This document shows positions 1-64,000 of a DNA stretch of 64,000 nucleotides, one piece after another. Positions within the stretch are counted from its first letter, which is position 1, and every line of letters starts with the position of its first letter. Source of the DNA: Filomicrobium insigne (GTDB lineage Bacteria > Pseudomonadota > Alphaproteobacteria > Rhizobiales > Hyphomicrobiaceae); NCBI RefSeq assembly GCF_900104305.1, contig NZ_FNJC01000001.1, forward strand, positions 858,543 through 922,542, read 5' to 3'. Under the pieces are notes generated by a model that ran no database searches, was not told the DNA's origin, and saw nothing but the letters and a program-made list of their open reading frames with translations. The position numbers and the translations under genes are program-made.

Positions 1-110
1 AGCCGAGAGCCGTTGGTTTGCACCAACAAATGAAGCCCGCCGCCGTCCGAGAGCTTATAGGCCTATTCGCGTGGCTTGGCCGCGCGAATAGCAGTATCGG
101 TAAGCGGCAT
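1..110 (-). pseudogene. P4-type tyrosine recombinase (integrase), N-terminal fragment with amber stop
   Basis: Read on the minus strand from an ATG at 110-108, the translation begins MPLTDTAIRAAKPRE, meets TAG at 65-63, and continues in the same frame as AYKLSDGGGLHLLVQTNGSR to the window edge. This is the hallmark start of P4-like integrases (DUF4102 arm-binding domain: short basic start, then K-L-x-D-G-x-G-L-x-L-x-V). The stop sits where a lysine codon is usual, so one AAG-to-TAG change would explain it. A purine-rich stretch (AAGGGGG) precedes the ATG. The gene points away from the tRNA-Ser at 277-366, the standard layout for an element integrated into a tRNA 3' end. The catalytic domain lies outside the window. 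It could be a dead integrase or a sequencing error; family assignment is confident, pseudogene status less so. Confidence 0.8.
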
Positions 111-200
111 CTGCCCCCTTGGTGTTGGTACTTTCGAAGCACCTACCAACAAAGATACCACCTATTTTTCTGAATGCCAGCGACCGCTCGTGAATTCCTG

Positions 201-269
201 TGAACGGATAATGCCGGTATTTTCAGGCGTTATCGCCTCTGAAATGAACCCTGATGAACGTCCGTGAAC
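201..269. repeat. Phased TGAAC repeats between integrase and tRNA-Ser
   Basis: The pentamer TGAAC occurs at 201, 245, 255 and 265. The last three are spaced exactly 10 bp, one helical turn, and lie just downstream of the tRNA-Ser 3' end at 277. Short direct repeats beside a tRNA attachment site are typical arm-type or recombination-directionality-factor sites of P4-like integrases. That role is inferred from position and phasing. Confidence 0.4.
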
Positions 270-276
270 TAGGTTC

Positions 277-366
277 TGGCGGAGAGGGAGGGATTCGAAC
301 CCTCGATACCCTTGCGGGTATGCCGGTTTTCGAGACCGGTGCTTTCAACCACTCAGCCACCTCTCC
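277..366 (-). tRNA. tRNA-Ser (anticodon CGA)
   Basis: The minus strand folds as a class II tRNA of 90 nt including an encoded CCA: acceptor GGAGAGG pairs with CCTCTCC, the D arm contains GCTGAGTGG, the anticodon stem CCGGT/ACCGG frames the loop CTCGAAA with anticodon CGA (codon UCG), there is a long variable arm (ATACCCGCAAGGGTAT), and the T loop is TTCGAAT. The discriminator base is G, as in bacterial tRNA-Ser. Its 3' end faces the broken integrase and is the likely attachment site. Confidence 0.97.
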
Positions 367-670
367 GTACCGAATATGTATGACGGGAAAAATTGGCTCC
401 GCCTACCCCCAAGGCCGCAGGCCCAAAACACCCGCGACCGCAGTCCCGCCGACGCCAAAAAATGATCCGGCAGGACGCGAGCTTGTAGCGTCTTGATCGC
501 AGCGATGCAAGGGGGCGTATCCGATTGATGACGCGCCTCAAACCGCTCGGCTTTGGACATAAGCACTAAGAATTCCGAAAGCGTCTGATGCGCACCTGCC
601 CTTGCACAAGTCTTTGAAAATTGCGCGATTCGCAGTGCGTACATCGTTTCAAGGGACCCTGGCCAGCCCC
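367..670. other. Intergenic region without recognised gene
   Basis: About 300 bp upstream of tRNA-Ser. A 123-codon minus-strand frame crosses it but runs through the tRNA and resembles nothing known to me, so it is not called. It should hold the tRNA-Ser promoter, which I could not place. Confidence 0.4.
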
Positions 671-698
671 TTGAAAACAAAACGAACACTGCTATCTT
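671..698 (+). promoter_or_regulatory. Sigma-70-type promoter for the 26-aa ORF
   Basis: TTGAAA at 671-676 and TATCTT at 693-698 are separated by 16 bp. A start near 705 would give a leader of roughly 30 nt before the ATG at 735. Confidence 0.5.
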
Positions 699-734
699 TG
701 ATTTGAGATTCAACAACGGGAAGGAGGTGATCCG

Positions 735-815
735 ATGTTAAGTGAGATCTTCGGACTGACGCGGTGGTCTGGGTTTGCGGGCACAGTGTCGGAGCAGCCT
801 CCGGTTCTAAGCTAG
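735..815 (+). CDS. Small ORF (26 aa) with a perfect extended Shine-Dalgarno
   Basis: The peptide is MLSEIFGLTRWSGFAG followed by TVSEQPPVLS, then TAG. The ATG is preceded by AAGGAGGTGATCC at 721-733, exactly the reverse complement of the canonical 16S rRNA 3' end (GGATCACCTCCTT) over 13 nt, with one base before the ATG. A sigma-70-like promoter lies at 671-698 and an intrinsic terminator at 864-892, so this is a self-contained short transcript. I do not recognise the peptide. It may be a small protein, a leader peptide, or a dual-function or ribosome-interacting small RNA. The codon content is too short to test coding potential. Confidence 0.55.
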   Translation: MLSEIFGLTRWSGFAGTVSEQPPVLS

Positions 816-863
816 CTGACCAGGATTTCTATCCGGACCGGCGTTTTCAGCCAGTCTCACGGA

Positions 864-892
864 GGGGTCGCGGACACGCGGCCCCTTTCGCG
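864..892 (+). terminator. Intrinsic terminator after the 26-aa ORF
   Basis: A 9-bp stem (864-872 with 877-885, one G-U pair), a GACA loop and TTT followed by a T-rich stretch lie 49 bp past the small ORF's stop. Confidence 0.65.
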
Positions 893-944
893 TTTCTGGA
901 GTTTGCCATGCGCTTCGTGTTGCGCATCCAGGATATTGGTCTCA

Positions 945-1940
945 TCACAGGGATAGTTGCAGAGGCATGGTCGCCGCGGCTTGCGCTTCATAGCCTTGGG
1001 CGATGAGACGCCCCTCAGTTGCATCAGCTTGCATCACCAGACGCGTCCGATCATTGAGCATCGGAGCAGCGAGCCAGCCAAAATCCGGCTTCAGATCTGC
1101 TGGAATTCGCGCCATCTGGCAGGCTCGGCCGGCGCTGTCCGTGCCGCGCGCGGTACCGTGCCAGCCAGCCGCTTGCCAATGGTTCGCCGCGATCTGGTCT
1201 CCCGTGTGCACACGGGCCTCTGTTTCAGTGCGCTCAATGATTGCGACCTCACGCGGCCCCAGACCGGAAAGCGCAAAAATGCCGGGAGATGCGATGGGGC
1301 GCTCCACTAACATCCGCTTTGCTTCGGTAAAGTCTTCCGCCGTTTCGAACACGTCGCGCAACACGTGTGCAGGCGTTGGATGGGGCATAAGCCAGACGCG
1401 TGCGCGATTGGCCGCCCAATCGACCGGGTAAAGTCCCACGGGCCGCCGCATGGGGGCCTGGTTGAGCGCTGCAGCAAAGCGTCCCTTGGCGACAGCCTGC
1501 AACACGCCGGTATAGCCGGGCCATGTCAGCGTGAGGAACGGCCCAGCAGCAGCCTCGACCTTTGCCGCGATGATGTGAGCGCCAAGCCCCGGCGTGCGCC
1601 AATCGAGCACACGGATGAGGCGGGCGCTGGCATTGTCCGGTGAGGGACACACGCGGACCGTGCAGCCCCATTCATAGTTGACCGACAAAAAGTAGGCCCC
1701 AGGCCTTCCGAGACGCACGGCGATGCGGTCAACCTCGGCCAAGTCATCGGCCTCTCGGCGCGCAATCCAACGACGCGATATCGAGTCCAGAACCTGCAGG
1801 ACGCGATCGGGAGCCCGGCGCGTTGCCACATCAAGTAACGCGTGCGCCCTTTCTTCCTGACGGATAAGGGTCTCCCAGGGGAAGTCGGCCCCAACCTCGA
1901 TAACCGGTATTTCAGGCAAGTCAGCCTCAGTTACGCGCAT
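945..1940 (-). CDS. Acid ceramidase-like / C45-type Ntn-hydrolase family protein
   Basis: A soluble protein of about 331 aa from the ATG at 1940 (MRVTEADLPEIP), which has GAAGGCGG upstream. The longer frame to 1994 adds a poorly conserved-looking leader. The centre carries the pattern of the acid ceramidase/acyltransferase C45 Ntn-hydrolases: WGCT, with the Cys as expected nucleophile after autocleavage, followed by RLIRVLDW in place of the usual GRNxDW strand, then LTWPGYTGVLQA and a C-terminal AxNHW motif. Members hydrolyse or transfer acyl-amide groups; the substrate here is unknown. No signal peptide is visible, so it is probably cytoplasmic. It stands alone between the small-ORF unit and the rplU promoter. 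The family call rests on motif order only. Confidence 0.6.
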   Translation of the reverse strand: MRVTEADLPEIPVIEVGADFPWETLIRQEERAHALLDVATRRAPDRVLQVLDSISRRWIARREADDLAEVDRIAVRLGRPGAYFLSVNYEWGCTVRVCPSPDNASARLIRVLDWRTPGLGAHIIAAKVEAAAGPFLTLTWPGYTGVLQAVAKGRFAAALNQAPMRRPVGLYPVDWAANRARVWLMPHPTPAHVLRDVFETAEDFTEAKRMLVERPIASPGIFALSGLGPREVAIIERTETEARVHTGDQIAANHWQAAGWHGTARGTDSAGRACQMARIPADLKPDFGWLAAPMLNDRTRLVMQADATEGRLIAQGYEAQAAATMPLQLSL

Positions 1941-2052
1941 GTTTCCGCCTTCACTCCGACCCAGTTGGCCACCCCTCGAGCATGTTCCCATCACTTGGCC
2001 GCTGTTATGTCCGCTAACGGCCTATGAGCCTCGAAATTGCCGGTCGTTATCG

Positions 2053-2081
2053 TTGACAAATGAGCACTCTTCTCTCATAAG
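2053..2081 (+). promoter_or_regulatory. Sigma-70-type promoter for rplU-rpmA
   Basis: A consensus TTGACA at 2053-2058 and CATAAG at 2076-2081 with a 17-bp spacer. It lies about 200 bp upstream of rplU, leaving a long leader in which I saw no named motif. Confidence 0.55.
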
Positions 2082-2284
2082 ACGTCGGTTCGCGGAGGGC
2101 ATTAGCCTATCCGCGCAAGAGGCGCTGCCCGAGGCCCTCGCCAGCGATTTTTTTCTCTGGCCCGCTTATGCGAATTAAGTCCGCCAAATTTGCCTGATAA
2201 TTCAAGGCAATACGGTGGCGCCACAGGGCGCGGAAACCCAGCCGGACGCGGAAGCTGCCGGCGAAGAGATAAAGGCTTAATTCA

Positions 2285-2599
2285 ATGTACGCAGTCATTA
2301 AGACGGGCGGCAAGCAATACCGTGTCGCTCAAAACGATATCCTGACTGTCGAAAAACTTTCTGGCGAAGCCGGAGCCACGATCGAATTTGACGAGGTTCT
2401 GATGGTCGGCGAAGGCGAAAGCGTCAAGGTCGGCGCGCCGCTGGTTGCAGGCGCAAAGGTTACCGCAGAACTGGTCGAGCAAACGCGCGGCCCTAAGGTC
2501 ATCGCCTTCAAGAAGCGTCGGCGGAAGAATTCCCGGCGGAAGCGCGGTCATCGGCAGGACCTGTCGCTTATCCGTATCACCGGCATCACCGCCGCCTGA
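2285..2599 (+). CDS. rplU: 50S ribosomal protein L21
   Basis: At 104 aa this is the normal length for L21. It opens [18 protein letters not shown], the L21 signature, and ends in the basic C-terminal segment with [17 protein letters not shown] that contacts 23S rRNA. AAAGG precedes the ATG. It forms a two-gene transcript with rpmA 54 bp downstream, as in nearly all bacteria, driven by the promoter at 2053-2081 and closed by the terminator at 2980-3012. Confidence 0.97.
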
Positions 2600-2653
2600 T
2601 TGAACTACGCCCGCGCCCGATGCAGGGCGACAGACTAAGGAAGGACTTGAGCA

Positions 2654-2929
2654 ATGGCACAAAAGAAAGCCGGCGGCTCGACGAAGAACGGTCGTGACTC
2701 GGAATCGAAACGCCTTGGCGTGAAGCGCTATGGCGGCGAGCAGGTTATCCCTGGCAACATCATTATCCGCCAGCGCGGCACCAAGTGGCATCCAGGCACC
2801 GGCGTCGGCATGGGCACGGATCATACGATCTTTGCCGTTGTCGAAGGTGCCGTTGAATTCCGCACGCGCGGCAATGGCCGAACCTATGTTTCGGTCAAGC
2901 CCAGCGAGGGTGTGGCCGCGGCGGAATGA
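2654..2929 (+). CDS. rpmA: 50S ribosomal protein L27
   Basis: This 91-aa protein begins [19 protein letters not shown], the conserved L27 N-terminus that reaches the peptidyl-transferase centre, followed by [11 protein letters not shown] and the [10 protein letters not shown] motif. AGGAAGG lies 9-10 nt before the ATG. No N-terminal cleavable extension of the firmicute type is present. It is co-transcribed with rplU. Confidence 0.97.
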
Positions 2930-2979
2930 TGCGGCGTGCGAAAGCGGTCCGATCACATACGGTAAAATTCGAATAACCC

Positions 2980-3012
2980 AACAGGAGGCGCACCGCGTGC
3001 CTCCTGTTTTTA
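2980..3012 (+). terminator. Intrinsic terminator of rplU-rpmA
   Basis: ACAGGAGGC and GCCTCCTGT form a stem of 9-10 bp (2980-2989 with 2999-3008) followed by TTTTTAT, 50 bp after rpmA. Confidence 0.85.
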
Positions 3013-3082
3013 TATTTTCAAGGATCTTGTTGAACGATCGGCGGCACGAACAGGCGCGCGGATCAATGAATACGAGAAGATC

Positions 3083-3670
3083 ATGGTCGGTCGCTTGTGG
3101 CATTTGGTGATGAAGAGGATGCAGGGCAGTGAGATCAGGACCCGGCGCTTACGACTTCGGGAACTGACGCAAGCTGACGCACGGCGCATCGCCGAGATTG
3201 GCGCGGATTGGGATATCGCCAGCATGACCTCGCGCATGCCTTATCCCTACAGCGAGGCCGCAGCCGATCAATGGATCAACGGCATTCACGACAAGGAAGT
3301 CGTACGCGGCATCGCGCTCGATGGTCAGCTCATCGGAGTAACCGGATACCTACCGGACGAAGACGGACAGAGCGCTGAAATTGGGTACTGGCTCGGCAAA
3401 TCCTACTGGGGCCAGGGCTATGCGACGGAAGCAGCTGCGGCTTTGATTGCTTATTGCTTTCGCCGCGAACGCTTTTCGCATGTTACGTGTGGACACTATA
3501 TAGACAATCCAGCATCTGAACGGGTGATCGCCAAACTGGGCTTCACGCCGATCGGCCGCAACAGGTGCTGGTGCGAGGCGCGGAATGCAGAAGTCGACGC
3601 TTTGCGCTATGAACTCAAGCGGCCACAGACTGCGTGGCTGCGTTTCCAAGGACCATCGCGCGCCGCGTGA
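3083..3670 (+). CDS. GNAT-family N-acetyltransferase, RimJ/RimL-like
   Basis: The core shows the RimJ/RimL layout: IRTRRLRLRELTQAD at the start, IGVTGYLPDE on the central strands, EIGYWLGKSYWGQGYATEA (acetyl-CoA pyrophosphate-binding motif with GQGYATEA), and NPASERVIAKLGF, the NxxSxrvleKlGF helix typical of this family. It would acetylate an N-terminal amine or a small amine using acetyl-CoA; the substrate is not predictable. Up to 195 aa from the ATG at 3083. ATGs at 3110 and 3119 give N-termini closer to family length, and none has a convincing ribosome-binding site. It lies between rpmA and obgE, a position where many alphaproteobacteria also carry an acetyltransferase. Confidence 0.85.
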   Translation: MVGRLWHLVMKRMQGSEIRTRRLRLRELTQADARRIAEIGADWDIASMTSRMPYPYSEAAADQWINGIHDKEVVRGIALDGQLIGVTGYLPDEDGQSAEIGYWLGKSYWGQGYATEAAAALIAYCFRRERFSHVTCGHYIDNPASERVIAKLGFTPIGRNRCWCEARNAEVDALRYELKRPQTAWLRFQGPSRAA

Positions 3671-3751
3671 ACGTCGGTCGTTGCCAGAATTGGCCAATGA
3701 TGACACGGCCGTACTACACGGTGCCTAACTCGTCAGGATGGATCGCATTAG

Positions 3752-4852
<1,101 letters not shown>

Positions 4853-4882
4853 ATTTAGCAATCCGATAGAGAGCGGCTGGCT

Positions 4883-4963
4883 CTATCCGAGCCAGCCGAA
4901 GAGGTTCAGCAGAATGATTATCGAGATCGGGACCCCGAGCAGATAAAGGATAACGCTGCGCAT
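4883..4963 (-). CDS. Tiny hydrophobic membrane protein (26 aa)
   Basis: The translation is MRSVILYLLGVPISIIILL then NLFGWLG and TAG: one transmembrane helix with a single N-terminal arginine. AGAAAGAGAAAGC lies upstream as a weak ribosome-binding site. From memory, similar peptides of the form MRS-hydrophobic-GVPI-P/S-IIIL occur widely as unannotated genes in Hyphomicrobiales; I cannot verify that here. Its stop codon lies in a GGCTGGCTC/GAGCCAGCC hairpin (4875-4897) that could also end obgE transcripts. It is on the same strand as, and just downstream of, the PRC-barrel gene. Confidence 0.6.
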   Translation of the reverse strand: MRSVILYLLGVPISIIILLNLFGWLG

Positions 4964-5009
4964 TTGCTTTCTCTTTCTTATTTTTGGCTCATGCTCTCAA
5001 CGAACGGCG

Positions 5010-5375
5010 TTAGTGCCAATCGGTTTTCACGCGGTAATAATCGTAAGCCTCTTTACGGGCTTGCATACCGTCATCCGCGATCAAGTCTTCCATGTCGTAG
5101 ACCGGCGCTTTTTCCAAAACCTCGCGCGTTAGCGGCACGACATAGCCCCCCTTGTCTTCCTGGAAATCCAGCAGCGCCCACGGAACAGCGTGATATTTCT
5201 CACCGATACCAAGAAATCCGCCGAAGCTAATCACGGCGAACATGATGCGTGGGGATAGTTTATCCAGGACAATATCCTCAATAGTCCCAATCTTTTCTCC
5301 ACCTGTATTGTAGACATTAGTCCCAACAACACGCGAAGACTTTATTGCAATGGTATGCCCAGAAGGTGTTGGCAT
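5010..5375 (-). CDS. PRC-barrel domain protein
   Basis: About 121 aa from the ATG at 5375, chosen because GAGGAG lies 8 nt upstream; the open frame extends to 5474 without a better site. The sequence contains the PRC-barrel pattern: SSRVVGTNVYNTGGEKIGTI, then DIVLDK, RIMFAVISFGGFLGIGEKYH and VPWALLDF, which match the photosynthetic reaction-centre H-subunit-like beta barrel. Short stand-alone copies of this type are abundant in Hyphomicrobiales and are often stress-linked, but their biochemical role is unknown. It is possibly co-transcribed with the 26-aa membrane peptide downstream. Confidence 0.85.
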   Translation of the reverse strand: MPTPSGHTIAIKSSRVVGTNVYNTGGEKIGTIEDIVLDKLSPRIMFAVISFGGFLGIGEKYHAVPWALLDFQEDKGGYVVPLTREVLEKAPVYDMEDLIADDGMQARKEAYDYYRVKTDWH

Positions 5376-5552
5376 AATTTTTCTCCTCAGACGCACATCT
5401 AACCTTTGCTCCATAACCACTAGACATGGCATTATGTTCCATAGATCGCAGGCGGGTTGCGCCCCTCTGCTCACGTGTTTCCTTCAGCGCTCTGCCCAAA
5501 ATGATGAAACTCTGCTATGGGCGGTGCCTGCACCAACGATAAGAAATAGACG

Positions 5553-6743
5553 ATGTCCCTGCCCAGCGAAGCTGAACTCCCTGCCGTAAAAGCACGCCAA
5601 GAATGGCGTGACGCCCGACGCATCGTGGTCAAGATCGGCTCGGCGTTGTTGACCAATCAGCAGACCGGCCGGCTCAAGGCCGAGTGGCTCGCTTCTCTGA
5701 TCGAGGACATTGCCGCGCTCAGAGGCGAAGGGCGCGATGTTGTCCTTGTCTCCTCCGGCGCCATTGCGTTGGGACGGCACGCATTGAAACTGCCTAAAGG
5801 CTCTCTGGAGCTTGAAGAGAGCCAAGCGGCGGCGGCCGTTGGGCAGATCTCACTCGCGCATGCCTACCAGGAGCTCGCCAACAGTCACGGTCTGACCGCG
5901 GCGCAGATCTTATTGACGCTCGGAGATACGGAAGAACGACGACGCTATCTCAATGCGCGCAATACGCTGCAGACGTTATTGCAGCTCGGCGCTGTGCCGG
6001 TCGTCAACGAGAATGACACTGTCGCCACCAACGAGATTCGATACGGTGACAACGATCGTCTTTCCGCGCGTGTCGCCTCGATGGTCTCGGCAGATTGCTT
6101 GGTTCTGTTGTCGGATGTCGACGGATTGTACACTGCGCCACCCGGCTCGAGTTCCGAAGCGCGTCGGCTCGACATCGTCACGGAGATCACACGCGAGATT
6201 GAAGCCATGGCAGGCGACGCCGGGACCGAACTTTCCAAGGGTGGGATGAAGACCAAAATTGAGGCCGCGAAGATCGCCCGCGCAGCCGGCTGTCACCTGG
6301 TCATCGCCTCTGGCAAAGAGGATCATCCATTGCGGCAACTGAGCGAGGGAGGTCCGTGCACGTGGTTCCTGGCTCCTTCCGACCCGGTGACGGCAAAGAA
6401 GCGTTGGATATCCGGGCAACTCGAAGCCAGAGGCGAAGTCGTGATCGACGCGGGTGCGGAACGCGCGTTGATGAAGGGCAAGAGCCTACTGCCAGCTGGT
6501 GTTGTAAGGGTCGTCGGAGATTTTGACCGCGGCGACTGCGTCATTATCCGCTCTGAGGATGGCCACGAACTGGGCCGGGGCCTCATCGCTTACGCCCGCG
6601 GGGATGCCGAGCGCATCATTGGCAAGAAGACGAGTGAAATCACGGCGATCTTAGGCTATCTCGGTCGTGACGAACTTTTGCATCGCGACGACATGTCGTT
6701 ACATCGCTCCGCAACAAAACCATCCGGCTCCAACCCATTGTGA
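5553..6743 (+). CDS. proB: Glutamate 5-kinase with C-terminal PUA domain
   Basis: A 396-aa protein catalysing the first step of proline synthesis, ATP-dependent phosphorylation of glutamate. The amino-acid kinase fold shows [42 protein letters not shown] (substrate loop) and [19 protein letters not shown]. The final ~85 residues ([20 protein letters not shown] onward) are the PUA domain found in longer ProB proteins. It is followed by proA, the next enzyme, after 187 bp that carry a possible separate promoter. Confidence 0.97.
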
Positions 6744-6830
6744 GCGCAGCGGGCCTGCCCATGTTAGGCTTTTGCTACCGCACTCACCCGACAGCCCCGT
6801 CCACGGCTTCAAAAAGTCTTGACCAAAATA

Positions 6831-6859
6831 TTGGGAATGTCGGCTCAGAAACTTTATAC
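6831..6859 (+). promoter_or_regulatory. Possible promoter in front of proA
   Basis: TTGGGA (6831-6836), a 17-bp spacer and TTATAC (6854-6859), in the 187-bp proB-proA gap. It suggests that proA and the genes after it can be transcribed separately from proB. Confidence 0.4.
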
Positions 6860-6930
6860 GGCCAAGAGAACTTAATAAGCTTCCCGCTCAGCCTCATCTC
6901 GCTGGATGCGACAACAACGGAAACAATGCG

Positions 6931-8226
6931 ATGACGGCAGCCGTTCATGCCCTAATCAACGACAACAAGATCGAAGCCGCGATGTTGGAGATCGGTCAAG
7001 CTGCGCGGCGCGCGGCGGCCGAGCTTGCCATTGCCGAGCCGGGGCAGAAGGACCAAGCGTTGCGCGTTGCCGCTCAGGAGCTGCGTCACCATACAAGCGG
7101 GATCATCGAAGCCAACCGCCGCGACCTTGAAGCCGCTGAAGAAGCCGGCAAAAACGGTGCCTATCTTGATCGGCTTATGCTCGATCCTGACCGTATAGAA
7201 GCCATCGCATCTGGTCTTGAGACCATTGCCGCGCTTGAAGATCCTGTCGGAAAAACAATCGCAGAATGGCAGCGCCCGAATGGGCTGGATATCTCGCGCG
7301 TGCGCACGCCAATCGGCGTTATCGGCATTATCTACGAAAGCCGCCCAAACGTTACCGCCGACGCCGGTGCGCTGAGTCTGAAATCCGGCAATGCCGCCAT
7401 TTTACGCGGCGGGTCAGATAGCCATCATTCAAGCGTAGCGATCCTCACCTGTCTTACGCATGGTCTGCGTAGTGCAGGCTTGCCGGCCGATGCTATCCAG
7501 CTCGTGCCGACCACGGATCGTGAAGCCGTTGGACATATGTTGAAAGGGCTTGGCGGAACGCTTGACCTGATCGTTCCGCGCGGCGGTAAGAGCCTCGTCG
7601 CGCGCGTCCAAGAAGAGGCACGTGTTCCGGTTTTCGCGCATTTGGAAGGGATCTGCCACACCTACGTCGATCGCGGAGCAGACATCGACATGGCCGTTGA
7701 GATCATCCTCAATGCCAAGCTGCGGCGTACGGGCGTGTGCGGCGCCACCGAAACACTTCTTGTCGATCGGAACGCCGACGACGATTACTTATCGCCTCTC
7801 GTGAAAGCACTGTTGGACGCCGGGTGCGAGGTTCGCGGTGATGCTGCCGCGCAAGCGGCGGACGAACGCGTCGTGGCGGCGACGGACGAGGATTGGGGGC
7901 AGGAGTTTCTCGATTCCATCATCGCAGTCAAAACCGTTGATGGGGTGGATGACGCGATTGCACACATTGCTCGCTATAGCTCGCAACACACAGATAGCAT
8001 CATCACAGAGTGTCACGGAACGGCGGAACGTTTCTTGAAACGCGTTGATTCCGCGATCGTTATGCACAACGCCTCGACGCAGTTCGCGGATGGCGGCGAG
8101 TTCGGCATGGGCGCGGAGATCGGCATCGCCACCGGGCGCATGCATGCGCGCGGGCCGGTCGGCGTCGAGCAGCTCACGACGTTCAAGTACGTTGTGCGCG
8201 GCAGCGGCCAAACGAGACCGAAGTAA
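6931..8226 (+). CDS. proA: Gamma-glutamyl-phosphate reductase
   Basis: A 431-aa member of the aldehyde dehydrogenase fold that reduces gamma-glutamyl phosphate with NADPH to glutamate semialdehyde, the second step to proline. Visible signatures are the N-terminal helix [43 protein letters not shown], the catalytic segment [15 protein letters not shown] (active-site Cys), and the C-terminal [20 protein letters not shown]. The stop codon is followed immediately by the GTG start of nadD. Confidence 0.97.
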
Positions 8227-8227
8227 C

Positions 8228-8917
8228 GTGGCGCATAAATCTCAGCCGCACAGCTTTGGATCGATCGGGGTCCGAACACCTCTGGTCGTACCGGGCCAGC
8301 GCATCGGCGTCATGGGGGGATCGTTCAATCCTCCGCATGAAGGTCATCTCATTGTTGCGCGAACAGCATTGAAGCGGCTCCAGCTCGATTGGCTCTGGTG
8401 GCTTGTGACGCCGGGCAATCCGCTCAAGACGCACGATGATCTTGCGCCGCTTAACGCACGAATGTCAGCAATCCGTGCCATGACATCCGATCCGCGGATG
8501 GTGCTCACGAGCTTCGAGGATCAATTAGCTACGCCCTACACAGCAGCGACGCTGGCGTTTCTCAAACTACGCTACGCGAGCGCGCGCTTCGTTTGGATCA
8601 TGGGGGCGGATAATCTCGCCACGTTTCACCGTTGGCAGAGATGGCGCGACGTTGCGACGGCCATGCCTTTTGCAGTGGTCGATCGACCGGGATGGCGCCT
8701 TCGCGCATTAGCCTCCCCAGCGGCACGCATTCTCGAAAAATACCGTATCGATGAGGCCCATGCTTCGGAACTGCCGCTGTGCCAGCCTCCGGCCTGGACT
8801 TTCTTAACCACGCGGCTCAGCCCCCTGTCTTCGACCGAATTACGGTCTCGTAGACTCGCAATTGTTGCAGAAAAGCCTCGACCAGACATTGAAACTGTAA
8901 AAATAGCAGCAATATAA
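8228..8917 (+). CDS. nadD: Nicotinate-nucleotide adenylyltransferase
   Basis: A 229-aa protein from the GTG at 8228, one base after the proA stop; the same frame is open further upstream inside proA but that part is shadow sequence. It adenylates nicotinate mononucleotide in de novo NAD synthesis. The nucleotidyltransferase motif GGSFNPPHEGH is intact, followed by WWLVTPGNPLK, IMGADNLATFHRW, and SSTELRSRR, the ISSTxIR motif near the C-terminus. Gene order proA-nadD-rsfS is standard in alphaproteobacteria. Confidence 0.95.
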   Translation: MAHKSQPHSFGSIGVRTPLVVPGQRIGVMGGSFNPPHEGHLIVARTALKRLQLDWLWWLVTPGNPLKTHDDLAPLNARMSAIRAMTSDPRMVLTSFEDQLATPYTAATLAFLKLRYASARFVWIMGADNLATFHRWQRWRDVATAMPFAVVDRPGWRLRALASPAARILEKYRIDEAHASELPLCQPPAWTFLTTRLSPLSSTELRSRRLAIVAEKPRPDIETVKIAAI

Positions 8918-9086
8918 ATCGCGCATAGGTGTTGATCCGTATCGCAGGTCAAGTCTATTCTTGATGAGTGCAACGGCACTTGTTCTACTTCGACGCAATT
9001 GAGCGATGGACAAATGCCGGCGATGCCGGATCCATTGCTTGGAACGAACCCAATTGGTTCGATGACGAGAGGACGACCACTACAAG

Positions 9087-9497
9087 ATGCGAACTGCGCA
9101 TGAAGCGGCCAACAATGGCAAGCTTCCTTCCGAGGTTCCGCCCGAACGGCACACCTCGGCTTCACTGCTGAAGCAGATCGTCCACTGGCTGGACGAAGCA
9201 AAGGCAGAGGAAATCGTCACCATCGATCTCGCTGGCAAGACGTCCATCGGGGACTACATGGTGATCGCGTCCGGCGGTACCGACCGACACGTTGGTGCCA
9301 TCGCCGACATGCTCCAGGAAAAGATGAAATCAGCCGGCGAAGGCCGTGTGCGTGTCGAGGGGTTAGAGACCTGTGACTGGGTCCTGATCGACACGGGTGA
9401 TATCATCGTCCACGTTTTCCGTCCTGAGGTTCGTGATTTCTACAACCTCGAGAAAATGTGGTCTGTCGAACGTCCGGGCGAAGCGATCTCCCACTGA
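9087..9497 (+). CDS. rsfS: Ribosomal silencing factor RsfS
   Basis: This 136-aa protein has the RsfS/Iojap fold: LDEAKAEEIVTIDLAGKTSIGD, the hallmark YMVIASGGTDRHVGAIAD, then CDWVLIDTGDIIVHVFRPEVRDFYNLEKMW. It binds L14 on the 50S subunit and blocks subunit joining when nutrients run short. The first ~25 residues precede the conserved domain and the start is not certain. The 169 bp before it show no gene. Confidence 0.95.
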   Translation: MRTAHEAANNGKLPSEVPPERHTSASLLKQIVHWLDEAKAEEIVTIDLAGKTSIGDYMVIASGGTDRHVGAIADMLQEKMKSAGEGRVRVEGLETCDWVLIDTGDIIVHVFRPEVRDFYNLEKMWSVERPGEAISH

Positions 9498-9656
9498 TCG
9501 CTTCAGGTCCCTGGCGCGTTCTCACGCATTGCTAGCCGCCATCCGCGGGATGGCGGTGTGGGTTCTGTTATCCGCCGAACCACTTTTGCTAGACTGATTT
9601 AAAAGCTGCCGACATGTTGGCTGCGCGTCATCGCATTCTCCGACCCAAGGCTTCTC

Positions 9657-10139
9657 ATGCGCCTGTCGATTGTTGCCATCGGCCGCCTCAAGGACGGGCC
9701 CGAACGTCAACTCATGGCGCGCTATGCCACGCTCCTCGACGGTCTTGGCCGCGGTTGCGGCATAGGTCCGTTGACAGTTACAGAGCTTCCCGAGGCGCGG
9801 GGCGGCGATGTTGCCAAGCGAACTTCTGACGAAGCGCAACGCCTTCTGAAAGCCGCGGGAGCGGCCGATGTGATCGTACTGCTCGATGAACGCGGGAAAG
9901 CGATATCGAGCCTGCAGATTGCACAATCGATTCGGGAAGATCGCGACGGGGGCGTTAAATCGATTGCATTCCTGATTGGCGGGGCTGATGGCCACGGTGA
10001 CGAAGCCAAAGCTGCCGCACATCGACGCTTATCTCTGTCGACGTTGACGCTTCCGCACGGACTGGCACGCATCGTACTTACAGAACAGCTTTATCGCGCC
10101 GCGAGCATTGTCGCCGGACACCCCTATCACCGCGAATAA
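9657..10139 (+). CDS. rlmH: 23S rRNA (pseudouridine1915-N3)-methyltransferase
   Basis: A 160-aa SPOUT-class methyltransferase. It begins MRLSIVAIGRLKDGPE, has VIVLLDERGKAISS, the SAM-binding knot around AFLIGGADGHGDE, and ends with the family's C-terminal LPHGLARIVLTEQLYRA plus HPYHRE. It uses SAM to methylate pseudouridine 1915 in helix 69 of 23S rRNA. It closes the obgE-to-rlmH housekeeping block and converges with the SDR gene only 10 bp away. Confidence 0.97.
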   Translation: MRLSIVAIGRLKDGPERQLMARYATLLDGLGRGCGIGPLTVTELPEARGGDVAKRTSDEAQRLLKAAGAADVIVLLDERGKAISSLQIAQSIREDRDGGVKSIAFLIGGADGHGDEAKAAAHRRLSLSTLTLPHGLARIVLTEQLYRAASIVAGHPYHRE

Positions 10140-10149
10140 CATTGTTTCG

Positions 10150-10977
10150 TCAGTTGTTGCGCAGGACGCGATCCAGCAAAATGGTCGGCAAGGCGCGACG
10201 CAAGACGTTTGCGATGTATGTCGGCGTGGTCACAAAGTATCTCGCCTTGGGACGTGACGCCTCGACCGCATGCACGAGCTTCGCCGCAACGGCCTCGGGC
10301 TCAAGCTTGAAGGTCTGCTTCCCGCCAGCCTCCATTTCTTCTAGGCGACGCCTGTAATCCTCCGCGTAGGGAGACCGATCGATATCGATCGAGGCCTTAA
10401 AACGGCGCAGTGCGGTTTCGACGAAGCGCGTCCGTATCGGGCCCGGCTCTATAAGCGAGACATGAATACCTGAATCTTTGAGCTCAAGACGCAACGCGTC
10501 GGTGAGCCCTTCCAATGCGAATTTTGATGCGCAGTAGGCGCCGCGATACGGCGCTGCGACGAGTCCTAGCACCGACGAACACTGCACAATGCGTCCACGG
10601 CCACGTGCACGCATGTGAGGAAGGATGGTGCGCGTCAGTTCGTGAGTTCCAAACAGGTTCACCTCGAACTGCTCACGCAGCAGCGCGGCGGGTAAATCTT
10701 CAACGGCGCCTACTTGTCCAAAAGCGGCGTTATTGAAAAGCGCATACAGATCGCCCCCGGTCATATCCATGGCCTGTGTAGCGCAGGTCTGAACAGATCC
10801 CTCGTACCCAAGTTCCAAGGGAATGGGTTCCAAGCCGTGGTCCTGTTTCAGGCGGTCGAGATCGGCTCGTTGTCGCGCGGTGGCGAGCACGCGCCAACCG
10901 CGCGCTTTGAGCACCAGCGCGCTCGCCAAGCCAATGCCGGAAGAGCAGCCGGTTATCAGTATCGATCGTTGCGTCAT
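10150..10977 (-). CDS. Short-chain dehydrogenase/reductase, SDR family
   Basis: About 275 aa from the ATG at 10977, which overlaps the stop of the upstream cobalamin-binding gene by one base (TAATG). The longer frame to 11184 is shadow. Classical SDR features: ILITGCSSGIGLASA (TGxxxGxG cofactor site), NNAAFG, the catalytic Ser in VQCSSVLGLV, and YCASKFALEG (YxxxK). After that, LIEPGPIRT and a C-terminal extension ending in basic residues. It would reduce or oxidise a hydroxyl or keto group with NAD(P); the substrate is unknown. Translational coupling suggests co-expression with the cobalamin-binding gene, but a functional link is not evident. Confidence 0.9.
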   Translation of the reverse strand: MTQRSILITGCSSGIGLASALVLKARGWRVLATARQRADLDRLKQDHGLEPIPLELGYEGSVQTCATQAMDMTGGDLYALFNNAAFGQVGAVEDLPAALLREQFEVNLFGTHELTRTILPHMRARGRGRIVQCSSVLGLVAAPYRGAYCASKFALEGLTDALRLELKDSGIHVSLIEPGPIRTRFVETALRRFKASIDIDRSPYAEDYRRRLEEMEAGGKQTFKLEPEAVAAKLVHAVEASRPKARYFVTTPTYIANVLRRALPTILLDRVLRNN

Positions 10978-11939
10978 TATTGCTTTACGCCATGAGCTGA
11001 GGCGACTTCTGCGTTGTGACGCACGAACGACCGATCCCGATGTCCGTAGGCGCAAATGTCGGAATGAAGGATCTCGGCCACTATCTCCGTGCTTTCGACA
11101 AGACGGGGGCCGGGACGGTTGAAGTACGCATTGCCATCGGCCACGAAAACACGCCCCTCGCGAACGGCACGCAATCCTTTCCAAACCTCGTTGTCTTCAA
11201 GGACAGCCATTTCACGCAGGGTCGTTGGAACGTCGTAACCGCAGGGCGAAACGAGAATTATGTCGGGATCGGCATCGGCCGCATCGGACCACGCGATCCA
11301 TGGCGAGTTCGCACCGTGCTCGCCAAAGAGATTGATCCCTCCGGCTGCTTCGATCAGTTCGGGCATCCAGTGGCCACCCGACATCGGCGGATCAATCCAT
11401 TCGATATACGCGAGCGTTGGACGCTGGCGTCTCGCGACGACGGATGAGACCTCGGCGATGCGTTGCATCATGCTGGCCACCAACGTCGCGCCAGCGTCTG
11501 CGCATCCGAGTGCTGCCGCGACGTTGCGAATGTCCGCGTAGATGTCCGCCATCGTATGCGGGCGGAGCGACAAGATCTGGGGTTTACTGCCAATCCAGGT
11601 ACATACAGCGCGCTCAACATCGGCCAACGACACCGCGCACACTTCGCACTGATCCTGGGTGAGGATCACATCGGGGTCCAAAGCTTGCAGTGCGTCGGCA
11701 TCCACCTCGTAGACGGCAAGACCCTGCTCGACGAGGTTGCGAACGGCGTTATCGATTTGGCGGCTTGAGCCCTCGACCTTAAATTTTGGCCGTGTCACCG
11801 CGGGAAGGTTTTGAACGGTGGGCGGCCAATCGCACTCGTGCGATCGCGCGACATGCAAATGCCCCATGCCCAGCGCGTGTACGATTTCGGTCGTGCTTGC
11901 GATCAGGGAAACAACGCGAGGCCGCTCATGATCGTGCAT
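10977..11939 (-). CDS. Cobalamin-binding protein, BtuF/TroA-type fold, apparently without signal peptide
   Basis: A 320-aa protein of the class III periplasmic-binding fold: VVSLIASTTEIVHALGMG at the start, ARSHECDWPP, LDPDVILTQDQCEVCAVS, then IEWIDPPMSGGHWMPELIEAAGG. These are typical of the family annotated as cobalamin-binding protein. The N-terminus MHDHERPRVVSLIAS has no signal peptide, and GGAG lies 6 nt before this ATG, so it may act in the cytoplasm. No BtuC/BtuD genes are nearby. It lies 89 bp downstream of mcd on the same strand, and the window also encodes a B12-dependent mutase (ecm). A link to cofactor handling is plausible but inferred. Confidence 0.8.
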   Translation of the reverse strand: MHDHERPRVVSLIASTTEIVHALGMGHLHVARSHECDWPPTVQNLPAVTRPKFKVEGSSRQIDNAVRNLVEQGLAVYEVDADALQALDPDVILTQDQCEVCAVSLADVERAVCTWIGSKPQILSLRPHTMADIYADIRNVAAALGCADAGATLVASMMQRIAEVSSVVARRQRPTLAYIEWIDPPMSGGHWMPELIEAAGGINLFGEHGANSPWIAWSDAADADPDIILVSPCGYDVPTTLREMAVLEDNEVWKGLRAVREGRVFVADGNAYFNRPGPRLVESTEIVAEILHSDICAYGHRDRSFVRHNAEVASAHGVKQ

Positions 11940-12028
11940 CGCTCACTCCGATGATCGGTGCGCATGTCTCAACGGACGATCGGTGCCGCACAAGACTGCA
12001 GCACCGGATCTGTGCGTTTGAAGTTTTG

Positions 12029-13708
12029 TTAGTTTGCCCCTTCCAGGAGGCGGCGCGCAATGACCTGTGCCTGAATTTCGGCAGCGCCTTCGAAAATGTT
12101 CAGGATGCGGGCATCACACAGGACGCGAGAAATCGGATACTCGAGCGCGAAACCGTTGCCCCCGTGGATTTGCAGCGCGTTATCGGCTGCAGCCCACGCA
12201 ACACGTGCACCGAGCAGCTTGGCCATGCCGGCCTCGAGATCGCAGCGGTGTCCCTGGTCCTTCTCACGCGCGGCGAAGTAGGTGAGCTGACGCGCGACCA
12301 TGACCTCAACGGCCATCATGACGATCTTATTGGCCACGCGCGGGAATGAGTAGATCGGCTTGCCGAACTGATTGCGTTCCAGCGCATAGCGAAGGCCGAG
12401 ATCCATCGCCGACTGAGCGACGCCGACTGCGCGTGCTGCGGTCTGAATGCGTGCGCCTTCGAAAGTGTTCATGAGCTGTTTGAAGCCCTGGCCTTCGACG
12501 CCGCCCAGGAGTTGGCTCTCCGGTACCGCGAAATCGTCGAAGGAGATGTCGTACTCCTTCATGCCGCGATAGCCGAGAACCTCAATCTCACCGCCGGTCA
12601 TGCCGTCCGCAGGGAATGGATTGTCGTCCGATCCGCGTGGCTTCTCCACAAGAAGCATCGAGAGGCCCCTGTAGCCTTTCTCATCGCGATTTGTGCGGAC
12701 GAGAAGGGTCATAAGGTCTGCGCGTACCGGATGCGTGATCCACGTCTTCTGTCCGGTGACCTTGTATGTGTCGCCGTTTTTCACTGCACGCGTTCTCAAG
12801 GACGCGAGATCAGAGCCGGTGTTGGGCTCGGTGAACACGGCGGTCGGAAGGATTTCGCCGGAAGCGATCTTGGGCAGATATTCCTGCTTCTGAGCGTCCG
12901 TCCCATTGTGTAGGATAAGTTCACCAGCAATCTCAGAGCGCGTGCCGAGCGAGCCGACGCCGATGTAGCCACGAGACAGTTCTTCAGAGACCACGCACAT
13001 GGCCTCCTTGCCGAGACCCAAGCCGCCCAGCTCTTCAGGGATGGTCAGGCCGAAGACACCCAATTCTGACAGCTTCGTGATGAGATCCAGCGGAATGTAC
13101 TCGTTGTTGAGGTGCCATTCGTGCGCATGTGGGACGACTTCGGCTTCCGAGAAGCGGCGCATCTGCTCGTGCATCTCAACAAGAAGTTCATCGAGCCCGG
13201 AATCGCCGAACGTCGTCGCGCCCTGCTGATCCGCGATCAAAGTGGCGAGGCGGGATTTCACCTGCTCGCTGGAGCCGACAGCAACGAGGTCCGCAACCGC
13301 ATCTTCAAAGGCACGGATTTCGTCGCGCGCGACGCCCAAGGCTTCCGGCCGGATGATCTCCACCTGGCTCATGGGAATACCGCCAGCGATTTGCGCGCAG
13401 TATTCGCTCAGCGCCGCGACCAGCAGTAGCTTCTCCATCTCGCCGTAGCGGCCTTCGCCGTTCAGCCGCTCCGCCCAGGCTGTCATCTGGCGCAGCCCTT
13501 CGACGGTGGTTGCGAGCCAAGCCAGGCCATGAGCGACGTGCTGGGCGGCGTCGACGCCGCCAACCTCTTCAACGCGAGCCCGGACGCCTGTTTTGGCGAG
13601 GGTCAGGATGTGTTCGGCCTTGCCGACTGCATCACGCGCGCGCCCAAACAGGGTGTCCGGGTCGGCCGCCAAAAGGTCGGACACAGGCGAGAGCTCTGCA
13701 GTGGTCAT
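12029..13708 (-). CDS. mcd: (2S)-methylsuccinyl-CoA dehydrogenase
   Basis: A 559-aa FAD-dependent acyl-CoA dehydrogenase that oxidises (2S)-methylsuccinyl-CoA to mesaconyl-CoA in the ethylmalonyl-CoA pathway. It carries an extra N-terminal domain of about 170 residues before the usual ACAD start (QMRRFSEAEVVPHAHEWH), a known trait of Mcd. ACAD motifs follow: FGLTIPEELGGLGLG, AVFTEPNTGSDLASL, GQKTWITHP, RNQFGKPIYSFP, LQIHGGNGF and ILNIFEGAAEIQAQVIARR, with the family's C-terminal Glu region. The ccr and ecm genes 3-5 kb away make the assignment stronger than homology to ACADs alone. AAGGGGATGATCGCCT precedes the ATG. Confidence 0.92.
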   Translation of the reverse strand: MTTAELSPVSDLLAADPDTLFGRARDAVGKAEHILTLAKTGVRARVEEVGGVDAAQHVAHGLAWLATTVEGLRQMTAWAERLNGEGRYGEMEKLLLVAALSEYCAQIAGGIPMSQVEIIRPEALGVARDEIRAFEDAVADLVAVGSSEQVKSRLATLIADQQGATTFGDSGLDELLVEMHEQMRRFSEAEVVPHAHEWHLNNEYIPLDLITKLSELGVFGLTIPEELGGLGLGKEAMCVVSEELSRGYIGVGSLGTRSEIAGELILHNGTDAQKQEYLPKIASGEILPTAVFTEPNTGSDLASLRTRAVKNGDTYKVTGQKTWITHPVRADLMTLLVRTNRDEKGYRGLSMLLVEKPRGSDDNPFPADGMTGGEIEVLGYRGMKEYDISFDDFAVPESQLLGGVEGQGFKQLMNTFEGARIQTAARAVGVAQSAMDLGLRYALERNQFGKPIYSFPRVANKIVMMAVEVMVARQLTYFAAREKDQGHRCDLEAGMAKLLGARVAWAAADNALQIHGGNGFALEYPISRVLCDARILNIFEGAAEIQAQVIARRLLEGAN

Positions 13709-13953
13709 AGGCGATCATCCCCTTCTTGAATTTTTAAAATTTGGCAATTGGCTCCGCGCCGCTCCTCATTCAGGAGTGGCGAGCCCGCGCGAGAACACGC
13801 ATAAAGCCGTGCTTCGCTGCATAGCAGCATAAGCAGCCCACGTTCCGTGGCAAACGTCTTTTGCCATACGGGTTGGCATACAGGGGGCGTCGAACTGTCC
13901 CATGTGGCAGCTGGAGACGATCAAGGAGTGCCGTGGTCTTAAGGCATGCCAGA

Positions 13954-15486
13954 TCAGCGGCGTTGCAAAACCCGCAGAAGCCGGGATAGTGCCGGCGCTG
14001 GCGTGTCTACCGCTGACTGCAATCGGCTAGCGGCATGCTGGACGGGCCCTACACCTGGAAACGGCGGCGAACGCGGCACGATCTCAACCGCGGCCTCTTC
14101 TATCGGTTCCCAATCTGATGGATTGCGCAGGAGCGGACCATCGGCGTGCGCCCATCGTTTGGCGGGTCGTTCTGTTGGCATTCTGCGTACACGCGGGGCC
14201 GGTTGCGCACGCGAAATGATGCTGACACCCTCGTCAGTGTCCTCCTCGTATGCCTCATAGTCTTGACGCGGATATTGATCTGCCAATTCCGCGAAATACT
14301 CAGGCAATGGCGGCGGCTGGATGTGCTCGATTTCGGCCGGTTGAAGATGCGCCGTGGATGCAGACGCGAGCGGCGGTGGCTGAGGGAGGGGTGGGGGCGT
14401 TACCTCGGAAACCACCGGATTCGCTGGTGTTGATTGAGCGGAGCCATCGGCCGGGAACTGAACAGGCGGCGGAGCAGGGTGCAGGGACGCGGTTTCTCCC
14501 GCTTTCACCCGTCGGGCATAGGCTGTGGCACAGCCTGTCGCCAAAACGGCCGCCTGTTCGATCCACTGTTCACGCGAGATGCGATTGCCGAGGCCAAAGC
14601 GCACGCTGACCATCGCAACCTGATCCACCGTGAAGTGGGCAATGTCCGAGAATTTGAGTATTCCCAATGAATTCAGGTTGGCCGCCACTTTATCGTCAAT
14701 GAACGCAATGTGGCGCAGGTCATCGCCCGTTTCGTCAACGATGGGCAGAAACGCTGGAGGTGCGCTCGGCACGGGCGCGTCTGGTTGAAATGTCTCTGTC
14801 TCCTCCGCGCTGGTTAGTTCGATCGGAGAGGGAATATTGGGCAGCGGCAGCGCTTTCGCTTGGCAAACCAAGCGCGCTAAAGCGTCGTCAATTCTATCAA
14901 CCGGCTGAAGGGCTGCGGTTGTCTGGAGGTGCGCTTTTGAAAGCGGTTTGGCGATTGCACGGCCATTCCTTATCGCCAGAAGCGCCGCCTGCTCGATCCA
15001 ATTCTGGCGGGAGATCGTGTTGCCCAGATTGAGGGCCTCCGCGACGGTGGCGACATCGTCCGCGCTCCAGGCCGCGATCTTCTCATAGGCCGTGGCCCCT
15101 AAAGCCCTCAGGTGCGTGGCAATGCTCGGTGTGATGCCGCGGATCCGCGTGAGGTCATCCGGTTCGATCACAGGAAGATCAAAGCTGGGCTGGAAAGGCT
15201 CGTCGGCGGCAGAACGATCAGCCCGGGCGGTGTCCGCCTGCAATAGATCTAAGGCTTCGAGAATGCGCGCACGTGCCAGGAATAAGGAGTTGCCCTTGAG
15301 TGCGTTGCATACACCTTCCGGCAAACCCGCTTCCGCGGCGCCATCCAGTTTCGCCGTCATGTTGCGGCCGGTACGCTTTTCAAAATCCCTTAGAGCCTGC
15401 CAGTCGGAATCGGCCGACAACAACTCTTCAAGGTTTGCAAGGTCACGCACCAACGCTCCGCGCGCTTGGGCAAGATCTGAAGACAT
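13954..15486 (-). CDS. Tandem helix-hairpin-helix protein with proline-rich C-terminus, unknown function
   Basis: A 510-aa protein with two related repeats at about residues 110-171 and 255-318. Each reads DDL-R-I then an AThL/ANL-ALG/SLG helix pair, then a second helix pair ending in LGN-IS-R-Q-WIEQAA-LA. They resemble the small helix-hairpin-helix domains of predicted flap-endonuclease-like DNA-binding proteins (COG3743 type). The first 90 residues are helical, a proline-rich linker spans roughly 330-415, and the tail is acidic then basic. There is no signal peptide or membrane segment. It is on the same strand as mcd but 245 bp upstream. DNA binding is inferred; no nuclease residues are recognised. 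Confidence 0.7.
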   Translation of the reverse strand: MSSDLAQARGALVRDLANLEELLSADSDWQALRDFEKRTGRNMTAKLDGAAEAGLPEGVCNALKGNSLFLARARILEALDLLQADTARADRSAADEPFQPSFDLPVIEPDDLTRIRGITPSIATHLRALGATAYEKIAAWSADDVATVAEALNLGNTISRQNWIEQAALLAIRNGRAIAKPLSKAHLQTTAALQPVDRIDDALARLVCQAKALPLPNIPSPIELTSAEETETFQPDAPVPSAPPAFLPIVDETGDDLRHIAFIDDKVAANLNSLGILKFSDIAHFTVDQVAMVSVRFGLGNRISREQWIEQAAVLATGCATAYARRVKAGETASLHPAPPPVQFPADGSAQSTPANPVVSEVTPPPLPQPPPLASASTAHLQPAEIEHIQPPPLPEYFAELADQYPRQDYEAYEEDTDEGVSIISRAQPAPRVRRMPTERPAKRWAHADGPLLRNPSDWEPIEEAAVEIVPRSPPFPGVGPVQHAASRLQSAVDTPAPALSRLLRVLQRR

Positions 15487-15696
15487 CGTTACTCAACTCC
15501 AAGGCCTACCCAATCGAACGATCTGGCGACGCGGCGTTTCGACCGGGCATTCCATGAACGATGAACAAACGCGTCAAACTCGTCCGGCAGATGTACCACA
15601 ACCTATAATCAGTCTTTGGCACCAATGCCTTCCGTCATTGAGTTTAAACACTGACAGAGTTAAGCGTCTATTACGGCAATGCTACGGCGCAGGCCT

Positions 15697-15725
15697 TTGC
15701 ATTACTTTATTTGCGTCAGTATAGG
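15697..15725 (+). promoter_or_regulatory. Possible promoter for the YihY-family gene
   Basis: TTGCAT (15697-15702), 17 bp, TATAGG (15720-15725), about 110 bp before the ATG at 15836. The rest of the 350-bp divergent gap (15487-15835) shows no gene. Confidence 0.4.
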
Positions 15726-15835
15726 CCCGGCGGCTGCGTGATGGTCATTTTTCGACCATCACCGAATGGTTTGCCGCGAGAAATTCGGTAGCTTCGACGG
15801 TTCGAATTGATGACGAGATAGACGTTAGAAACGAG

Positions 15836-16684
15836 ATGCAGCAGCACCAGCCATTCCTCAAAGCAATCTACGAGCTCTACGAGCACTCCGGCTTCTCGAT
15901 GGCTGGCGCGGTGGCGTTTTCGTTCGTCGTATCTCTGTTTCCATTTTGCATCTTCTTAACCGGGCTTGCCGGTTTGATCGGCAGCCCGGAACTCGCGGGC
16001 AAGGCCGTCACGCAACTCTTTCAGGTTCTGCCACGAGACGTTGCCCAGGCCCTAGCTCCGCAGGTGGTTTCAATCATGAGCTCAACCCGGATCGACTTGC
16101 TCACCGTCGGTGGCGGTATCGCGCTGTTCTTCGCCACCAGCGCAATTGAAACGCTACGTGCAGCTCTGAACGGCGCCTACCGTGTACGCGAGACTCTCAC
16201 CTATCCACTGTGCTTGCTGCGCAGCATGCTTTTCGTGCTGATCCTGGCGCTTTCGATGCTTGTTCTGACCTGGGCCGTTATCGTAGGCCCTGCCGTTGCT
16301 GCGCGGTTCGAGCCGTCTTGGGTGAAATCGCTGCTCGACTCGACCTGGTTGGCGGTGGGTTTTCGCTATGGGCTTGCGGCTATCGTCATCGCGACGCAAT
16401 TGTTGGCGCTGCATTTGTGGCTTGTTGCCGGAGAGCGCAGTCTTGCCGATGTCCTACCCGGCATCTTGTTATCGACGCTGCTTTGGATCGGCGCCGGCGC
16501 GATGTACTCGTATTATTTGGAGTTCAGCGACTACAGCCGGTTTTATGCCGGGCTCTCGCAATTGATGGTGGCGATGATCTTTTTCCAGGTCACCGCAGTC
16601 ATCATTATTCTCGGCGCAGAGCTAAACCGCGGGCTGATCGAGCTACGGAAGCTCTCGGCGAACGGCGAAACGATCACGTCTTAA
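15836..16684 (+). CDS. YihY/BrkB-family inner-membrane protein
   Basis: A 282-aa polytopic protein with about six transmembrane segments. The start LYEHSGFSMAGAVAFSFVVSLFPF matches the YihY/virulence-factor BrkB opening, where an A-a-al-F-sl-P pattern covers the first helix. Further signature pieces are the middle loop with SSTRIDLLTVGG, RVRETLTYPLCLLRSML, and the final helices with YSYYLEFSDYSRFYAGL and ELNRGLIE. The function is not established; it was once called RNase BN in error. It is transcribed away from the helix-hairpin-helix gene and converges with ccr. Confidence 0.92.
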   Translation: MQQHQPFLKAIYELYEHSGFSMAGAVAFSFVVSLFPFCIFLTGLAGLIGSPELAGKAVTQLFQVLPRDVAQALAPQVVSIMSSTRIDLLTVGGGIALFFATSAIETLRAALNGAYRVRETLTYPLCLLRSMLFVLILALSMLVLTWAVIVGPAVAARFEPSWVKSLLDSTWLAVGFRYGLAAIVIATQLLALHLWLVAGERSLADVLPGILLSTLLWIGAGAMYSYYLEFSDYSRFYAGLSQLMVAMIFFQVTAVIIILGAELNRGLIELRKLSANGETITS

Positions 16685-16708
16685 AATAGTTTAATGAATA
16701 ATACCGCA

Positions 16709-16731
16709 AAGGGCTAAAACCCTCAGCCCTT
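16709..16731. terminator. Stem-loop between convergent yihY-like gene and ccr
   Basis: AAGGGCT (16709-16715) pairs with AGCCCTT (16725-16731) around a 9-nt loop in the short gap between two convergent genes. The T-tract is weak on both strands. Confidence 0.45.
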
Positions 16732-16774
16732 CACGGTGGCGTAGCGGCCAGAGCCGGCCGCTACTTTCAACTCG

Positions 16775-18100
16775 TCAACCGAAACGCGATTTTCCGGCTT
16801 CGATGACGTCTTCGAGCGTGCGCAGCCCCGTTGTCGGCGCCGACACGAGAACCGCCATGTTGCCTGGCTTATGCTCATTCCGGTACATGCGCATGTGCGC
16901 CTTCGGAATCTGAAGCCACGGGAAGACCTCAGACATGCTGGGGTCGACGCGACGCTCAATCACCAATCGGTTCGCCTGAGACGCCTGTTTCAGGTTTGCG
17001 AAGTGCGAACCCTGGACGCGCTTTTGATGCATCCACAAATAGCGGGCATCCATAGTCAGGTTATAGCCCGTCGTACCGGCACAGATGACGACCATGCCGC
17101 CGCGCTTTACGACGAAGACGGAGACCGGGAAGGTCGCTTCGCCGGGGTGCTCGAAGACGGTGTCGACGTTATTGCCCTTGCCGGTGATATCCCAGATGGC
17201 CTTACCGAAGTTGCGAACTTCCTTGAACCATTCAGCATATTCGGGGCTGTTGACCTTTGGCAGCTGGCCCCAACAGTTGAAGTTCTTGCGGTTGATGACA
17301 CCTTTGGCGCCGTGTTGCATAACGAAATCACGCTTGTCGTCCTCAGAGACGATGCCAATGGCATTAGCCCCCGCGGTCGCGCAGAGCTGAACCGCCATCG
17401 AACCCAGGCCGCCAGAGGCCCCCCAGATCAGAACGTTATCGCCTGGCCGCGTGATATGCGGACGGTGGCCGAAGAGCATGCGATAGGCAGTGGCGAGAAC
17501 CAGCGTGTAGCAGGCACTTTCTTCCCAAGTCAGATGCTTGGGACGCGGCAAAAGCTGCCGATCCTGGACGCGGGCGAACTGAGCAAACGAGCCATCTGGC
17601 GTTTCGTAACCCCAAATGCGCTGGGAAGGCGAAAACATCGGATCGCCGCCATTGCACTCCTCGTCGTCACCGTCATCCTGGTTGCAATGAATGACGACTT
17701 CGTCGCCGACTTTCCAGCGGGTAACCTTCGAGCCGACGGCCCACACGATGCCCGAGGCATCGGAACCGGCGATGTGGTAAGGGTTCTTGTGGACATCGAA
17801 CATCGAGACCGGCGTGCCGAGCGAAGCCCAGACACCATTGTAATTCACGCCGGCGGCCATGACGAGAATGAGCACATCATGGCTATCAAGTTCCCATGTC
17901 GGAACTACTTCGACCTGCATCGCAACGTCCGGCGTACCCTCGCGGTCGCGGCGGATGCACCAGGCATACATCTCCTTCGGCACATGACCGAGCGGCGGGA
18001 TCTCGCCAACTTCATAAAGGTCTTTCTTGGCCGCTAAGATCGCAGGTGCCCCAGTATTGGTTCCCTTGTTATTGTTTTCTGCGGCGCCTTGAGCTGACAT
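16775..18100 (-). CDS. ccr: Crotonyl-CoA carboxylase/reductase
   Basis: About 441 aa from the ATG at 18100, chosen because AAGGAG lies about 11 nt upstream; the frame also opens at 18136. This zinc-less MDR enzyme reduces crotonyl-CoA with NADPH and adds CO2 to give ethylmalonyl-CoA, the key step of the ethylmalonyl-CoA pathway. Signatures: KKDLYEVGEIPPLGHVP at the start, AAGVNYNGVWASLG, GSDASGIVWAVGS, VIHCNQDDG, LIWGASGGLGSMAVQL (NADPH site), and ITGKGNNVDTVFEHPGE. It is divergent from ecm with about 300 bp between starts, which probably holds shared control elements. Confidence 0.97.
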   Translation of the reverse strand: MSAQGAAENNNKGTNTGAPAILAAKKDLYEVGEIPPLGHVPKEMYAWCIRRDREGTPDVAMQVEVVPTWELDSHDVLILVMAAGVNYNGVWASLGTPVSMFDVHKNPYHIAGSDASGIVWAVGSKVTRWKVGDEVVIHCNQDDGDDEECNGGDPMFSPSQRIWGYETPDGSFAQFARVQDRQLLPRPKHLTWEESACYTLVLATAYRMLFGHRPHITRPGDNVLIWGASGGLGSMAVQLCATAGANAIGIVSEDDKRDFVMQHGAKGVINRKNFNCWGQLPKVNSPEYAEWFKEVRNFGKAIWDITGKGNNVDTVFEHPGEATFPVSVFVVKRGGMVVICAGTTGYNLTMDARYLWMHQKRVQGSHFANLKQASQANRLVIERRVDPSMSEVFPWLQIPKAHMRMYRNEHKPGNMAVLVSAPTTGLRTLEDVIEAGKSRFG

Positions 18101-18302
18101 GTCGATCTTTTCTCCTTGTGCTGTCATCCGCTGCACTTGTTGTTAATGTGCGTTGCAACATATGGGCGCATAATTCAGCGTGGCTGGCAAGAGCCGGGTG
18201 CCTCCGTTTTCAGCAACGATTTAGCCTTCCTAATTGAGCAAAGAGCTTCAGCCCACAGTTTTTTTAGTCGCTGAAATCTGGCATATTGAACACCATTAAC
18301 CC

Positions 18303-18340
18303 GCAATGCTCGATGTGCGAAATGACATCTTCCGCATTGC
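18303..18340. promoter_or_regulatory. Nested inverted repeat in the ccr-ecm intergenic region
   Basis: GCAATGC (18303-18309) matches GCATTGC (18334-18340), and inside it GATGT (18312-18316) matches ACATC (18325-18329) around an 8-nt loop. In RNA this is a two-storey hairpin 65-102 nt before the ecm start; in DNA it could be a dimer operator. A separate GTTGCAAC palindrome lies nearer ccr at about 18152. Role inferred only. Confidence 0.4.
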
Positions 18341-18404
18341 AGCACAAAGCGATTATCGTGTAGCGGGCAATAGAAAATGCAATCAACTTAGAAGAGTCGA
18401 TGGG

Positions 18405-20429
18405 ATGGGCGAGAAGCTTAAGGACACCACAGGCAAGCAGTCCGGTGACGCTGCGACGGGCAAGGTTCCGCGCGACCGGCCGTGGATTTTCAGAACGTAT
18501 GCCGGCCATTCGACGGCCGCGAAGTCTAACGAGCTGTATCGTAAAAATCTTTCGAAGGGGCAGACCGGCCTCTCGATCGCGTTCGACCTGCCGACACAGA
18601 CTGGCTACGACAGCGACCACGAACTCGCCCGCGGTGAAGTCGGCAAGGTTGGTGTTCCCGTCAGCCACATCGGTGACATGCGATCTCTGCTCGACGGTAT
18701 TCCGCTCGATCAGATGAATACGTCGATGACGATCAACGCGACGGCCGCTTGGCTCCTGTCACTTTATGTCGCGGTCGCCGATGAGCAGGGTGCGCCCCGC
18801 ACATCGCTGACAGGCACGATCCAGAACGACATCATCAAGGAATATCTCTCGCGTGGCACGTATGTATTCCCGCCGGAGCCTTCCCTGCGCCTGATCAAGG
18901 ACACCATCGTCTTCTCTTACGCGCAGGTTCCGAAGTGGAACCCCACGAACGTCTGTTCCTACCATCTGCAAGAAGCGGGAGCGACGCCGGTCCAGGAACT
19001 CGCGTATGCACTGGCCACCGCCATCGCCGTGCTCGATACTGTGAAAGCGTCCGGTGAGGTTCCGGCAGACGATTTCGCTACCGTTGTTGGCCGTGTGTCG
19101 TTCTTTGTGAACGCTGGGCTGCGCTTCGTCACCGAGATCAGCAAGATGCGGGCGTTCACGGAACTGTGGTACGAAATCACAGAGAAGCGTTATGGCGTCA
19201 AAGATGAGAAGTTCCGGCGCTTCCGCTACGGCGTGCAGGTCAATTCGCTCGGACTTACCGAGCCCCAGCCGGAAAACAATGTTTATCGCATACTGATTGA
19301 AATGCTCGCCGTGACGCTCTCCAAAAACGCACGGGCACGCGCCGTTCAGCTCCCTGCCTGGAACGAGGCGCTTGGTCTGCCACGCCCTTGGGATCAACAG
19401 TGGTCGCTGAGAATGCAGCAGATCCTGGCTTACGAGACCGATCTGCTGGAATACGGCGACATCTTCGATGGATCGACTGAGATCGCGCGCAAGGTTGCCG
19501 AGCTGAAAGACGAAGCCCGCGCCGAACTGGAAACGATCGAAAAGATGGGCGGCGCGGTCGACGCAATTGACTACATGAAGCGCCGTCTGGTTGAGAGTAA
19601 TACTGAGCGTCTGCGCGGCATCGAAACGGGCGAACAGATCGTCGTCGGCGTCAATCGCTGGACGGAAACCGAACCGTCGCCACTGTCGGCCGGAGAAGGC
19701 GCCATTCAGGTTATTGATCCTGCCGTGGAAGCACAGCAGGTCGAGCGTCTTAAGGCTTGGCGTGCTAACCGGGACGGCAAAGCGGTCAAAGCCGCACTTG
19801 CTGAACTTGAAGCTGCCGCACGCGAAGGCCGCAACGTCATGGAACCTTCCATCGCCTGTGCTAAAGCGGGTGTCACGACGGGCGAGTGGGGTGGTTTATT
19901 GCGCACCATCTTCGGCGAATACCGTGCTCCAACGGGCGTTGCCCAAGCCGGGCCTCAGGGAGAACGCTCGGGTCTGGAAGACGTGCGCTCGCAAGTTGAA
20001 ATGGCATCGGAAAAGCTCGACCGCCGGCTCAAGTTCCTTGTCGGGAAGCCCGGTCTCGATGGCCACTCTAACGGCGCTGAACAGATTGCGGTTCGCGCGC
20101 GCGACTGCGGCATGGAAGTTGTCTACGAAGGCATCCGGCTTACCCCGGCGCAGATCGTTCGGGCGGCGCTCGACGAGAGTGTTCACGTCGTGGGTTTGTC
20201 GATCCTGTCCGGATCGCATGTGCCGCTTGTCAAAGAAGTCATGGATCGTATGCGCGCAGAAGGTCTGGACGACATTCCCGTTGTCGTAGGCGGCATCATC
20301 CCTCCGGAAGACGCAAAGGCACTGAAGGCTATGGGCGTTGCGGCTGTCTATACCCCGAAGGACTTTCAGCTCAACGACATCATGGCCGATATCGTCAAGC
20401 TTGTGATGGGCGTCGCGAAAGCGGCATGA
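18405..20429 (+). CDS. ecm: Ethylmalonyl-CoA mutase (B12-dependent)
   Basis: A 674-aa protein from the ATG at 18405 (MGEKLKDTTGKQ); the frame opens at 18306 but the added residues look non-coding and overlap a hairpin. It interconverts (2R)-ethylmalonyl-CoA and methylsuccinyl-CoA using adenosylcobalamin; M. extorquens calls it MeaA. The catalytic half begins PWIFRTYAGHSTAAKSNELY with GLSIAFDLPTQTGYDSDHE. The C-terminal B12 domain has KPGLDGHSNGAEQIAVRA (DxHxxG lower-ligand histidine), LSILSGSH and VVVGGIIPPED. Length and N-terminus separate it from methylmalonyl-CoA mutase, and pairing with ccr and mcd settles the substrate. Product flow is Ccr to Ecm to Mcd. Confidence 0.95.
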   Translation: MGEKLKDTTGKQSGDAATGKVPRDRPWIFRTYAGHSTAAKSNELYRKNLSKGQTGLSIAFDLPTQTGYDSDHELARGEVGKVGVPVSHIGDMRSLLDGIPLDQMNTSMTINATAAWLLSLYVAVADEQGAPRTSLTGTIQNDIIKEYLSRGTYVFPPEPSLRLIKDTIVFSYAQVPKWNPTNVCSYHLQEAGATPVQELAYALATAIAVLDTVKASGEVPADDFATVVGRVSFFVNAGLRFVTEISKMRAFTELWYEITEKRYGVKDEKFRRFRYGVQVNSLGLTEPQPENNVYRILIEMLAVTLSKNARARAVQLPAWNEALGLPRPWDQQWSLRMQQILAYETDLLEYGDIFDGSTEIARKVAELKDEARAELETIEKMGGAVDAIDYMKRRLVESNTERLRGIETGEQIVVGVNRWTETEPSPLSAGEGAIQVIDPAVEAQQVERLKAWRANRDGKAVKAALAELEAAAREGRNVMEPSIACAKAGVTTGEWGGLLRTIFGEYRAPTGVAQAGPQGERSGLEDVRSQVEMASEKLDRRLKFLVGKPGLDGHSNGAEQIAVRARDCGMEVVYEGIRLTPAQIVRAALDESVHVVGLSILSGSHVPLVKEVMDRMRAEGLDDIPVVVGGIIPPEDAKALKAMGVAAVYTPKDFQLNDIMADIVKLVMGVAKAA

Positions 20430-20459
20430 TAAGAAGTTGCACATAGCGCGATCGTTTCG

Positions 20460-20487
20460 TTGACGGACCGGTCGCGCTGAGTATTAT
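20460..20487 (+). promoter_or_regulatory. Promoter of tRNA-Leu
   Basis: TTGACG (20460-20465), 16-bp spacer, TATTAT (20482-20487); the tRNA starts 29 bp downstream. Confidence 0.65.
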
Positions 20488-20516
20488 GCGCGCCTTCCCG
20501 GCCCGCTAGCCGGTGT

Positions 20517-20603
20517 GCCTCTGTGGCGGAATTGGTAGACGCGACAGACTCAAAATCTGTTGTCCGCAAGGACGTGCCCGTTCGAGTCGGGCCAGGGGCA
20601 CCA
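20517..20603 (+). tRNA. tRNA-Leu (anticodon CAA)
   Basis: An 87-nt class II tRNA with encoded CCA: acceptor GCCTCTG pairs with CAGGGGC with one G-U, the D arm reads GGAATTGGTAGACGC, the anticodon stem ACAGA/TCTGT surrounds loop CTCAAAA with anticodon CAA (codon UUG), the variable arm is TGTCCGCAAGGACG, and the T loop is TTCGAGT. The discriminator is A, as required for leucine. Confidence 0.97.
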
Positions 20604-21069
20604 TGACTTTCCCTCGCGACGGTCTCTCATAGTCTTGCTGAATGTTTAGCAAGACGCCCCCTTCTAATGTCACATCGCTTTCTAGGGCAAATCTCGCGCA
20701 ATCCGGCAGCAGAACTTCGGCGCAGAGTCCCGCACGTGCATCATAACGCCGCAATCGCGATCATTGGCGTTTCTTTCGCCATTCATTACAATGGCTTGCG
20801 TCATACTATTGTGGCGGGGAGCCCTAGCAATACGATCCGACGTATCACCGTTCGGCGCCGACGGCTTTGACTGTCGATACGCAAAGGACGACATCGGGTC
20901 GTCGACCTTCGTAAACCCTCGTTACATTGACTGCACTGCGACCCACCACGTCCAAAATGGTGCGCGTCGAAAGCTACTTACGGGTGAAGTGTGCTCGCAA
21001 AATTACTGCAGTAGCCATGGTCGATTGGCCCAAGGACGACTGTAGCCAAGATTAAAAAAGGACCATCCG
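20604..21069. other. Intergenic region without recognised gene
   Basis: 466 bp between tRNA-Leu and the peroxiredoxin gene. Open frames on both strands (67-93 codons) overlap one another, lack ribosome-binding sites and resemble nothing known. It presumably contains the peroxiredoxin promoter, which I could not place with confidence. Confidence 0.4.
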
Positions 21070-21612
21070 ATGATCGTGAAAAAAGTTCCAGACGTTACGT
21101 TCCAAACCCGCGTCCGCGACGAATCCGTTGGTGGACCCAACCCGTTCCGCTGGGAACAGAAGACGACGGCCGACTATTTCGGTGGCAAGCGCGTGATTCT
21201 GTTTTCTCTGCCGGGTGCTTTCACTCCGACATGCTCCACGTACCAGCTTCCGAACTTTGAAAAGATGTATGAGGAGTTCAAGTCGCTGGGCATCGATGAG
21301 ATCTATTGCATCTCCGTCAACGATGCGTTCGTTATGAATGCTTGGGGCAAGGCGCAAGGCGTCAACAACGTTAAGCTCATCCCAGACGGCTCGGGTGAGT
21401 TTACGCGCAAGATGGGCATGCTCGTTGCCAAGAATAACCTCGGCTTCGGGATGCGCTCTTGGCGCTATGCAGCCGTCGTGAACAATGGCGTCATCGAGCA
21501 GTGGTTCGAAGAAGAGGGCTTCTCGGACAACTGTGAGACTGATCCCTACGGCGCATCATCTCCGGAAAATATTCTTGAGGCGCTCAAGGCAGCTCAATCC
21601 AAGGCAGCCTAA
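21070..21612 (+). CDS. Peroxiredoxin, Prx5-type (glutaredoxin-dependent)
   Basis: A 180-aa thiol peroxidase. PGAFTPTCSTYQLP holds the peroxidatic Cys near residue 57, and the sequence follows the Prx5/type II layout, with ISVNDAFVMNAWGK (the SVND motif) and a final domain with YAAVVNNGVIEQWFEEEG. It reduces H2O2 and alkyl hydroperoxides with glutathione/glutaredoxin or thioredoxin. AAAAAAGGA lies 7 nt before the ATG. A terminator follows. It is monocistronic by appearance. Confidence 0.93.
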   Translation: MIVKKVPDVTFQTRVRDESVGGPNPFRWEQKTTADYFGGKRVILFSLPGAFTPTCSTYQLPNFEKMYEEFKSLGIDEIYCISVNDAFVMNAWGKAQGVNNVKLIPDGSGEFTRKMGMLVAKNNLGFGMRSWRYAAVVNNGVIEQWFEEEGFSDNCETDPYGASSPENILEALKAAQSKAA

Positions 21613-21630
21613 TATATAGAACTTGCGGAT

Positions 21631-21660
21631 GCCCCCTTCCGAAGCGTGGAGGGGGCGTCT
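21631..21660 (+). terminator. Probable terminator after the peroxiredoxin gene
   Basis: GCCCCCT (21631-21637) pairs with AGGGGGC (21650-21656), extended by an inner CC/GG pair, then GTCTGTCGTTT. The T-tract is interrupted. Confidence 0.55.
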
Positions 21661-21692
21661 GTCGTTTGTAGCTCGGTTATTTCAATGCAGGG

Positions 21693-21851
21693 CTAAGGGC
21701 GGTCCAGCTCATTGAGCCGCTCACGCGGCGGGTAGCGTTCGAATGCGCCCGCAATTTCGTATCTTTTAGCGATGATCTGCTCGCCTTTTTTGGCGACAGA
21801 AATTGCCTCTGCGCTCCGACCCATCGGGCGAGCCTCGCCTTCGTAAAACAT
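21693..21851 (-). CDS. Small conserved-looking protein (52 aa), unknown
   Basis: The minus strand encodes MFYEGEARPMGRSAEAISV, then AKKGEQIIAKRYEIAGAFE, then RYPPRERLNELDRP and TAG. The composition is charged and helical, with no membrane segment. It reads like a genuine small cytoplasmic protein: balanced charge, codons typical of the region, and no overlap with other genes. The ribosome-binding site is weak (AGG about 13 nt upstream). It lies in the 510-bp gap between peroxiredoxin and the TiaS-like gene and is antisense to neither. I do not know a function. Confidence 0.5.
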   Translation of the reverse strand: MFYEGEARPMGRSAEAISVAKKGEQIIAKRYEIAGAFERYPPRERLNELDRP

Positions 21852-22123
21852 GCGACGCTATAACCTAGCGCCACGCAAATTGCTTCCCTACCACGTTTCC
21901 TTCTCGGTTCTCCCCACTCGTGGACGGGGTTGGCTTTGCGCGAAAAAATCAGCCTCGCTCAACCTGGACTGAGGTCATCGCCTATCGTGTGGTGGAAACT
22001 CGAAATTTGACACAAACGGGAGCGGCAAACTCTTCGTATACTTCCCTGCTAGACGAAAAATATCGACTTTCTGAAACTCATGCATAAGAATTACCCTGAA
22101 TGCGTATCGGATCGGGGTGGCTC

Positions 22124-22864
22124 ATGCGCGTCTTGTTGGGGATCGATGACACGGATAATCTCGAGAGCCGGGGGACCGGTTATCGAGCGCGCCAACTCGG
22201 GCTACGGCTCGCGGGTGAAGGGCTTGCACAAGTCCGCGGCATCTCACGCCATCAGCTCTTCGTGCATCCTGATATTCGCTACACCTCACACAACAGCGCG
22301 CTATGTCTCGACCTTACGTGGGGCGGTCGTCCCCTATCTGAGCTTGCAGAGCTTTGCCGTTCGTTTTTGCGCGCTGAATCGGCGCCAGGTTCAGACGCTG
22401 CATTCTGCATCGCGCCCTTCGACGAAATTCCCGACGATGTGGTGACATACGGAAAGAGAGCAAAAAACACCGTCTTAAATCAAGACATGGCCCGTGAGCT
22501 CGCGCGGCGAACAGACATCCACCTTGAAGGCGTTACGGGTGATGAAGGCGGCGTGATCGGGGCGCTCGCTTGCGTTGGGCTGCGCAAAGGCGGGCATGAT
22601 GGACGCTTCGTCTGGGTCGCCGGAGTTCGCGAACTGACGGGCGTGGCTACCGTCGCCTATCTGCTCGGTTCAACCGGCATCGACATCATCCGAACGCCTG
22701 ACGACGAAATCTTAGCGGCCGATGCGCGCGTGCTCGTTGATCCTTGGCCGCGCCCGGTCCTGCTGGACGATAAGGCCGTATTGCTAATCGAGAAAATAAT
22801 GGAGGGAGCTCATGGCGACCACGATTGGAAAATCGTCCCCAAAGAGATTATCAAACAGTATTGA
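22124..22864 (+). CDS. TiaS kinase-domain-like protein in a bacterium
   Basis: A 246-aa protein from the ATG at 22124, with GGGGTGG upstream; the frame also opens at 22100. The N-terminus MRVLLGIDDTDNLESRGTGY matches the phosphate-binding start of archaeal tRNA-Ile2 agmatinylcytidine synthetase (TiaS, which reads GIDDTD-S-GMCTTY). The next block, RHQLFVHPDIRYTSHNSALC, parallels the TiaS P-x-I-Y-T-N-A segment, and TGDEGGVIGALACVGLR parallels its GV-GALAA-G motif. The OB-fold and zinc-ribbon domains that bind tRNA are absent. Bacteria read AUA with TilS-made lysidine, so a stand-alone copy should have a different substrate. It overlaps the next membrane-protein gene by 53 bp, implying tight coupling. 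Fold assignment moderate; substrate unknown. Confidence 0.65.
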   Translation: MRVLLGIDDTDNLESRGTGYRARQLGLRLAGEGLAQVRGISRHQLFVHPDIRYTSHNSALCLDLTWGGRPLSELAELCRSFLRAESAPGSDAAFCIAPFDEIPDDVVTYGKRAKNTVLNQDMARELARRTDIHLEGVTGDEGGVIGALACVGLRKGGHDGRFVWVAGVRELTGVATVAYLLGSTGIDIIRTPDDEILAADARVLVDPWPRPVLLDDKAVLLIEKIMEGAHGDHDWKIVPKEIIKQY

Positions 22865-23405
22865 GGCCTCCGGGCCGCTGACGTTGCCGCGTCTGATGTT
22901 CTTGCTGCTGCTCGGCGCGCTCATTGTCGTGTTGCATGAAACCTTTCGGTTTCCTCTGAACCTGCCTGGACGGCACGGCATCGAAGCGATGGGGCTGTTG
23001 GTGTTTGGCCGGCTGATCTGCACATACAGATGGTCTGCAACGATTGTCGCCTTCTCGGCTGCCACCACCGCTTTCGCCTTTGGATCATCCGGTCACGACG
23101 GATGGTCAGGGCCGATTTTAGACCTTGCTCCGGGTGTTTTCGTCGACCTCGTCGTGATGGCAATTCCGGCTTTGCGGGATCGGCTGGTCTTAGCTCTTCC
23201 AGTTTTCGTGGCCCTTGCGTTTGCTACAAAGCCGCTCATGCGCTTTGCGGGGGCGGAATGGCTCGGCATGCACTTCGGGTCTTTGCGGCACGGCGTGCTC
23301 TATCCGATTTCGACCCACTTGATGTTCGGATTTGCCGGAGCTTTGGTCGCCGTCTTGATGTGGCTCGCATGGGCGCGCGTCAGTCATAACCAACGGGACA
23401 GCTAG
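22812..23405 (+). CDS. Small polytopic membrane protein, ECF S-component-like appearance
   Basis: A 197-aa protein with about five hydrophobic helices (roughly residues 27-45, 57-80, 95-110, 124-146 and 165-190). Short conserved-looking loops include LPGRHGIEAMGLLVFGR near helix 2. Size, helix count and loop style recall substrate-binding S components of energy-coupling-factor transporters, but no EcfA/T genes are nearby and I cannot assign a substrate. The start lies inside the TiaS-like gene (53-bp overlap, different frame), with AATGGAGGGAGCTC before the ATG as a strong ribosome-binding site. The two very likely work together. Confidence 0.6.
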   Translation: MATTIGKSSPKRLSNSIEASGPLTLPRLMFLLLLGALIVVLHETFRFPLNLPGRHGIEAMGLLVFGRLICTYRWSATIVAFSAATTAFAFGSSGHDGWSGPILDLAPGVFVDLVVMAIPALRDRLVLALPVFVALAFATKPLMRFAGAEWLGMHFGSLRHGVLYPISTHLMFGFAGALVAVLMWLAWARVSHNQRDS

Positions 23406-23428
23406 ATCCCACTCGTTGTGGTCAAAAG

Positions 23429-23466
23429 AAAAAGCCCTCTGCTGAACTTCCTGCAGAGGGCTTTTT
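23429..23466. terminator. Bidirectional intrinsic terminator
   Basis: A perfect 14-bp stem: AAAAAGCCCTCTGC (23429-23442) and GCAGAGGGCTTTTT (23453-23466) with a 10-nt loop, flanked by A-tract and T-tract. It serves both the TiaS-like operon (plus) and the TonB receptor (minus), which converge here. Confidence 0.93.
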
Positions 23467-23482
23467 CATTTTAAGGGGCTGC

Positions 23483-25684
<2,202 letters not shown>

Positions 25685-25817
25685 GGTACGCACTACCCTT
25701 ATTTTTTATGTAATTTTCGACATGATATGCAGTGCCCCTATGACGCCGCAATCGTGCATTGGCGGAATGCTGTATAGTGTTGCTTTGCTCCCACACATTT
25801 TCATCATAACGGAATTC

Positions 25818-25994
25818 ATGCAGCTTATTGGCACGTTGCGCCGAGCGTTGGCCGCCAACCGATGCGTCTCCGCAATCCTGTTCGTGATCGCGTTGCATTT
25901 CTTCCGGATAGAACAGCGAGCGATTAGGTTTGACGTTTTAGATCGCCGCTTAGACTTCTATCGACGGGCCGCGATATCTCAGGGGGGCATATGA
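25818..25994 (+). CDS. Possible small ORF (58 aa) overlapping the SDR start
   Basis: MQLIGTLRRALAANRCVSA then a hydrophobic ILFVIALHFF segment and a basic tail. The stop overlaps the next gene's start as ATGA (25991-25994), a common coupling arrangement, and GGA precedes the ATG by 5 nt. No homology is recognised, and it may simply be the leader of the next gene. Confidence 0.25.
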   Translation: MQLIGTLRRALAANRCVSAILFVIALHFFRIEQRAIRFDVLDRRLDFYRRAAISQGGI

Positions 25995-27280
25995 GGGTTC
26001 TCGTTACCGGTGCAGCGGGCCTGATCGGTTCTGGAATTTGTGCCCGCTTGGCAGCGGACGGACACGAGGTCACCGCGCTTGTCCGGCCGGGAACCAAGAT
26101 TGTTCCGGCCAGTGCCCAACAGCATCGCGAGTTGAACGTCGCAAAAGCGATCACGCCGGAGGATTGGCTGGAGCCGCTGGCTGGTATCGATGCCATCGTC
26201 AACTGCGCGGGCGTCCTACAAGACAGTATCCGCGACAGCACGCACGATGTTCACGTCACCGGTGCGATTGCGATGTTCGCTGCGTGCGAAAGACTTGGAC
26301 TCCGCAAGGTCATCCAGATTTCAGCGATCGGCGCCGACCGCCAGCAAGTGTCGGCCTTCTCGGAAAGTAAAATGACCGGCGACCGAGCGTTGATGGATCG
26401 CGACCTTGACTGGGTGGTCTTGCGGCCCTCCGTCGTATTGGGGCGGCAAGTGTATGGCGCCAGCGCGCTGATGCGCGGTCTCGCATCTTTGCCGTTGCTA
26501 CCTCTGATGCCGCAAACCGGCGCGCTACAATCCGTTCAACTGGAAGACGTGGCCGCTACCGTATCATTCTTTCTCGATCCCTCTGCGCCGTCTCGCGTGG
26601 AACTGGATCTTGTTGGTCCGGAGCGGCAATCGCTTGAAGACGTCGTGGGCTTATATCGGAAATGGCTCGGATGGCCACCGGCGCGAACCATCGCGTTACC
26701 CGACTGGACGATGACACCGCTTTATTGGCTGGGCGATCTTGCCGGTTGGCTTGGGTGGCGGCCTCCCCTGCGCACAACCGCTCGGCGCGAGTTGGCGCGC
26801 GGCGTCGCGGGTGAAGCGCAAGCGTGGAGTGACCTGACGGGCATCAAGCCAGCGTCCCTCCCCGCCGCTCTCGCGAAGTATCCGTCGACGGTGCAGGAAC
26901 GCTGGTTCGCACGGCTCTATCTTCCACGCGTTGCTGTACTCGTTGCGTTGGCAATGTTTTGGGTTGCAACAGGCCTCATAACGCTGACTACGGGTTTCGC
27001 TGCTTCCGTGGAAACGATGTACCGAGCCGGTGCAGGAGCGCTCGCCGAGGTCGGTGCAATTGCGGGAGCTCTCGCCGATATCTGCGTAGGACTTGCCATT
27101 GTCTATCGTCCAACGGCGCGACGCGGGCTCTATGCGGCAATGGGACTGGCTGCGGTCTATCTCGTAGCAGGAACGGTCCTACTGCCGGACTTATGGAGCG
27201 ATCCGCTCGGGCCGTTCGTGAAAGTCGTGCCGATCTTCGTGCTGCACTGGGTCGCGCTCGCGATCCTAGAGGAGCGTTGA
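25991..27280 (+). CDS. NAD-dependent epimerase-type SDR fused to a C-terminal membrane domain
   Basis: A 429-aa protein. The N-terminal ~290 residues are an atypical SDR (NDUFA9/complex I-associated type): MRVLVTGAAGLIGSGI (NAD(P) site), NCAGVLQD, VIQISAIGAD, SESKMTGDRALM in place of YxxxK, then WVVLRPSVVLGR. The final ~120 residues form four hydrophobic helices with RAGAGALAEVGA, resembling DoxX-like proteins. CAGGGGGG precedes the ATG. The stop overlaps the ATG of the next gene (TGATG), so the two are translated together. Such fusions are common in Hyphomicrobiales; the substrate is unknown. Confidence 0.85.
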   Translation: MRVLVTGAAGLIGSGICARLAADGHEVTALVRPGTKIVPASAQQHRELNVAKAITPEDWLEPLAGIDAIVNCAGVLQDSIRDSTHDVHVTGAIAMFAACERLGLRKVIQISAIGADRQQVSAFSESKMTGDRALMDRDLDWVVLRPSVVLGRQVYGASALMRGLASLPLLPLMPQTGALQSVQLEDVAATVSFFLDPSAPSRVELDLVGPERQSLEDVVGLYRKWLGWPPARTIALPDWTMTPLYWLGDLAGWLGWRPPLRTTARRELARGVAGEAQAWSDLTGIKPASLPAALAKYPSTVQERWFARLYLPRVAVLVALAMFWVATGLITLTTGFAASVETMYRAGAGALAEVGAIAGALADICVGLAIVYRPTARRGLYAAMGLAAVYLVAGTVLLPDLWSDPLGPFVKVVPIFVLHWVALAILEER

Positions 27281-27753
27281 TGGATTACTTTCTCCTGAAG
27301 TTCCTGCACATCATCGGTGCTGCCGTACTTCTCGGAACGGGCGCGGGGATCGCGTTCTTCATGCTCGCCGCACATCGCACCGGCAACGCCGCGACCATTG
27401 CTGCGGTCGCGCGTATCGTCGTCATTGCGGATTTTGTGTTCACAGCAACGGCTGTCGTTGCACAGCCTATCAGCGGCGCTGCGCTCGCGTGGCAGGCGGG
27501 GTACTCACTCTTGGAAGGATGGATTGTCGTATCCTTGCTCCTGTATGTGGTGACGGGTGCTTTCTGGCTGCCTGTCGTCTGGATGCAGATCGAGATGCGC
27601 GACCTCGCCTGTGCTGCGGCCTTGCGTAGTGAAGAATTGCCATCGCGTTATCACGCGCTGTTTCGGCTATGGTTCATTTTCGGGTTTCCAGCCTTCGGTG
27701 CGGTGCTGACAATCCTGTGGCTGATGATCTCGAGACCCGCGATCGTTTGGTAG
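27280..27753 (+). CDS. DUF2269 family membrane protein
   Basis: 157 aa, starting MDYFLLKFLHIIGAAVLLGT. Four transmembrane helices include the conserved first-helix histidine (KFLHIIG) and a central ISGAALAWQAGYSLLEGW segment, both usual in DUF2269. It overlaps the SDR-membrane fusion by one base and probably forms an inner-membrane complex with it. The longer open frame from 26959 is shadow of the SDR gene. No enzymatic role is known for the family. Confidence 0.85.
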   Translation: MDYFLLKFLHIIGAAVLLGTGAGIAFFMLAAHRTGNAATIAAVARIVVIADFVFTATAVVAQPISGAALAWQAGYSLLEGWIVVSLLLYVVTGAFWLPVVWMQIEMRDLACAAALRSEELPSRYHALFRLWFIFGFPAFGAVLTILWLMISRPAIVW

Positions 27754-27811
27754 TTTCCGCCATTTGGTTGGAGCCAATGTTGCGGCGATGGAGACGAGTA
27801 AGTGAGGGAAA

Positions 27812-28555
27812 ATGCGTATCTTGGTGTTTCAACATCTCGCTGTGGAGCACACGGGAGTCCTCGGTGACTTCTGGCGTCAAGCCGGACACGAGGAGCATGT
27901 CGTTGAACTCGGCGAAGGAGAAACGATCCCGGCGCTTGAAGACTTCGATCTCTTGACCGTCATGGGCGGCCCGATGGATGTCTGGCAGGAAGACGCCCAT
28001 CCCTGGCTCGTTCCTGAGAAGGCTGCAATCCGCCGTTGGGTCCGTGATATGGGGCGCCCTTACCTCGGCATCTGTCTTGGTCATCAGCTTCTCGCCGATG
28101 CACTTGGCGGTGAGGTCTCGTTGATGAAAGCATCCGAAGTCGGTCTTGCCCCAGTCGCCCTTACCGAGGCGGGGCGTGCCGATCCTGCTCTGGCTGGCGT
28201 TCCGCCTGAGCTTGAAACCTTCCAATGGCACAGCGCAGAGGTCTCGAAGTTGCCGGCGGGGTGCGAAGTCCTTGCCGCCAATGCAGCATGCCCGACGCAA
28301 GCGATCCGATGCGGCAAATGGGCTTACGGCTTTCAGTACCACATGGAAATAACCGGCAGCACCGTCAGCGACTGGGAACAAATTCCGGAATATAAAGCTA
28401 GTCTTAATGAGGCTCTCGGACCTGAGAAGGCCGCCCGCCTCTCGACTGACGTTGAAGCGCAACTTCGGGGCTTTCACCGGACGGCGCGGCTGTTGAGCGA
28501 TAATCTCTTGTCGTTAATCGCCTCAGCTCGGCCAACAGCGTCAGAAAAAGCCTGA
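27812..28555 (+). CDS. Class I glutamine amidotransferase-like protein
   Basis: A 247-aa GATase1 domain protein. LTVMGGPMDVW forms the oxyanion-side loop, GICLGHQLLADALGG has the nucleophile elbow Cys, and the histidine lies in YGFQYHMEI, all intact for glutamine hydrolysis. This stand-alone form is often annotated as GMP synthase-like, but no synthetase domain follows. GAGGG lies 4 nt before the ATG. The ammonia acceptor is unknown; members of this group include enzymes acting on gamma-glutamyl compounds. Confidence 0.88.
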   Translation: MRILVFQHLAVEHTGVLGDFWRQAGHEEHVVELGEGETIPALEDFDLLTVMGGPMDVWQEDAHPWLVPEKAAIRRWVRDMGRPYLGICLGHQLLADALGGEVSLMKASEVGLAPVALTEAGRADPALAGVPPELETFQWHSAEVSKLPAGCEVLAANAACPTQAIRCGKWAYGFQYHMEITGSTVSDWEQIPEYKASLNEALGPEKAARLSTDVEAQLRGFHRTARLLSDNLLSLIASARPTASEKA

Positions 28556-28721
28556 GTTTTGGGGCCGCACGGAAGGTTTGCGTCCGTTTTGAAGTGCGGC
28601 TTCATGTCCACAAGGGTAAAAGTGTTCGCCGCGCACGCATTGCCCGGCCTTTGGAACCTGTGTTACTTCCGATTTTATGGGAACACTCTTGCGACGTCTG
28701 GCAAGCTCTGGGATTTCGATT

Positions 28722-29744
28722 ATGCGCTATCTCATCGCGGCATTGGTGCCGTTCGTCAGTGCAGCGCTGATGAACGAGACGGCGACGGCCGGCCCTGCTC
28801 TGCTGTTTGAAGCCAGCACCGGCAAAATTCTCTATTCCGAGAGCATGGATAACCAGTGGCATCCGGCATCACTGACGAAGATTATGACGGCCTATCTCGT
28901 CTTCGAGGATCTCAAGGCTGGTAAAATCAAGCTCGACACTAAGATCACCTGTACCGAGCGCGCTTATCAGGAGCCTCCCAGCAAGGTTGGTCTTCCCGTT
29001 GGCGCTGAACTAACGATCGACACTGCGCTTAAATCTCTCATCGTCAAATCCGCCAATGACGTTGCGGTGATGCTCGCTGAAGAGCTCGGGCCTACGTACG
29101 ATCAATTCATCAATCGCATGAACACCACGGCCAAGCGGCTCGGCATGACGCGGACGCATTTCAACAATCCGAATGGACTGCCTGATGATGCGCAGGTCAC
29201 CACGGCGCGGGACTTAGCTAAGCTCTCGCGCGCCATTGTCACAGAGTTCCCGGAATATTCGGCTTATTGGTCGATGTCGGCCTTTCAGCTCGGCAAGCAA
29301 CGGCTCGGGTCGCACAACGGGCTGCTCAACACCTTTGAAGGCGCGGATGGCTTGAAGACCGGCTTCATCTGCGACTCCGGCTTCAATGTCGTGGCGAGTG
29401 CGACGCGTGACGGGCGCAAATTAATGGCCGTTGTTCTAGGTGAGCCTTCTGGAAAGGACCGCACGATCCGCGCGGCCAGTCTCCTGGAGCACGGCTTTCG
29501 CCACTACGGCTGGAAAGAACTTTTCAACACCACAAGCATCGACAATATGCCTATCGCCGCAGACGCGGAGGGGGTGCACAGCGTGCGTCACACCGTGACG
29601 GCCTGGACGTGTGGCAACCGTGCGCAGGCGAAGAAGCTTCGGGCTGCGAAGGTCAAAGTCAAGCAGGCCAGGGCGGCACAGAGGGCTAAACCCGTGCAGG
29701 CCTCCGTTCCTCCTCCCGCAAAAGCTGCATCCGTCGCCAATTGA
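28722..29744 (+). CDS. D-alanyl-D-alanine carboxypeptidase (S11 family, DacA/C-like)
   Basis: About 340 aa from the ATG at 28722, which gives a clean signal peptide (MRYLIAALVPFVSAALMNET, cleavage after TATA); an upstream ATG at 28677 is also possible. Penicillin-binding motifs are all present: SLTK (SxxK), SAND (SxN) and GLKTGF (KTG). It trims the terminal D-Ala of peptidoglycan stem peptides in the periplasm. A short C-terminal domain ends in a Lys/Ala/Arg-rich tail (AKKLRAAKVKVKQARAAQ) instead of the usual amphipathic anchor, which is unusual and may bind the wall or membrane electrostatically. Confidence 0.92.
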   Translation: MRYLIAALVPFVSAALMNETATAGPALLFEASTGKILYSESMDNQWHPASLTKIMTAYLVFEDLKAGKIKLDTKITCTERAYQEPPSKVGLPVGAELTIDTALKSLIVKSANDVAVMLAEELGPTYDQFINRMNTTAKRLGMTRTHFNNPNGLPDDAQVTTARDLAKLSRAIVTEFPEYSAYWSMSAFQLGKQRLGSHNGLLNTFEGADGLKTGFICDSGFNVVASATRDGRKLMAVVLGEPSGKDRTIRAASLLEHGFRHYGWKELFNTTSIDNMPIAADAEGVHSVRHTVTAWTCGNRAQAKKLRAAKVKVKQARAAQRAKPVQASVPPPAKAASVAN

Positions 29745-29786
29745 GAAGAACTTACTGGTTGCCGAGACAGAGACGGGATTTGCTCT

Positions 29787-30122
29787 TCAGACAATAAGAT
29801 CCAACGGGCCTTCCTCATAGGGACAACCGGGCGCCGGGAACTCCCATGGCTGGTCGGAGCGGCCTGCCTCACTGCCACCGTTGGGGCCGGCTAAGCCGCT
29901 GTCAGCATCGGGGCTGACTTTTGTGGATGGAGCAGGGTCATCTTTCTTTGCGGACGGCGGCACGTCGACCGATTGAACCGTAACGATCTGTGTTATCGCC
30001 TTTGCATCCGCCGCTAGAGCGGGACTTGCCGCAATACTGATCTGCACGGCTGCAACCACCGCACAAATGACGTGCCCTGCTCTTACTCTGTTCAAGACAC
30101 TGGCCACGCTTTCGCCCTCCAT
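29787..30122 (-). CDS. Small secreted protein, unknown
   Basis: About 111 aa from the ATG at 30122, chosen because AGGAGG lies 6-7 nt upstream; the open frame extends to 30257. A signal peptide is evident (hydrophobic stretch ending AASPALAADA). The mature part is short, polar and proline-rich (VPPSAKKDDPAPSTKVSP) and ends in GCPYEEGPLDLIV with one Cys. No domain is recognised. It is convergent with the D,D-carboxypeptidase gene and leaves a divergent promoter region towards 30402. Confidence 0.55.
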   Translation of the reverse strand: MEGESVASVLNRVRAGHVICAVVAAVQISIAASPALAADAKAITQIVTVQSVDVPPSAKKDDPAPSTKVSPDADSGLAGPNGGSEAGRSDQPWEFPAPGCPYEEGPLDLIV

Positions 30123-30401
30123 ACGGCGCCTCCTCACGAGGGTACGCCCGGCTCTACATGTCAAGTTGTAAAGCTCACTGCATGCGCCGTCCAACGCTGT
30201 CTGCGCAGCAAAGCAATCCAATCGTAATCTTAGCACGCTAAACAGGTGAACGCGCATTCGTTAGGCGGCGGGCACTTCTTTGAATCATCACATCAAAATA
30301 TGTCATCGCGCGTACTACGCTCAATTCACGGTACGCCGCGATCCTTTGGCTCCGAACTTGCTTTTTCGTTGCTCAGAACAGCAAACAGAAAGAAGCACAG
30401 G

Positions 30402-30653
30402 ATGGAGACCAACTGGAAATCAGGCGAAGCTGCCGACGAGTCCGCATGCGAACATGAATGCATGGCGGCCACTCTTGAAGCCCAGCACGGCATCTATGCC
30501 GCTGAAGTCGCAGACTTTTTCTCCAGCCTCCACCATCGGCAAGGAAATGCCGTTCGGGCTTGGGCATGGGCTGGAGTCGCCAACCTTGTCCGGCGTCGGG
30601 CGAGGGAACGTACGGGGCAGGATATCCAAACAACGGCCCTGCTCGCGTCCTAA
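30402..30653 (+). CDS. Small hypothetical protein (83 aa) upstream of flippase
   Basis: From the ATG at 30402 (METNWKSGEAADESACEHE). The core, EAQHGIYAAEVADFFSSLHH then RQGNAVRAWAWAGVANLVRR, is a helical, charged segment of a type I recall in several rhizobial small proteins, unverified. No signal peptide or membrane helix. It ends 16 bp before the flippase gene, so co-transcription is likely. Upstream frames to 30246 are open but lack a better start. Confidence 0.5.
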   Translation: METNWKSGEAADESACEHECMAATLEAQHGIYAAEVADFFSSLHHRQGNAVRAWAWAGVANLVRRRARERTGQDIQTTALLAS

Positions 30654-30668
30654 TTCGAGACACCTTGT

Positions 30669-32114
30669 ATGACTTCACGTGACACACAGTCAGCGGCACT
30701 CGCCTCTGACGGCAAGCTTGTTGGCACGGCCAATACGATCTCGCACAGGCATCCGGTCGCCGCTATCGTGGCGCGTGGTAAATCATTCGTTGCGAGCGTT
30801 GCCTCTGGTACGGATGAGCGTGCGCGTTCTCAACGCAACGCTGTGACCGCTTTTGCGATCCGTGTCATCAGCGCGGGCCTGCTTTATATCACACAGATCC
30901 TGCTCGCCCGCTGGATGGGCGGGTACGAGTACGGCATCTACGTGTTCGTGTGGACGTGGGTTCTCGTGCTTGGCGGACTATCGCCGCTCGGACTCAATAT
31001 GGTCGTCATACGAATGGTGCCTGAATATCGCGAGACCGGTGATTTGGCGCGACTACGCGGCCTCACGCACGGCTGCAGTCTTTTCGTACTCACGGTCGGA
31101 AGTACCGTGGCCCTCGTGGGTATCGCCGGGCTCTGGCTCTTACAGGATTTCGTCGCCAGCTACTATTTGCTTCCTGGCTATCTGGCCCTGATCTGCGTGC
31201 CTCTTTACGCGCTCGGCGATCTTCAGGATGGGCTTGGCCGTGGCCGCGGCTGGATGAGTTCAGCGTTGGTCCCGCCCTACATCATCCGCCCGCTGATGCT
31301 GCTCATCGCAATGGTCGTAGCGCATGATATCGGGCTTGAGATGTCTGCCGCGACCGCGGCAGGTGCTGCCATTCTCGCGACCTGGTTTTCCGCAATCCTT
31401 CAAACCGTGCTGATCGGGCGGCGCGTTGCCGCTGAGATCCCGGCCGACCATTCTGCTCCCAGAGCGTATGACTTCCGGCGCTGGCTAAAGACCTCCGCGC
31501 CTCTTTTTGTGATCGCAGCCTGCGAGTTGATGCTTCAGAACGCTGACGTACTTATCGTCTCGACGTATCTGAGCCCGACGGAGGTTGGAATTTATTTTGC
31601 CGCCGCCAAGACCATGAGCTTGATCATGTTCGTTCACTACGCGGTGGGCAGCGCGGTCGCGAACCAGTTTTCAGCCCTTAATGCACGCGGTGATCGATCC
31701 GCGCTTGTTGCTTGCGCCCGCGATGCCGTGCATTGGACCTTCTGGCCTTCACTTGCCGCTGCTGGCGTCATCCTGGCGCTTGGACACCCGCTCTTGTGGC
31801 TGTTCGGGCCGCAGTTCACGAGCGGTTTTCCTGTGATGCTTATCCTCGTCGTCGGCTTTCTCTTCCGCTCGGCCCTGGGACCAGCGGAGTTTCTTCTCAA
31901 TATGCTGGGGGAGCAGACGCGTTGTGCGGCTGCGATGGTGGTGACCGCAGCGTTCAGTGTCGGGCTCAATCTGATCCTGGTGCCACGCTATGGATTGATA
32001 GGCGCGGCCATCGGAACGTCTACCTCGCTCGTCCTTCTGTCTGTGTTGCAATACATGATCGTCCGCAAACGGCTTGGATTGGATATTGCCATCTGGCGTC
32101 TGGGGACGCGTTAG
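30669..32114 (+). CDS. Polysaccharide flippase / MOP-superfamily membrane protein
   Basis: A 481-aa protein with a ~55-residue polar N-terminus and about 12-14 hydrophobic helices. Motifs follow Wzx/RfbX-type lipid-linked oligosaccharide flippases: ISAGLLYITQILLARWMGGYEYG at helix 1, GLNMVVIRMVPEYR, DVLIVSTYLSPTEVGIYFAA in the mid-protein, and LNLILVPRYGLIGAAIGTS near the end. It would move a lipid-linked glycan across the inner membrane. No glycosyltransferases surround it, so the glycan cannot be named. Confidence 0.88.
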   Translation: MTSRDTQSAALASDGKLVGTANTISHRHPVAAIVARGKSFVASVASGTDERARSQRNAVTAFAIRVISAGLLYITQILLARWMGGYEYGIYVFVWTWVLVLGGLSPLGLNMVVIRMVPEYRETGDLARLRGLTHGCSLFVLTVGSTVALVGIAGLWLLQDFVASYYLLPGYLALICVPLYALGDLQDGLGRGRGWMSSALVPPYIIRPLMLLIAMVVAHDIGLEMSAATAAGAAILATWFSAILQTVLIGRRVAAEIPADHSAPRAYDFRRWLKTSAPLFVIAACELMLQNADVLIVSTYLSPTEVGIYFAAAKTMSLIMFVHYAVGSAVANQFSALNARGDRSALVACARDAVHWTFWPSLAAAGVILALGHPLLWLFGPQFTSGFPVMLILVVGFLFRSALGPAEFLLNMLGEQTRCAAAMVVTAAFSVGLNLILVPRYGLIGAAIGTSTSLVLLSVLQYMIVRKRLGLDIAIWRLGTR

Positions 32115-32284
32115 CGGAATTGGCCGGACGCCGAGCGCACACGACGCGGCTACGACTTGGGAAACAAAGCCAATCCCCAATCCGCAACTTGGGAAAGTTG
32201 CCGTTTTCTCAAAGGTGGAGTTTGGCTTTTGTGTTGGGCAGACCGACCCACAGGGCGCCAGATGCGCGCCCTATCCGACCGAAA

Positions 32285-32944
32285 TCACATGGACGCGCCG
32301 ATGACCAACGTCCAGAAGGACTTGAATTCCGTGCGCGGATCTTGAACGAGGGCCACGCCTGCGTGGCGCGCATCGGCCAGCAGAAGATTCTTATTGTGGC
32401 CTGCGCTTTCCTTCCAGCCGCGTAGAACTTCGTCAAACGTCGACTGGCCCGTGCCGACATTCTCGGCCGCCAAGCTCGCCTTGTACCCTGCCCGCTTAAC
32501 GCGATCCCAGGGGTTCGAACCGTCGGAACCAAAGTGCGAAATGCGGTCCCACTTCGCGAGATCGCGCGCATGAGCCTTAGCAGCTGCTGTTAATTGTGCG
32601 TTGAGCTTCAGCGGCTTTAGGCCTTTGTCAGCGCGATACTGATTGATAAGCGCCAGCGCTTTTGCTGGATCCAGGCTCGTGTGGGAATAATCCCGGTCAG
32701 CAAGAGCGCCTTTCGGTGCCGTTTCATAGGAACCAGGCGGCATGCGGTCATCGTGTGCGGCGACCTGCGTGCCCGGCGCGGGACGGCCCGTCGCTGATTT
32801 GCCGCCAAGGCCTAAGGACGGCGACATGGGTGTGAGGGAGGAAGTGTCGCCGGTATCGGCGAAACTCGTAGACACGGCGCTAGGGCCGATGCCGCAGCTA
32901 GCGGTCAGCACGCTCACAAGAACCAGTACTGCTACTCGAACCAT
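32285..32944 (-). CDS. CAP (SCP/PR1)-domain lipoprotein
   Basis: A 219-aa protein. The N-terminus MVRVAVLVLVSVLTASCG is a lipoprotein signal with lipobox LTASC. A ~70-residue low-complexity linker follows, then a CAP domain: ALALINQYRADKGLKPLKLN, AAAKAHARDLAKWDRISHFG (the H of the cavity), AGYKASLAAENVGTGQST, GWKESAGHNKNLL (second H), and FWTLVIGASM at the end. Bacterial CAP proteins sit at the cell surface or in the periplasm, with roles in wall or lipid binding. A perfect CtrA-type site lies 59 bp upstream of its start, so it may be cell-cycle controlled. It converges with the flippase. Confidence 0.9.
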   Translation of the reverse strand: MVRVAVLVLVSVLTASCGIGPSAVSTSFADTGDTSSLTPMSPSLGLGGKSATGRPAPGTQVAAHDDRMPPGSYETAPKGALADRDYSHTSLDPAKALALINQYRADKGLKPLKLNAQLTAAAKAHARDLAKWDRISHFGSDGSNPWDRVKRAGYKASLAAENVGTGQSTFDEVLRGWKESAGHNKNLLLADARHAGVALVQDPRTEFKSFWTLVIGASM

Positions 32945-33002
32945 CTATCTAACTCCCGCATTGGTACGCGCGGTGACACCCGCCAACCATTGCAGCTAGC
33001 TG

Positions 33003-33018
33003 TTAACGCCGCGTTAAC
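33003..33018. promoter_or_regulatory. CtrA-type binding site (TTAA-N7-TTAAC)
   Basis: TTAACGCCGCGTTAAC is an exact match to the alphaproteobacterial CtrA consensus TTAA-N7-TTAAC. It sits between the CAP lipoprotein start (32944, minus) and the plus-strand winged-helix/HerA operon. A weaker second copy, GATA-N7-TTAAC, is at 33227-33242. Confidence 0.6.
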
Positions 33019-33497
33019 GCTAATAATTTCAAATAGAAGGGAATCTAATTCAGGTTCTATGCAACGTTTACTGTCGTTACCCGCACCGTTACCGGCTCCA
33101 CCTTGGCGAGCAGCTCAATACACGTGCGATCAAATCCCCTCTCGGCAGCGTATTTACCCGTAACAAGTTGTCGCGAATTGGGCGAAGAGCGGGCAAAAGG
33201 CCGACGAAGCTAAGCACTGAACCCGTGATAACTCGCGTTAACTTCCTGGGTACCGAGCATAAAATAGGATCAACCTATTTCGGTGCCGTACCCCAGCCAT
33301 CTGGCCCTACAGGAAAGATGCACAGCTCAACAATAAACAGGGCATGCAACCCAGGGGGGTTGGAACAGCCGCGTCAATCGACGACAATGCAGGCGAATCG
33401 TCCGGTGATTCGCGCGTCCGGCCCGATCCGATTGCGCCTGAACTGCCCTCGAAGCAGTCGCGAAAAAAGCTTGAGGAGTCGACGGGGATCCACGCGA

Positions 33498-34628
33498 ATG
33501 ACAGCTGCCAGCAGCACATTTCGCAATAGCGACAAGAACGCACCGGCGGTGCCGTTCAAGCGCGCACTCATGCTCGTGCGGATTGCCTGCAGCGGTGGCG
33601 CAACCCGCGCGGAAATTATGCGCGACCTCGGGCCAATCTTCACACACAAGCTTTCTCCTGGCGAATGGCGGCAACTCGTTACAGACGCCAATGCTGAACT
33701 CCTCGCGCAAGGTCTTGCCGTGCAGTCGCGCGGGCGAATGACGGTAAGCTCGATCGGTCGCGAAGCCGCAGACACCTTCCTCGGGCGCAAAGGATCGACA
33801 TCGGGCTCGTGGCAGGACGTTCGCGACGGGCGGCTGGTCGCCAAAGCGCTTGGGCTCAATGACCTCGGTCCCAAGCGCATCAAGGAGTTGCAGCGACCAG
33901 ATGGCCTTCGTGCCTTGATTATCCAGAAGGCTTTCGGTTTGCCGCTCAATGGCTCTCAAACCGTAAGCAAACTGCGTGCTCAGTTGGCGGTCGTGGCGCT
34001 GGAACGCGCTTTCGGAAACAAGATCAAGACAGGGCTCGGCGCAGGCTCTGGTTTTTCGGCGCAAGCGGGGCGCATGCTCGCCGGTCAACTTTCGATACGT
34101 CCCCGCGACTTCGGCTCTGATGCCAAGCTCGTCGCGGCGCTGGCGGCAGAGGCCGTTGACGCGCGCCAAACCGACTTAGAATCACTGCGCGGCGCGATTT
34201 TACGCCGTCTCGCGCAGTCTGCCCTGAGCGAACGCGTAGACACCGACGTGCCCGCGCCGGTATTGCGACAGGCGGCAAATGATGCCGGATTGCCTGGCGC
34301 GGCGATGCCCGCAAACAGGCGCCCTGATCCGGCAAGCTTTGCGCGCCACGTTCAGATCGCAGCGCAGGGATGTGCAGAAGGCTGGTCGGGGAACCGTAAG
34401 GCCCTCATCATGCGGGTTTGGAACGCAATAGCCGCACAACATCCCGAGTGGGGGCTATCTGAAATCGAGTTTAAATGCATGCTTGGGGAAGCCCATCGGG
34501 CGGGGCACCTTGCTCTCGCCAGCGCGGACCTTAAAGACAAGCGCAATGCCGACGAGCTCAATGCCTCTGCCGTAACCTACAAAAATACGGTCTGGCATCT
34601 TGTCCGCGTCGAAGACGTGGACTCGTGA
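33498..34628 (+). CDS. Winged-helix-like protein coupled to the HerA-type ATPase, unknown function
   Basis: About 376 aa from the ATG at 33498 (MTAASSTFRNSDKNAP). The frame is open from 33168, but the extra 110 residues are basic and low in complexity, so the start is uncertain. The N-terminal part (FKRALMLVRIACSGGATRAE onward) reads as a helical, possibly winged-helix unit. The C-terminal ~95 residues (CAEGWSGNRKALIMRVWNAI, then FKCMLGEAHRAGHLALASAD and TYKNTVWHLVRVED) look like a second winged helix. I recall this motif pattern from DNA-related proteins next to large ATPases but cannot name a family. Its stop overlaps the ATPase start (GTGA), indicating a fixed partnership. No membrane segment is present. 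Confidence 0.65.
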   Translation: MTAASSTFRNSDKNAPAVPFKRALMLVRIACSGGATRAEIMRDLGPIFTHKLSPGEWRQLVTDANAELLAQGLAVQSRGRMTVSSIGREAADTFLGRKGSTSGSWQDVRDGRLVAKALGLNDLGPKRIKELQRPDGLRALIIQKAFGLPLNGSQTVSKLRAQLAVVALERAFGNKIKTGLGAGSGFSAQAGRMLAGQLSIRPRDFGSDAKLVAALAAEAVDARQTDLESLRGAILRRLAQSALSERVDTDVPAPVLRQAANDAGLPGAAMPANRRPDPASFARHVQIAAQGCAEGWSGNRKALIMRVWNAIAAQHPEWGLSEIEFKCMLGEAHRAGHLALASADLKDKRNADELNASAVTYKNTVWHLVRVEDVDS

Positions 34629-37600
34629 CAGCGACGCAAATTGGCCATTCAAGGAATCATTGTTTGATGCAGCAGCGGGCGCAAGAAGCTATCGCACCGG
34701 ACCGGATGGCCGAGGCTTTCGAGCATTCGATCACCTGGGAAGACGATATCTGGCGGGCTGACCCAGTCGATGTCGAACAGGTGCACGCGAAAGCGCGCAA
34801 AAAGTTCGCCGACGTCATCGAGGCTGTCACGAAGGACGGCACCACGCAGGCGCGTATCCTTTTGTTTCACGGACAATCTGGCGCCGGTAAAACGCACTTG
34901 ATCCGCGCGCTACGTACGAGCGCACACCGGCAACAGAAGGCGTACTTCGGCTACGCCCAGATGACGCCGGACGTGAGCAACTACGCCGACTACTTTCTGC
35001 GCCGGCTGATTCATTCACTGGAAAAGTCCTATAACCCGGATGAAAGTAGCGATAGCGGACTGACACGCCTGACGGATCGCTTGCTGGCGACATGTACGTC
35101 GTTGGCCCAAACCGACCTCACAGCGCTGCGCGAAAAAGATCTGGACAGCGCGGACCTTGCACGGCTCGTCCTGAAACTTTCTGACGAAATCGTTGCTTCA
35201 CCGGAGTTCAGTGCGGAAGAGCCGGACGTCAATATCGTTCGCGCATTGCTTTATTTGCAGCGACGTGACCCGCGCATCGATCAGCGCGTTCGCCAATATC
35301 TCTACGGCCGACAATTGACGCCCCTCGCTCACGAAGCGGTCGCGGCCCTTGACCCGAACGAGGGAGAGGGGCGCGCCTTCGAGATTATCGCGGCGCTCGG
35401 TCAGCTTATGAAGATCGTCGACGATGCGGCGCTCGTCTTCTGCATCGATCAGGTCGAAGATTTGATCAACTTCCCGGATCCGGAAGTGCGCTTCCAAAAG
35501 GCGATCGGCGATCTCATGCAGATCACGAACCGGGTCGGCAGCGCCATCATCATCATTTCATGTCTCGATGATTTCTATGACCGCGTGCGTGAGCCGTTGG
35601 CGCAATCCTTTAGGGATCGTATCGAGAAGTCTGGCCCTGTCGCGCTTTATGAAAGCCGCTCGGCGGAAGAAGCGCGACTCATCATCGCCAAGCGGCTCGA
35701 GCATCAAGCCGAAACCCAGGGGGGTGGCCTTTCGTTTCCAGATGCGAGCGCATTTTTTGGCCCCTCTTTCTTCGAGGAGTTCGCCGGGCTTTCGACGCGG
35801 CGTTTGTTAGAGCATGCACAGAATCGGTTGAGCGCTCAGACAAATGACGGGGACTCCGCGGAAGAAGTGGAGGAGCGTGAAACCACAAGCTTCATCTCCA
35901 CCCTTGCGGAAGCTCTCGGCTTTGGCTCCGGACCGGCCGAGCGCGCACCTCACCCATTTTCGAAGATCGACTATCGCGAGATCTGGGAGCGCTTCCAAAG
36001 CCAATCCGAAGCCGAGATCCCGTCCGACGATGGCGAGATGATGGATGCGATGGTCGCGGCGCTTCAATTGGCACGCGAAGAGTGGGGTGGCGCAATCACG
36101 CTTAATGTCGAGCGTGTCGAAGTGGCTGACGATCTCCCGGCCATTGATCTTTCGCTGCGGCATGCGTCAGGATTGGAATCTGAAACTCGGGTCTTCTTGT
36201 GCAACCGGCCGACGCAAGGTGGCGGCCTGAAGCGACAGCTCGACAAGGTGCTTGGCGCGATGCACGCGAAGACATGCTTCATGCTGCGCGCCTCGGACTT
36301 CCCTCCGAACAAGAAGAACCAAACTGCCCAGGCGTTCCGCAAATTCCGGGATGCGGGCGGCCGGTCGATTCTGGTTCCCATCCCCGAATGGGAGCGCATG
36401 ATCATGGTCCGCGAGTTTTATGCGCACCATCGCGCAGATCCTGGCTTCACGAAATGGTTTGAAAACGCGAAGCTCCTGTCAAATCTGATCGCAATCATTC
36501 AGCTTTTGCGTCTCGACCTTCTCGGTCGCCCGTTGCCAGCTACGACTGGCGGCGTGAAGGCGCGCACCAAGCCTAACCTGCGCGCGGTGACGTCAAATGA
36601 GCCCGCACTCATCGATGGCTATGAGAGTGTTACCGAGCCTGAGGCTCTTGCGCTCGCCGGTGGCAGCGAAGCACCTTGGGGGCCGGCCGAGAGCCTCGAC
36701 GCGCCGCCAGTCCCGGCCAATGATGACGATCTGCCGATGTCGCAGATTCTCGACGAAAACGGCTTTGAGACAGGAAGTATCTATTCAGGCCGCGAACTTA
36801 CGGCACAAGGCAGGCCGATTACACTTAATCTCAATGTGATGAAGCGCCACTCGGCGGTGCTCGGCGGTTCGGGCTCCGGTAAAACGACTCTCGCGCTCAC
36901 GCTGATCGAGCAGCTTCTGCTACGCGGCATCCCCGCTGTATTGATCGACCGGAAGGGTGACCTCTGTTCTTATGCGAACCCAGATGTCTGGCGCTCTTTG
37001 GTTGATGAATGCACAGAACGACAATCGGACCGTGAAAAGCTTGCGGATGCGATTGACGTCGCGGTTTACACACCGGGGCGTGCGTCTGGCCGGCCGATCT
37101 CGATCACGCTTCTCCCCAACGGGATCAGCGAACTTCCCGAACATGAGCAACAGTTGCTCGCGAACCTATCGTCCGCGGCACTTGGCGAGATGCTGCACCT
37201 GAAGAACTCGGCAACTCACCAGAAGCAGTCCGGGACGCTTTCGGTTGCACTTAAAATTCTCGGCAGCCGGTCCGCGAAAGAAGTGACGCTAAGCGATCTC
37301 ATTTCGCTGCTCGAAGAAGAAGATCCAGAATTAACGGACCTGACGCAGCGTATGGATCCGTCCGGCAAGATCCGCCGCGATCTCGTAGCTCAGCTCGATA
37401 GCCTCCGCCATCGCAACTCCTCGCTGTTTGACGGAGGCGGCGAGCCGATGAGTATGGAGTCCTTCCTTGGTCTGGGTGCGTTCGCGCGGCCTAACCGCAC
37501 GCGCCTGTCGATCATCTATACTGGCTTCCTGGGCGACAACGAGAACATCCTGTTCTGGGTTTCGCAGTTTTTGTCGGAAGCGCTACGTTTTTGCCAGCGC

Positions 37601-38062
37601 AACCCGAACGACGAACTGCAGGCTGTCGTGATGTTCGACGAAGCCGACCTGTATATCCCTGCCAACGCAAAGCCGGCGACCGCCGAGCCACTGCAGAGCC
37701 TTTTGAAACGCGCCCGTTCGGCCGGTCTCGGCTTGATGCTCGCAACTCAGTCACCGGGCGACCTTGACTACAAGAGCCGCGATCAGATCACGAGTTGGTT
37801 CATCGGTCGCGTTCGCGAAGATACGGCCCTTCGCAAACTCAAAGCCGCTTTCCAGAGCGAAAGTGGGCTTGATCCCGCTGCCGTTCTTCCTGGTCAAACG
37901 GTGGGCGAATTCCACCTCGTTCAGGAAGGGCTTGTACGCCCGATGAAGGCTCAACGATCGCTTATCACCGCCGAACAGGTCCCCTTCGACCGCATCGAAC
38001 AGCTGTCGCGGGAAACGAAGGGGTTGGACGAGGGGCAGCTGCGTCTATTCGACGTGAAGTAA
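34625..38062 (+). CDS. Large double ATPase: AAA-like domain plus HerA/VirB4-like motor
   Basis: A 1145-aa protein starting at the GTG that overlaps the upstream stop; an ATG at 34670 is an alternative. The first ATPase has Walker A GQSGAGKTH (residues ~83-91), a Walker B-like ALVFCIDQVEDL near 270, and a Ser/Arg-rich sensor region, resembling STAND or KAP-type AAA NTPases. A linker of ~350 residues follows. The second ATPase has VLGGSGSGKTTLALTLIEQ near 745, RGIPAVLIDRKGDLCSY, Walker B VVMFDEADLYI near 1000 and LATQSPGDLDYKSRDQI, the HerA/FtsK-like arrangement with LATQ. It ends in a short regulatory tail. Such motors pump DNA or load nucleases and appear in repair and anti-phage systems. The partner is the upstream winged-helix-like protein. 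Confidence 0.8.
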   Translation: MTATQIGHSRNHCLMQQRAQEAIAPDRMAEAFEHSITWEDDIWRADPVDVEQVHAKARKKFADVIEAVTKDGTTQARILLFHGQSGAGKTHLIRALRTSAHRQQKAYFGYAQMTPDVSNYADYFLRRLIHSLEKSYNPDESSDSGLTRLTDRLLATCTSLAQTDLTALREKDLDSADLARLVLKLSDEIVASPEFSAEEPDVNIVRALLYLQRRDPRIDQRVRQYLYGRQLTPLAHEAVAALDPNEGEGRAFEIIAALGQLMKIVDDAALVFCIDQVEDLINFPDPEVRFQKAIGDLMQITNRVGSAIIIISCLDDFYDRVREPLAQSFRDRIEKSGPVALYESRSAEEARLIIAKRLEHQAETQGGGLSFPDASAFFGPSFFEEFAGLSTRRLLEHAQNRLSAQTNDGDSAEEVEERETTSFISTLAEALGFGSGPAERAPHPFSKIDYREIWERFQSQSEAEIPSDDGEMMDAMVAALQLAREEWGGAITLNVERVEVADDLPAIDLSLRHASGLESETRVFLCNRPTQGGGLKRQLDKVLGAMHAKTCFMLRASDFPPNKKNQTAQAFRKFRDAGGRSILVPIPEWERMIMVREFYAHHRADPGFTKWFENAKLLSNLIAIIQLLRLDLLGRPLPATTGGVKARTKPNLRAVTSNEPALIDGYESVTEPEALALAGGSEAPWGPAESLDAPPVPANDDDLPMSQILDENGFETGSIYSGRELTAQGRPITLNLNVMKRHSAVLGGSGSGKTTLALTLIEQLLLRGIPAVLIDRKGDLCSYANPDVWRSLVDECTERQSDREKLADAIDVAVYTPGRASGRPISITLLPNGISELPEHEQQLLANLSSAALGEMLHLKNSATHQKQSGTLSVALKILGSRSAKEVTLSDLISLLEEEDPELTDLTQRMDPSGKIRRDLVAQLDSLRHRNSSLFDGGGEPMSMESFLGLGAFARPNRTRLSIIYTGFLGDNENILFWVSQFLSEALRFCQRNPNDELQAVVMFDEADLYIPANAKPATAEPLQSLLKRARSAGLGLMLATQSPGDLDYKSRDQITSWFIGRVREDTALRKLKAAFQSESGLDPAAVLPGQTVGEFHLVQEGLVRPMKAQRSLITAEQVPFDRIEQLSRETKGLDEGQLRLFDVK

Positions 38063-38538
38063 ACCCTTCACAGATCGCATCATGATGGGGGGCGATGCAG
38101 CCTCCCGCATGTTCTTGCTAATGCTCATCACGGAGAAAAATCTGTGTTTCGGGCTTTCGCAAGCGCGAAGGCAACGATGTAAATTTGCAACAAAATTGCC
38201 AAACTGGTGAAAATTTCGGCTGAGTTGCCTCGTTTTCCCACAGCCTCAAAGATAGTCCATGGCGCGTCAGTTGTTGCGCCGCAGCACTAGACCAAGCCCA
38301 TGATTTGCAAGTAGATTAGGATCTGCTGTTTTCGGTGACACTTTAAGCCGTGACGCTTTTTTCCCCAAGTTGTGCAGTTGCACAGCTCGATGTGTCGCAT
38401 GGGCAAGAAAGTTCGTGTCAAGATAAAGCTTCCGCGATAACATGATTATGCGGTGTGCAAAGTAATGCGTAGGGCAGATGAGGGGTCGGACTGTCCGCTG
38501 CAAGCTTTGGCTAGCGCGTTTTGTAAGCGGGGTTTGTT
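38063..38538. other. Intergenic region after the ATPase operon
   Basis: About 480 bp of lower GC with T- and A-rich stretches. A 78-codon minus-strand frame (38267-38503) lacks a ribosome-binding site and known features, so it is not called. No clear terminator was found. Confidence 0.35.
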
Positions 38539-38634
38539 ATGATGGCTGCCAAATCTTTTTTTGTTGTGGTGCTTGTCACCTTAGCTGGACCAGCGATCGG
38601 GATCGGACTGTTCGTCCTGTTAAACACTTTGTAA
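38539..38634 (+). CDS. Small membrane protein candidate (31 aa)
   Basis: MMAAKSFFVVVLVTLAGPA then IGIGLFVLLNTL and TAA: one lysine near the N-terminus and a ~24-residue hydrophobic helix, the usual form of tiny inner-membrane proteins. GCGGGG lies 7 nt before the first ATG. It sits alone in the 820-bp gap between the ATPase and the moeA-like gene. Unknown function; coding status inferred from composition and ribosome-binding site. Confidence 0.45.
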   Translation: MMAAKSFFVVVLVTLAGPAIGIGLFVLLNTL

Positions 38635-38886
38635 CGGGGTTAGCCTCGGACGCAAGTGGCAATCTTATCGCCTGTCGATATGTCATGCGAATGAAGGTCT
38701 GATCTGACGCCATAGCGGTGCGTTAGATCTTGCCCACGACGTGGGGGCGTGTACGATGACTGTATGGTATGACCATCTGGTTCATCGTGTTGGCGCTGCG
38801 CTTGAATTCAAGTCGTGGCAATCTGGAACGTAGCTGCGCCAACCTTCTTCAACCCTCTTGAAACACACGCGAGCGTGACACCCCTC

Positions 38887-40167
38887 ATGTCACAACGGCC
38901 TATCGACGACTGCTTCCGCCCCCTTGAACCTCGAATGAAGCACGACAAAGCCATTGCGCTTCTCAAAGAGCGCATTGTGCCCGTCGTAGACACCGAGGAA
39001 GTTAATCTCACGACTGCTGGCGGACGCGTTCTTGCGAGGAATGCCGTCGCGAGTTTCGAAATACCCGCGCACACGAATGCAGCCGTTGATGGCTATGCTT
39101 TCGCGTTTTCCGATTACGACGCGGAGAAAGGCGTCGATCTGCCCGTGGTAGGTCGAGCCGCCGCAGGACGTCCGTTTGAGGACACAGTGAAATCCGGTAC
39201 CGCGGTGCGCATTTTGACCGGTGCTGTGCTTCCCGGCGGCGTCGACACAATTGCGATGCAGGAAGATGTCTTACGCACCGAAGCTGATGTCATACGGGTT
39301 CGAATCCCCGGCGGTCTCAAAGCAGGAGCGAATGTTCGCCGCGCTGGCGAAGATGTAAAGACCAGCGAGACGCTGTTCGAGGCCGGCCACATTTTGAGAC
39401 CGCAAGATTTGGCCGCACTCGCCTCAGCCGGCATTGCGGCGCCTCTCTGCTTTAAGCGCCTTCGCCTCGGGATTGTTTCCACGGGTGACGAGGTTATTGC
39501 TGTCGGGAGCCGTGCGCTCGACCATGGCGAAGTTTATGATGCCAATTCGCCGATGTTGTCTGAACTCACGCGTCTCGCGGGTACAGAGACCGAATACCTT
39601 GGTATCTGGCCGGACAAGCCCGAAGAGGTCGAACAGCGGCTGAAAGCAGCAGCCGAACGTTTCGACGTCATCCTCACGACCGGTGGCGCCAGCCGCGGGG
39701 AGGAAGATCATATATCCCGCGTACTTGAGCGTTTGGGCACACGACATTTCTGGCAGCTCGACGTCAAGCCTGGCCGTCCCATGATGTTCGGCCAGATTGG
39801 AAACACGGTTGTCGTCGGGCTCCCGGGCAATCCCGTCGCCGTTTTCGTGTGCTTCCTGATGTACGTGTTTCCTTTGTTGCGGAAACTGAGCGGTGCTCAA
39901 TGGTTCGAGCCTCACCGTATACGTCTTCCCGCTGACTTCGAGGTTGCCAAACGCAAAATCGGACGCCGCGAATTCTGGCGGGGCATGATGGTGCCATCCG
40001 ACACTGGCCTTCGCGCAGGTAAATTCAAGCGCGACGGATCTGGGCTCATCTCGGGATTGCGGGCGGCCGACGGCATCATCGAAGTTGCAGAGGACGTGCC
40101 ACACGTTCAGCCCGGCGACATGGTTCAGTTTATTCCTTTTTCCGAGTACGGCATTCCCTCCCGGTGA
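38887..40167 (+). CDS. moeA: Molybdopterin molybdotransferase MoeA-like protein
   Basis: About 426 aa from the ATG at 38887 (MSQRPIDDCFRPLEP); the frame opens at 38815. All MoeA domains are visible: AAGRPFEDTVKSGTAVRILTGAVLPGG (domain II), RLRLGIVSTGDEV, VYDANSPML, ILTTGGASRGEEDHI (MPT-binding), LDVKPGRPMMFG, VGLPGNPVAVFVCF and a C-terminal beta domain. It inserts molybdate into adenylated molybdopterin. No other Moco genes are nearby; this isolated placement and the DDCF-x-MKHDKAI N-terminus suggest a paralogue that may serve one molybdoenzyme (for example formate or xanthine dehydrogenase type) or may only be a chance neighbour. Confidence 0.9.
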   Translation: MSQRPIDDCFRPLEPRMKHDKAIALLKERIVPVVDTEEVNLTTAGGRVLARNAVASFEIPAHTNAAVDGYAFAFSDYDAEKGVDLPVVGRAAAGRPFEDTVKSGTAVRILTGAVLPGGVDTIAMQEDVLRTEADVIRVRIPGGLKAGANVRRAGEDVKTSETLFEAGHILRPQDLAALASAGIAAPLCFKRLRLGIVSTGDEVIAVGSRALDHGEVYDANSPMLSELTRLAGTETEYLGIWPDKPEEVEQRLKAAAERFDVILTTGGASRGEEDHISRVLERLGTRHFWQLDVKPGRPMMFGQIGNTVVVGLPGNPVAVFVCFLMYVFPLLRKLSGAQWFEPHRIRLPADFEVAKRKIGRREFWRGMMVPSDTGLRAGKFKRDGSGLISGLRAADGIIEVAEDVPHVQPGDMVQFIPFSEYGIPSR

Positions 40168-40273
40168 TTGCGTTTCGCGTTTCAGCGCGCCCGAGTAAGG
40201 CCTCAACCTCATTCTCTCAAACGCTCAGACGTCGTGCGGTCGCCACAAAGAGCGCCTAAACGCGCAATGAGAC

Positions 40274-42823
40274 GTGCGGCGTTTTCATTTCGCCACGCGC
40301 CCGTTGGCGAGCCATTTTTCAATGATCACTATCGCGAAATTGCTGATGCTGCTTCTCGAGCTGGCGGTAGCGCTGCCGGTGAGGATGGTGCGTTTCGCAA
40401 CGGACTGGATCTTCTTCAATCCACGGATTGGTCCGTTGCGTTATGTGGCATGGGCCGCGTTTGCGTATCTCTTTTTCGCGCTCACCCTTGTTTACATCAT
40501 CGCGCCGATCCGCGGCTATGCGGGCCAAGCGTATCTGTCCGAAAGGCTGCGCTACGATGCCGAACGTTGGCTCGCGACTGCGATCTACGATGCGGAAGGC
40601 AATTTTGTTGGCACGTTTGATCCCCGCCTCGACAGCCGACAAGACGTGAACTGGACGGGCCAAGCCATCGAGGTCGGGCACTACGTCGCCAATCCGGATC
40701 ACAAATCTATACCGGTCCGCGATGTACCAGAGAACTACTGGAAGTGCCTCACCTATCACGAGGATCGCTACATCGGTACGCCGCTCAATCCTTTCGGCAT
40801 CGACCTTCTGGGTGTGCTCAAGATCCCCTATTCGACGATCCGACGCTCCATCGCGCTCAAGCGCCTTAGCCTCGGCGTAGGCGGTTCGACGTTGCCGATG
40901 CAGCTGGCCCGCGTGATCTACAAAACCCCACCGCATCTGAAGGAAAGCACCGGTGAGAAGATCCGGCGAAAGCTCGCGGAATGGTGGCTGGCGCCCGTCA
41001 TCTACTTCGAACTGACGCGGGATGGCGATGAAACCGCGCTGAAACAATGGGCTGCCAATCATCTTTGGCTGGCCCAGCGCACCGGTGGCCAGTCCCTCCA
41101 CGGTGTCGAGGTTGCAAGCCAGATCGTTTTCGGGAAGGAAGCGAAAGATCTTTCGGTTGCTGAACAGTTCATTTTGGCTTCGGCAGTCAACAAGCCGATC
41201 ATCCTGCTGGAAGGCAGCGAACGACTGAACGCCGTGCGGCTTGATCGCTGGCGCTATATCGCGGAAGTCCGCGCCCGCACCTGCGCAGAAGCCTTGATAG
41301 ACGACCCGGCCGAGCAGGCGCGCGTCGTTTTCGATCTCGTTGGCCTCGCGGGTGGGCCGCCCGATCCGCAGGTCAAACCTAAGCTGGAGGCGGCACTAGA
41401 ACTCAACGCGCCCGACCGTGCCGCGCGGGCGCGGGCAAACCCCGTTATTCGCGCCAATACGCTGATGCCATCAGCGCGGTTCGGTATTCGCGAAGAGATG
41501 AAACAGATCTATGGCTTCGACTGGCGTAACCACGTACGAGGGGTGACGACCACGTTTGATGCAGCTGAAAATCTGGCGTTTCACGGTAAAATCGAACAGA
41601 CGCTCATGCGGCTAAACCACAAGTGGGGCAACCGGCTCAACCCCGGTTACACGTTGGACCCGCAAAAGACCGGACCCGATCTCAAGATCCCTGACGTTAC
41701 CGTTGTCGCCGCGGATGCTGCCGGGAATATCGTGCGGTACTACGAGAGTGGGGAAACAGCAGCCTATTTCGGATCACCGTTTGCGCGCGATACGGAAAAC
41801 GGGTCTTACGTCGCCAGCCGCGAAGGCCGCATGCTGGCCTCCACCGGCAAGGTTCTGGCCGCAATTGCAATCGCAAACGAAGGCAAGGATGGGGCGGATT
41901 CGTTGTACCTCGATACGAACGCTCCGGCTCGTGGCCTAGAAACCTGCAGTCATCATGGAAACCTGAGACGTGGCCGGCAGGCGCGCGTCGTATTTGCCTG
42001 TTCTCTCAACGAGCCGCTTATGATCCGCACGGCGCAGATTGGGCAGGCGCGGGTTAAAAAACTCATCGACGCGTTCGGTTTCAACATGCCGCCTACTGAT
42101 GTGAGCGGGGCGGGGACACCTCCATCAACCGCAGTTGTCCTAGGGCAGATTGCGGGGTCGCCACGGCGCGTGCATCAGATGTCCGGCGTCGTCCTGGCTT
42201 CGCTCTTAGGCCGAGACCGTGCTGGAGTTCGGCCCCCGTCTCTCATTAGAGATTACGACTACACCAACATCGCAGAGGACCAGTCGGAAACGAGCCGCCC
42301 TAAAGGCATTATCGTCCCCCGCGACGTGATCGCGCGTGACGCCCGACCCCTTCTCAAATCGCTCCTCGAAGCACCGCTTTGCTATGAATCCAATAGGACG
42401 TCCCATGGAACGCTCAAGAGCCTTAATGCATGGTGCGCTTCCCGCCGCAACGGCCTGCGTTTGCATTTTGCGAAGACCGGCACGCAGGTCTCGGAAGACC
42501 CCAACGCGACGGTTGATGGCTGGGTAACGGGCGGATTGCAGTTCGACAATGGCGCTGCGTACTCCTACGTCGTACTCGTTGGAACTGGGACTGCCTCCGA
42601 GCCGTGGGCACGGTCGCTTCATTCCTCCCAGATCGCTGCTCCATTGGTCGCGACATTACTTGGTGACCTGGAAGCACACGCGCGCCAACATCCACAATCG
42701 CATTTGCTCCCGGCATCAAATCGGACGCTCGACAGAAGGCCGGTCACAGAGCCGAAACTGTCAAGCCACGCTCCGCAACCGATGAGCGAAGCCGAACGTC
42801 AGCGCGTGTTCAATCTGAACTAA
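40274..42823 (+). CDS. Divergent class A penicillin-binding protein (transglycosylase plus transpeptidase)
   Basis: An 849-aa protein; the start could also be the ATG at 40322. A TM helix (YVAWAAFAYLFFALTLVYII) lies near residue 60. The glycosyltransferase domain has the catalytic ED in YHEDRYIG (~residue 162), but the usual ED-rFy-HxGxD box is rewritten as EDRYIGTPLNPFGID, with an insertion and no His. GGSTLPMQLARVIY is intact. The transpeptidase-like domain has ASTGK (SxxK, ~521), CSLNEP (SxN) and FAKTGT (KTG, ~733). It should polymerise and cross-link peptidoglycan, but the altered box suggests specialisation. It follows moeA by 106 bp and precedes a large membrane protein on the same strand. 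Confidence 0.8.
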   Translation: MRRFHFATRPLASHFSMITIAKLLMLLLELAVALPVRMVRFATDWIFFNPRIGPLRYVAWAAFAYLFFALTLVYIIAPIRGYAGQAYLSERLRYDAERWLATAIYDAEGNFVGTFDPRLDSRQDVNWTGQAIEVGHYVANPDHKSIPVRDVPENYWKCLTYHEDRYIGTPLNPFGIDLLGVLKIPYSTIRRSIALKRLSLGVGGSTLPMQLARVIYKTPPHLKESTGEKIRRKLAEWWLAPVIYFELTRDGDETALKQWAANHLWLAQRTGGQSLHGVEVASQIVFGKEAKDLSVAEQFILASAVNKPIILLEGSERLNAVRLDRWRYIAEVRARTCAEALIDDPAEQARVVFDLVGLAGGPPDPQVKPKLEAALELNAPDRAARARANPVIRANTLMPSARFGIREEMKQIYGFDWRNHVRGVTTTFDAAENLAFHGKIEQTLMRLNHKWGNRLNPGYTLDPQKTGPDLKIPDVTVVAADAAGNIVRYYESGETAAYFGSPFARDTENGSYVASREGRMLASTGKVLAAIAIANEGKDGADSLYLDTNAPARGLETCSHHGNLRRGRQARVVFACSLNEPLMIRTAQIGQARVKKLIDAFGFNMPPTDVSGAGTPPSTAVVLGQIAGSPRRVHQMSGVVLASLLGRDRAGVRPPSLIRDYDYTNIAEDQSETSRPKGIIVPRDVIARDARPLLKSLLEAPLCYESNRTSHGTLKSLNAWCASRRNGLRLHFAKTGTQVSEDPNATVDGWVTGGLQFDNGAAYSYVVLVGTGTASEPWARSLHSSQIAAPLVATLLGDLEAHARQHPQSHLLPASNRTLDRRPVTEPKLSSHAPQPMSEAERQRVFNLN

Positions 42824-43080
42824 CGTGCAAGCCGCACTCGGCACTTGGCGTTCACGTTATTGACAGTTGCATTTTGACGTCACATTCGCGCCGCGCTCAA
42901 GCCTAAAACCCTCCGTACTCCTTGTAACCGATCACGCACGCCAGGAAGGCCGGGCGCACACGATATTTCGAGGCAACACGCCGCGTACAAGGCATCGCGG
43001 AACGGCTGCGGCGGGAATCCGGCGCTGTTTCCGAAAAACGAGAACGTGCCTATCGCGACAGAGTTTGACAGGTCTATCCG

Positions 43081-45834
43081 ATGGCGTTTTCAGATGACGC
43101 GCGGCGGCAGCAGGATTTGGCTCGTCCGCAGCATGGCCGCTTCAGTACGAGTGACGGCGACTGGGTCGACCCAGACGCTACGCCACGTGATTGGAAGAAA
43201 GTAATTCTGGTTATCGGGCTCGGCGCGTTGTCGTGGGTGGCGACGTATGTCGGCATGCTCGAACTCATTGAGTCGAACCTCGGTTCGCTGCCAATCGGGC
43301 ACCGCATTATCATTGGCTTTTCAGTCGCTATGCTGATGACAATGATCATCTGGCTGCTTGACCAGATTTTCAGCCCAATCAATACCTCAACCAAGATCGT
43401 CTACATTGCCGGCTACCTGTTCTTAAGCCTTATCTCGATCGGCTTCGGCTTTGGCTTCTACTGGAAAGTTTTGGAAAGTCGTCAGGAGTCGACGCGATCG
43501 GCAGAAGCTGCGGTCGCGCAAGTTCAAAACTCGTTGCACGCTGGCTCAACGCGCCTGGAACAACTCAACGCGACGCTCGTGCAATTGACCGAACTTTCCT
43601 CTGCGAAGGCGATCGAGGAGAGGGAGAAGGGCACGACGTGTCCCAATAGCCGCCCCGGCGACGGCCCCCGCCGTAAGCTGCGCGATGATGATGCGCAGCG
43701 TTTCCTCTTTGCATCTGAATTCGTCAAAGGCCGCATTGCGACGGTCAAAGCGGAGCTATCGTCATTGGATGGCGATCTCGCGAAGGTGGTGAAAGGCGAT
43801 CCCTCAACGATCGATGCCGAGACAGGAACGCGCAATGATTTTCTAAACGGCCTCAACCGGAGGCTCGATATGACCGTGACGGGTTTCAACGCGTTCCGGG
43901 GCGATCCTCAGCTGCGCCAAATCCGTGCTGATCTCGATGACCGAGCCGGAAAGACGATATTTCCAACGTCGAGTGGAGGCACCTTCACTTGCCCCGATCC
44001 ACAGCTACAGACAGCATTGCGTGGTGTGGTTCGTGCCATCGATCAGTTGCCGCAACTTACCAAGCCGCGCATTGCGGCCGTTGAAGGTTCGGAGGCCACC
44101 ATCGAAGCGTTTCGCCGTCTGACCGCAACGCTTCAAGGCGCACTCGTTCTTGACCTGCCGCCCTCCGCTGAAGAGCTACGGGAGTTGCAGAAGAAAGCGG
44201 TGCAATCCGTTTCGGAAGCGAGCACCAACGGGCAAGCCCCACCTGGCGCTCGCATTTCGGCAGGCCTTTCGCCGCGTGATTACATTCCGCTCGCAATCGC
44301 TGCGTTCGTCGACCTCTGCCTCTTGCTCGTCTCCATGGGGCGTCCGATGAACCGGCTCAATAATCTGGTACCGATCATGCGTGAGGCCGAGCGCGGTCCC
44401 ATGATCAAGATCTTGTCGCGCTTCAATGAGATCCATCGCGACCCAGAAATCCGGCAGAACTTCGAGGTCTTCCGGCATGTCGTGTTTGATATGTATGGCG
44501 CGTACTATGTCGCCGTGCCGCTTGACGCACCTTACAAACCACATGAGCGCAACGGCGCAAATGGGTTCGGCTTCGGTGCGAGCGATGCGCAGGACCTCCA
44601 GCATGAAGCTCACTTGCTGGCAAACCTGTTTTCCGGTTTCGAGCAGCAGCGCATTTTCTCGCGCGTCTACAATCCGTTTTTGTCGACCCGTGTGATCCAG
44701 CGCAAGCTTTGGCGGCAAGGCAGCAAATTTGCCGGTTGTCATGCATTTCGCGTCTATCGTTTCCGGGACGGTGCCTGGTCGGACATGATCCTTCAGGCGG
44801 TCATGGGCGCTGCGCGGCGCGTGGAAGAGGAGAAGCGTCGCAGACAGAGATTGGAAGACGAAGCCGCAGTACAGCGCGGTCCGGAATTAGCGATGGGCAC
44901 CTCTGAGCAAAAAGCTGAAAACGGCCGAACACGTGAGCCGCAAGACAGGAAGGACCGCTGGCCGCATCTCGATATACCGGCGCCGGATCTGCGCGATAGC
45001 GGCGCTGAACGCGCGAAGGCGTATGCTATTTCCGGTCGACGTAAGACGCGCAAGGCCAATGGCCATTTCAACGGCCACCGTATTCCAGTCGCCTCTGCCG
45101 AACTGAATGGCAGTGCCACCGAATACGCGAACGGTTCAGGTCTGGCGGCAAACGGGAACGGCCACGCGGCAAAGATTGCGAACGGGGCCGCACGTAGCGG
45201 CGCGCGCATCAACGCCGATGCAGAGCGCGAAGCCACTTTGCGTTCTGCCTTCGGCCGCTATGCCGCAACCGCCGCCTTTGAACTCAACAACAATGACGCG
45301 TTCTATGCGGACCTGGAAAATACCCTCGACGAACAACCCGAAACTCATTCGAACAAACAGGATGTCAGGGTAGAGACCGAGACCATCCGCACCACTGCTG
45401 ACGACGAGGCCATGGAAAAGCGAAACGCTGCCGATGTTCTTCCTTTCAAACCACCGGCGTCCGCGTCCAACGACACCATCAAACAAGCCGCCACTTCGCT
45501 CGTGGAGAAAGTCCGTGAGGTCATGCCGTCGGAGGCGCGCGAGACAACCGTTACGATGACGCGTGAAACGGCGACGTTCAGCATCCCCGTAACCGAAGCG
45601 CGTTTGCCGATTATGTCCGCCGAGCGCGTTCCGCACGATTCGGTCGAAACTGAAATCTCTGAAGAGACGGTTGTTTCGCTCGTCCCACCTCCGCTGTCTT
45701 CATCCGCGCAACAAATTGTAACGGATGTAGAGGTCGTGGAGGACGCAAACACTGAGACTCAAGACGATGATGAAGCCCGACTTGTCACGCTCGTCAGCCG
45801 ACTTCGGCCCGCTCCGGGGGGAGAAGTGCTTTGA
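43081..45834 (+). CDS. Large four-helix membrane protein with long cytoplasmic tail, unknown
   Basis: A 917-aa protein. Three TM helices lie at about residues 40-62, 75-95 and 105-128. A ~265-residue extracytoplasmic region with coiled-coil-like heptads and two Cys motifs (TTCPNSRPG and GTFTCPDPQ) may form a disulfide. A fourth TM is at about 397-420, followed by a ~490-residue tail. The tail begins with a compact domain (LSRFNEIHRDPEIRQNFEVF, FSRVYNPFLSTRVIQRKLW) and ends in a disordered Asn/Gly/Ala-rich stretch (NGSGLAANGNGHAAKIANG) and an acidic terminus. I recognise no family. The topology suits an envelope-spanning scaffold or signalling protein, and the neighbouring PBP hints at the cell wall. 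Confidence 0.7.
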   Translation: MAFSDDARRQQDLARPQHGRFSTSDGDWVDPDATPRDWKKVILVIGLGALSWVATYVGMLELIESNLGSLPIGHRIIIGFSVAMLMTMIIWLLDQIFSPINTSTKIVYIAGYLFLSLISIGFGFGFYWKVLESRQESTRSAEAAVAQVQNSLHAGSTRLEQLNATLVQLTELSSAKAIEEREKGTTCPNSRPGDGPRRKLRDDDAQRFLFASEFVKGRIATVKAELSSLDGDLAKVVKGDPSTIDAETGTRNDFLNGLNRRLDMTVTGFNAFRGDPQLRQIRADLDDRAGKTIFPTSSGGTFTCPDPQLQTALRGVVRAIDQLPQLTKPRIAAVEGSEATIEAFRRLTATLQGALVLDLPPSAEELRELQKKAVQSVSEASTNGQAPPGARISAGLSPRDYIPLAIAAFVDLCLLLVSMGRPMNRLNNLVPIMREAERGPMIKILSRFNEIHRDPEIRQNFEVFRHVVFDMYGAYYVAVPLDAPYKPHERNGANGFGFGASDAQDLQHEAHLLANLFSGFEQQRIFSRVYNPFLSTRVIQRKLWRQGSKFAGCHAFRVYRFRDGAWSDMILQAVMGAARRVEEEKRRRQRLEDEAAVQRGPELAMGTSEQKAENGRTREPQDRKDRWPHLDIPAPDLRDSGAERAKAYAISGRRKTRKANGHFNGHRIPVASAELNGSATEYANGSGLAANGNGHAAKIANGAARSGARINADAEREATLRSAFGRYAATAAFELNNNDAFYADLENTLDEQPETHSNKQDVRVETETIRTTADDEAMEKRNAADVLPFKPPASASNDTIKQAATSLVEKVREVMPSEARETTVTMTRETATFSIPVTEARLPIMSAERVPHDSVETEISEETVVSLVPPPLSSSAQQIVTDVEVVEDANTETQDDDEARLVTLVSRLRPAPGGEVL

Positions 45835-45988
45835 ATACGCTTGATATGCGCGAAGCGTGCCTCATTCGATGCAATCCGCAACGGTTGCTTAACCGTCTTC
45901 AGCGATTAATGGGCTTCAGAACTTCGGGGCCTGCCGAACCCTATCAACCGGCAGACCGGACATCGCACTGAATAAAGGAAAAGCTTCT

Positions 45989-46603
45989 ATGCGCGCCAAG
46001 TCTCCATCGGGTTGCCAGGTCGTCAAGAAAGATCAGAAGTGCGCAGTCCTAAGAGCCTTTGTATTGCGCAGCCTAGAGTCGCGCCGACTGAGTGGCGCCG
46101 ACTGCAGCTCTATCTGCCTCGTTGCGCGTTCCCTCGAGAGCCCGGCTGCACGCGTATTGGCCTCATTGGCCGACGAGATCGCAGCACTTCGCATTAACGT
46201 TCGCGCTGTCATCACGGCCATCGACAGCAACGAATTCGGCGGCGACAGCACTGTTAAACTTTGCGCTCCGTTTACCGCTGAAAGTACCCGCGTCGTGCAT
46301 GATGCCCGACTGTATGATGCCCACGAACAGCTCATCCTCGACGATGCTACGACATGGGTCGGCGATTGCATGCGGCGCGAGCCTTCAAAAACCGATGCCT
46401 TCGAACGCTTCGCGGAGAACTGCGCCGTTTCGACGAAGTGGAGCCAGCAGGCCTTCAATAGCCTATGGCGTGCCGGCCAACCCGCAAAGTTTGACGCGAC
46501 GCCGAACGTTGGTATCGCCGCGATGACAGACGCACTTAAGGCCATTGCTGTACCCGGCCAGAGCGTCAAGGAAGTTCTGCTGAACTCCGCTACGCGCCAC
46601 TAA
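45989..46603 (+). CDS. Hypothetical protein (204 aa)
   Basis: AAAGGA lies 9 nt before the ATG. The sequence is soluble, Ala/Ser-rich and contains seven Cys. Segments such as LADEIAALRINVRAVITAID and FERFAENCAVSTKWSQQAFNSLWRAGQP suggest two helical domains. No signal peptide or membrane helix, and no family recognised. It is separated from the 917-aa membrane protein by 154 bp on the same strand, so co-transcription is possible. The codon pattern is consistent with a real gene. Confidence 0.55.
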   Translation: MRAKSPSGCQVVKKDQKCAVLRAFVLRSLESRRLSGADCSSICLVARSLESPAARVLASLADEIAALRINVRAVITAIDSNEFGGDSTVKLCAPFTAESTRVVHDARLYDAHEQLILDDATTWVGDCMRREPSKTDAFERFAENCAVSTKWSQQAFNSLWRAGQPAKFDATPNVGIAAMTDALKAIAVPGQSVKEVLLNSATRH

Positions 46604-47120
46604 CCTTAGTGAGACAGTGGATTGCCGCTGCAGCGCAACGCTGCGGTGGCGAGGCCGCCGGAGAAGGGATGGAACCACGCACGTGGCGCCGAGCGCCGAT
46701 TCATGGCGTGATCTTTCTTGCGCAGATGCGCACGTCCCGTTGGACCCTGGCGTTTAAATAGGCCGGATCAAGGTCTTTGGCGCATCTGCGTCCAGCCCAC
46801 GTCCGCCCGGCGGCCTCTCTATTTTCCAGAAACAAGCCCTCCCTTCTCACGGAAGGGCAGCGCCGCATTTTTACGCCAGCGTAGTCGCGGTATCTTGCCA
46901 ATATTCCTCGCGTGTTCTTGCGGTCGATCCACGTCGCGCATCACAATGGCACCGCTTGGAAAATTCACGCAAATCCCGGCAACACCGGATAAGTCAGTTT
47001 ACTGTCAAGCTTCGGCCATGCGGGTCTGATGGGCTTCAACTTCGCACGGCTTGGTGATCTAGTCGTGCAGGATCGCAAATTGTGATTGTGCTCCCTGGCT
47101 TTATTTCGAGGTTGCCCCCC
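46604..47120. other. Intergenic region with an 11-bp inverted repeat
   Basis: 517 bp without a convincing gene. CGCAGATGCGC (46721-46731) is matched by its reverse complement GCGCATCTGCG (46780-46790) with a 48-nt gap, which could fold an RNA or bind a dimeric regulator. A CCCTT/AAGGG hairpin lies near 46838-46857. A 66-codon minus-strand frame across it resembles nothing known. Confidence 0.35.
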
Positions 47121-50100
47121 ATGCACTCATTTTCGCCGAGGCGTTTTGTCGAGGCCGCGTTGCTGCTAGCGACGGTTACGGCCGCATTCCTAATCACCTT
47201 TCTTCCAGCTGCCGCTCAGGAGGCGAAGTTCGCTCATCAGCAGTTGGAGGAGGATGCGAAGCGCTACGAGTCCTATCTCGTAGAAAACTGGGCGGACAGA
47301 AACGCGAATATCAAAACACTGTTGGCGAAGGGCGGACAGGACCTCGGAAAGGATCCACGCGCAGCATCTCGCTCGTTTGCCGCAGCGGCCGGCAGCGCGC
47401 GAAGCAACAGCGCAGCTTGGCTTGGACTCGCGCGTTCATTAATCGCCATCAATCCCAATCAGCTCAATGGTTCGGAGCGCTACGATATTCCGGTCAACGC
47501 CTCCGGCGCCGCATATCGCGCCTATCAACATGCCAGCGGAAATGCGCAGAAGGCGGAAGCGCTGAGCGTACTTGCTGACACTTTGCAACGCCGCGAATTC
47601 TGGCGGCCGGCACTGGAGGCCTTGAAGGTCAGTCTCGCGCTTGCGGACAACCCAAAGGTGCGCGCAACCTATGACAAGCTGCACAGCGCGCACGGCTTCC
47701 GCATGACGGACTACTCGACACAGACGGAAACGAATTCGCCTCGTCTCTGCCTGCAGTTTTCCGAAAGCCTAGCGCGTGGTCCGGTCGAGTTCGCAGACTT
47801 TATTTCTGTCAACGGCAAGGACGCACAGGCCGTGACGCCGGAAGGCAGCCAATTGTGCATCGAGGGGCTTGCACACGGTCAGCGCTACGAAGTGCAGCTG
47901 CGTGCGGGGCTTCCCTCAGAGATTGGAGAGACGCTCGAAAAGACGATCGAAATCGCAGCGTATCTGCCGGATCGCAAACCGACTGTGCGCTTCACGGGAC
48001 GTGCCTATGTTCTCCCGGCGCGCGGTCAGCAGGGTATCCCCGTTGTCTCCGTCAACACCGACACCGTTCAGGTGGAGGTTTTCCGATTCGGCGACCGTGC
48101 TCTGGCTGGCGCTGTGATCAACGGCGACCTGCAAAGGCAGCTTTCGAGCTGGGATCTCGAAACGATCAAGTCGCAATCGGGCGAAAGCGTTTACACCGGG
48201 AATCTGACCGTCAAGCGCGACCTCAACAAGGAAGTTACAACGGCCTTCCCGGTCAATGAAGCCATCGGCACGCTTAAGCCCGGTGCCTATGTCATGACGG
48301 CACAGGCGGCAACGCCAACCTCGGACTATCAGAATACTATCGCCACGCAGTGGTTCATCGTGTCCGACCTCGGACTGACGGCGTTTTCAGGCCGCGATGG
48401 AGTGCATGCCTTTGTTCGCTCACTGAGCGAGGCACACGCGGTCAGAGAAGTCGAAGTCCGGTTGATCGCGCGCAACAACGAGGTGCTCGCCACCGCCAAG
48501 ACCGATGCGAATGGCTATGTGAAGTTCGACGGCGCGCTTGCACGCGGAGAAGGCGGCCTGCAGCCGGCTATCCTGGTCGCGCAGAATGGACTGTCCGACT
48601 ATGCCTTCCTCGATATGACGACGGCGGCATTTGATCTTTCCGATCGCGGCGTCAAGGGTCGGGAGCCATCCGGCCCCATCGACGCATTCGTCTATACGGA
48701 ACGTGGTGTCTACCGCCCCGGTGAAGACGTACACGTCGCTGCGCTTGTGCGAGACGACGAGGGCAAATCTTCCAACCTTCCTGTCACGCTGATCGTGACG
48801 CGGCCGGACGGTGTCGAACATCAGAGGCTCACGCTCGTCGATGAAGGTTCCGGCGGTCGCGCTGCATTGCTTCCGTTGTCGCACGGCGCGATGACGGGTA
48901 CTTGGCGTGCGCAAGTCCATGTCGACCCGAAGGCCGCCCCGATCGCGCAGGCCGCGTTCCTGGTCGAAGATTTCGTCCCTGAACGACTGGACATGACGCT
49001 CAGTCCAAAGTCCGCTTCGATCGGCGTCAACGATCCGGCAACGATTGCAGTCACCGGACGGTACCTCTATGGGCCGCCTGCTGCGGGTCTCAAAATGGAA
49101 GGCGATGTCATTGTCAGAACCTCCAGCTCAGGCGTGCCGGGCTATTCCGGATATCGCTTTGGCCAGTCTGATGAAGAGATTACGCCGGTACGCGAGTCCC
49201 TGAACGAAATTGCCACGACCTCGCAGAAGGGCGAAGCCGACCTCAGCATTTCCCTGCCGAAGGTCGTGAAGACGGCAAAACCTCTGGAAGCCAAGGTCCT
49301 CGTGCGGCTTGCCGAACCCGGCGGACGCACGATCGAACGGCAGGTTACGTTGCCGGTCGATCTCGGATTGGAGCGCATCGGCATCAAGCCGTTGTTTAAC
49401 GGAGACCGGCTCGGAGAAAGCGAAACGGCGCAATTTGACGTGCTCATGCTTGGAACCGACGGCAAGCCTGAAGCTGCTTCGGGGCTCGTATGGCAACTCA
49501 ATAAGCTGGAAACGAACTGGCAATGGTATAGCCGCGGCGGTTATTGGACGTTCGAACCCGTGACATTGACGCGCAAAGTCGCGGACGGAAAACTTGAAGT
49601 GGCTGCCGAAAAGCCGAGCCGGCTTGAGATGCCGGTCAAGTACGGCCGCTATGTCCTCGAAGTTCAATCCGCCGGTTCGGCCGAGGTCGTAAGTTCCGTC
49701 GCCTTCACGGCCGGCTGGTATTCCGGAAGCGACCGGCCTGACAGTCCTGAACAGCTCGACATCGCACTGGACAAGGAAACCTATCAACCCGGCGATACAG
49801 CAAAGCTCAGGATCGCGGCAAAGCAGGGCGGCAAGGCCTTGGTCGCAGTCCTCGGCAACCGTCTTTATGCGATGCAGGAAGTTGATGTGCCCACAGGCGG
49901 CGGCGATGTCAGCATACCGGTTGGCGACAACTGGGGGCCCGGCGCCTACGTCACGGCCATTCTTTACCGGCCGATGGACGAAGCTCTCAAGCGCATGCCA
50001 CAGCGGTCTCTTGGGTTGCAGTGGCTTGCTCTGGATCAGACCAAGCGCACGCTCAATATCGCGCTCAACGCTCCGGACAAGATTGAATCCGGCGCGACAC

Positions 50101-52412
50101 TGCGTGTCCCCATTAAGGTGTCAGGATTTTCCGCGGGAGAGACCGCGCGCCTGACTTTGGCGGCTGTCGACGTCGGCATCCTCAATCTCACGAACTACAA
50201 AGCGCCTAAGCCGCAAACGTGGTTCTATGCACAAACGCAGCTTGGCCACGACATCCGGGACTACTATGGGCGGTTGATCGACGGCATGCGGGCAGAGCGT
50301 GGCACGCTGCGTTCGGGCGGCGATGCGGATGCCGGCATGCAGATGCAGGGCAGTCCCCCGGTTGAAGCCACTGTCGCAAAGTTCTCCGGCATTGTGGAAG
50401 TCTCCAGCGATGGTTCAGCGGAAGTAGAATTCGACCTTCCTGAGTTCAACGGCAGCGTTCGTCTCATGGCCGTCGCGTGGAGTGACAGCAGTGTCGGTTC
50501 GGCGACGATGGATGTAATTGTACGTGATCCAGTGGCCCTGACCGTGGCAGGCCCGCGTTTCTTGACACTCGGCGACAAGGCCCAGCTCGCTCTGGACGTC
50601 CACAACGTCGAGGGACCGGAGGCCACCTATGTCGTAAACGTTGCGCATGAGGTGACGGCCGGTGCCCAGGTTTCTCTTATTCAACGCGATGTGGCGTTGA
50701 AGACCGAGGAACGGCGAAGCGAAAGGTTGTCGCTTGAGCCAAAGTCCGTGGGACTCCAGACCTACCATGTGAACATCACAGGGCCCGACGGTATCGACGT
50801 GGCCAGAACTCTGACGTTCGACGTTAAGGCCCCTGCAGGTGATATCAAACGGACTACGATCGCCAGCATCAAGGCCAACGGCGGAAGCCTTTCTCTATCG
50901 GCCGACTTGCTACACGATCTCATTCCCGATCGTAGCGAGATCAACCTCTCGGTTGGCCCCGCGGCCCGGTTCGACGTCCCCGGCCTTTTGGCACAGCTTG
51001 ACCGGTATCCCTATGGGTGCGCCGAGCAAACGGTGAGCCGCGCATTGCCGCTGGTCTATGCCAGTGCAGTGGCCCAGCGCAGCGGCGTGAAGATCGAAGC
51101 AGATCTTTCCGACCGAGTGCAGAAGGCTATCGATCGCGTGTTTGAAATGCAGGACGCTTCAGGCGCGTTCGGCGCATGGGGACCGGGCAACACGAACATG
51201 TGGCTGACGAGCTTCGTCACAGACTTCCTGACGCGCGCCAAGGAGGCCGGACACAAAGTCCGCGAACCTGGCTTCACACAGGCCCTCGATCGTCTCCAAA
51301 ACTTCATCGCCTATGCGCAAGACTTTGAATCAGGCGGTGAAGATCGTGCCTATGCGCTCTACGTGCTGGCGCGGAACGCCCGCGCACCTATCGGTGAACT
51401 GCGCTACTACGTCGATACGCGCCTCGACCGGTTCTCAACACCGCTCGCCAAAGCGCAGCTCGGCGCAGCCCTCGCGATGATGGGGGACAAGGAACGCAGC
51501 GGCATTGCCTTTAAAGCGGCGTATGCAGACCTAACCGGGTCGGAGGCGCAGGTGATTTCACTGCGCGATGACTATGGCTCGCGGTTGCGGGATGGGGCAG
51601 CACTCGTCGCGCTGTCTGCGGAAACAGGTATGGAGAATGAGCGTATCCCACACCTGATCGACGTCGTCGCGTCGGGCTACACCAACAGGCGGTATACCTC
51701 GACACAAGAACAGGCTTGGTTGCTTCTTGCGGTGAAAGCCCTCGGCGACGAGTCCGCTTCGGCTTCGCTGACGATCGGGGGCACTGCTCACAGCGGTCCT
51801 CTTGCACGCAAGCTGACGGCGGAAGAACTCAACACGGGATCTTTCAAGGTCACAAACGAGAGCGACGCTGATCTTGATGCCGTGATCTCGGTCGTCGGCG
51901 CATCGCTCAACGCGGAACCGGCCGTCAGCAACGGGTTCTCCATCGAACGCAGCTACTTCAAACTTGACGGAACCGCAGTCGATCTTGCCAGCGCCAACGG
52001 TGGTAAAGCATCCATCGCTCAGAATGAGCGTCTGGTCGCGGTGGTGAAGATGACGGCCGACAATGCCGGCGGACGAGTTCTTGTTGTCGATCGCCTGCCA
52101 GCAGGTTTCGAGGTCGAGAACCCCCGGCTTGTCGCGTCGGGTAATCTTTCGAGCCTGAGCTGGTTGAAAAGCGACGTCTCGCCAGAACACACCGAGTTCC
52201 GGGATGACCGCGTCGTCGCCGCCTTTAACCTCTTCGGACAGAGCCGCAGCGATCTGAAAGCTGCTGGGACGACAGCTACAGTTGCCTACATCGTCCGCGC
52301 TGTGACGCCGGGAGAGTTCGTTCACCCGGCCGCAACCGTCGAGGACATGTACGTCCCTGAACGGCATGCGCGGACGGAAGCAGGCACCTTGACCGTGACC
52401 TCAAAGAACTAA
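47121..52412 (+). CDS. Bacterial alpha-2-macroglobulin family protein with thioester motif
   Basis: About 1763 aa from the ATG at 47121, which starts a proper signal peptide (MHSFSPRRFVEAALLLATVT, cleavage near AAAQ) and has GAGG upstream; a GTG at 47082 is less likely. An N-terminal extension of ~200 residues is followed by MG domains (for example FVYTERGVYRPGEDVHVAAL, the MG3-like block) and the thioester motif YGCAEQ near residue 1298, with the helical thioester domain and a final receptor-like domain. Bacterial A2Ms trap proteases in the periplasm and protect the wall-synthesis machinery. The next gene encodes PbpC, the classic partner, 22 bp away. Whether it lacks a lipobox, and so is soluble, is judged only by eye. 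Confidence 0.95.
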   Translation: MHSFSPRRFVEAALLLATVTAAFLITFLPAAAQEAKFAHQQLEEDAKRYESYLVENWADRNANIKTLLAKGGQDLGKDPRAASRSFAAAAGSARSNSAAWLGLARSLIAINPNQLNGSERYDIPVNASGAAYRAYQHASGNAQKAEALSVLADTLQRREFWRPALEALKVSLALADNPKVRATYDKLHSAHGFRMTDYSTQTETNSPRLCLQFSESLARGPVEFADFISVNGKDAQAVTPEGSQLCIEGLAHGQRYEVQLRAGLPSEIGETLEKTIEIAAYLPDRKPTVRFTGRAYVLPARGQQGIPVVSVNTDTVQVEVFRFGDRALAGAVINGDLQRQLSSWDLETIKSQSGESVYTGNLTVKRDLNKEVTTAFPVNEAIGTLKPGAYVMTAQAATPTSDYQNTIATQWFIVSDLGLTAFSGRDGVHAFVRSLSEAHAVREVEVRLIARNNEVLATAKTDANGYVKFDGALARGEGGLQPAILVAQNGLSDYAFLDMTTAAFDLSDRGVKGREPSGPIDAFVYTERGVYRPGEDVHVAALVRDDEGKSSNLPVTLIVTRPDGVEHQRLTLVDEGSGGRAALLPLSHGAMTGTWRAQVHVDPKAAPIAQAAFLVEDFVPERLDMTLSPKSASIGVNDPATIAVTGRYLYGPPAAGLKMEGDVIVRTSSSGVPGYSGYRFGQSDEEITPVRESLNEIATTSQKGEADLSISLPKVVKTAKPLEAKVLVRLAEPGGRTIERQVTLPVDLGLERIGIKPLFNGDRLGESETAQFDVLMLGTDGKPEAASGLVWQLNKLETNWQWYSRGGYWTFEPVTLTRKVADGKLEVAAEKPSRLEMPVKYGRYVLEVQSAGSAEVVSSVAFTAGWYSGSDRPDSPEQLDIALDKETYQPGDTAKLRIAAKQGGKALVAVLGNRLYAMQEVDVPTGGGDVSIPVGDNWGPGAYVTAILYRPMDEALKRMPQRSLGLQWLALDQTKRTLNIALNAPDKIESGATLRVPIKVSGFSAGETARLTLAAVDVGILNLTNYKAPKPQTWFYAQTQLGHDIRDYYGRLIDGMRAERGTLRSGGDADAGMQMQGSPPVEATVAKFSGIVEVSSDGSAEVEFDLPEFNGSVRLMAVAWSDSSVGSATMDVIVRDPVALTVAGPRFLTLGDKAQLALDVHNVEGPEATYVVNVAHEVTAGAQVSLIQRDVALKTEERRSERLSLEPKSVGLQTYHVNITGPDGIDVARTLTFDVKAPAGDIKRTTIASIKANGGSLSLSADLLHDLIPDRSEINLSVGPAARFDVPGLLAQLDRYPYGCAEQTVSRALPLVYASAVAQRSGVKIEADLSDRVQKAIDRVFEMQDASGAFGAWGPGNTNMWLTSFVTDFLTRAKEAGHKVREPGFTQALDRLQNFIAYAQDFESGGEDRAYALYVLARNARAPIGELRYYVDTRLDRFSTPLAKAQLGAALAMMGDKERSGIAFKAAYADLTGSEAQVISLRDDYGSRLRDGAALVALSAETGMENERIPHLIDVVASGYTNRRYTSTQEQAWLLLAVKALGDESASASLTIGGTAHSGPLARKLTAEELNTGSFKVTNESDADLDAVISVVGASLNAEPAVSNGFSIERSYFKLDGTAVDLASANGGKASIAQNERLVAVVKMTADNAGGRVLVVDRLPAGFEVENPRLVASGNLSSLSWLKSDVSPEHTEFRDDRVVAAFNLFGQSRSDLKAAGTTATVAYIVRAVTPGEFVHPAATVEDMYVPERHARTEAGTLTVTSKN

Positions 52413-52434
52413 GTGAGAGCCTGAGGATACGTCT

Positions 52435-54555
52435 ATGAGCCGGGCTCGACCCTTCCTAAAGATCGCGGCAGCAGGAGCTGCCGCGATCATCCTTGCCGGA
52501 CTTTCCGCCGTGGCGGCATTCGAGATCGCGATTGCTCGGCTCGATCCACCGCCGCTTCAGGTTGCCGATCAACTCTCGGTCACGGTGCTTGACCGGGAAG
52601 ATCGACTGCTTCGCGCGTTCACCACTGAAGATCACCGCTGGCGTCTCCCCATCACACATACCCAGGTGGACCAGCGTTATCTGAAACTTCTGTTCGCCTT
52701 CGAGGACCGTCGGTTCTGGACGCATGGCGGTGTCGATATGTATGCCGCCGGGCGGGCTGCGTTACAGCTCGTCCACAATCAACGGATTGTGTCCGGGGCT
52801 TCAACGCTCACCATGCAAGTCGCGCGACTTCTCGACCGACGTCATGAACGCACCGCCGCGGGAAAGTTCTCGCAAATCCTGCGCGCGGTTCAGCTAGAGC
52901 GTCAGCTCAGCAAAGGGCAAATCCTCGACATCTATCTAAGGTTGGCCCCCTTCGGCGGAAACATCGAGGGTGTGCGTGCGGCTTCCCTCGCCTATTTCGG
53001 ACGTGAGCCAAATCGCCTGTCGCTGTCGCAAGCTGCGCTGCTCGTGGCGCTTCCACAATCGCCGGAGACGCGACGACCTGACCGGAACTGGAAGGCGGCA
53101 CGCATTGCACGAAACCGGGTGCTTCAACGCGGCGTCGCGGCTGGCGTCATTTCGCGTGCGGAAGCCGAATACGCCATGGCCGATGTGGTGCCGCACTTGC
53201 GTCGTTCGTTTCCTATGCTGGCGCCGCATCTGGCTGAAGCCGAACTGGTCGCTCATCCGGATCGCACCGTTCATCATCTGACCATTGACCGAAACGTCCA
53301 GGCCGCTCTTCAGACGTTGGCCACGCAGCACGCAGGCGCGCTCGGCCCTAAACTTTCAACGGCCGTGATTGCCGTAGATCACACAACGGGTGAGATCCTC
53401 GCACAGGTCGGGTCAGCGAGTTACTTCGACGGTGAGCGATTTGGTGCGGTCGACATGACGCGCGCTATCCGATCACCAGGATCGACACTGAAGCCGCTCG
53501 TTTACGGTCTCGGGTTCGAGGCCGGACTCGCGCATCCTGAGACGTTGATTGAGGACCGTCCCACGCGGTTCGGTTCCTACCGGCCAGAAAACTTCGACGA
53601 TTCATACCATGGCACCGTCACGATTCGGGAAGCGCTAGGGCACTCCCTCAACGTACCGGCTGTCGCGATGCTCGATGCTGTGGGACCTGATCGGCTCGTC
53701 GGCCGTCTTAAAAGGTTCGGACTCACCCCGGTTCTGCCTGATGACGCGCACCCAAGCCTCGCTATTGCCCTCGGCGGCCTCGGACTGACGCTTGAGGATC
53801 TGGCGGGTCTTTATACGGGGTTGGCCAACGGTGGCCGTTACGTCGCGCTCACCCATTTGCGCGGAGACGCACAACAGCGCCACCTCACCGGCGCCGTCGC
53901 AGATGATGGAAAGCGCCGCCTCATGTCGCCAGTGGCGGCATGGTATGTGGGGGACATCCTAAAAGATGCGCCGCCGCCGGCCAATACGCGCGGCGGACGT
54001 ATCGCCTATAAAACGGGGACGTCTTATGGCTACCGTGACGCGTTGGCGATTGGCTATGACGGCCGCTATGTCATCGCGGTCTGGGTTGGACGACCTGATG
54101 CGACCTCAACGCCGGGCTTGACCGGACGCACAGCCGCGGCACCCATCCTTTTTGATGCCTTCTCACGTCTGGAAGAACAGCGCGTGCCGCTCGCTCCAGC
54201 ACCTGCCGGCGTACTCAGGGTTTCGGGCGCCGAGTTGCCGCCTCCCCTAAAGCGTTTCGGTCGCGAAGCGACAGAAGCCAGCTCAGGGGGATTCCTGCAG
54301 CAGCCCGTCGTTATCGCGTTTCCACCCGACCGCTCCGAACTCGAAGTCGGAGCAGGTCAACAGCCCGCTGAGCCTCTACTTCTGAAAGCGGAGGGCGGCC
54401 AATTGCCGCTCACCTGGCTTGTGGATGGACGCCCTCTGGATTCTTCGCCACACCGGCGCGAGGTCCTGTGGCAGCCTAATGGTCCTGGTTTCGCAAAGGT
54501 TTCCGTGATTGACGCGGAGGGTCGTGTCGATCGTGTCACGGTCCGCTTACAATAA
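52435..54555 (+). CDS. pbpC: Penicillin-binding protein 1C
   Basis: A 706-aa protein with an N-terminal signal anchor (AGAAAIILAGLSAVAAFEIA). Transglycosylase domain: FAFEDRRFWTHGGVDMYAAG (ED and HxGxD box) and SGASTLTMQVARLL. Transpeptidase domain: SPGSTLKPLVYG (SxxK), SLNVPA (SxN) and KTGTSYGYRDA. The C-terminal ~90 residues are the PBP1C-specific domain (PLLLKAEGGQLPLTWLVDG). It repairs or extends peptidoglycan with the A2M protein upstream; the two genes are a conserved pair in proteobacteria. Confidence 0.96.
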   Translation: MSRARPFLKIAAAGAAAIILAGLSAVAAFEIAIARLDPPPLQVADQLSVTVLDREDRLLRAFTTEDHRWRLPITHTQVDQRYLKLLFAFEDRRFWTHGGVDMYAAGRAALQLVHNQRIVSGASTLTMQVARLLDRRHERTAAGKFSQILRAVQLERQLSKGQILDIYLRLAPFGGNIEGVRAASLAYFGREPNRLSLSQAALLVALPQSPETRRPDRNWKAARIARNRVLQRGVAAGVISRAEAEYAMADVVPHLRRSFPMLAPHLAEAELVAHPDRTVHHLTIDRNVQAALQTLATQHAGALGPKLSTAVIAVDHTTGEILAQVGSASYFDGERFGAVDMTRAIRSPGSTLKPLVYGLGFEAGLAHPETLIEDRPTRFGSYRPENFDDSYHGTVTIREALGHSLNVPAVAMLDAVGPDRLVGRLKRFGLTPVLPDDAHPSLAIALGGLGLTLEDLAGLYTGLANGGRYVALTHLRGDAQQRHLTGAVADDGKRRLMSPVAAWYVGDILKDAPPPANTRGGRIAYKTGTSYGYRDALAIGYDGRYVIAVWVGRPDATSTPGLTGRTAAAPILFDAFSRLEEQRVPLAPAPAGVLRVSGAELPPPLKRFGREATEASSGGFLQQPVVIAFPPDRSELEVGAGQQPAEPLLLKAEGGQLPLTWLVDGRPLDSSPHRREVLWQPNGPGFAKVSVIDAEGRVDRVTVRLQ

Positions 54556-54710
54556 AACCCTAAATCCTACCCCACGCCATGCCTGCCGCTCTGATCGGCT
54601 CGGTGTGGCACTGCTTGGTCAGCGGGCTTATTGTCACGATAAATCCCGCCCGCGATAGACGCGTAGAAAAAATTCATGCGTGGGCAGGCGGAATAGCAGG
54701 CGGGGGAACG

Positions 54711-55826
54711 ATGAGCGTACTCTTAAATCTGTGGGCTCGGTGGTGGATGATGGCGGTCGGGATAATGCTTCTCGGCCTACTCTTCCTGGCCGGGCCAATG
54801 GGTTGGGATGCGCCAAGTCGCAAACCTGCAGCGTTGCCTGCCTTAGCGGCGCAACTTCATGGTACAACCGTGTCCGGGATATCATCCGGCGCCTATATGG
54901 CGGGACAGTTTCAGCTCGCCCACGCGGATATCGTCAGTGGGGCCGGCATTATAGCCGGCGGGCCCTATGCTTGTGCTGAAAGTGCCTTCGCAGGCGTTGT
55001 ACCCGATAGCGGAACCGTTTTTCTAAATGCTTCCCGCGCAGTGAATGGCTGCATGCTCAATGCGCTCGCTATGTGGGGCATCCCTGATCCGGCTCTTCTT
55101 GCCGGCAAGGCGCGCACCTTCTCTAACGAAAACAAAATCGGCGCGATTGCAGACGTCACAACGGATCGCCTCTACCTCTTTTCAGGCCAGGAGGACACAG
55201 TGGTGAAGCCGCCCATCGTAGCGGCTGCGGTGGCCTTCTATCGAAATCTTGGCGTTCCTGACGGGAACATTCTTTATGTCAGTGATGTGCCTGCGGGGCA
55301 TGCGTTCGTCACTACCGATTCCGGCGGCGAATGTTCGGTGTCGCGCTCTCCGTACATCACGGATTGCGACTACGACCAAGCCGGGGTCATGCTCAAACAG
55401 CTTCTCGGTCAGCTGGCCCCGCCGCAGGAGCAGCTTGCAGGTCGGTTCCTCGAATTCGATCAGGACCCCTTTACCGAGAATATTTATGATCATGGTATGG
55501 GGCCATCCGGTGTCGTGTTCATTCCGGACTCGTGCCGCGACGAGGCCGGATGCCGGTTGCATGTCGCTTTTCACGGCTGCCTGCAAAATAGAGCTGCTGT
55601 CGGCGATGCCTTCATAAAGGAGAGCGGCCTTGCACGTTGGGCCGCGTCCAACCGGCTTATCGTTCTGTTTCCTGAAGTCAGTACCGGTGCGCTTAATCCC
55701 CAGGGCTGTTGGGATTGGTGGGGCTATACCGGTCGTCAATACCTGACCCGGGACGCCGCCCAGATCCGTGCTGTTCGAGCCATGCTAGACCGGCTGGCCG
55801 GGCCTGCAGCAAGTGCGTCTTTGTAG
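54711..55826 (+). CDS. Poly(3-hydroxybutyrate) depolymerase-like hydrolase (secreted or membrane-anchored)
   Basis: About 371 aa from the ATG at 54711 (GGGGGA 3 nt upstream); the frame opens at 54579. A hydrophobic N-terminal segment (MMAVGIMLLGLLFLAG) gives export or anchoring. The alpha/beta-hydrolase nucleophile motif is GISSGAYMA, followed by VSGAGIIAGGPYAC, a DTVV Asp loop, VPAGHAF and the C-terminal LHVAFHGCLQN, the pattern of periplasmic PhaZ-type depolymerases (R. rubrum PhaZ1 group). It may hydrolyse short-chain polyhydroxyalkanoate, a polymer these methylotrophs make. Six or more Cys suggest disulfides. The specific substrate is inferred. Confidence 0.82.
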   Translation: MSVLLNLWARWWMMAVGIMLLGLLFLAGPMGWDAPSRKPAALPALAAQLHGTTVSGISSGAYMAGQFQLAHADIVSGAGIIAGGPYACAESAFAGVVPDSGTVFLNASRAVNGCMLNALAMWGIPDPALLAGKARTFSNENKIGAIADVTTDRLYLFSGQEDTVVKPPIVAAAVAFYRNLGVPDGNILYVSDVPAGHAFVTTDSGGECSVSRSPYITDCDYDQAGVMLKQLLGQLAPPQEQLAGRFLEFDQDPFTENIYDHGMGPSGVVFIPDSCRDEAGCRLHVAFHGCLQNRAAVGDAFIKESGLARWAASNRLIVLFPEVSTGALNPQGCWDWWGYTGRQYLTRDAAQIRAVRAMLDRLAGPAASASL

Positions 55827-55939
55827 TTGACGCAGATCAATGCGACGAACGGCGTGGTTACGGTTTTGTGCCCACGGGCACTAGAAGAAGACAACCGTCA
55901 TCTGCCGGCCATTTCTCTGGCATCGTCGTGGCGTGACGG

Positions 55940-56947
55940 ATGGGCTCGATTTGGGGGATACACGCTTTGCCGAATACCTACCGCCTTTCCGAGTTGGTGT
56001 GGCCTCGGCCTGCGGCCCCCAGCGCAGCAAGCGGCTGGTTTGAGACGGGGTCACGCGCTCTGGCGATCCTGGCTCTCGCGGTATGGGTCGGCGCGGGTGT
56101 CTGGCAATCAGATGCGGGCGAACCTGAGCGCGTCGCAAGCGATACTCCGCAAGCTGCCACGCCAAAGACCAAAAGCTCCGCACCGACAGCGGAATACATG
56201 GTCGCCGCCTATGGCGGGATGCCATACACCTACGACAGTCAGGTAAATCTCAAGAAAGCTGGCCGGCACGACTTCAGCGCCGAGCCTGTCGCATGGCGCG
56301 GCGAACCGTTCATCGACCCGATCTACTACGGTGTTCGCGTGCTGCGTTGGTTCGGCGAAGGGCGGACGGGCACCATGCTGGACTTCACGCACTCGAAGAC
56401 AATCGCGGAACTCCAGAACGATGCAAAATTCAAAGGGCTTCTGAACGGTAGCCAAGCACCAGAAGTCGCGAAATTGAACGACGTCTTCAAGCGGCTGGAG
56501 TTCAGCCACGGCCACAACATGTTGACGCTGAATGGCCTGCTTCGGCTGGCGAACTTGCACCCGCGTCTGTCGCCCTACGTCGGCCTCGGCGCCGGTATCA
56601 ATCTGCCGCACACTGAAATTCAGTTGCAGTCAGACAAGCGTCGCACCTACGAATATCAGTTCACAGGTCCCGTGGTTCAGGCACTCGTCGGACTCGAATT
56701 CCGGCTGCCGAGGATGAGCTATTTTCTAGAGTATAAGTTCTCATTCGCGAGCTATGACGTGCCTCTGACGGGGCTTGATGGCACTAAGATCGGGTTGTTT
56801 GCAGATCTATACCGGCAAGCCATGCGGTGGTTCTCAGGCGAAGAGCCGGCGCAGGGCCGCTTAACAACTGAGCTTGCCAGCCATCAGGTCATCGGTGGCC
56901 TCGGCGTACGGTTCGCGGTGCGGCCTGCCGCAGCAGCTACCCCTTAA
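55940..56947 (+). CDS. Outer-membrane beta-barrel protein, lipid A oxidase (LpxQ)-like
   Basis: A 335-aa protein. After a polar start there is a hydrophobic segment (ALAILALAVWVGAGVW), then a beta-rich domain with alternating aromatic residues: AAYGGMPYTYDSQVNLKKAG, DPIYYGVRVLRWF, TMLDFTHSKTIAEL, SPYVGLGAGINLPH, YFLEYKFSFASYDV, GGLGVRFAV at the end. This matches the type annotated as lipid A oxidase in rhizobia (RlLpxQ), an outer-membrane enzyme that oxidises the proximal glucosamine of lipid A. The family name comes from memory of sequence style; catalytic residues are not assigned. It is convergent with the LysR gene. Confidence 0.65.
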   Translation: MGSIWGIHALPNTYRLSELVWPRPAAPSAASGWFETGSRALAILALAVWVGAGVWQSDAGEPERVASDTPQAATPKTKSSAPTAEYMVAAYGGMPYTYDSQVNLKKAGRHDFSAEPVAWRGEPFIDPIYYGVRVLRWFGEGRTGTMLDFTHSKTIAELQNDAKFKGLLNGSQAPEVAKLNDVFKRLEFSHGHNMLTLNGLLRLANLHPRLSPYVGLGAGINLPHTEIQLQSDKRRTYEYQFTGPVVQALVGLEFRLPRMSYFLEYKFSFASYDVPLTGLDGTKIGLFADLYRQAMRWFSGEEPAQGRLTTELASHQVIGGLGVRFAVRPAAAATP

Positions 56948-56967
56948 ATGGTGTCACTCATGACATA

Positions 56968-58017
56968 TTACGCGCGCTTCGCAGTCTTTTTCCGGGGACG
57001 CGGGGCGCGCTTGCGTGCGGGCGCTGGCGTTTTGGAACGGGTCGGCTGAGGGGCAGCGGCCTGCTGGTTTTCCTTTGCCGACCGAATGCGCCCGCCGTCG
57101 CTAGATACGGGGACGTCCTTGCACTGATGATCCTCATCGACGGCGGCACGCGTCCAGGCCGCGAAGAAATCGACGAACGAACGTAAACGCGGCAGCATGT
57201 GACGGTTCCGCGGATAGACTGCCCAAACGGCACTGTCTCCGGTCGTATCGTAATCCTCAAGCACCGTCCTGAGGCGACCGTCCGCGAGAGCCGAGCGAAC
57301 GCGCCCGCTCGATACGCGGATCAGCCCATGTCCATCGAGGGCAGCTCGCATCAGGAGGCGATCGTCGTTCGTGCGCAACCTTCCTGTGACACGCACACTA
57401 CGCTGTGCATTGCGCCGGGCGAACGGCCATGCCCAGTCTTCACCGTGAACCAGACAACAGTGGCGCTCCAGCTCGTTGGGTGTCTTTGGCACGCCATGCT
57501 TATCGAGGTAAACTTGTGAGGCTGCGATAACATGCGGGTTGGTCGCCAAACGTTTCGCGATCAAAGCGCTGTCCGCAAGGACTCCCGTCTTGATCGCAAC
57601 GTCGAAGCCCTCTTCCTGGAGGCTGACGTTGCGGTCCGTTAATTCAGCGTGAATTTCTATTTCTGGGTGCTGGCGCATGAAGGACGAAATACCTTCGCCG
57701 ACTTCGCGGCCGCCTATGTGCACGGGCGCGCTGATCTTCAGCTTTCCTCGCGGACTTTTGACGTTGCCGTCGACGCTCGCACGGGCCAGCTCAAGCTCCG
57801 CCAGGATGCGATCGACATGCTCTAAAAAGAGAGCACCTTCTTCTGTGATCCGGATTGAGCGTGTCGTGCGATCGAAAAGACGAACGCTGAGTTCATCTTC
57901 GAGAGCCTGTAGCCGCTTTGAGATTGTGCCCGGCGTGAGCGACATCTCTGTGCCCACCGCAGAAAGATTCTGCATCGCCGCAACGCGCGTAAAGATGCGC
58001 AGATCCTGAATGTCCAT
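56968..58017 (-). CDS. LysR-family transcriptional regulator with basic C-terminal tail
   Basis: A 349-aa protein. The HTH lies at residues ~14-60 (AAMQNLSAVGTEMSLTPGTI, SKRLQALEDELSVRLFDRT), the linker helix follows, and the substrate-binding domain starts near SPRGKLKISAPVHIG. This is the AaeR/DmlR-like subgroup (RVLFDRTTRSIRIT, VGxLKISAP). The last ~35 residues are Lys/Arg/Ala/Pro-rich (TPAPARKRAPRPRKKTAKRA), an unusual extra tail like a histone H1 arm that may add nonspecific DNA binding. The target is unknown; it does not share a promoter with the lipid A oxidase-like gene. Confidence 0.9.
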   Translation of the reverse strand: MDIQDLRIFTRVAAMQNLSAVGTEMSLTPGTISKRLQALEDELSVRLFDRTTRSIRITEEGALFLEHVDRILAELELARASVDGNVKSPRGKLKISAPVHIGGREVGEGISSFMRQHPEIEIHAELTDRNVSLQEEGFDVAIKTGVLADSALIAKRLATNPHVIAASQVYLDKHGVPKTPNELERHCCLVHGEDWAWPFARRNAQRSVRVTGRLRTNDDRLLMRAALDGHGLIRVSSGRVRSALADGRLRTVLEDYDTTGDSAVWAVYPRNRHMLPRLRSFVDFFAAWTRAAVDEDHQCKDVPVSSDGGRIRSAKENQQAAAPQPTRSKTPAPARKRAPRPRKKTAKRA

Positions 58018-58047
58018 CAGCCTTCCCCGCCGACCTATGCCCCAAGG

Positions 58048-58260
58048 TCAGGCGCGGTGCCCGAAAACGAGTCCCGTTGTAACGCAGCGGTATCGCTGCG
58101 CATCGATTGGCTGACGGCCACGTGCCGCGTGCCAATAACCGACGTCATGAGAATCATCACTCCCGTGCACCACCATCGGCGGACGCTCCCTGCGCCGCCG
58201 CACCTCAATTGTCCTGGTCTCCCCTTTTTTGGTTCTAATGGTGATGGCTGGGATGGGCAA
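58048..58260 (-). CDS. Possible small protein (70 aa), unknown
   Basis: The frame reads MPIPAITIRTKKGETRTIEV then basic RRRRERPP and HDVGYWHAARGRQPIDAQRY, ending LVFGHRA. Third-position GC (~64%) is in line with neighbouring genes. It ends 30 bp before the LysR start on the same strand. There is no clear ribosome-binding site, and a second overlapping frame (58035-58286) is also open. Low confidence. Confidence 0.35.
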   Translation of the reverse strand: MPIPAITIRTKKGETRTIEVRRRRERPPMVVHGSDDSHDVGYWHAARGRQPIDAQRYRCVTTGLVFGHRA

Positions 58261-58386
58261 ACGTCGATCCGTTCACTGCTGCGCAAGAATTGTGAAGCAT
58301 GTCGCGATCGCCACAGGCGGTTTTGAAGCTCTTGACAGGAGCTTCAGAACCAGCCTGCGATCTGAGAATCAATATGCTTGCTTTGA

Positions 58387-61044
58387 TCAGAAGCGCTGGA
58401 GCAATCGCTCGATATAATCGAGCTCAGAAGGTGGGCGTTGGGCTTCACCCAAACGGCGGCGTAATTCTTCAAGAATTTGCCGTGCCCGCTGCATGTCGAT
58501 CTCGTCAGGTACTTTTACAGACGTCCCCTGATCGGGACCCTGCGAACGTTGCGGCCGTCCCAGAGGGTCACGCGGTGCATCGCCATTCTGGCCGTAGCGC
58601 TGCGGCATATTCTGCATCATCTGCCGCGCCATCTCCTGCGCGCCCTGCCGCATCTGATCTAGCGCACGCGCCTGCTCCTGAGTAGCTCCGGCATAGTCCC
58701 CATTCTTCAGGGATTCTTCTGCGGCCTCCATGGCTTCGCGCGCACTGTCGAATTGATTGGGTGTTCCGCCCATACCACGCTCCTGCATGTCGCGCTGAAG
58801 CTGGCTTAATCGGTTGCGAAGCTCGGTCTGCCGGTCGCCGAGCTGCCCTGGTTGACCCTGCTGACCGGGCTGGCCTTGTCCCATCTGGCCCTGTTCGCCT
58901 TGCGGGCCGCGCCGCTGCTGGCCTTGTTGGCGGCCACCTTGGCCCATTTGCCCCTGTTGACCGCGCTGCCCGTTTTCGCCCTCGCGCCGTTGTTCGCCAA
59001 ATGTGTCATCCATGAGCCGTTGCTGCTGGCCGACGATGTCACCCAGCTCGCTCATCATTTCCATCATTTGCTTGTTGGCTTCGCCCTGAGCCTGCGAATT
59101 TTGACCCGACTGCAGGCGGTCAAGCAAATCGCGTAGTTCACTCAGCATCTGCTGAGCCTGATCGCGCGAACCAGACTTAGCCATTTCCTCGATCTGCTTC
59201 ATCATGCGCTCGAGGTCCTGCTGGGTCAGCATCTGGTTCTGCTGATCCGTGCCCTGTTGGGTCGGATTGTTTTGGGCATCTTTCTGAAGCTGCTGGAGAT
59301 ATTCGTTGAGTGCCTGACGCAACTCCTGCATTGCCTGCTGAATTTCCTCGTCGGAACTGCCATCCTGAAGCGCTTGAGACAGCTTGTCCTGCGCTTCGCG
59401 CAGGCGCCGTTCCGCATCGCTCAAGTCTCCATCTTCGATGCGCAGAGCGACGTCCCAGAGCTGATCAATCACGCTGTCCAGTCCCGGGCGTGTGTCGTCG
59501 CGCTTCAGGCGATAATACGCGGTGCGCAATCCGAGATAGACCTGAACGTCATCGATGAAGCCTTCGGGCTCCAAGGTCAACGCACTGAGCGCACGCTCTA
59601 CGGACACCCGATGCCGCGAATCTTCGACCAATTTGCGACGCTGCTCGATGACAGCGCGTGCCAAAGGGTTGCGGAAAATGCGCTGCGGCAACACCATCTC
59701 GATGGGCTTGGCTTCGCCAAGTTGCCCGGCAACATCAGTTGCCTGCAACGTCATGATCACGCGCAGGCCGGCCCAAGGATGTGATCCGAGCTCAAGATGC
59801 GTGATCGCTTCGCCTTCCTTAGCATTCGCCCGCGGCAAACGCAGATCAAGTTCGGGCGGACGCTGCAGAGGCAGACGCGGGCCGGTCAAAGTTTCCGGGC
59901 GAGCCCACGCCGTTGCGGGATCTTCTTCAGACTGCGGGGCGCGCACGACCTTGGCCCGGGCAGACGCCACGCCGTAGTCATCGGAAATTTTATAGGCCAA
60001 CTTCATAGAGCCGCGCGGCGTCGCTTTCGGCTCTTCGGTCAATGCGATCTCGGGAGGTTGATCGGCAATGACCGCAAAGGTCCATGCCGCAGTTTCACTG
60101 CCATCGATCAATAAGCGCACGCGGGCGGGTTGCGTCAGCTCATGGCGCAGCTCCACAACGTTGGCAATGGTCCGGCCGGGCGCTTCGACGTTGTCGGCCT
60201 TGACGAGGATCGGCTGCTCATCTTCCGACTGGATCTCCAGGCTTATCGCCCCGAGATCAACGCCGCTGGCGCGGACGATCAATTGACTATTGTCTGGAAT
60301 TTCCAAAAGCCCGGGGCGGTTCGCGTCGGCTTGCTGTTGCGGAGATTTTCCGCCATCGGCAAGCATAATGGGCGGCTTCGACGTGTAGGCCGGTGGCGTG
60401 ATCCACGCGTCTACGCGTGCCGGAAGCACGGATGTTTCCGAGCGGAAGCGAAACGCACTTTGCAGTCTGTCTGAAAATTCGCTGCCCACCAGCGCCGTTG
60501 CAGCCACGACGCCAAACAACAAGAGAATGCGCAACGCCCAAGGGTCCTGCCGGGGGGTATCGGGGTGAGGCGGCGCAACGCGCAACTTTTCGAGCGCATT
60601 TGCCAAGCGCTTGCGGTGCGCCTGCCAGATCGCGAGCGTTGTGGCATTTGTTTCGCCCGCTGTGAGCGTATCTTCGTAGGACGTGGCGGGTCTGTGGGGA
60701 ACCGTGGATTCAAGATCCAAACGCCGGATCGCGGCATCGCGCGTCGGCCATGGCGTACGGACGGCCCAGCCTATCGCAGCAACAAGCGCAACCGCGCTCA
60801 GCGCCAATACGATGAGATGAGCAGTGCTCCCCAAAAGCGGCCAAAGACCTAACAGGGAAGCGATGATGAACACGGCTACGACAGCCGCAATCATCCAAAG
60901 ACGCGGCCAAAGCCGTTCAAAGAACAACGCCCACCGGCTACGACGGATTTTGCGCTCCAGCATCACGTTGATGCTGTTCTGCGTCGGATGGGTCGTCGCG
61001 GGTCCTGTTCCAGCCCCTTGCTGAGAACGAATTCCATCTGTCAT
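58387..61044 (-). CDS. TIGR02302/DUF4175-family membrane protein
   Basis: An 885-aa protein. Two TM helices near the N-terminus (about residues 45-95, with LWMIAAVVAVFIIASLLGLW and AHLIVLALSAVALVAAIG), a large presumed periplasmic domain with beta-rich segments, a third helix near 175-190, then long helices. A Gln/Gly-rich stretch (QGQMGQGGRQQGQQRRG) and a C-terminal coiled region ending in EIDMQRARQILEELRRRLGE follow. This order is diagnostic for the alphaproteobacterial family TIGR02302. Its function is unknown. It follows lysA, lptM and argH, a conserved order in Hyphomicrobiales, and is read with them on the minus strand. The low-complexity tail may vary between strains. Confidence 0.9.
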   Translation of the reverse strand: MTDGIRSQQGAGTGPATTHPTQNSINVMLERKIRRSRWALFFERLWPRLWMIAAVVAVFIIASLLGLWPLLGSTAHLIVLALSAVALVAAIGWAVRTPWPTRDAAIRRLDLESTVPHRPATSYEDTLTAGETNATTLAIWQAHRKRLANALEKLRVAPPHPDTPRQDPWALRILLLFGVVAATALVGSEFSDRLQSAFRFRSETSVLPARVDAWITPPAYTSKPPIMLADGGKSPQQQADANRPGLLEIPDNSQLIVRASGVDLGAISLEIQSEDEQPILVKADNVEAPGRTIANVVELRHELTQPARVRLLIDGSETAAWTFAVIADQPPEIALTEEPKATPRGSMKLAYKISDDYGVASARAKVVRAPQSEEDPATAWARPETLTGPRLPLQRPPELDLRLPRANAKEGEAITHLELGSHPWAGLRVIMTLQATDVAGQLGEAKPIEMVLPQRIFRNPLARAVIEQRRKLVEDSRHRVSVERALSALTLEPEGFIDDVQVYLGLRTAYYRLKRDDTRPGLDSVIDQLWDVALRIEDGDLSDAERRLREAQDKLSQALQDGSSDEEIQQAMQELRQALNEYLQQLQKDAQNNPTQQGTDQQNQMLTQQDLERMMKQIEEMAKSGSRDQAQQMLSELRDLLDRLQSGQNSQAQGEANKQMMEMMSELGDIVGQQQRLMDDTFGEQRREGENGQRGQQGQMGQGGRQQGQQRRGPQGEQGQMGQGQPGQQGQPGQLGDRQTELRNRLSQLQRDMQERGMGGTPNQFDSAREAMEAAEESLKNGDYAGATQEQARALDQMRQGAQEMARQMMQNMPQRYGQNGDAPRDPLGRPQRSQGPDQGTSVKVPDEIDMQRARQILEELRRRLGEAQRPPSELDYIERLLQRF

Positions 61045-61174
61045 GCGGCCAGCCTATCATGGCAAACGATCAGCGCATCCGGCAAATACGCTTGCGGATG
61101 TCACAATCTATTGCATGTAATAGAGGCGAGGCGCAGGCACCAGAGGCTTCTTTTCACGCATTTCCCGTAGCTCT

Positions 61175-62449
61175 TCAGCCTTTCGACAGCCAGGGCGGAA
61201 GCGTGTCCATCGCAATCAAGTCATCATATGTCGGCCGGCTCCGGATCACAGCATACGCATCTCCTGAGACCATAACCTCAGGGATCAGCAATCTAGAGTT
61301 GTAGGTCGATGACATCACGGCACCGTACGCACCGGCGCTCATAACGGCGATCAGATCGTCCGGCTGCAAGAGCGGTAATTTGCGATCTTCGGCCAGAAAG
61401 TCGCCGGTTTCGCATACCGGGCCAACGACATCCTGCATGACAGCGGGATTCTGGGCGCGCGCTTCAAGGACCGGCCAGATATCGTGATACGCCTCGTAAA
61501 GCGTCGGCCGGATCAAATCGTTCATCGCGCCATCTACGATCGTGAAGGTCTTGTCAGATCCTTCCTTGACGTAGATTACGCGCGTTACGAGCACACCAGC
61601 GTTGCCGACAATCATTCGTCCCGGCTCAAGAACGACCTTCAGACCAAGATCTCCGAGAGCCTCCCGCACGACGCGCGCATATTCGTCGGGATGGGGTGGT
61701 GTATCGTTCGTCCCGCGGTAGGGGATTCCGAGACCGCCCCCAATATCCAGGTGGCGCAGATTATGCCCCGCGGCGCGCAGCATGACGACGAGTTCATGCA
61801 TGCGGGCGAACGCCGCTCGAAATGGCGCTAAATCGGTGATCTGGCTGCCGATATGCATGTGTACGCCGGTGATCTCGATGCCCGGCAGTTTTGCGGCCTT
61901 GGCGTAAAGTTCGGGTGCCGCAGCAAAAGGCACGCCGAATTTGTTCTCGGCCTTGCCCGTAGAAATCTTAGCGTGAGTTCCAGCGTCTACGTCCGGGTTT
62001 ACGCGGATCGCTACGGGGGCTCGCAGCCCCATTTCCGCAGCGACATCGCTTAGAGCCGACAACTCCGGTTCACTTTCGACGTTGAACCCGAGAATGCCCT
62101 CCGAGAGCGCGTAGGCCATTTCGGACCGCGTCTTTCCGACTCCGGCGAAAATGATTTTACTTGCGGGGACACCTGCTGCCCGCGCCCGCCGCAATTCGCC
62201 TTCAGACACGACATCCATGCCCGCACCGAGGCGCGCCATCGTGGCCAGGACAGCTTGGTTGGAGTTCGCCTTGACCGCGTAGCAAATCAACGCGTTCTGA
62301 CCATCAAAGGCCTGGGACAGAACCTCGTAGTGGCGCGTCAACGTCGCGGTCGAATAGCAATAGAAAGGCGTGCCAACGGCTTCCGCGATATCGACGAGGC
62401 TGACGCCTTCGGCGGTGAGGACGCCGTCCCTATAGGCAAAATGATGCAT
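61175..62449 (-). CDS. lysA: Diaminopimelate decarboxylase
   Basis: A 424-aa PLP-dependent fold III enzyme making L-lysine from meso-diaminopimelate. Visible: the PLP lysine in ICYAVKANSN, GVHMHIGSQI, the phosphate loop GGGLGIPY, EPGRMIVGNAG, and the CETGDFLA active-site Cys-Glu segment contributed across the dimer. It is transcribed with lptM and argH, which is the usual alphaproteobacterial context. Confidence 0.97.
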   Translation of the reverse strand: MHHFAYRDGVLTAEGVSLVDIAEAVGTPFYCYSTATLTRHYEVLSQAFDGQNALICYAVKANSNQAVLATMARLGAGMDVVSEGELRRARAAGVPASKIIFAGVGKTRSEMAYALSEGILGFNVESEPELSALSDVAAEMGLRAPVAIRVNPDVDAGTHAKISTGKAENKFGVPFAAAPELYAKAAKLPGIEITGVHMHIGSQITDLAPFRAAFARMHELVVMLRAAGHNLRHLDIGGGLGIPYRGTNDTPPHPDEYARVVREALGDLGLKVVLEPGRMIVGNAGVLVTRVIYVKEGSDKTFTIVDGAMNDLIRPTLYEAYHDIWPVLEARAQNPAVMQDVVGPVCETGDFLAEDRKLPLLQPDDLIAVMSAGAYGAVMSSTYNSRLLIPEVMVSGDAYAVIRSRPTYDDLIAMDTLPPWLSKG

Positions 62450-62533
62450 GGTGAATTTTATCGCAGATCAGGCCGTTTTTTGGAATGTGAGCCAGTGCGA
62501 TCTGACACCGGACCCGGCCCCCGGTGAGCGATC

Positions 62534-62740
62534 CTAGCGCAACAGACCGTCGAGAATGAAGGGCCGATGCTCCTTTTCCGGTGCAGCGGAGTTCTTGCCC
62601 GGATCCTGGGCTTCGGGTGAGGTTGCGGTGCCGGCCGCCTTAGCTTCCGCAGGCGCCTCTAGCGAGCCGCGTATGCCGCATCCCGCAACAGCTAACGAAA
62701 CAGCTGCAAGCAGGAGGCCTTTTCGAAACGCGCTCAACAT
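62534..62740 (-). CDS. lptM: LptM-like small lipoprotein
   Basis: About 68 aa from the ATG at 62740 (MLSAFRKGLLLAAVSLAVAG), with GAGGGA 10 nt upstream. The lipobox LAVAGC is followed by GIRGSLEAP, the LptM signature (CG-x-x-G-L-x-P), and a disordered Ala/Pro/Lys-rich tail ending RPFILDGLLR. LptM assists maturation of the LptD LPS translocon in E. coli. It sits between argH and lysA, where this family always lies in alphaproteobacteria. Confidence 0.85.
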   Translation of the reverse strand: MLSAFRKGLLLAAVSLAVAGCGIRGSLEAPAEAKAAGTATSPEAQDPGKNSAAPEKEHRPFILDGLLR

Positions 62741-62857
62741 GTTGACGCTGTCCCTCATTTGCCGTTCAGCCTTGATGCCCGCCGCTTCCCCAATGCCCAC
62801 GAAACGGCAAGGCATGCTAAAGCATAGCTTGGGAAGCCATGCCCATGTTGGGCTTTT

Positions 62858-64000
62858 CTAGCCCGAGTTGGCTTCCGTTTCCAACCTCGCGACCCAATCC
62901 GCAGCTGTTTTTGCTACGTTCTGTGGCGCAGTTCCACCATAACTGGAGCGGCTTTTCACCGAATTTTCCACGCTGAGCACCGAAAACACAGCTTTCGTGA
63001 TGCGGTTTTCCACCGCCTGCATCTCGTCGAGCGTAAGGTTTTCCAACGCTACGCCACGGCGTTCAGCAGTGGCCACAATCGCCCCTGTGACGTGGTGCGC
63101 TTGCCGGAAGGGCAGATTGAGTTCGCGGACAAGCCAATCGGCCAGATCGGTCGCAGTGGAATAACCCGCCCCGGCAGCCGCATGCATTGTCGCCGGGACT
63201 GGCTCCATATCCTCGACCATGCCAGCCATTGCCGCGACGACGAGGCGGAAGCTGTCAAGCGCGTCGAAGGTGACTTCCTTGTCTTCCTGCATGTCCTTTG
63301 AGTAAGCGAGCGGCAGCCCCTTCATCACCATTGCCAGGCTTTGCAGAGCGGCAGCGATACGACCGACCTTCGCGCGGCAAAGCTCAGCGGCGTCCGGATT
63401 CCGCTTCTGCGGCATGATTGACGAGCCCGTCGTGAAACGGTCGCTCAGTTTGATGAAGCCGAACTGCGGCGTTGACCAGATCACGATTTCCTCAGCGAAG
63501 CGCGACAGGTGCAACGCGCAGATCGTGGCCGCGGAGAGCGTCTCAAGGGCGAAATCGCGGTCGGAAACACTGTCGAGCGAATTCGCCGTCGGCCGATCGA
63601 AGCCTAGCGTCTCTGCCGTCGCGTGACGGTCGATCGGGAACGAGGTGCCGGCAAGCGCAGCGGCGCCGAGCGGACATTCATTCAAACGTTTGCGAGCGTC
63701 AGCAAAGCGACCCCGGTCGCGCGCCAACATCTCGACATACGCCAGCAAATGATGGCCAAAGGTGACGGGCTGGGCGGGCTGCAAATGCGTAAAACCGGGC
63801 ATGATGGTGCCTGCGTGTGCTGCGGCCTTCGTCGCCAATGCATGCTGGAGGTTACGCAGAGCCACGTCGAAGGCATCAATGCAGGCCCGAATGTAGAGGC
63901 GGAAATCCGTCGCAACCTGATCGTTGCGCGAGCGCGCCGTGTGAAGGCGCCCCGCAGGCTCTCCAATCATCTCCTTCAGGCGTGACTCTATGTTCATGTG
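62858..64000 (-). CDS. argH: Argininosuccinate lyase (N-terminus beyond the window)
   Basis: The last ~381 codons of a ~465-aa enzyme; reading runs off the right edge with [13 protein letters not shown] in frame, so the ATG at 63997 is internal and the true start is outside. It cleaves argininosuccinate to arginine and fumarate. Motifs: [59 protein letters not shown], the fumarase-family signature [12 protein letters not shown] with its catalytic Ser, and the C-terminal domain. It is first of the argH-lptM-lysA-TIGR02302 minus-strand run. Confidence 0.97.

Follow-up and report, generated by a model that had tools for sequence, protein, structure and literature searches.

A core, nuclease-free relative of Orc/CDC6–HerA systems as a candidate chromosomal DNA translocase in the Hyphomicrobium–Filomicrobium lineage

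Two adjacent genes of Filomicrobium insigne, here called A and B, encode what we propose, with modest confidence, to be a nuclease-free, vertically inherited relative of Orc/CDC6–HerA systems that acts as a chromosomal double-stranded DNA translocase, a role that we infer. The genes lie in the window, by which we mean the whole 64,000-nucleotide stretch of DNA analyzed, within a 3.85-Mb assembly of 10 contigs. Both open frames were confirmed at 33498–38062, where the first-pass annotation had placed a winged-helix protein coupled to a double ATPase. The features discussed below are as follows.

28677–29744, plus strand: D-Ala-D-Ala carboxypeptidase gene (Peptidase_S11; Pfam), a frequent upstream neighbor
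32285–32944, minus strand: CAP-family gene (Pfam CAP), divergent upstream neighbor of A
33498–34628, plus strand: gene A, 376 aa, winged-helix protein (ORF; AlphaFold2 model; ortholog alignment A1 of 37)
33555–33782, plus strand: predicted N-terminal winged helix of A, residues 20–95 (AlphaFold2 model)
33810–34229, plus strand: predicted helical middle of A, residues 105–244 (AlphaFold2 model)
34329–34610, plus strand: predicted C-terminal winged-helix-like domain of A, residues 278–371 (AlphaFold2 model; many invariant columns in A1)
34625–38062, plus strand: gene B, 1145 aa from the GTG at 34625 (ORF, alignments)
34691–35845, plus strand: Orc/STAND-type AAA+ ATPase domain of B, residues 23–407 (Pfam AAA_22, AAA_16 and nSTAND1; model)
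34871–34894, plus strand: first Walker A of B, residues 83–90, GQSGAGKT (alignment)
35987–36520, plus strand: middle domain of B, residues 455–632 (model secondary structure; alignment)
36773–38014, plus strand: HerA motor domain of B, residues 717–1130 (Pfam DUF87 and HerA_C; Foldseek)
36863–36886, plus strand: second Walker A of B, residues 747–754, GGSGSGKT (alignment)
37625–37648, plus strand: HerA Walker B region of B, residues 1001–1008 (D1005 and E1006 invariant)

Both P-loop ATPase sites of B are intact. In the first, G83, G86, G88, K89 and T90 are the same in all 36 aligned B proteins; in the HerA site, so are G748–T754, D1005 and E1006. Pfam places AAA_22 and AAA_16 within residues 69–187 and DUF87 (E = 3.8e-13) and HerA_C within residues 722–1055, all above cut-off, with nSTAND1 also matching the AAA+ domain above cut-off, and Foldseek sets the motor beside solved HerA structures (best E = 3.8e-12, 4d2i). 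The Orc/CDC6 label for the AAA+ domain is a weak one, as the Pfam ORC-CDC6-like model matches a distant cousin (L156) at E = 0.004, below cut-off. The middle domain may have an endonuclease-like fold, again on weak, topological grounds: residues 469–583 of the model follow the alpha-beta-beta-beta-alpha-beta order of restriction endonucleases, no PD-(D/E)XK motif is visible by eye in the alignment, and by sequence the domain has no match in Pfam and none in the PDB below E = 0.06. The B model has a mean pLDDT of 78.5, and its disordered stretch, residues 639–706, lies between the middle and HerA domains. Codon position 3 differs between the window and the same-genus loci L042, L043 and L046 at 52–65% of codons and position 2 at only 11–23%, which places the A/B signal beyond chance.

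Protein A is modeled with a mean pLDDT of 89.7 as a helical middle flanked by a winged helix at the N-terminus and a winged-helix-like domain at the C-terminus. Its PDB matches are mostly winged-helix regulators, none with E ≤ 0.001, and nothing in Pfam, PADLOC or NCBIfam matches it at E = 1. We dropped the idea that A is kleisin-like, as matches to JetABC and MukF are very weak (E = 0.16–0.31). The first-pass description of a two-gene DNA-handling module, with two distinct Walker A sites, an AAA-plus-HerA double ATPase and a partner with DNA-binding-like ends, is thus borne out, the last by prediction. The GTGA overlap to which it also pointed is literally present at 34625; however, relatives of B start near an ATG equivalent to 34667, which is preceded by AAGGAA, and the true start is probably this ATG, giving 1131 aa, rather than the GTG. 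The overlap is not a conserved feature, because the A-to-B gap, measured with starts picked by script, varies across 82 loci between −14 and 326 bases, with a median of 32.5.

How widely is the pair distributed? In the 103 genomes of the window’s family, its own included, B is found in 100 (E ≤ 1e-20) and A in 98. The three genomes in which B was not found (G012, G089 and G092) are all in 400 or more contigs; because G089 is the sole genome of its genus examined, that genus may truly lack B. A was not found in these three or in G018 and G099. Within the order, 31 of 297 sampled genomes match B: 29 with a core-type protein, comprising 13 from the window’s own family and 16 from nine others (f2, f9, f16, f18, f25, f32, f33, f39 and f46), and two with a distant one (G131 of f30 and G149 of f48). 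At class level, the window’s own genome is the one match among 385. Absences at the order and class levels carry less weight than those in the family, because these searches covered samples and scored only the best two first-look candidates of each genome. When genomes are ranked by similarity of RpoB, which does not amount to a tree, at least 11 of the 16 core carriers from other families are listed, none below row 34; no RpoB match was obtained for G119, and G110, G133, G147 and G309 are not among the matches listed. The same ranking interleaves family f31 with core-positive genomes of other families, and B was found in 0 of 11 sampled f31 genomes, though f31 is close by RpoB. Contig titles of the nearest named relatives read Filomicrobium and Hyphomicrobium, with some MAG contigs titled Devosia, Methyloligella, Rhodomicrobium and others. 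A phage origin of B was set aside, as neither B nor its distant cousins match phage records; a search of viral contigs for close relatives of B likewise found none.

The best reading of this distribution is that the A/B pair is vertically inherited and nearly fixed in the chromosome of the window’s family, whose named members are Hyphomicrobium and Filomicrobium. Sequence conservation can be set beside it. Across 31 core-type relatives, median identity to the window is 86% in the HerA domain, 66% in the AAA+ domain and 65% in the middle domain, falling to 33% and 28% in the linkers; in four aligned cousins, HerA identity is 27–29%. RpoB identity is 86–89% in the 11 same-family genomes among the matches listed, so the HerA motor and RNA polymerase are about equally well conserved.

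The surroundings of the pair are also conserved, in part. We examined 94 loci, 80 from titled contigs and 14 cut from genomes, the latter including two cousins and one unrelated HerA locus; 92 loci, the window among them, are of the core type, with L103 and L164 being one contig counted twice. A adjoins B on the same strand in all 82 core loci with sequence upstream of B, and the other 10 of the 92 end within 24 bases of B. Of 66 loci with sufficient sequence, 57 have an antiparallel CAP gene upstream of A at a distance of no more than 2.5 kb, and the other nine give no CAP match. Among loci with 6 kb or more, a carboxypeptidase gene is found upstream of A in 34 of 58, with no match in the other 24, and a MATE-type gene is found in 22 of 58. 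Downstream, MoeA and/or transglycosylase genes occur in 38 of 65 such loci. Other families (L151, L152, L153, L154 and L164) show the same succession of carboxypeptidase, CAP, A and B. The genes next to the pair, CAP and MoeA, and its wider neighbors are envelope and cofactor genes, and none of nine flanking proteins of the window has a PADLOC match. The first-pass annotation had raised the possibility of a new accessory anti-phage system and asked whether the genes sit in variable islands or in the core genome. They are core, which is the genomic half of what the first-pass annotation had said would refute its proposal. This distribution, with the partial synteny and the flanking proteins that PADLOC does not match, led us to reject an accessory defense island, for which patchy presence in variable loci would be expected.

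Six distant relatives of B occur in cassettes with a DUF559-type nuclease gene. Full-length distant homologs occur in plasmid-collection records of Methylobacterium aquaticum, Nonomuraea and Tsukamurella and in the order genomes G131 and G149. The Nonomuraea record, at 11.85 Mb, is perhaps a chromosome, and the Tsukamurella record, which carries ribosomal protein genes, is perhaps chromosomal. In all five of these cousins (L149, L150, L156, L157 and L181), a DUF559 nuclease gene and a gene for a winged-helix protein of about 230 aa precede the B-like gene. The DUF559 match is above cut-off in four cousins, one of which (L157) has a partial nuclease sequence at the edge of its stretch, and DUF559 is annotated in L181. 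The N-terminal wing of A appears related to that of the 230-aa protein (hhalign of sliced domains, E = 5.2e-5); comparison of the whole proteins gives E = 0.001 with a probability of 21%, and the C-terminal wings have no significant similarity (E = 0.41). A sixth cousin, L148, lies at 6518–9278 of its stretch on the conjugative Xanthobacter plasmid pXAUT01, with A-like and B-like genes and a weak DUF559 ORF, below cut-off. Its A-like protein of 378 aa is related to A along most of its length (97% probability, E = 8.9e-11 over 336 columns in one hhalign comparison), and its B-like gene, 455 aa, ends immediately ahead of transposase genes. Cousins are uncommon, and part of them lie on plasmids: a search of 289 class genomes with cousin B gave the window’s own core B as its sole match, with 0 of 288 others. 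At 5299–10267 of the Tsukamurella stretch (L181), a cassette of DUF559, hypothetical and DUF87 genes lies between rplN and rpsQ and next to VapBC genes; three-gene cassettes of this type, also present in L149, L150, L156 and L157, are a candidate for an unnamed defense cassette.

No comparable nuclease accompanies the core pair. A profile built from the nucleases of the five cousins, which it matches by construction, finds the sixth, L148, independently (E = 3.9e-5), and has no hit with E ≤ 1 in any of the 92 core loci or in the control stretch L163. The nuclease gene would be expected upstream of A, and only 66 core loci besides the window extend at least 2.5 kb in that direction. With at most 34 candidates scored per genome, the nuclease model matches 24 of 60 family genomes, only in C-terminal stretches (model positions 244–361 of 364), and has no match in the window’s own genome; we therefore rejected a partner nuclease encoded elsewhere.

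The closest published parallel is a branch of HerA/FtsK systems proposed to act against invaders, in which, according to the passages of PMC10853773 that describe it, a HerA/FtsK motor in mobile neighborhoods is joined with an Orc/CDC6 ATPase, a wHTH protein and two REases, one inactive and one active. The core pair shares with these capture systems, as so described, a HerA/FtsK motor (DUF87 and Foldseek) and a wHTH protein (A, by its predicted model and N-wing kinship). Its Orc/STAND-type AAA+ domain may correspond to their Orc/CDC6 ATPase, and its middle domain, of REase-like topology with no visible active site, may correspond to their inactive REase. The DUF559-bearing cousins share the nuclease as well and, as far as tested against those passages, fit the class. 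In contrast, an active REase was not found in the 92 core loci, and the near-fixed, partly syntenic chromosomal locus differs from the mobile or sporadic neighborhoods described there; lacking both active REase and mobile context, the core pair is better filed as a variant than as a plain member. The first-pass view that the module matches no nameable system therefore holds for the core pair in these two respects but not for its overall architecture. No word starting with Hyphomicrobi, Rhizobiales or alphaproteobacteri occurs in the main text of PMC10853773, and no paper in the literature collection searched combines DUF559 and DUF87.

The pair was also compared with other known systems. SIR2–HerA and DUF4297–HerA anti-phage complexes have a HerA-type motor, but Pfam shows that the neighbors of A/B are neither SIR2 nor DUF4297, and B differs in its two ATPases per chain and its core distribution. 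MADS systems carry mad1–mad7 partners beside mad8, and mad8 (PDLC04140) is the best PADLOC hit of B (E = 2.4e-23). This profile, however, has hits in 381 of the 385 class genomes and in all 14 control genomes, so the hit indicates only a FtsK/HerA-like ATPase; MADS membership was rejected on this basis and because neither A nor the nine flanking proteins have a PADLOC match. The searches of defense and HerA models suggested by the first-pass annotation identify B through HerA_C and DUF87 but leave A without a match, and they illustrate that a best hit to a defense profile can mean merely a HerA/FtsK-like ATPase. DndH of DndFGH has a HerA/FtsK domain and accounts for a weak PADLOC match of B, but averages 1700 residues and has other domains, according to the relevant passage of PMC10853773; neither DndF nor DndG matches A or the nine flanking proteins scanned. 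BREX proteins give weak matches to the AAA+ domain, through Pfam BrxC_BrxD (E = 1.8e-4, below cut-off) and NCBIfam BrxD (E = 1.5e-5, far below cut-off), but B, unlike BrxC/BrxD, has a HerA motor in the same chain, and no PglZ or other BREX gene was found among the flanking proteins scanned.

These features suggest how a chromosomal translocase of this kind could work. A could bind DNA through its winged-helix ends and bring B to it, forming an A–B complex. With ATP, the Orc-like AAA+ domain of B would assemble on or around DNA, the middle domain and disordered tether would position the HerA domain, and the HerA domain would form a hexameric pump for double-stranded DNA. Given that the genes are core and come without the cutting subunit of the cousins, this pump most likely acts on the cell’s own chromosome, and it would clear, move or resolve DNA rather than restrict invaders. 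A housekeeping job is probable, and an optional anti-phage one is not, as the pair is present in nearly every family genome in a similar neighborhood. Of the three possibilities that the first-pass annotation had listed, DNA translocation or segregation is thus the likeliest. More boldly, it is possible, and we suggest it only tentatively, that an immune translocase was disarmed by DUF559 loss and became an essential, lineage-specific chromosome translocase of Hyphomicrobium and Filomicrobium, a second motor beside FtsK. If true, bacteria would offer here a clear example of a translocase that once restricted invaders and now belongs to the core chromosome machinery, while armed cousins persist in distant bacteria as well as on at least one conjugative plasmid. 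More generally, A/B is a concrete candidate, open to genetic tests, for chromosome handling in a lineage with budding, hyphal bacteria.

The main rival, which we consider unlikely but well short of negligible, is a core-encoded, always-on immunity against plasmids or phages, in which B would intercept incoming DNA and pump or strip it, displacement alone or a host nuclease would finish the job, and the defense role of the relatives would have been kept while the system became fixed in the lineage. The rarity of the cousins, one on a conjugative plasmid and one beside a VapBC pair, is consistent with such a role, but defense genes usually turn over, whereas the pair is nearly fixed in the family and its HerA motor is conserved about as well as RpoB. 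The published relatives of the architecture do point toward defense, being proposed as anti-invader in the passages of PMC10853773 noted above; against this stand the nuclease that was not found in the 92 core loci and the envelope and cofactor genes around the pair, nine of whose products were tested and gave no PADLOC match.

Improbable, in our view, is a DNA-repair role of the HerA–NurA type, in which a nuclease encoded elsewhere would join B for end processing. B has the HerA motor fold, and HerA–NurA structures are among its best Foldseek matches, but a NurA gene does not lie beside B, B has extra AAA+ and middle domains, and the pair includes a separate winged-helix partner, A, which has no family match and, with B, is flanked by CAP and MoeA. 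That the nuclease model, with at most 34 candidates scored per genome, returned only C-terminal stretches, in 24 of 60 family genomes and not in the window’s, also argues against it. In addition, all 18 genomes tested have AddA (12 of them with core B, 1 with a cousin and 5 without), so that no resection gap is evident in genomes with or without B, and we rejected A/B as a replacement for AddAB.

Finally, it is very improbable that the pair serves as a motor driving the chromosome along the hypha to the bud in the hyphal budding bacteria Hyphomicrobium and Filomicrobium. These are classical budding genera by morphology, and a MAG contig roughly titled Rhodomicrobium (L103) also carries the pair. 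The idea is attractive because the motor for stalk crossing in Hyphomonas neptunium is unknown: passages of PMC6650430 state that DNA crosses the stalk by an unknown mechanism and suggest an AAA+ translocase. However, the phototrophic family f30 (8 sampled), guessed from its gene content and size to be true Rhodomicrobium, lacks the core form, which weakens bud transport as a general role even though L103 carries the pair; a contig titled Methyloligella (L098) carries it as well, and B occurs in only 1 of 385 class genomes. PufL is present in 6 of 6 tested f30 genomes but also in the carrier G140, and so does not single out one genus.

Farther downstream in the window, 43081–45834 encodes a 917-aa protein with no significant family match, which lies beside the transglycosylase gene in many related loci. 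At 47082–54555, a bacterial alpha-2-macroglobulin gene is followed by a gene for a PBP1C-type penicillin-binding protein, and this gene pair is likewise found downstream in several related loci.
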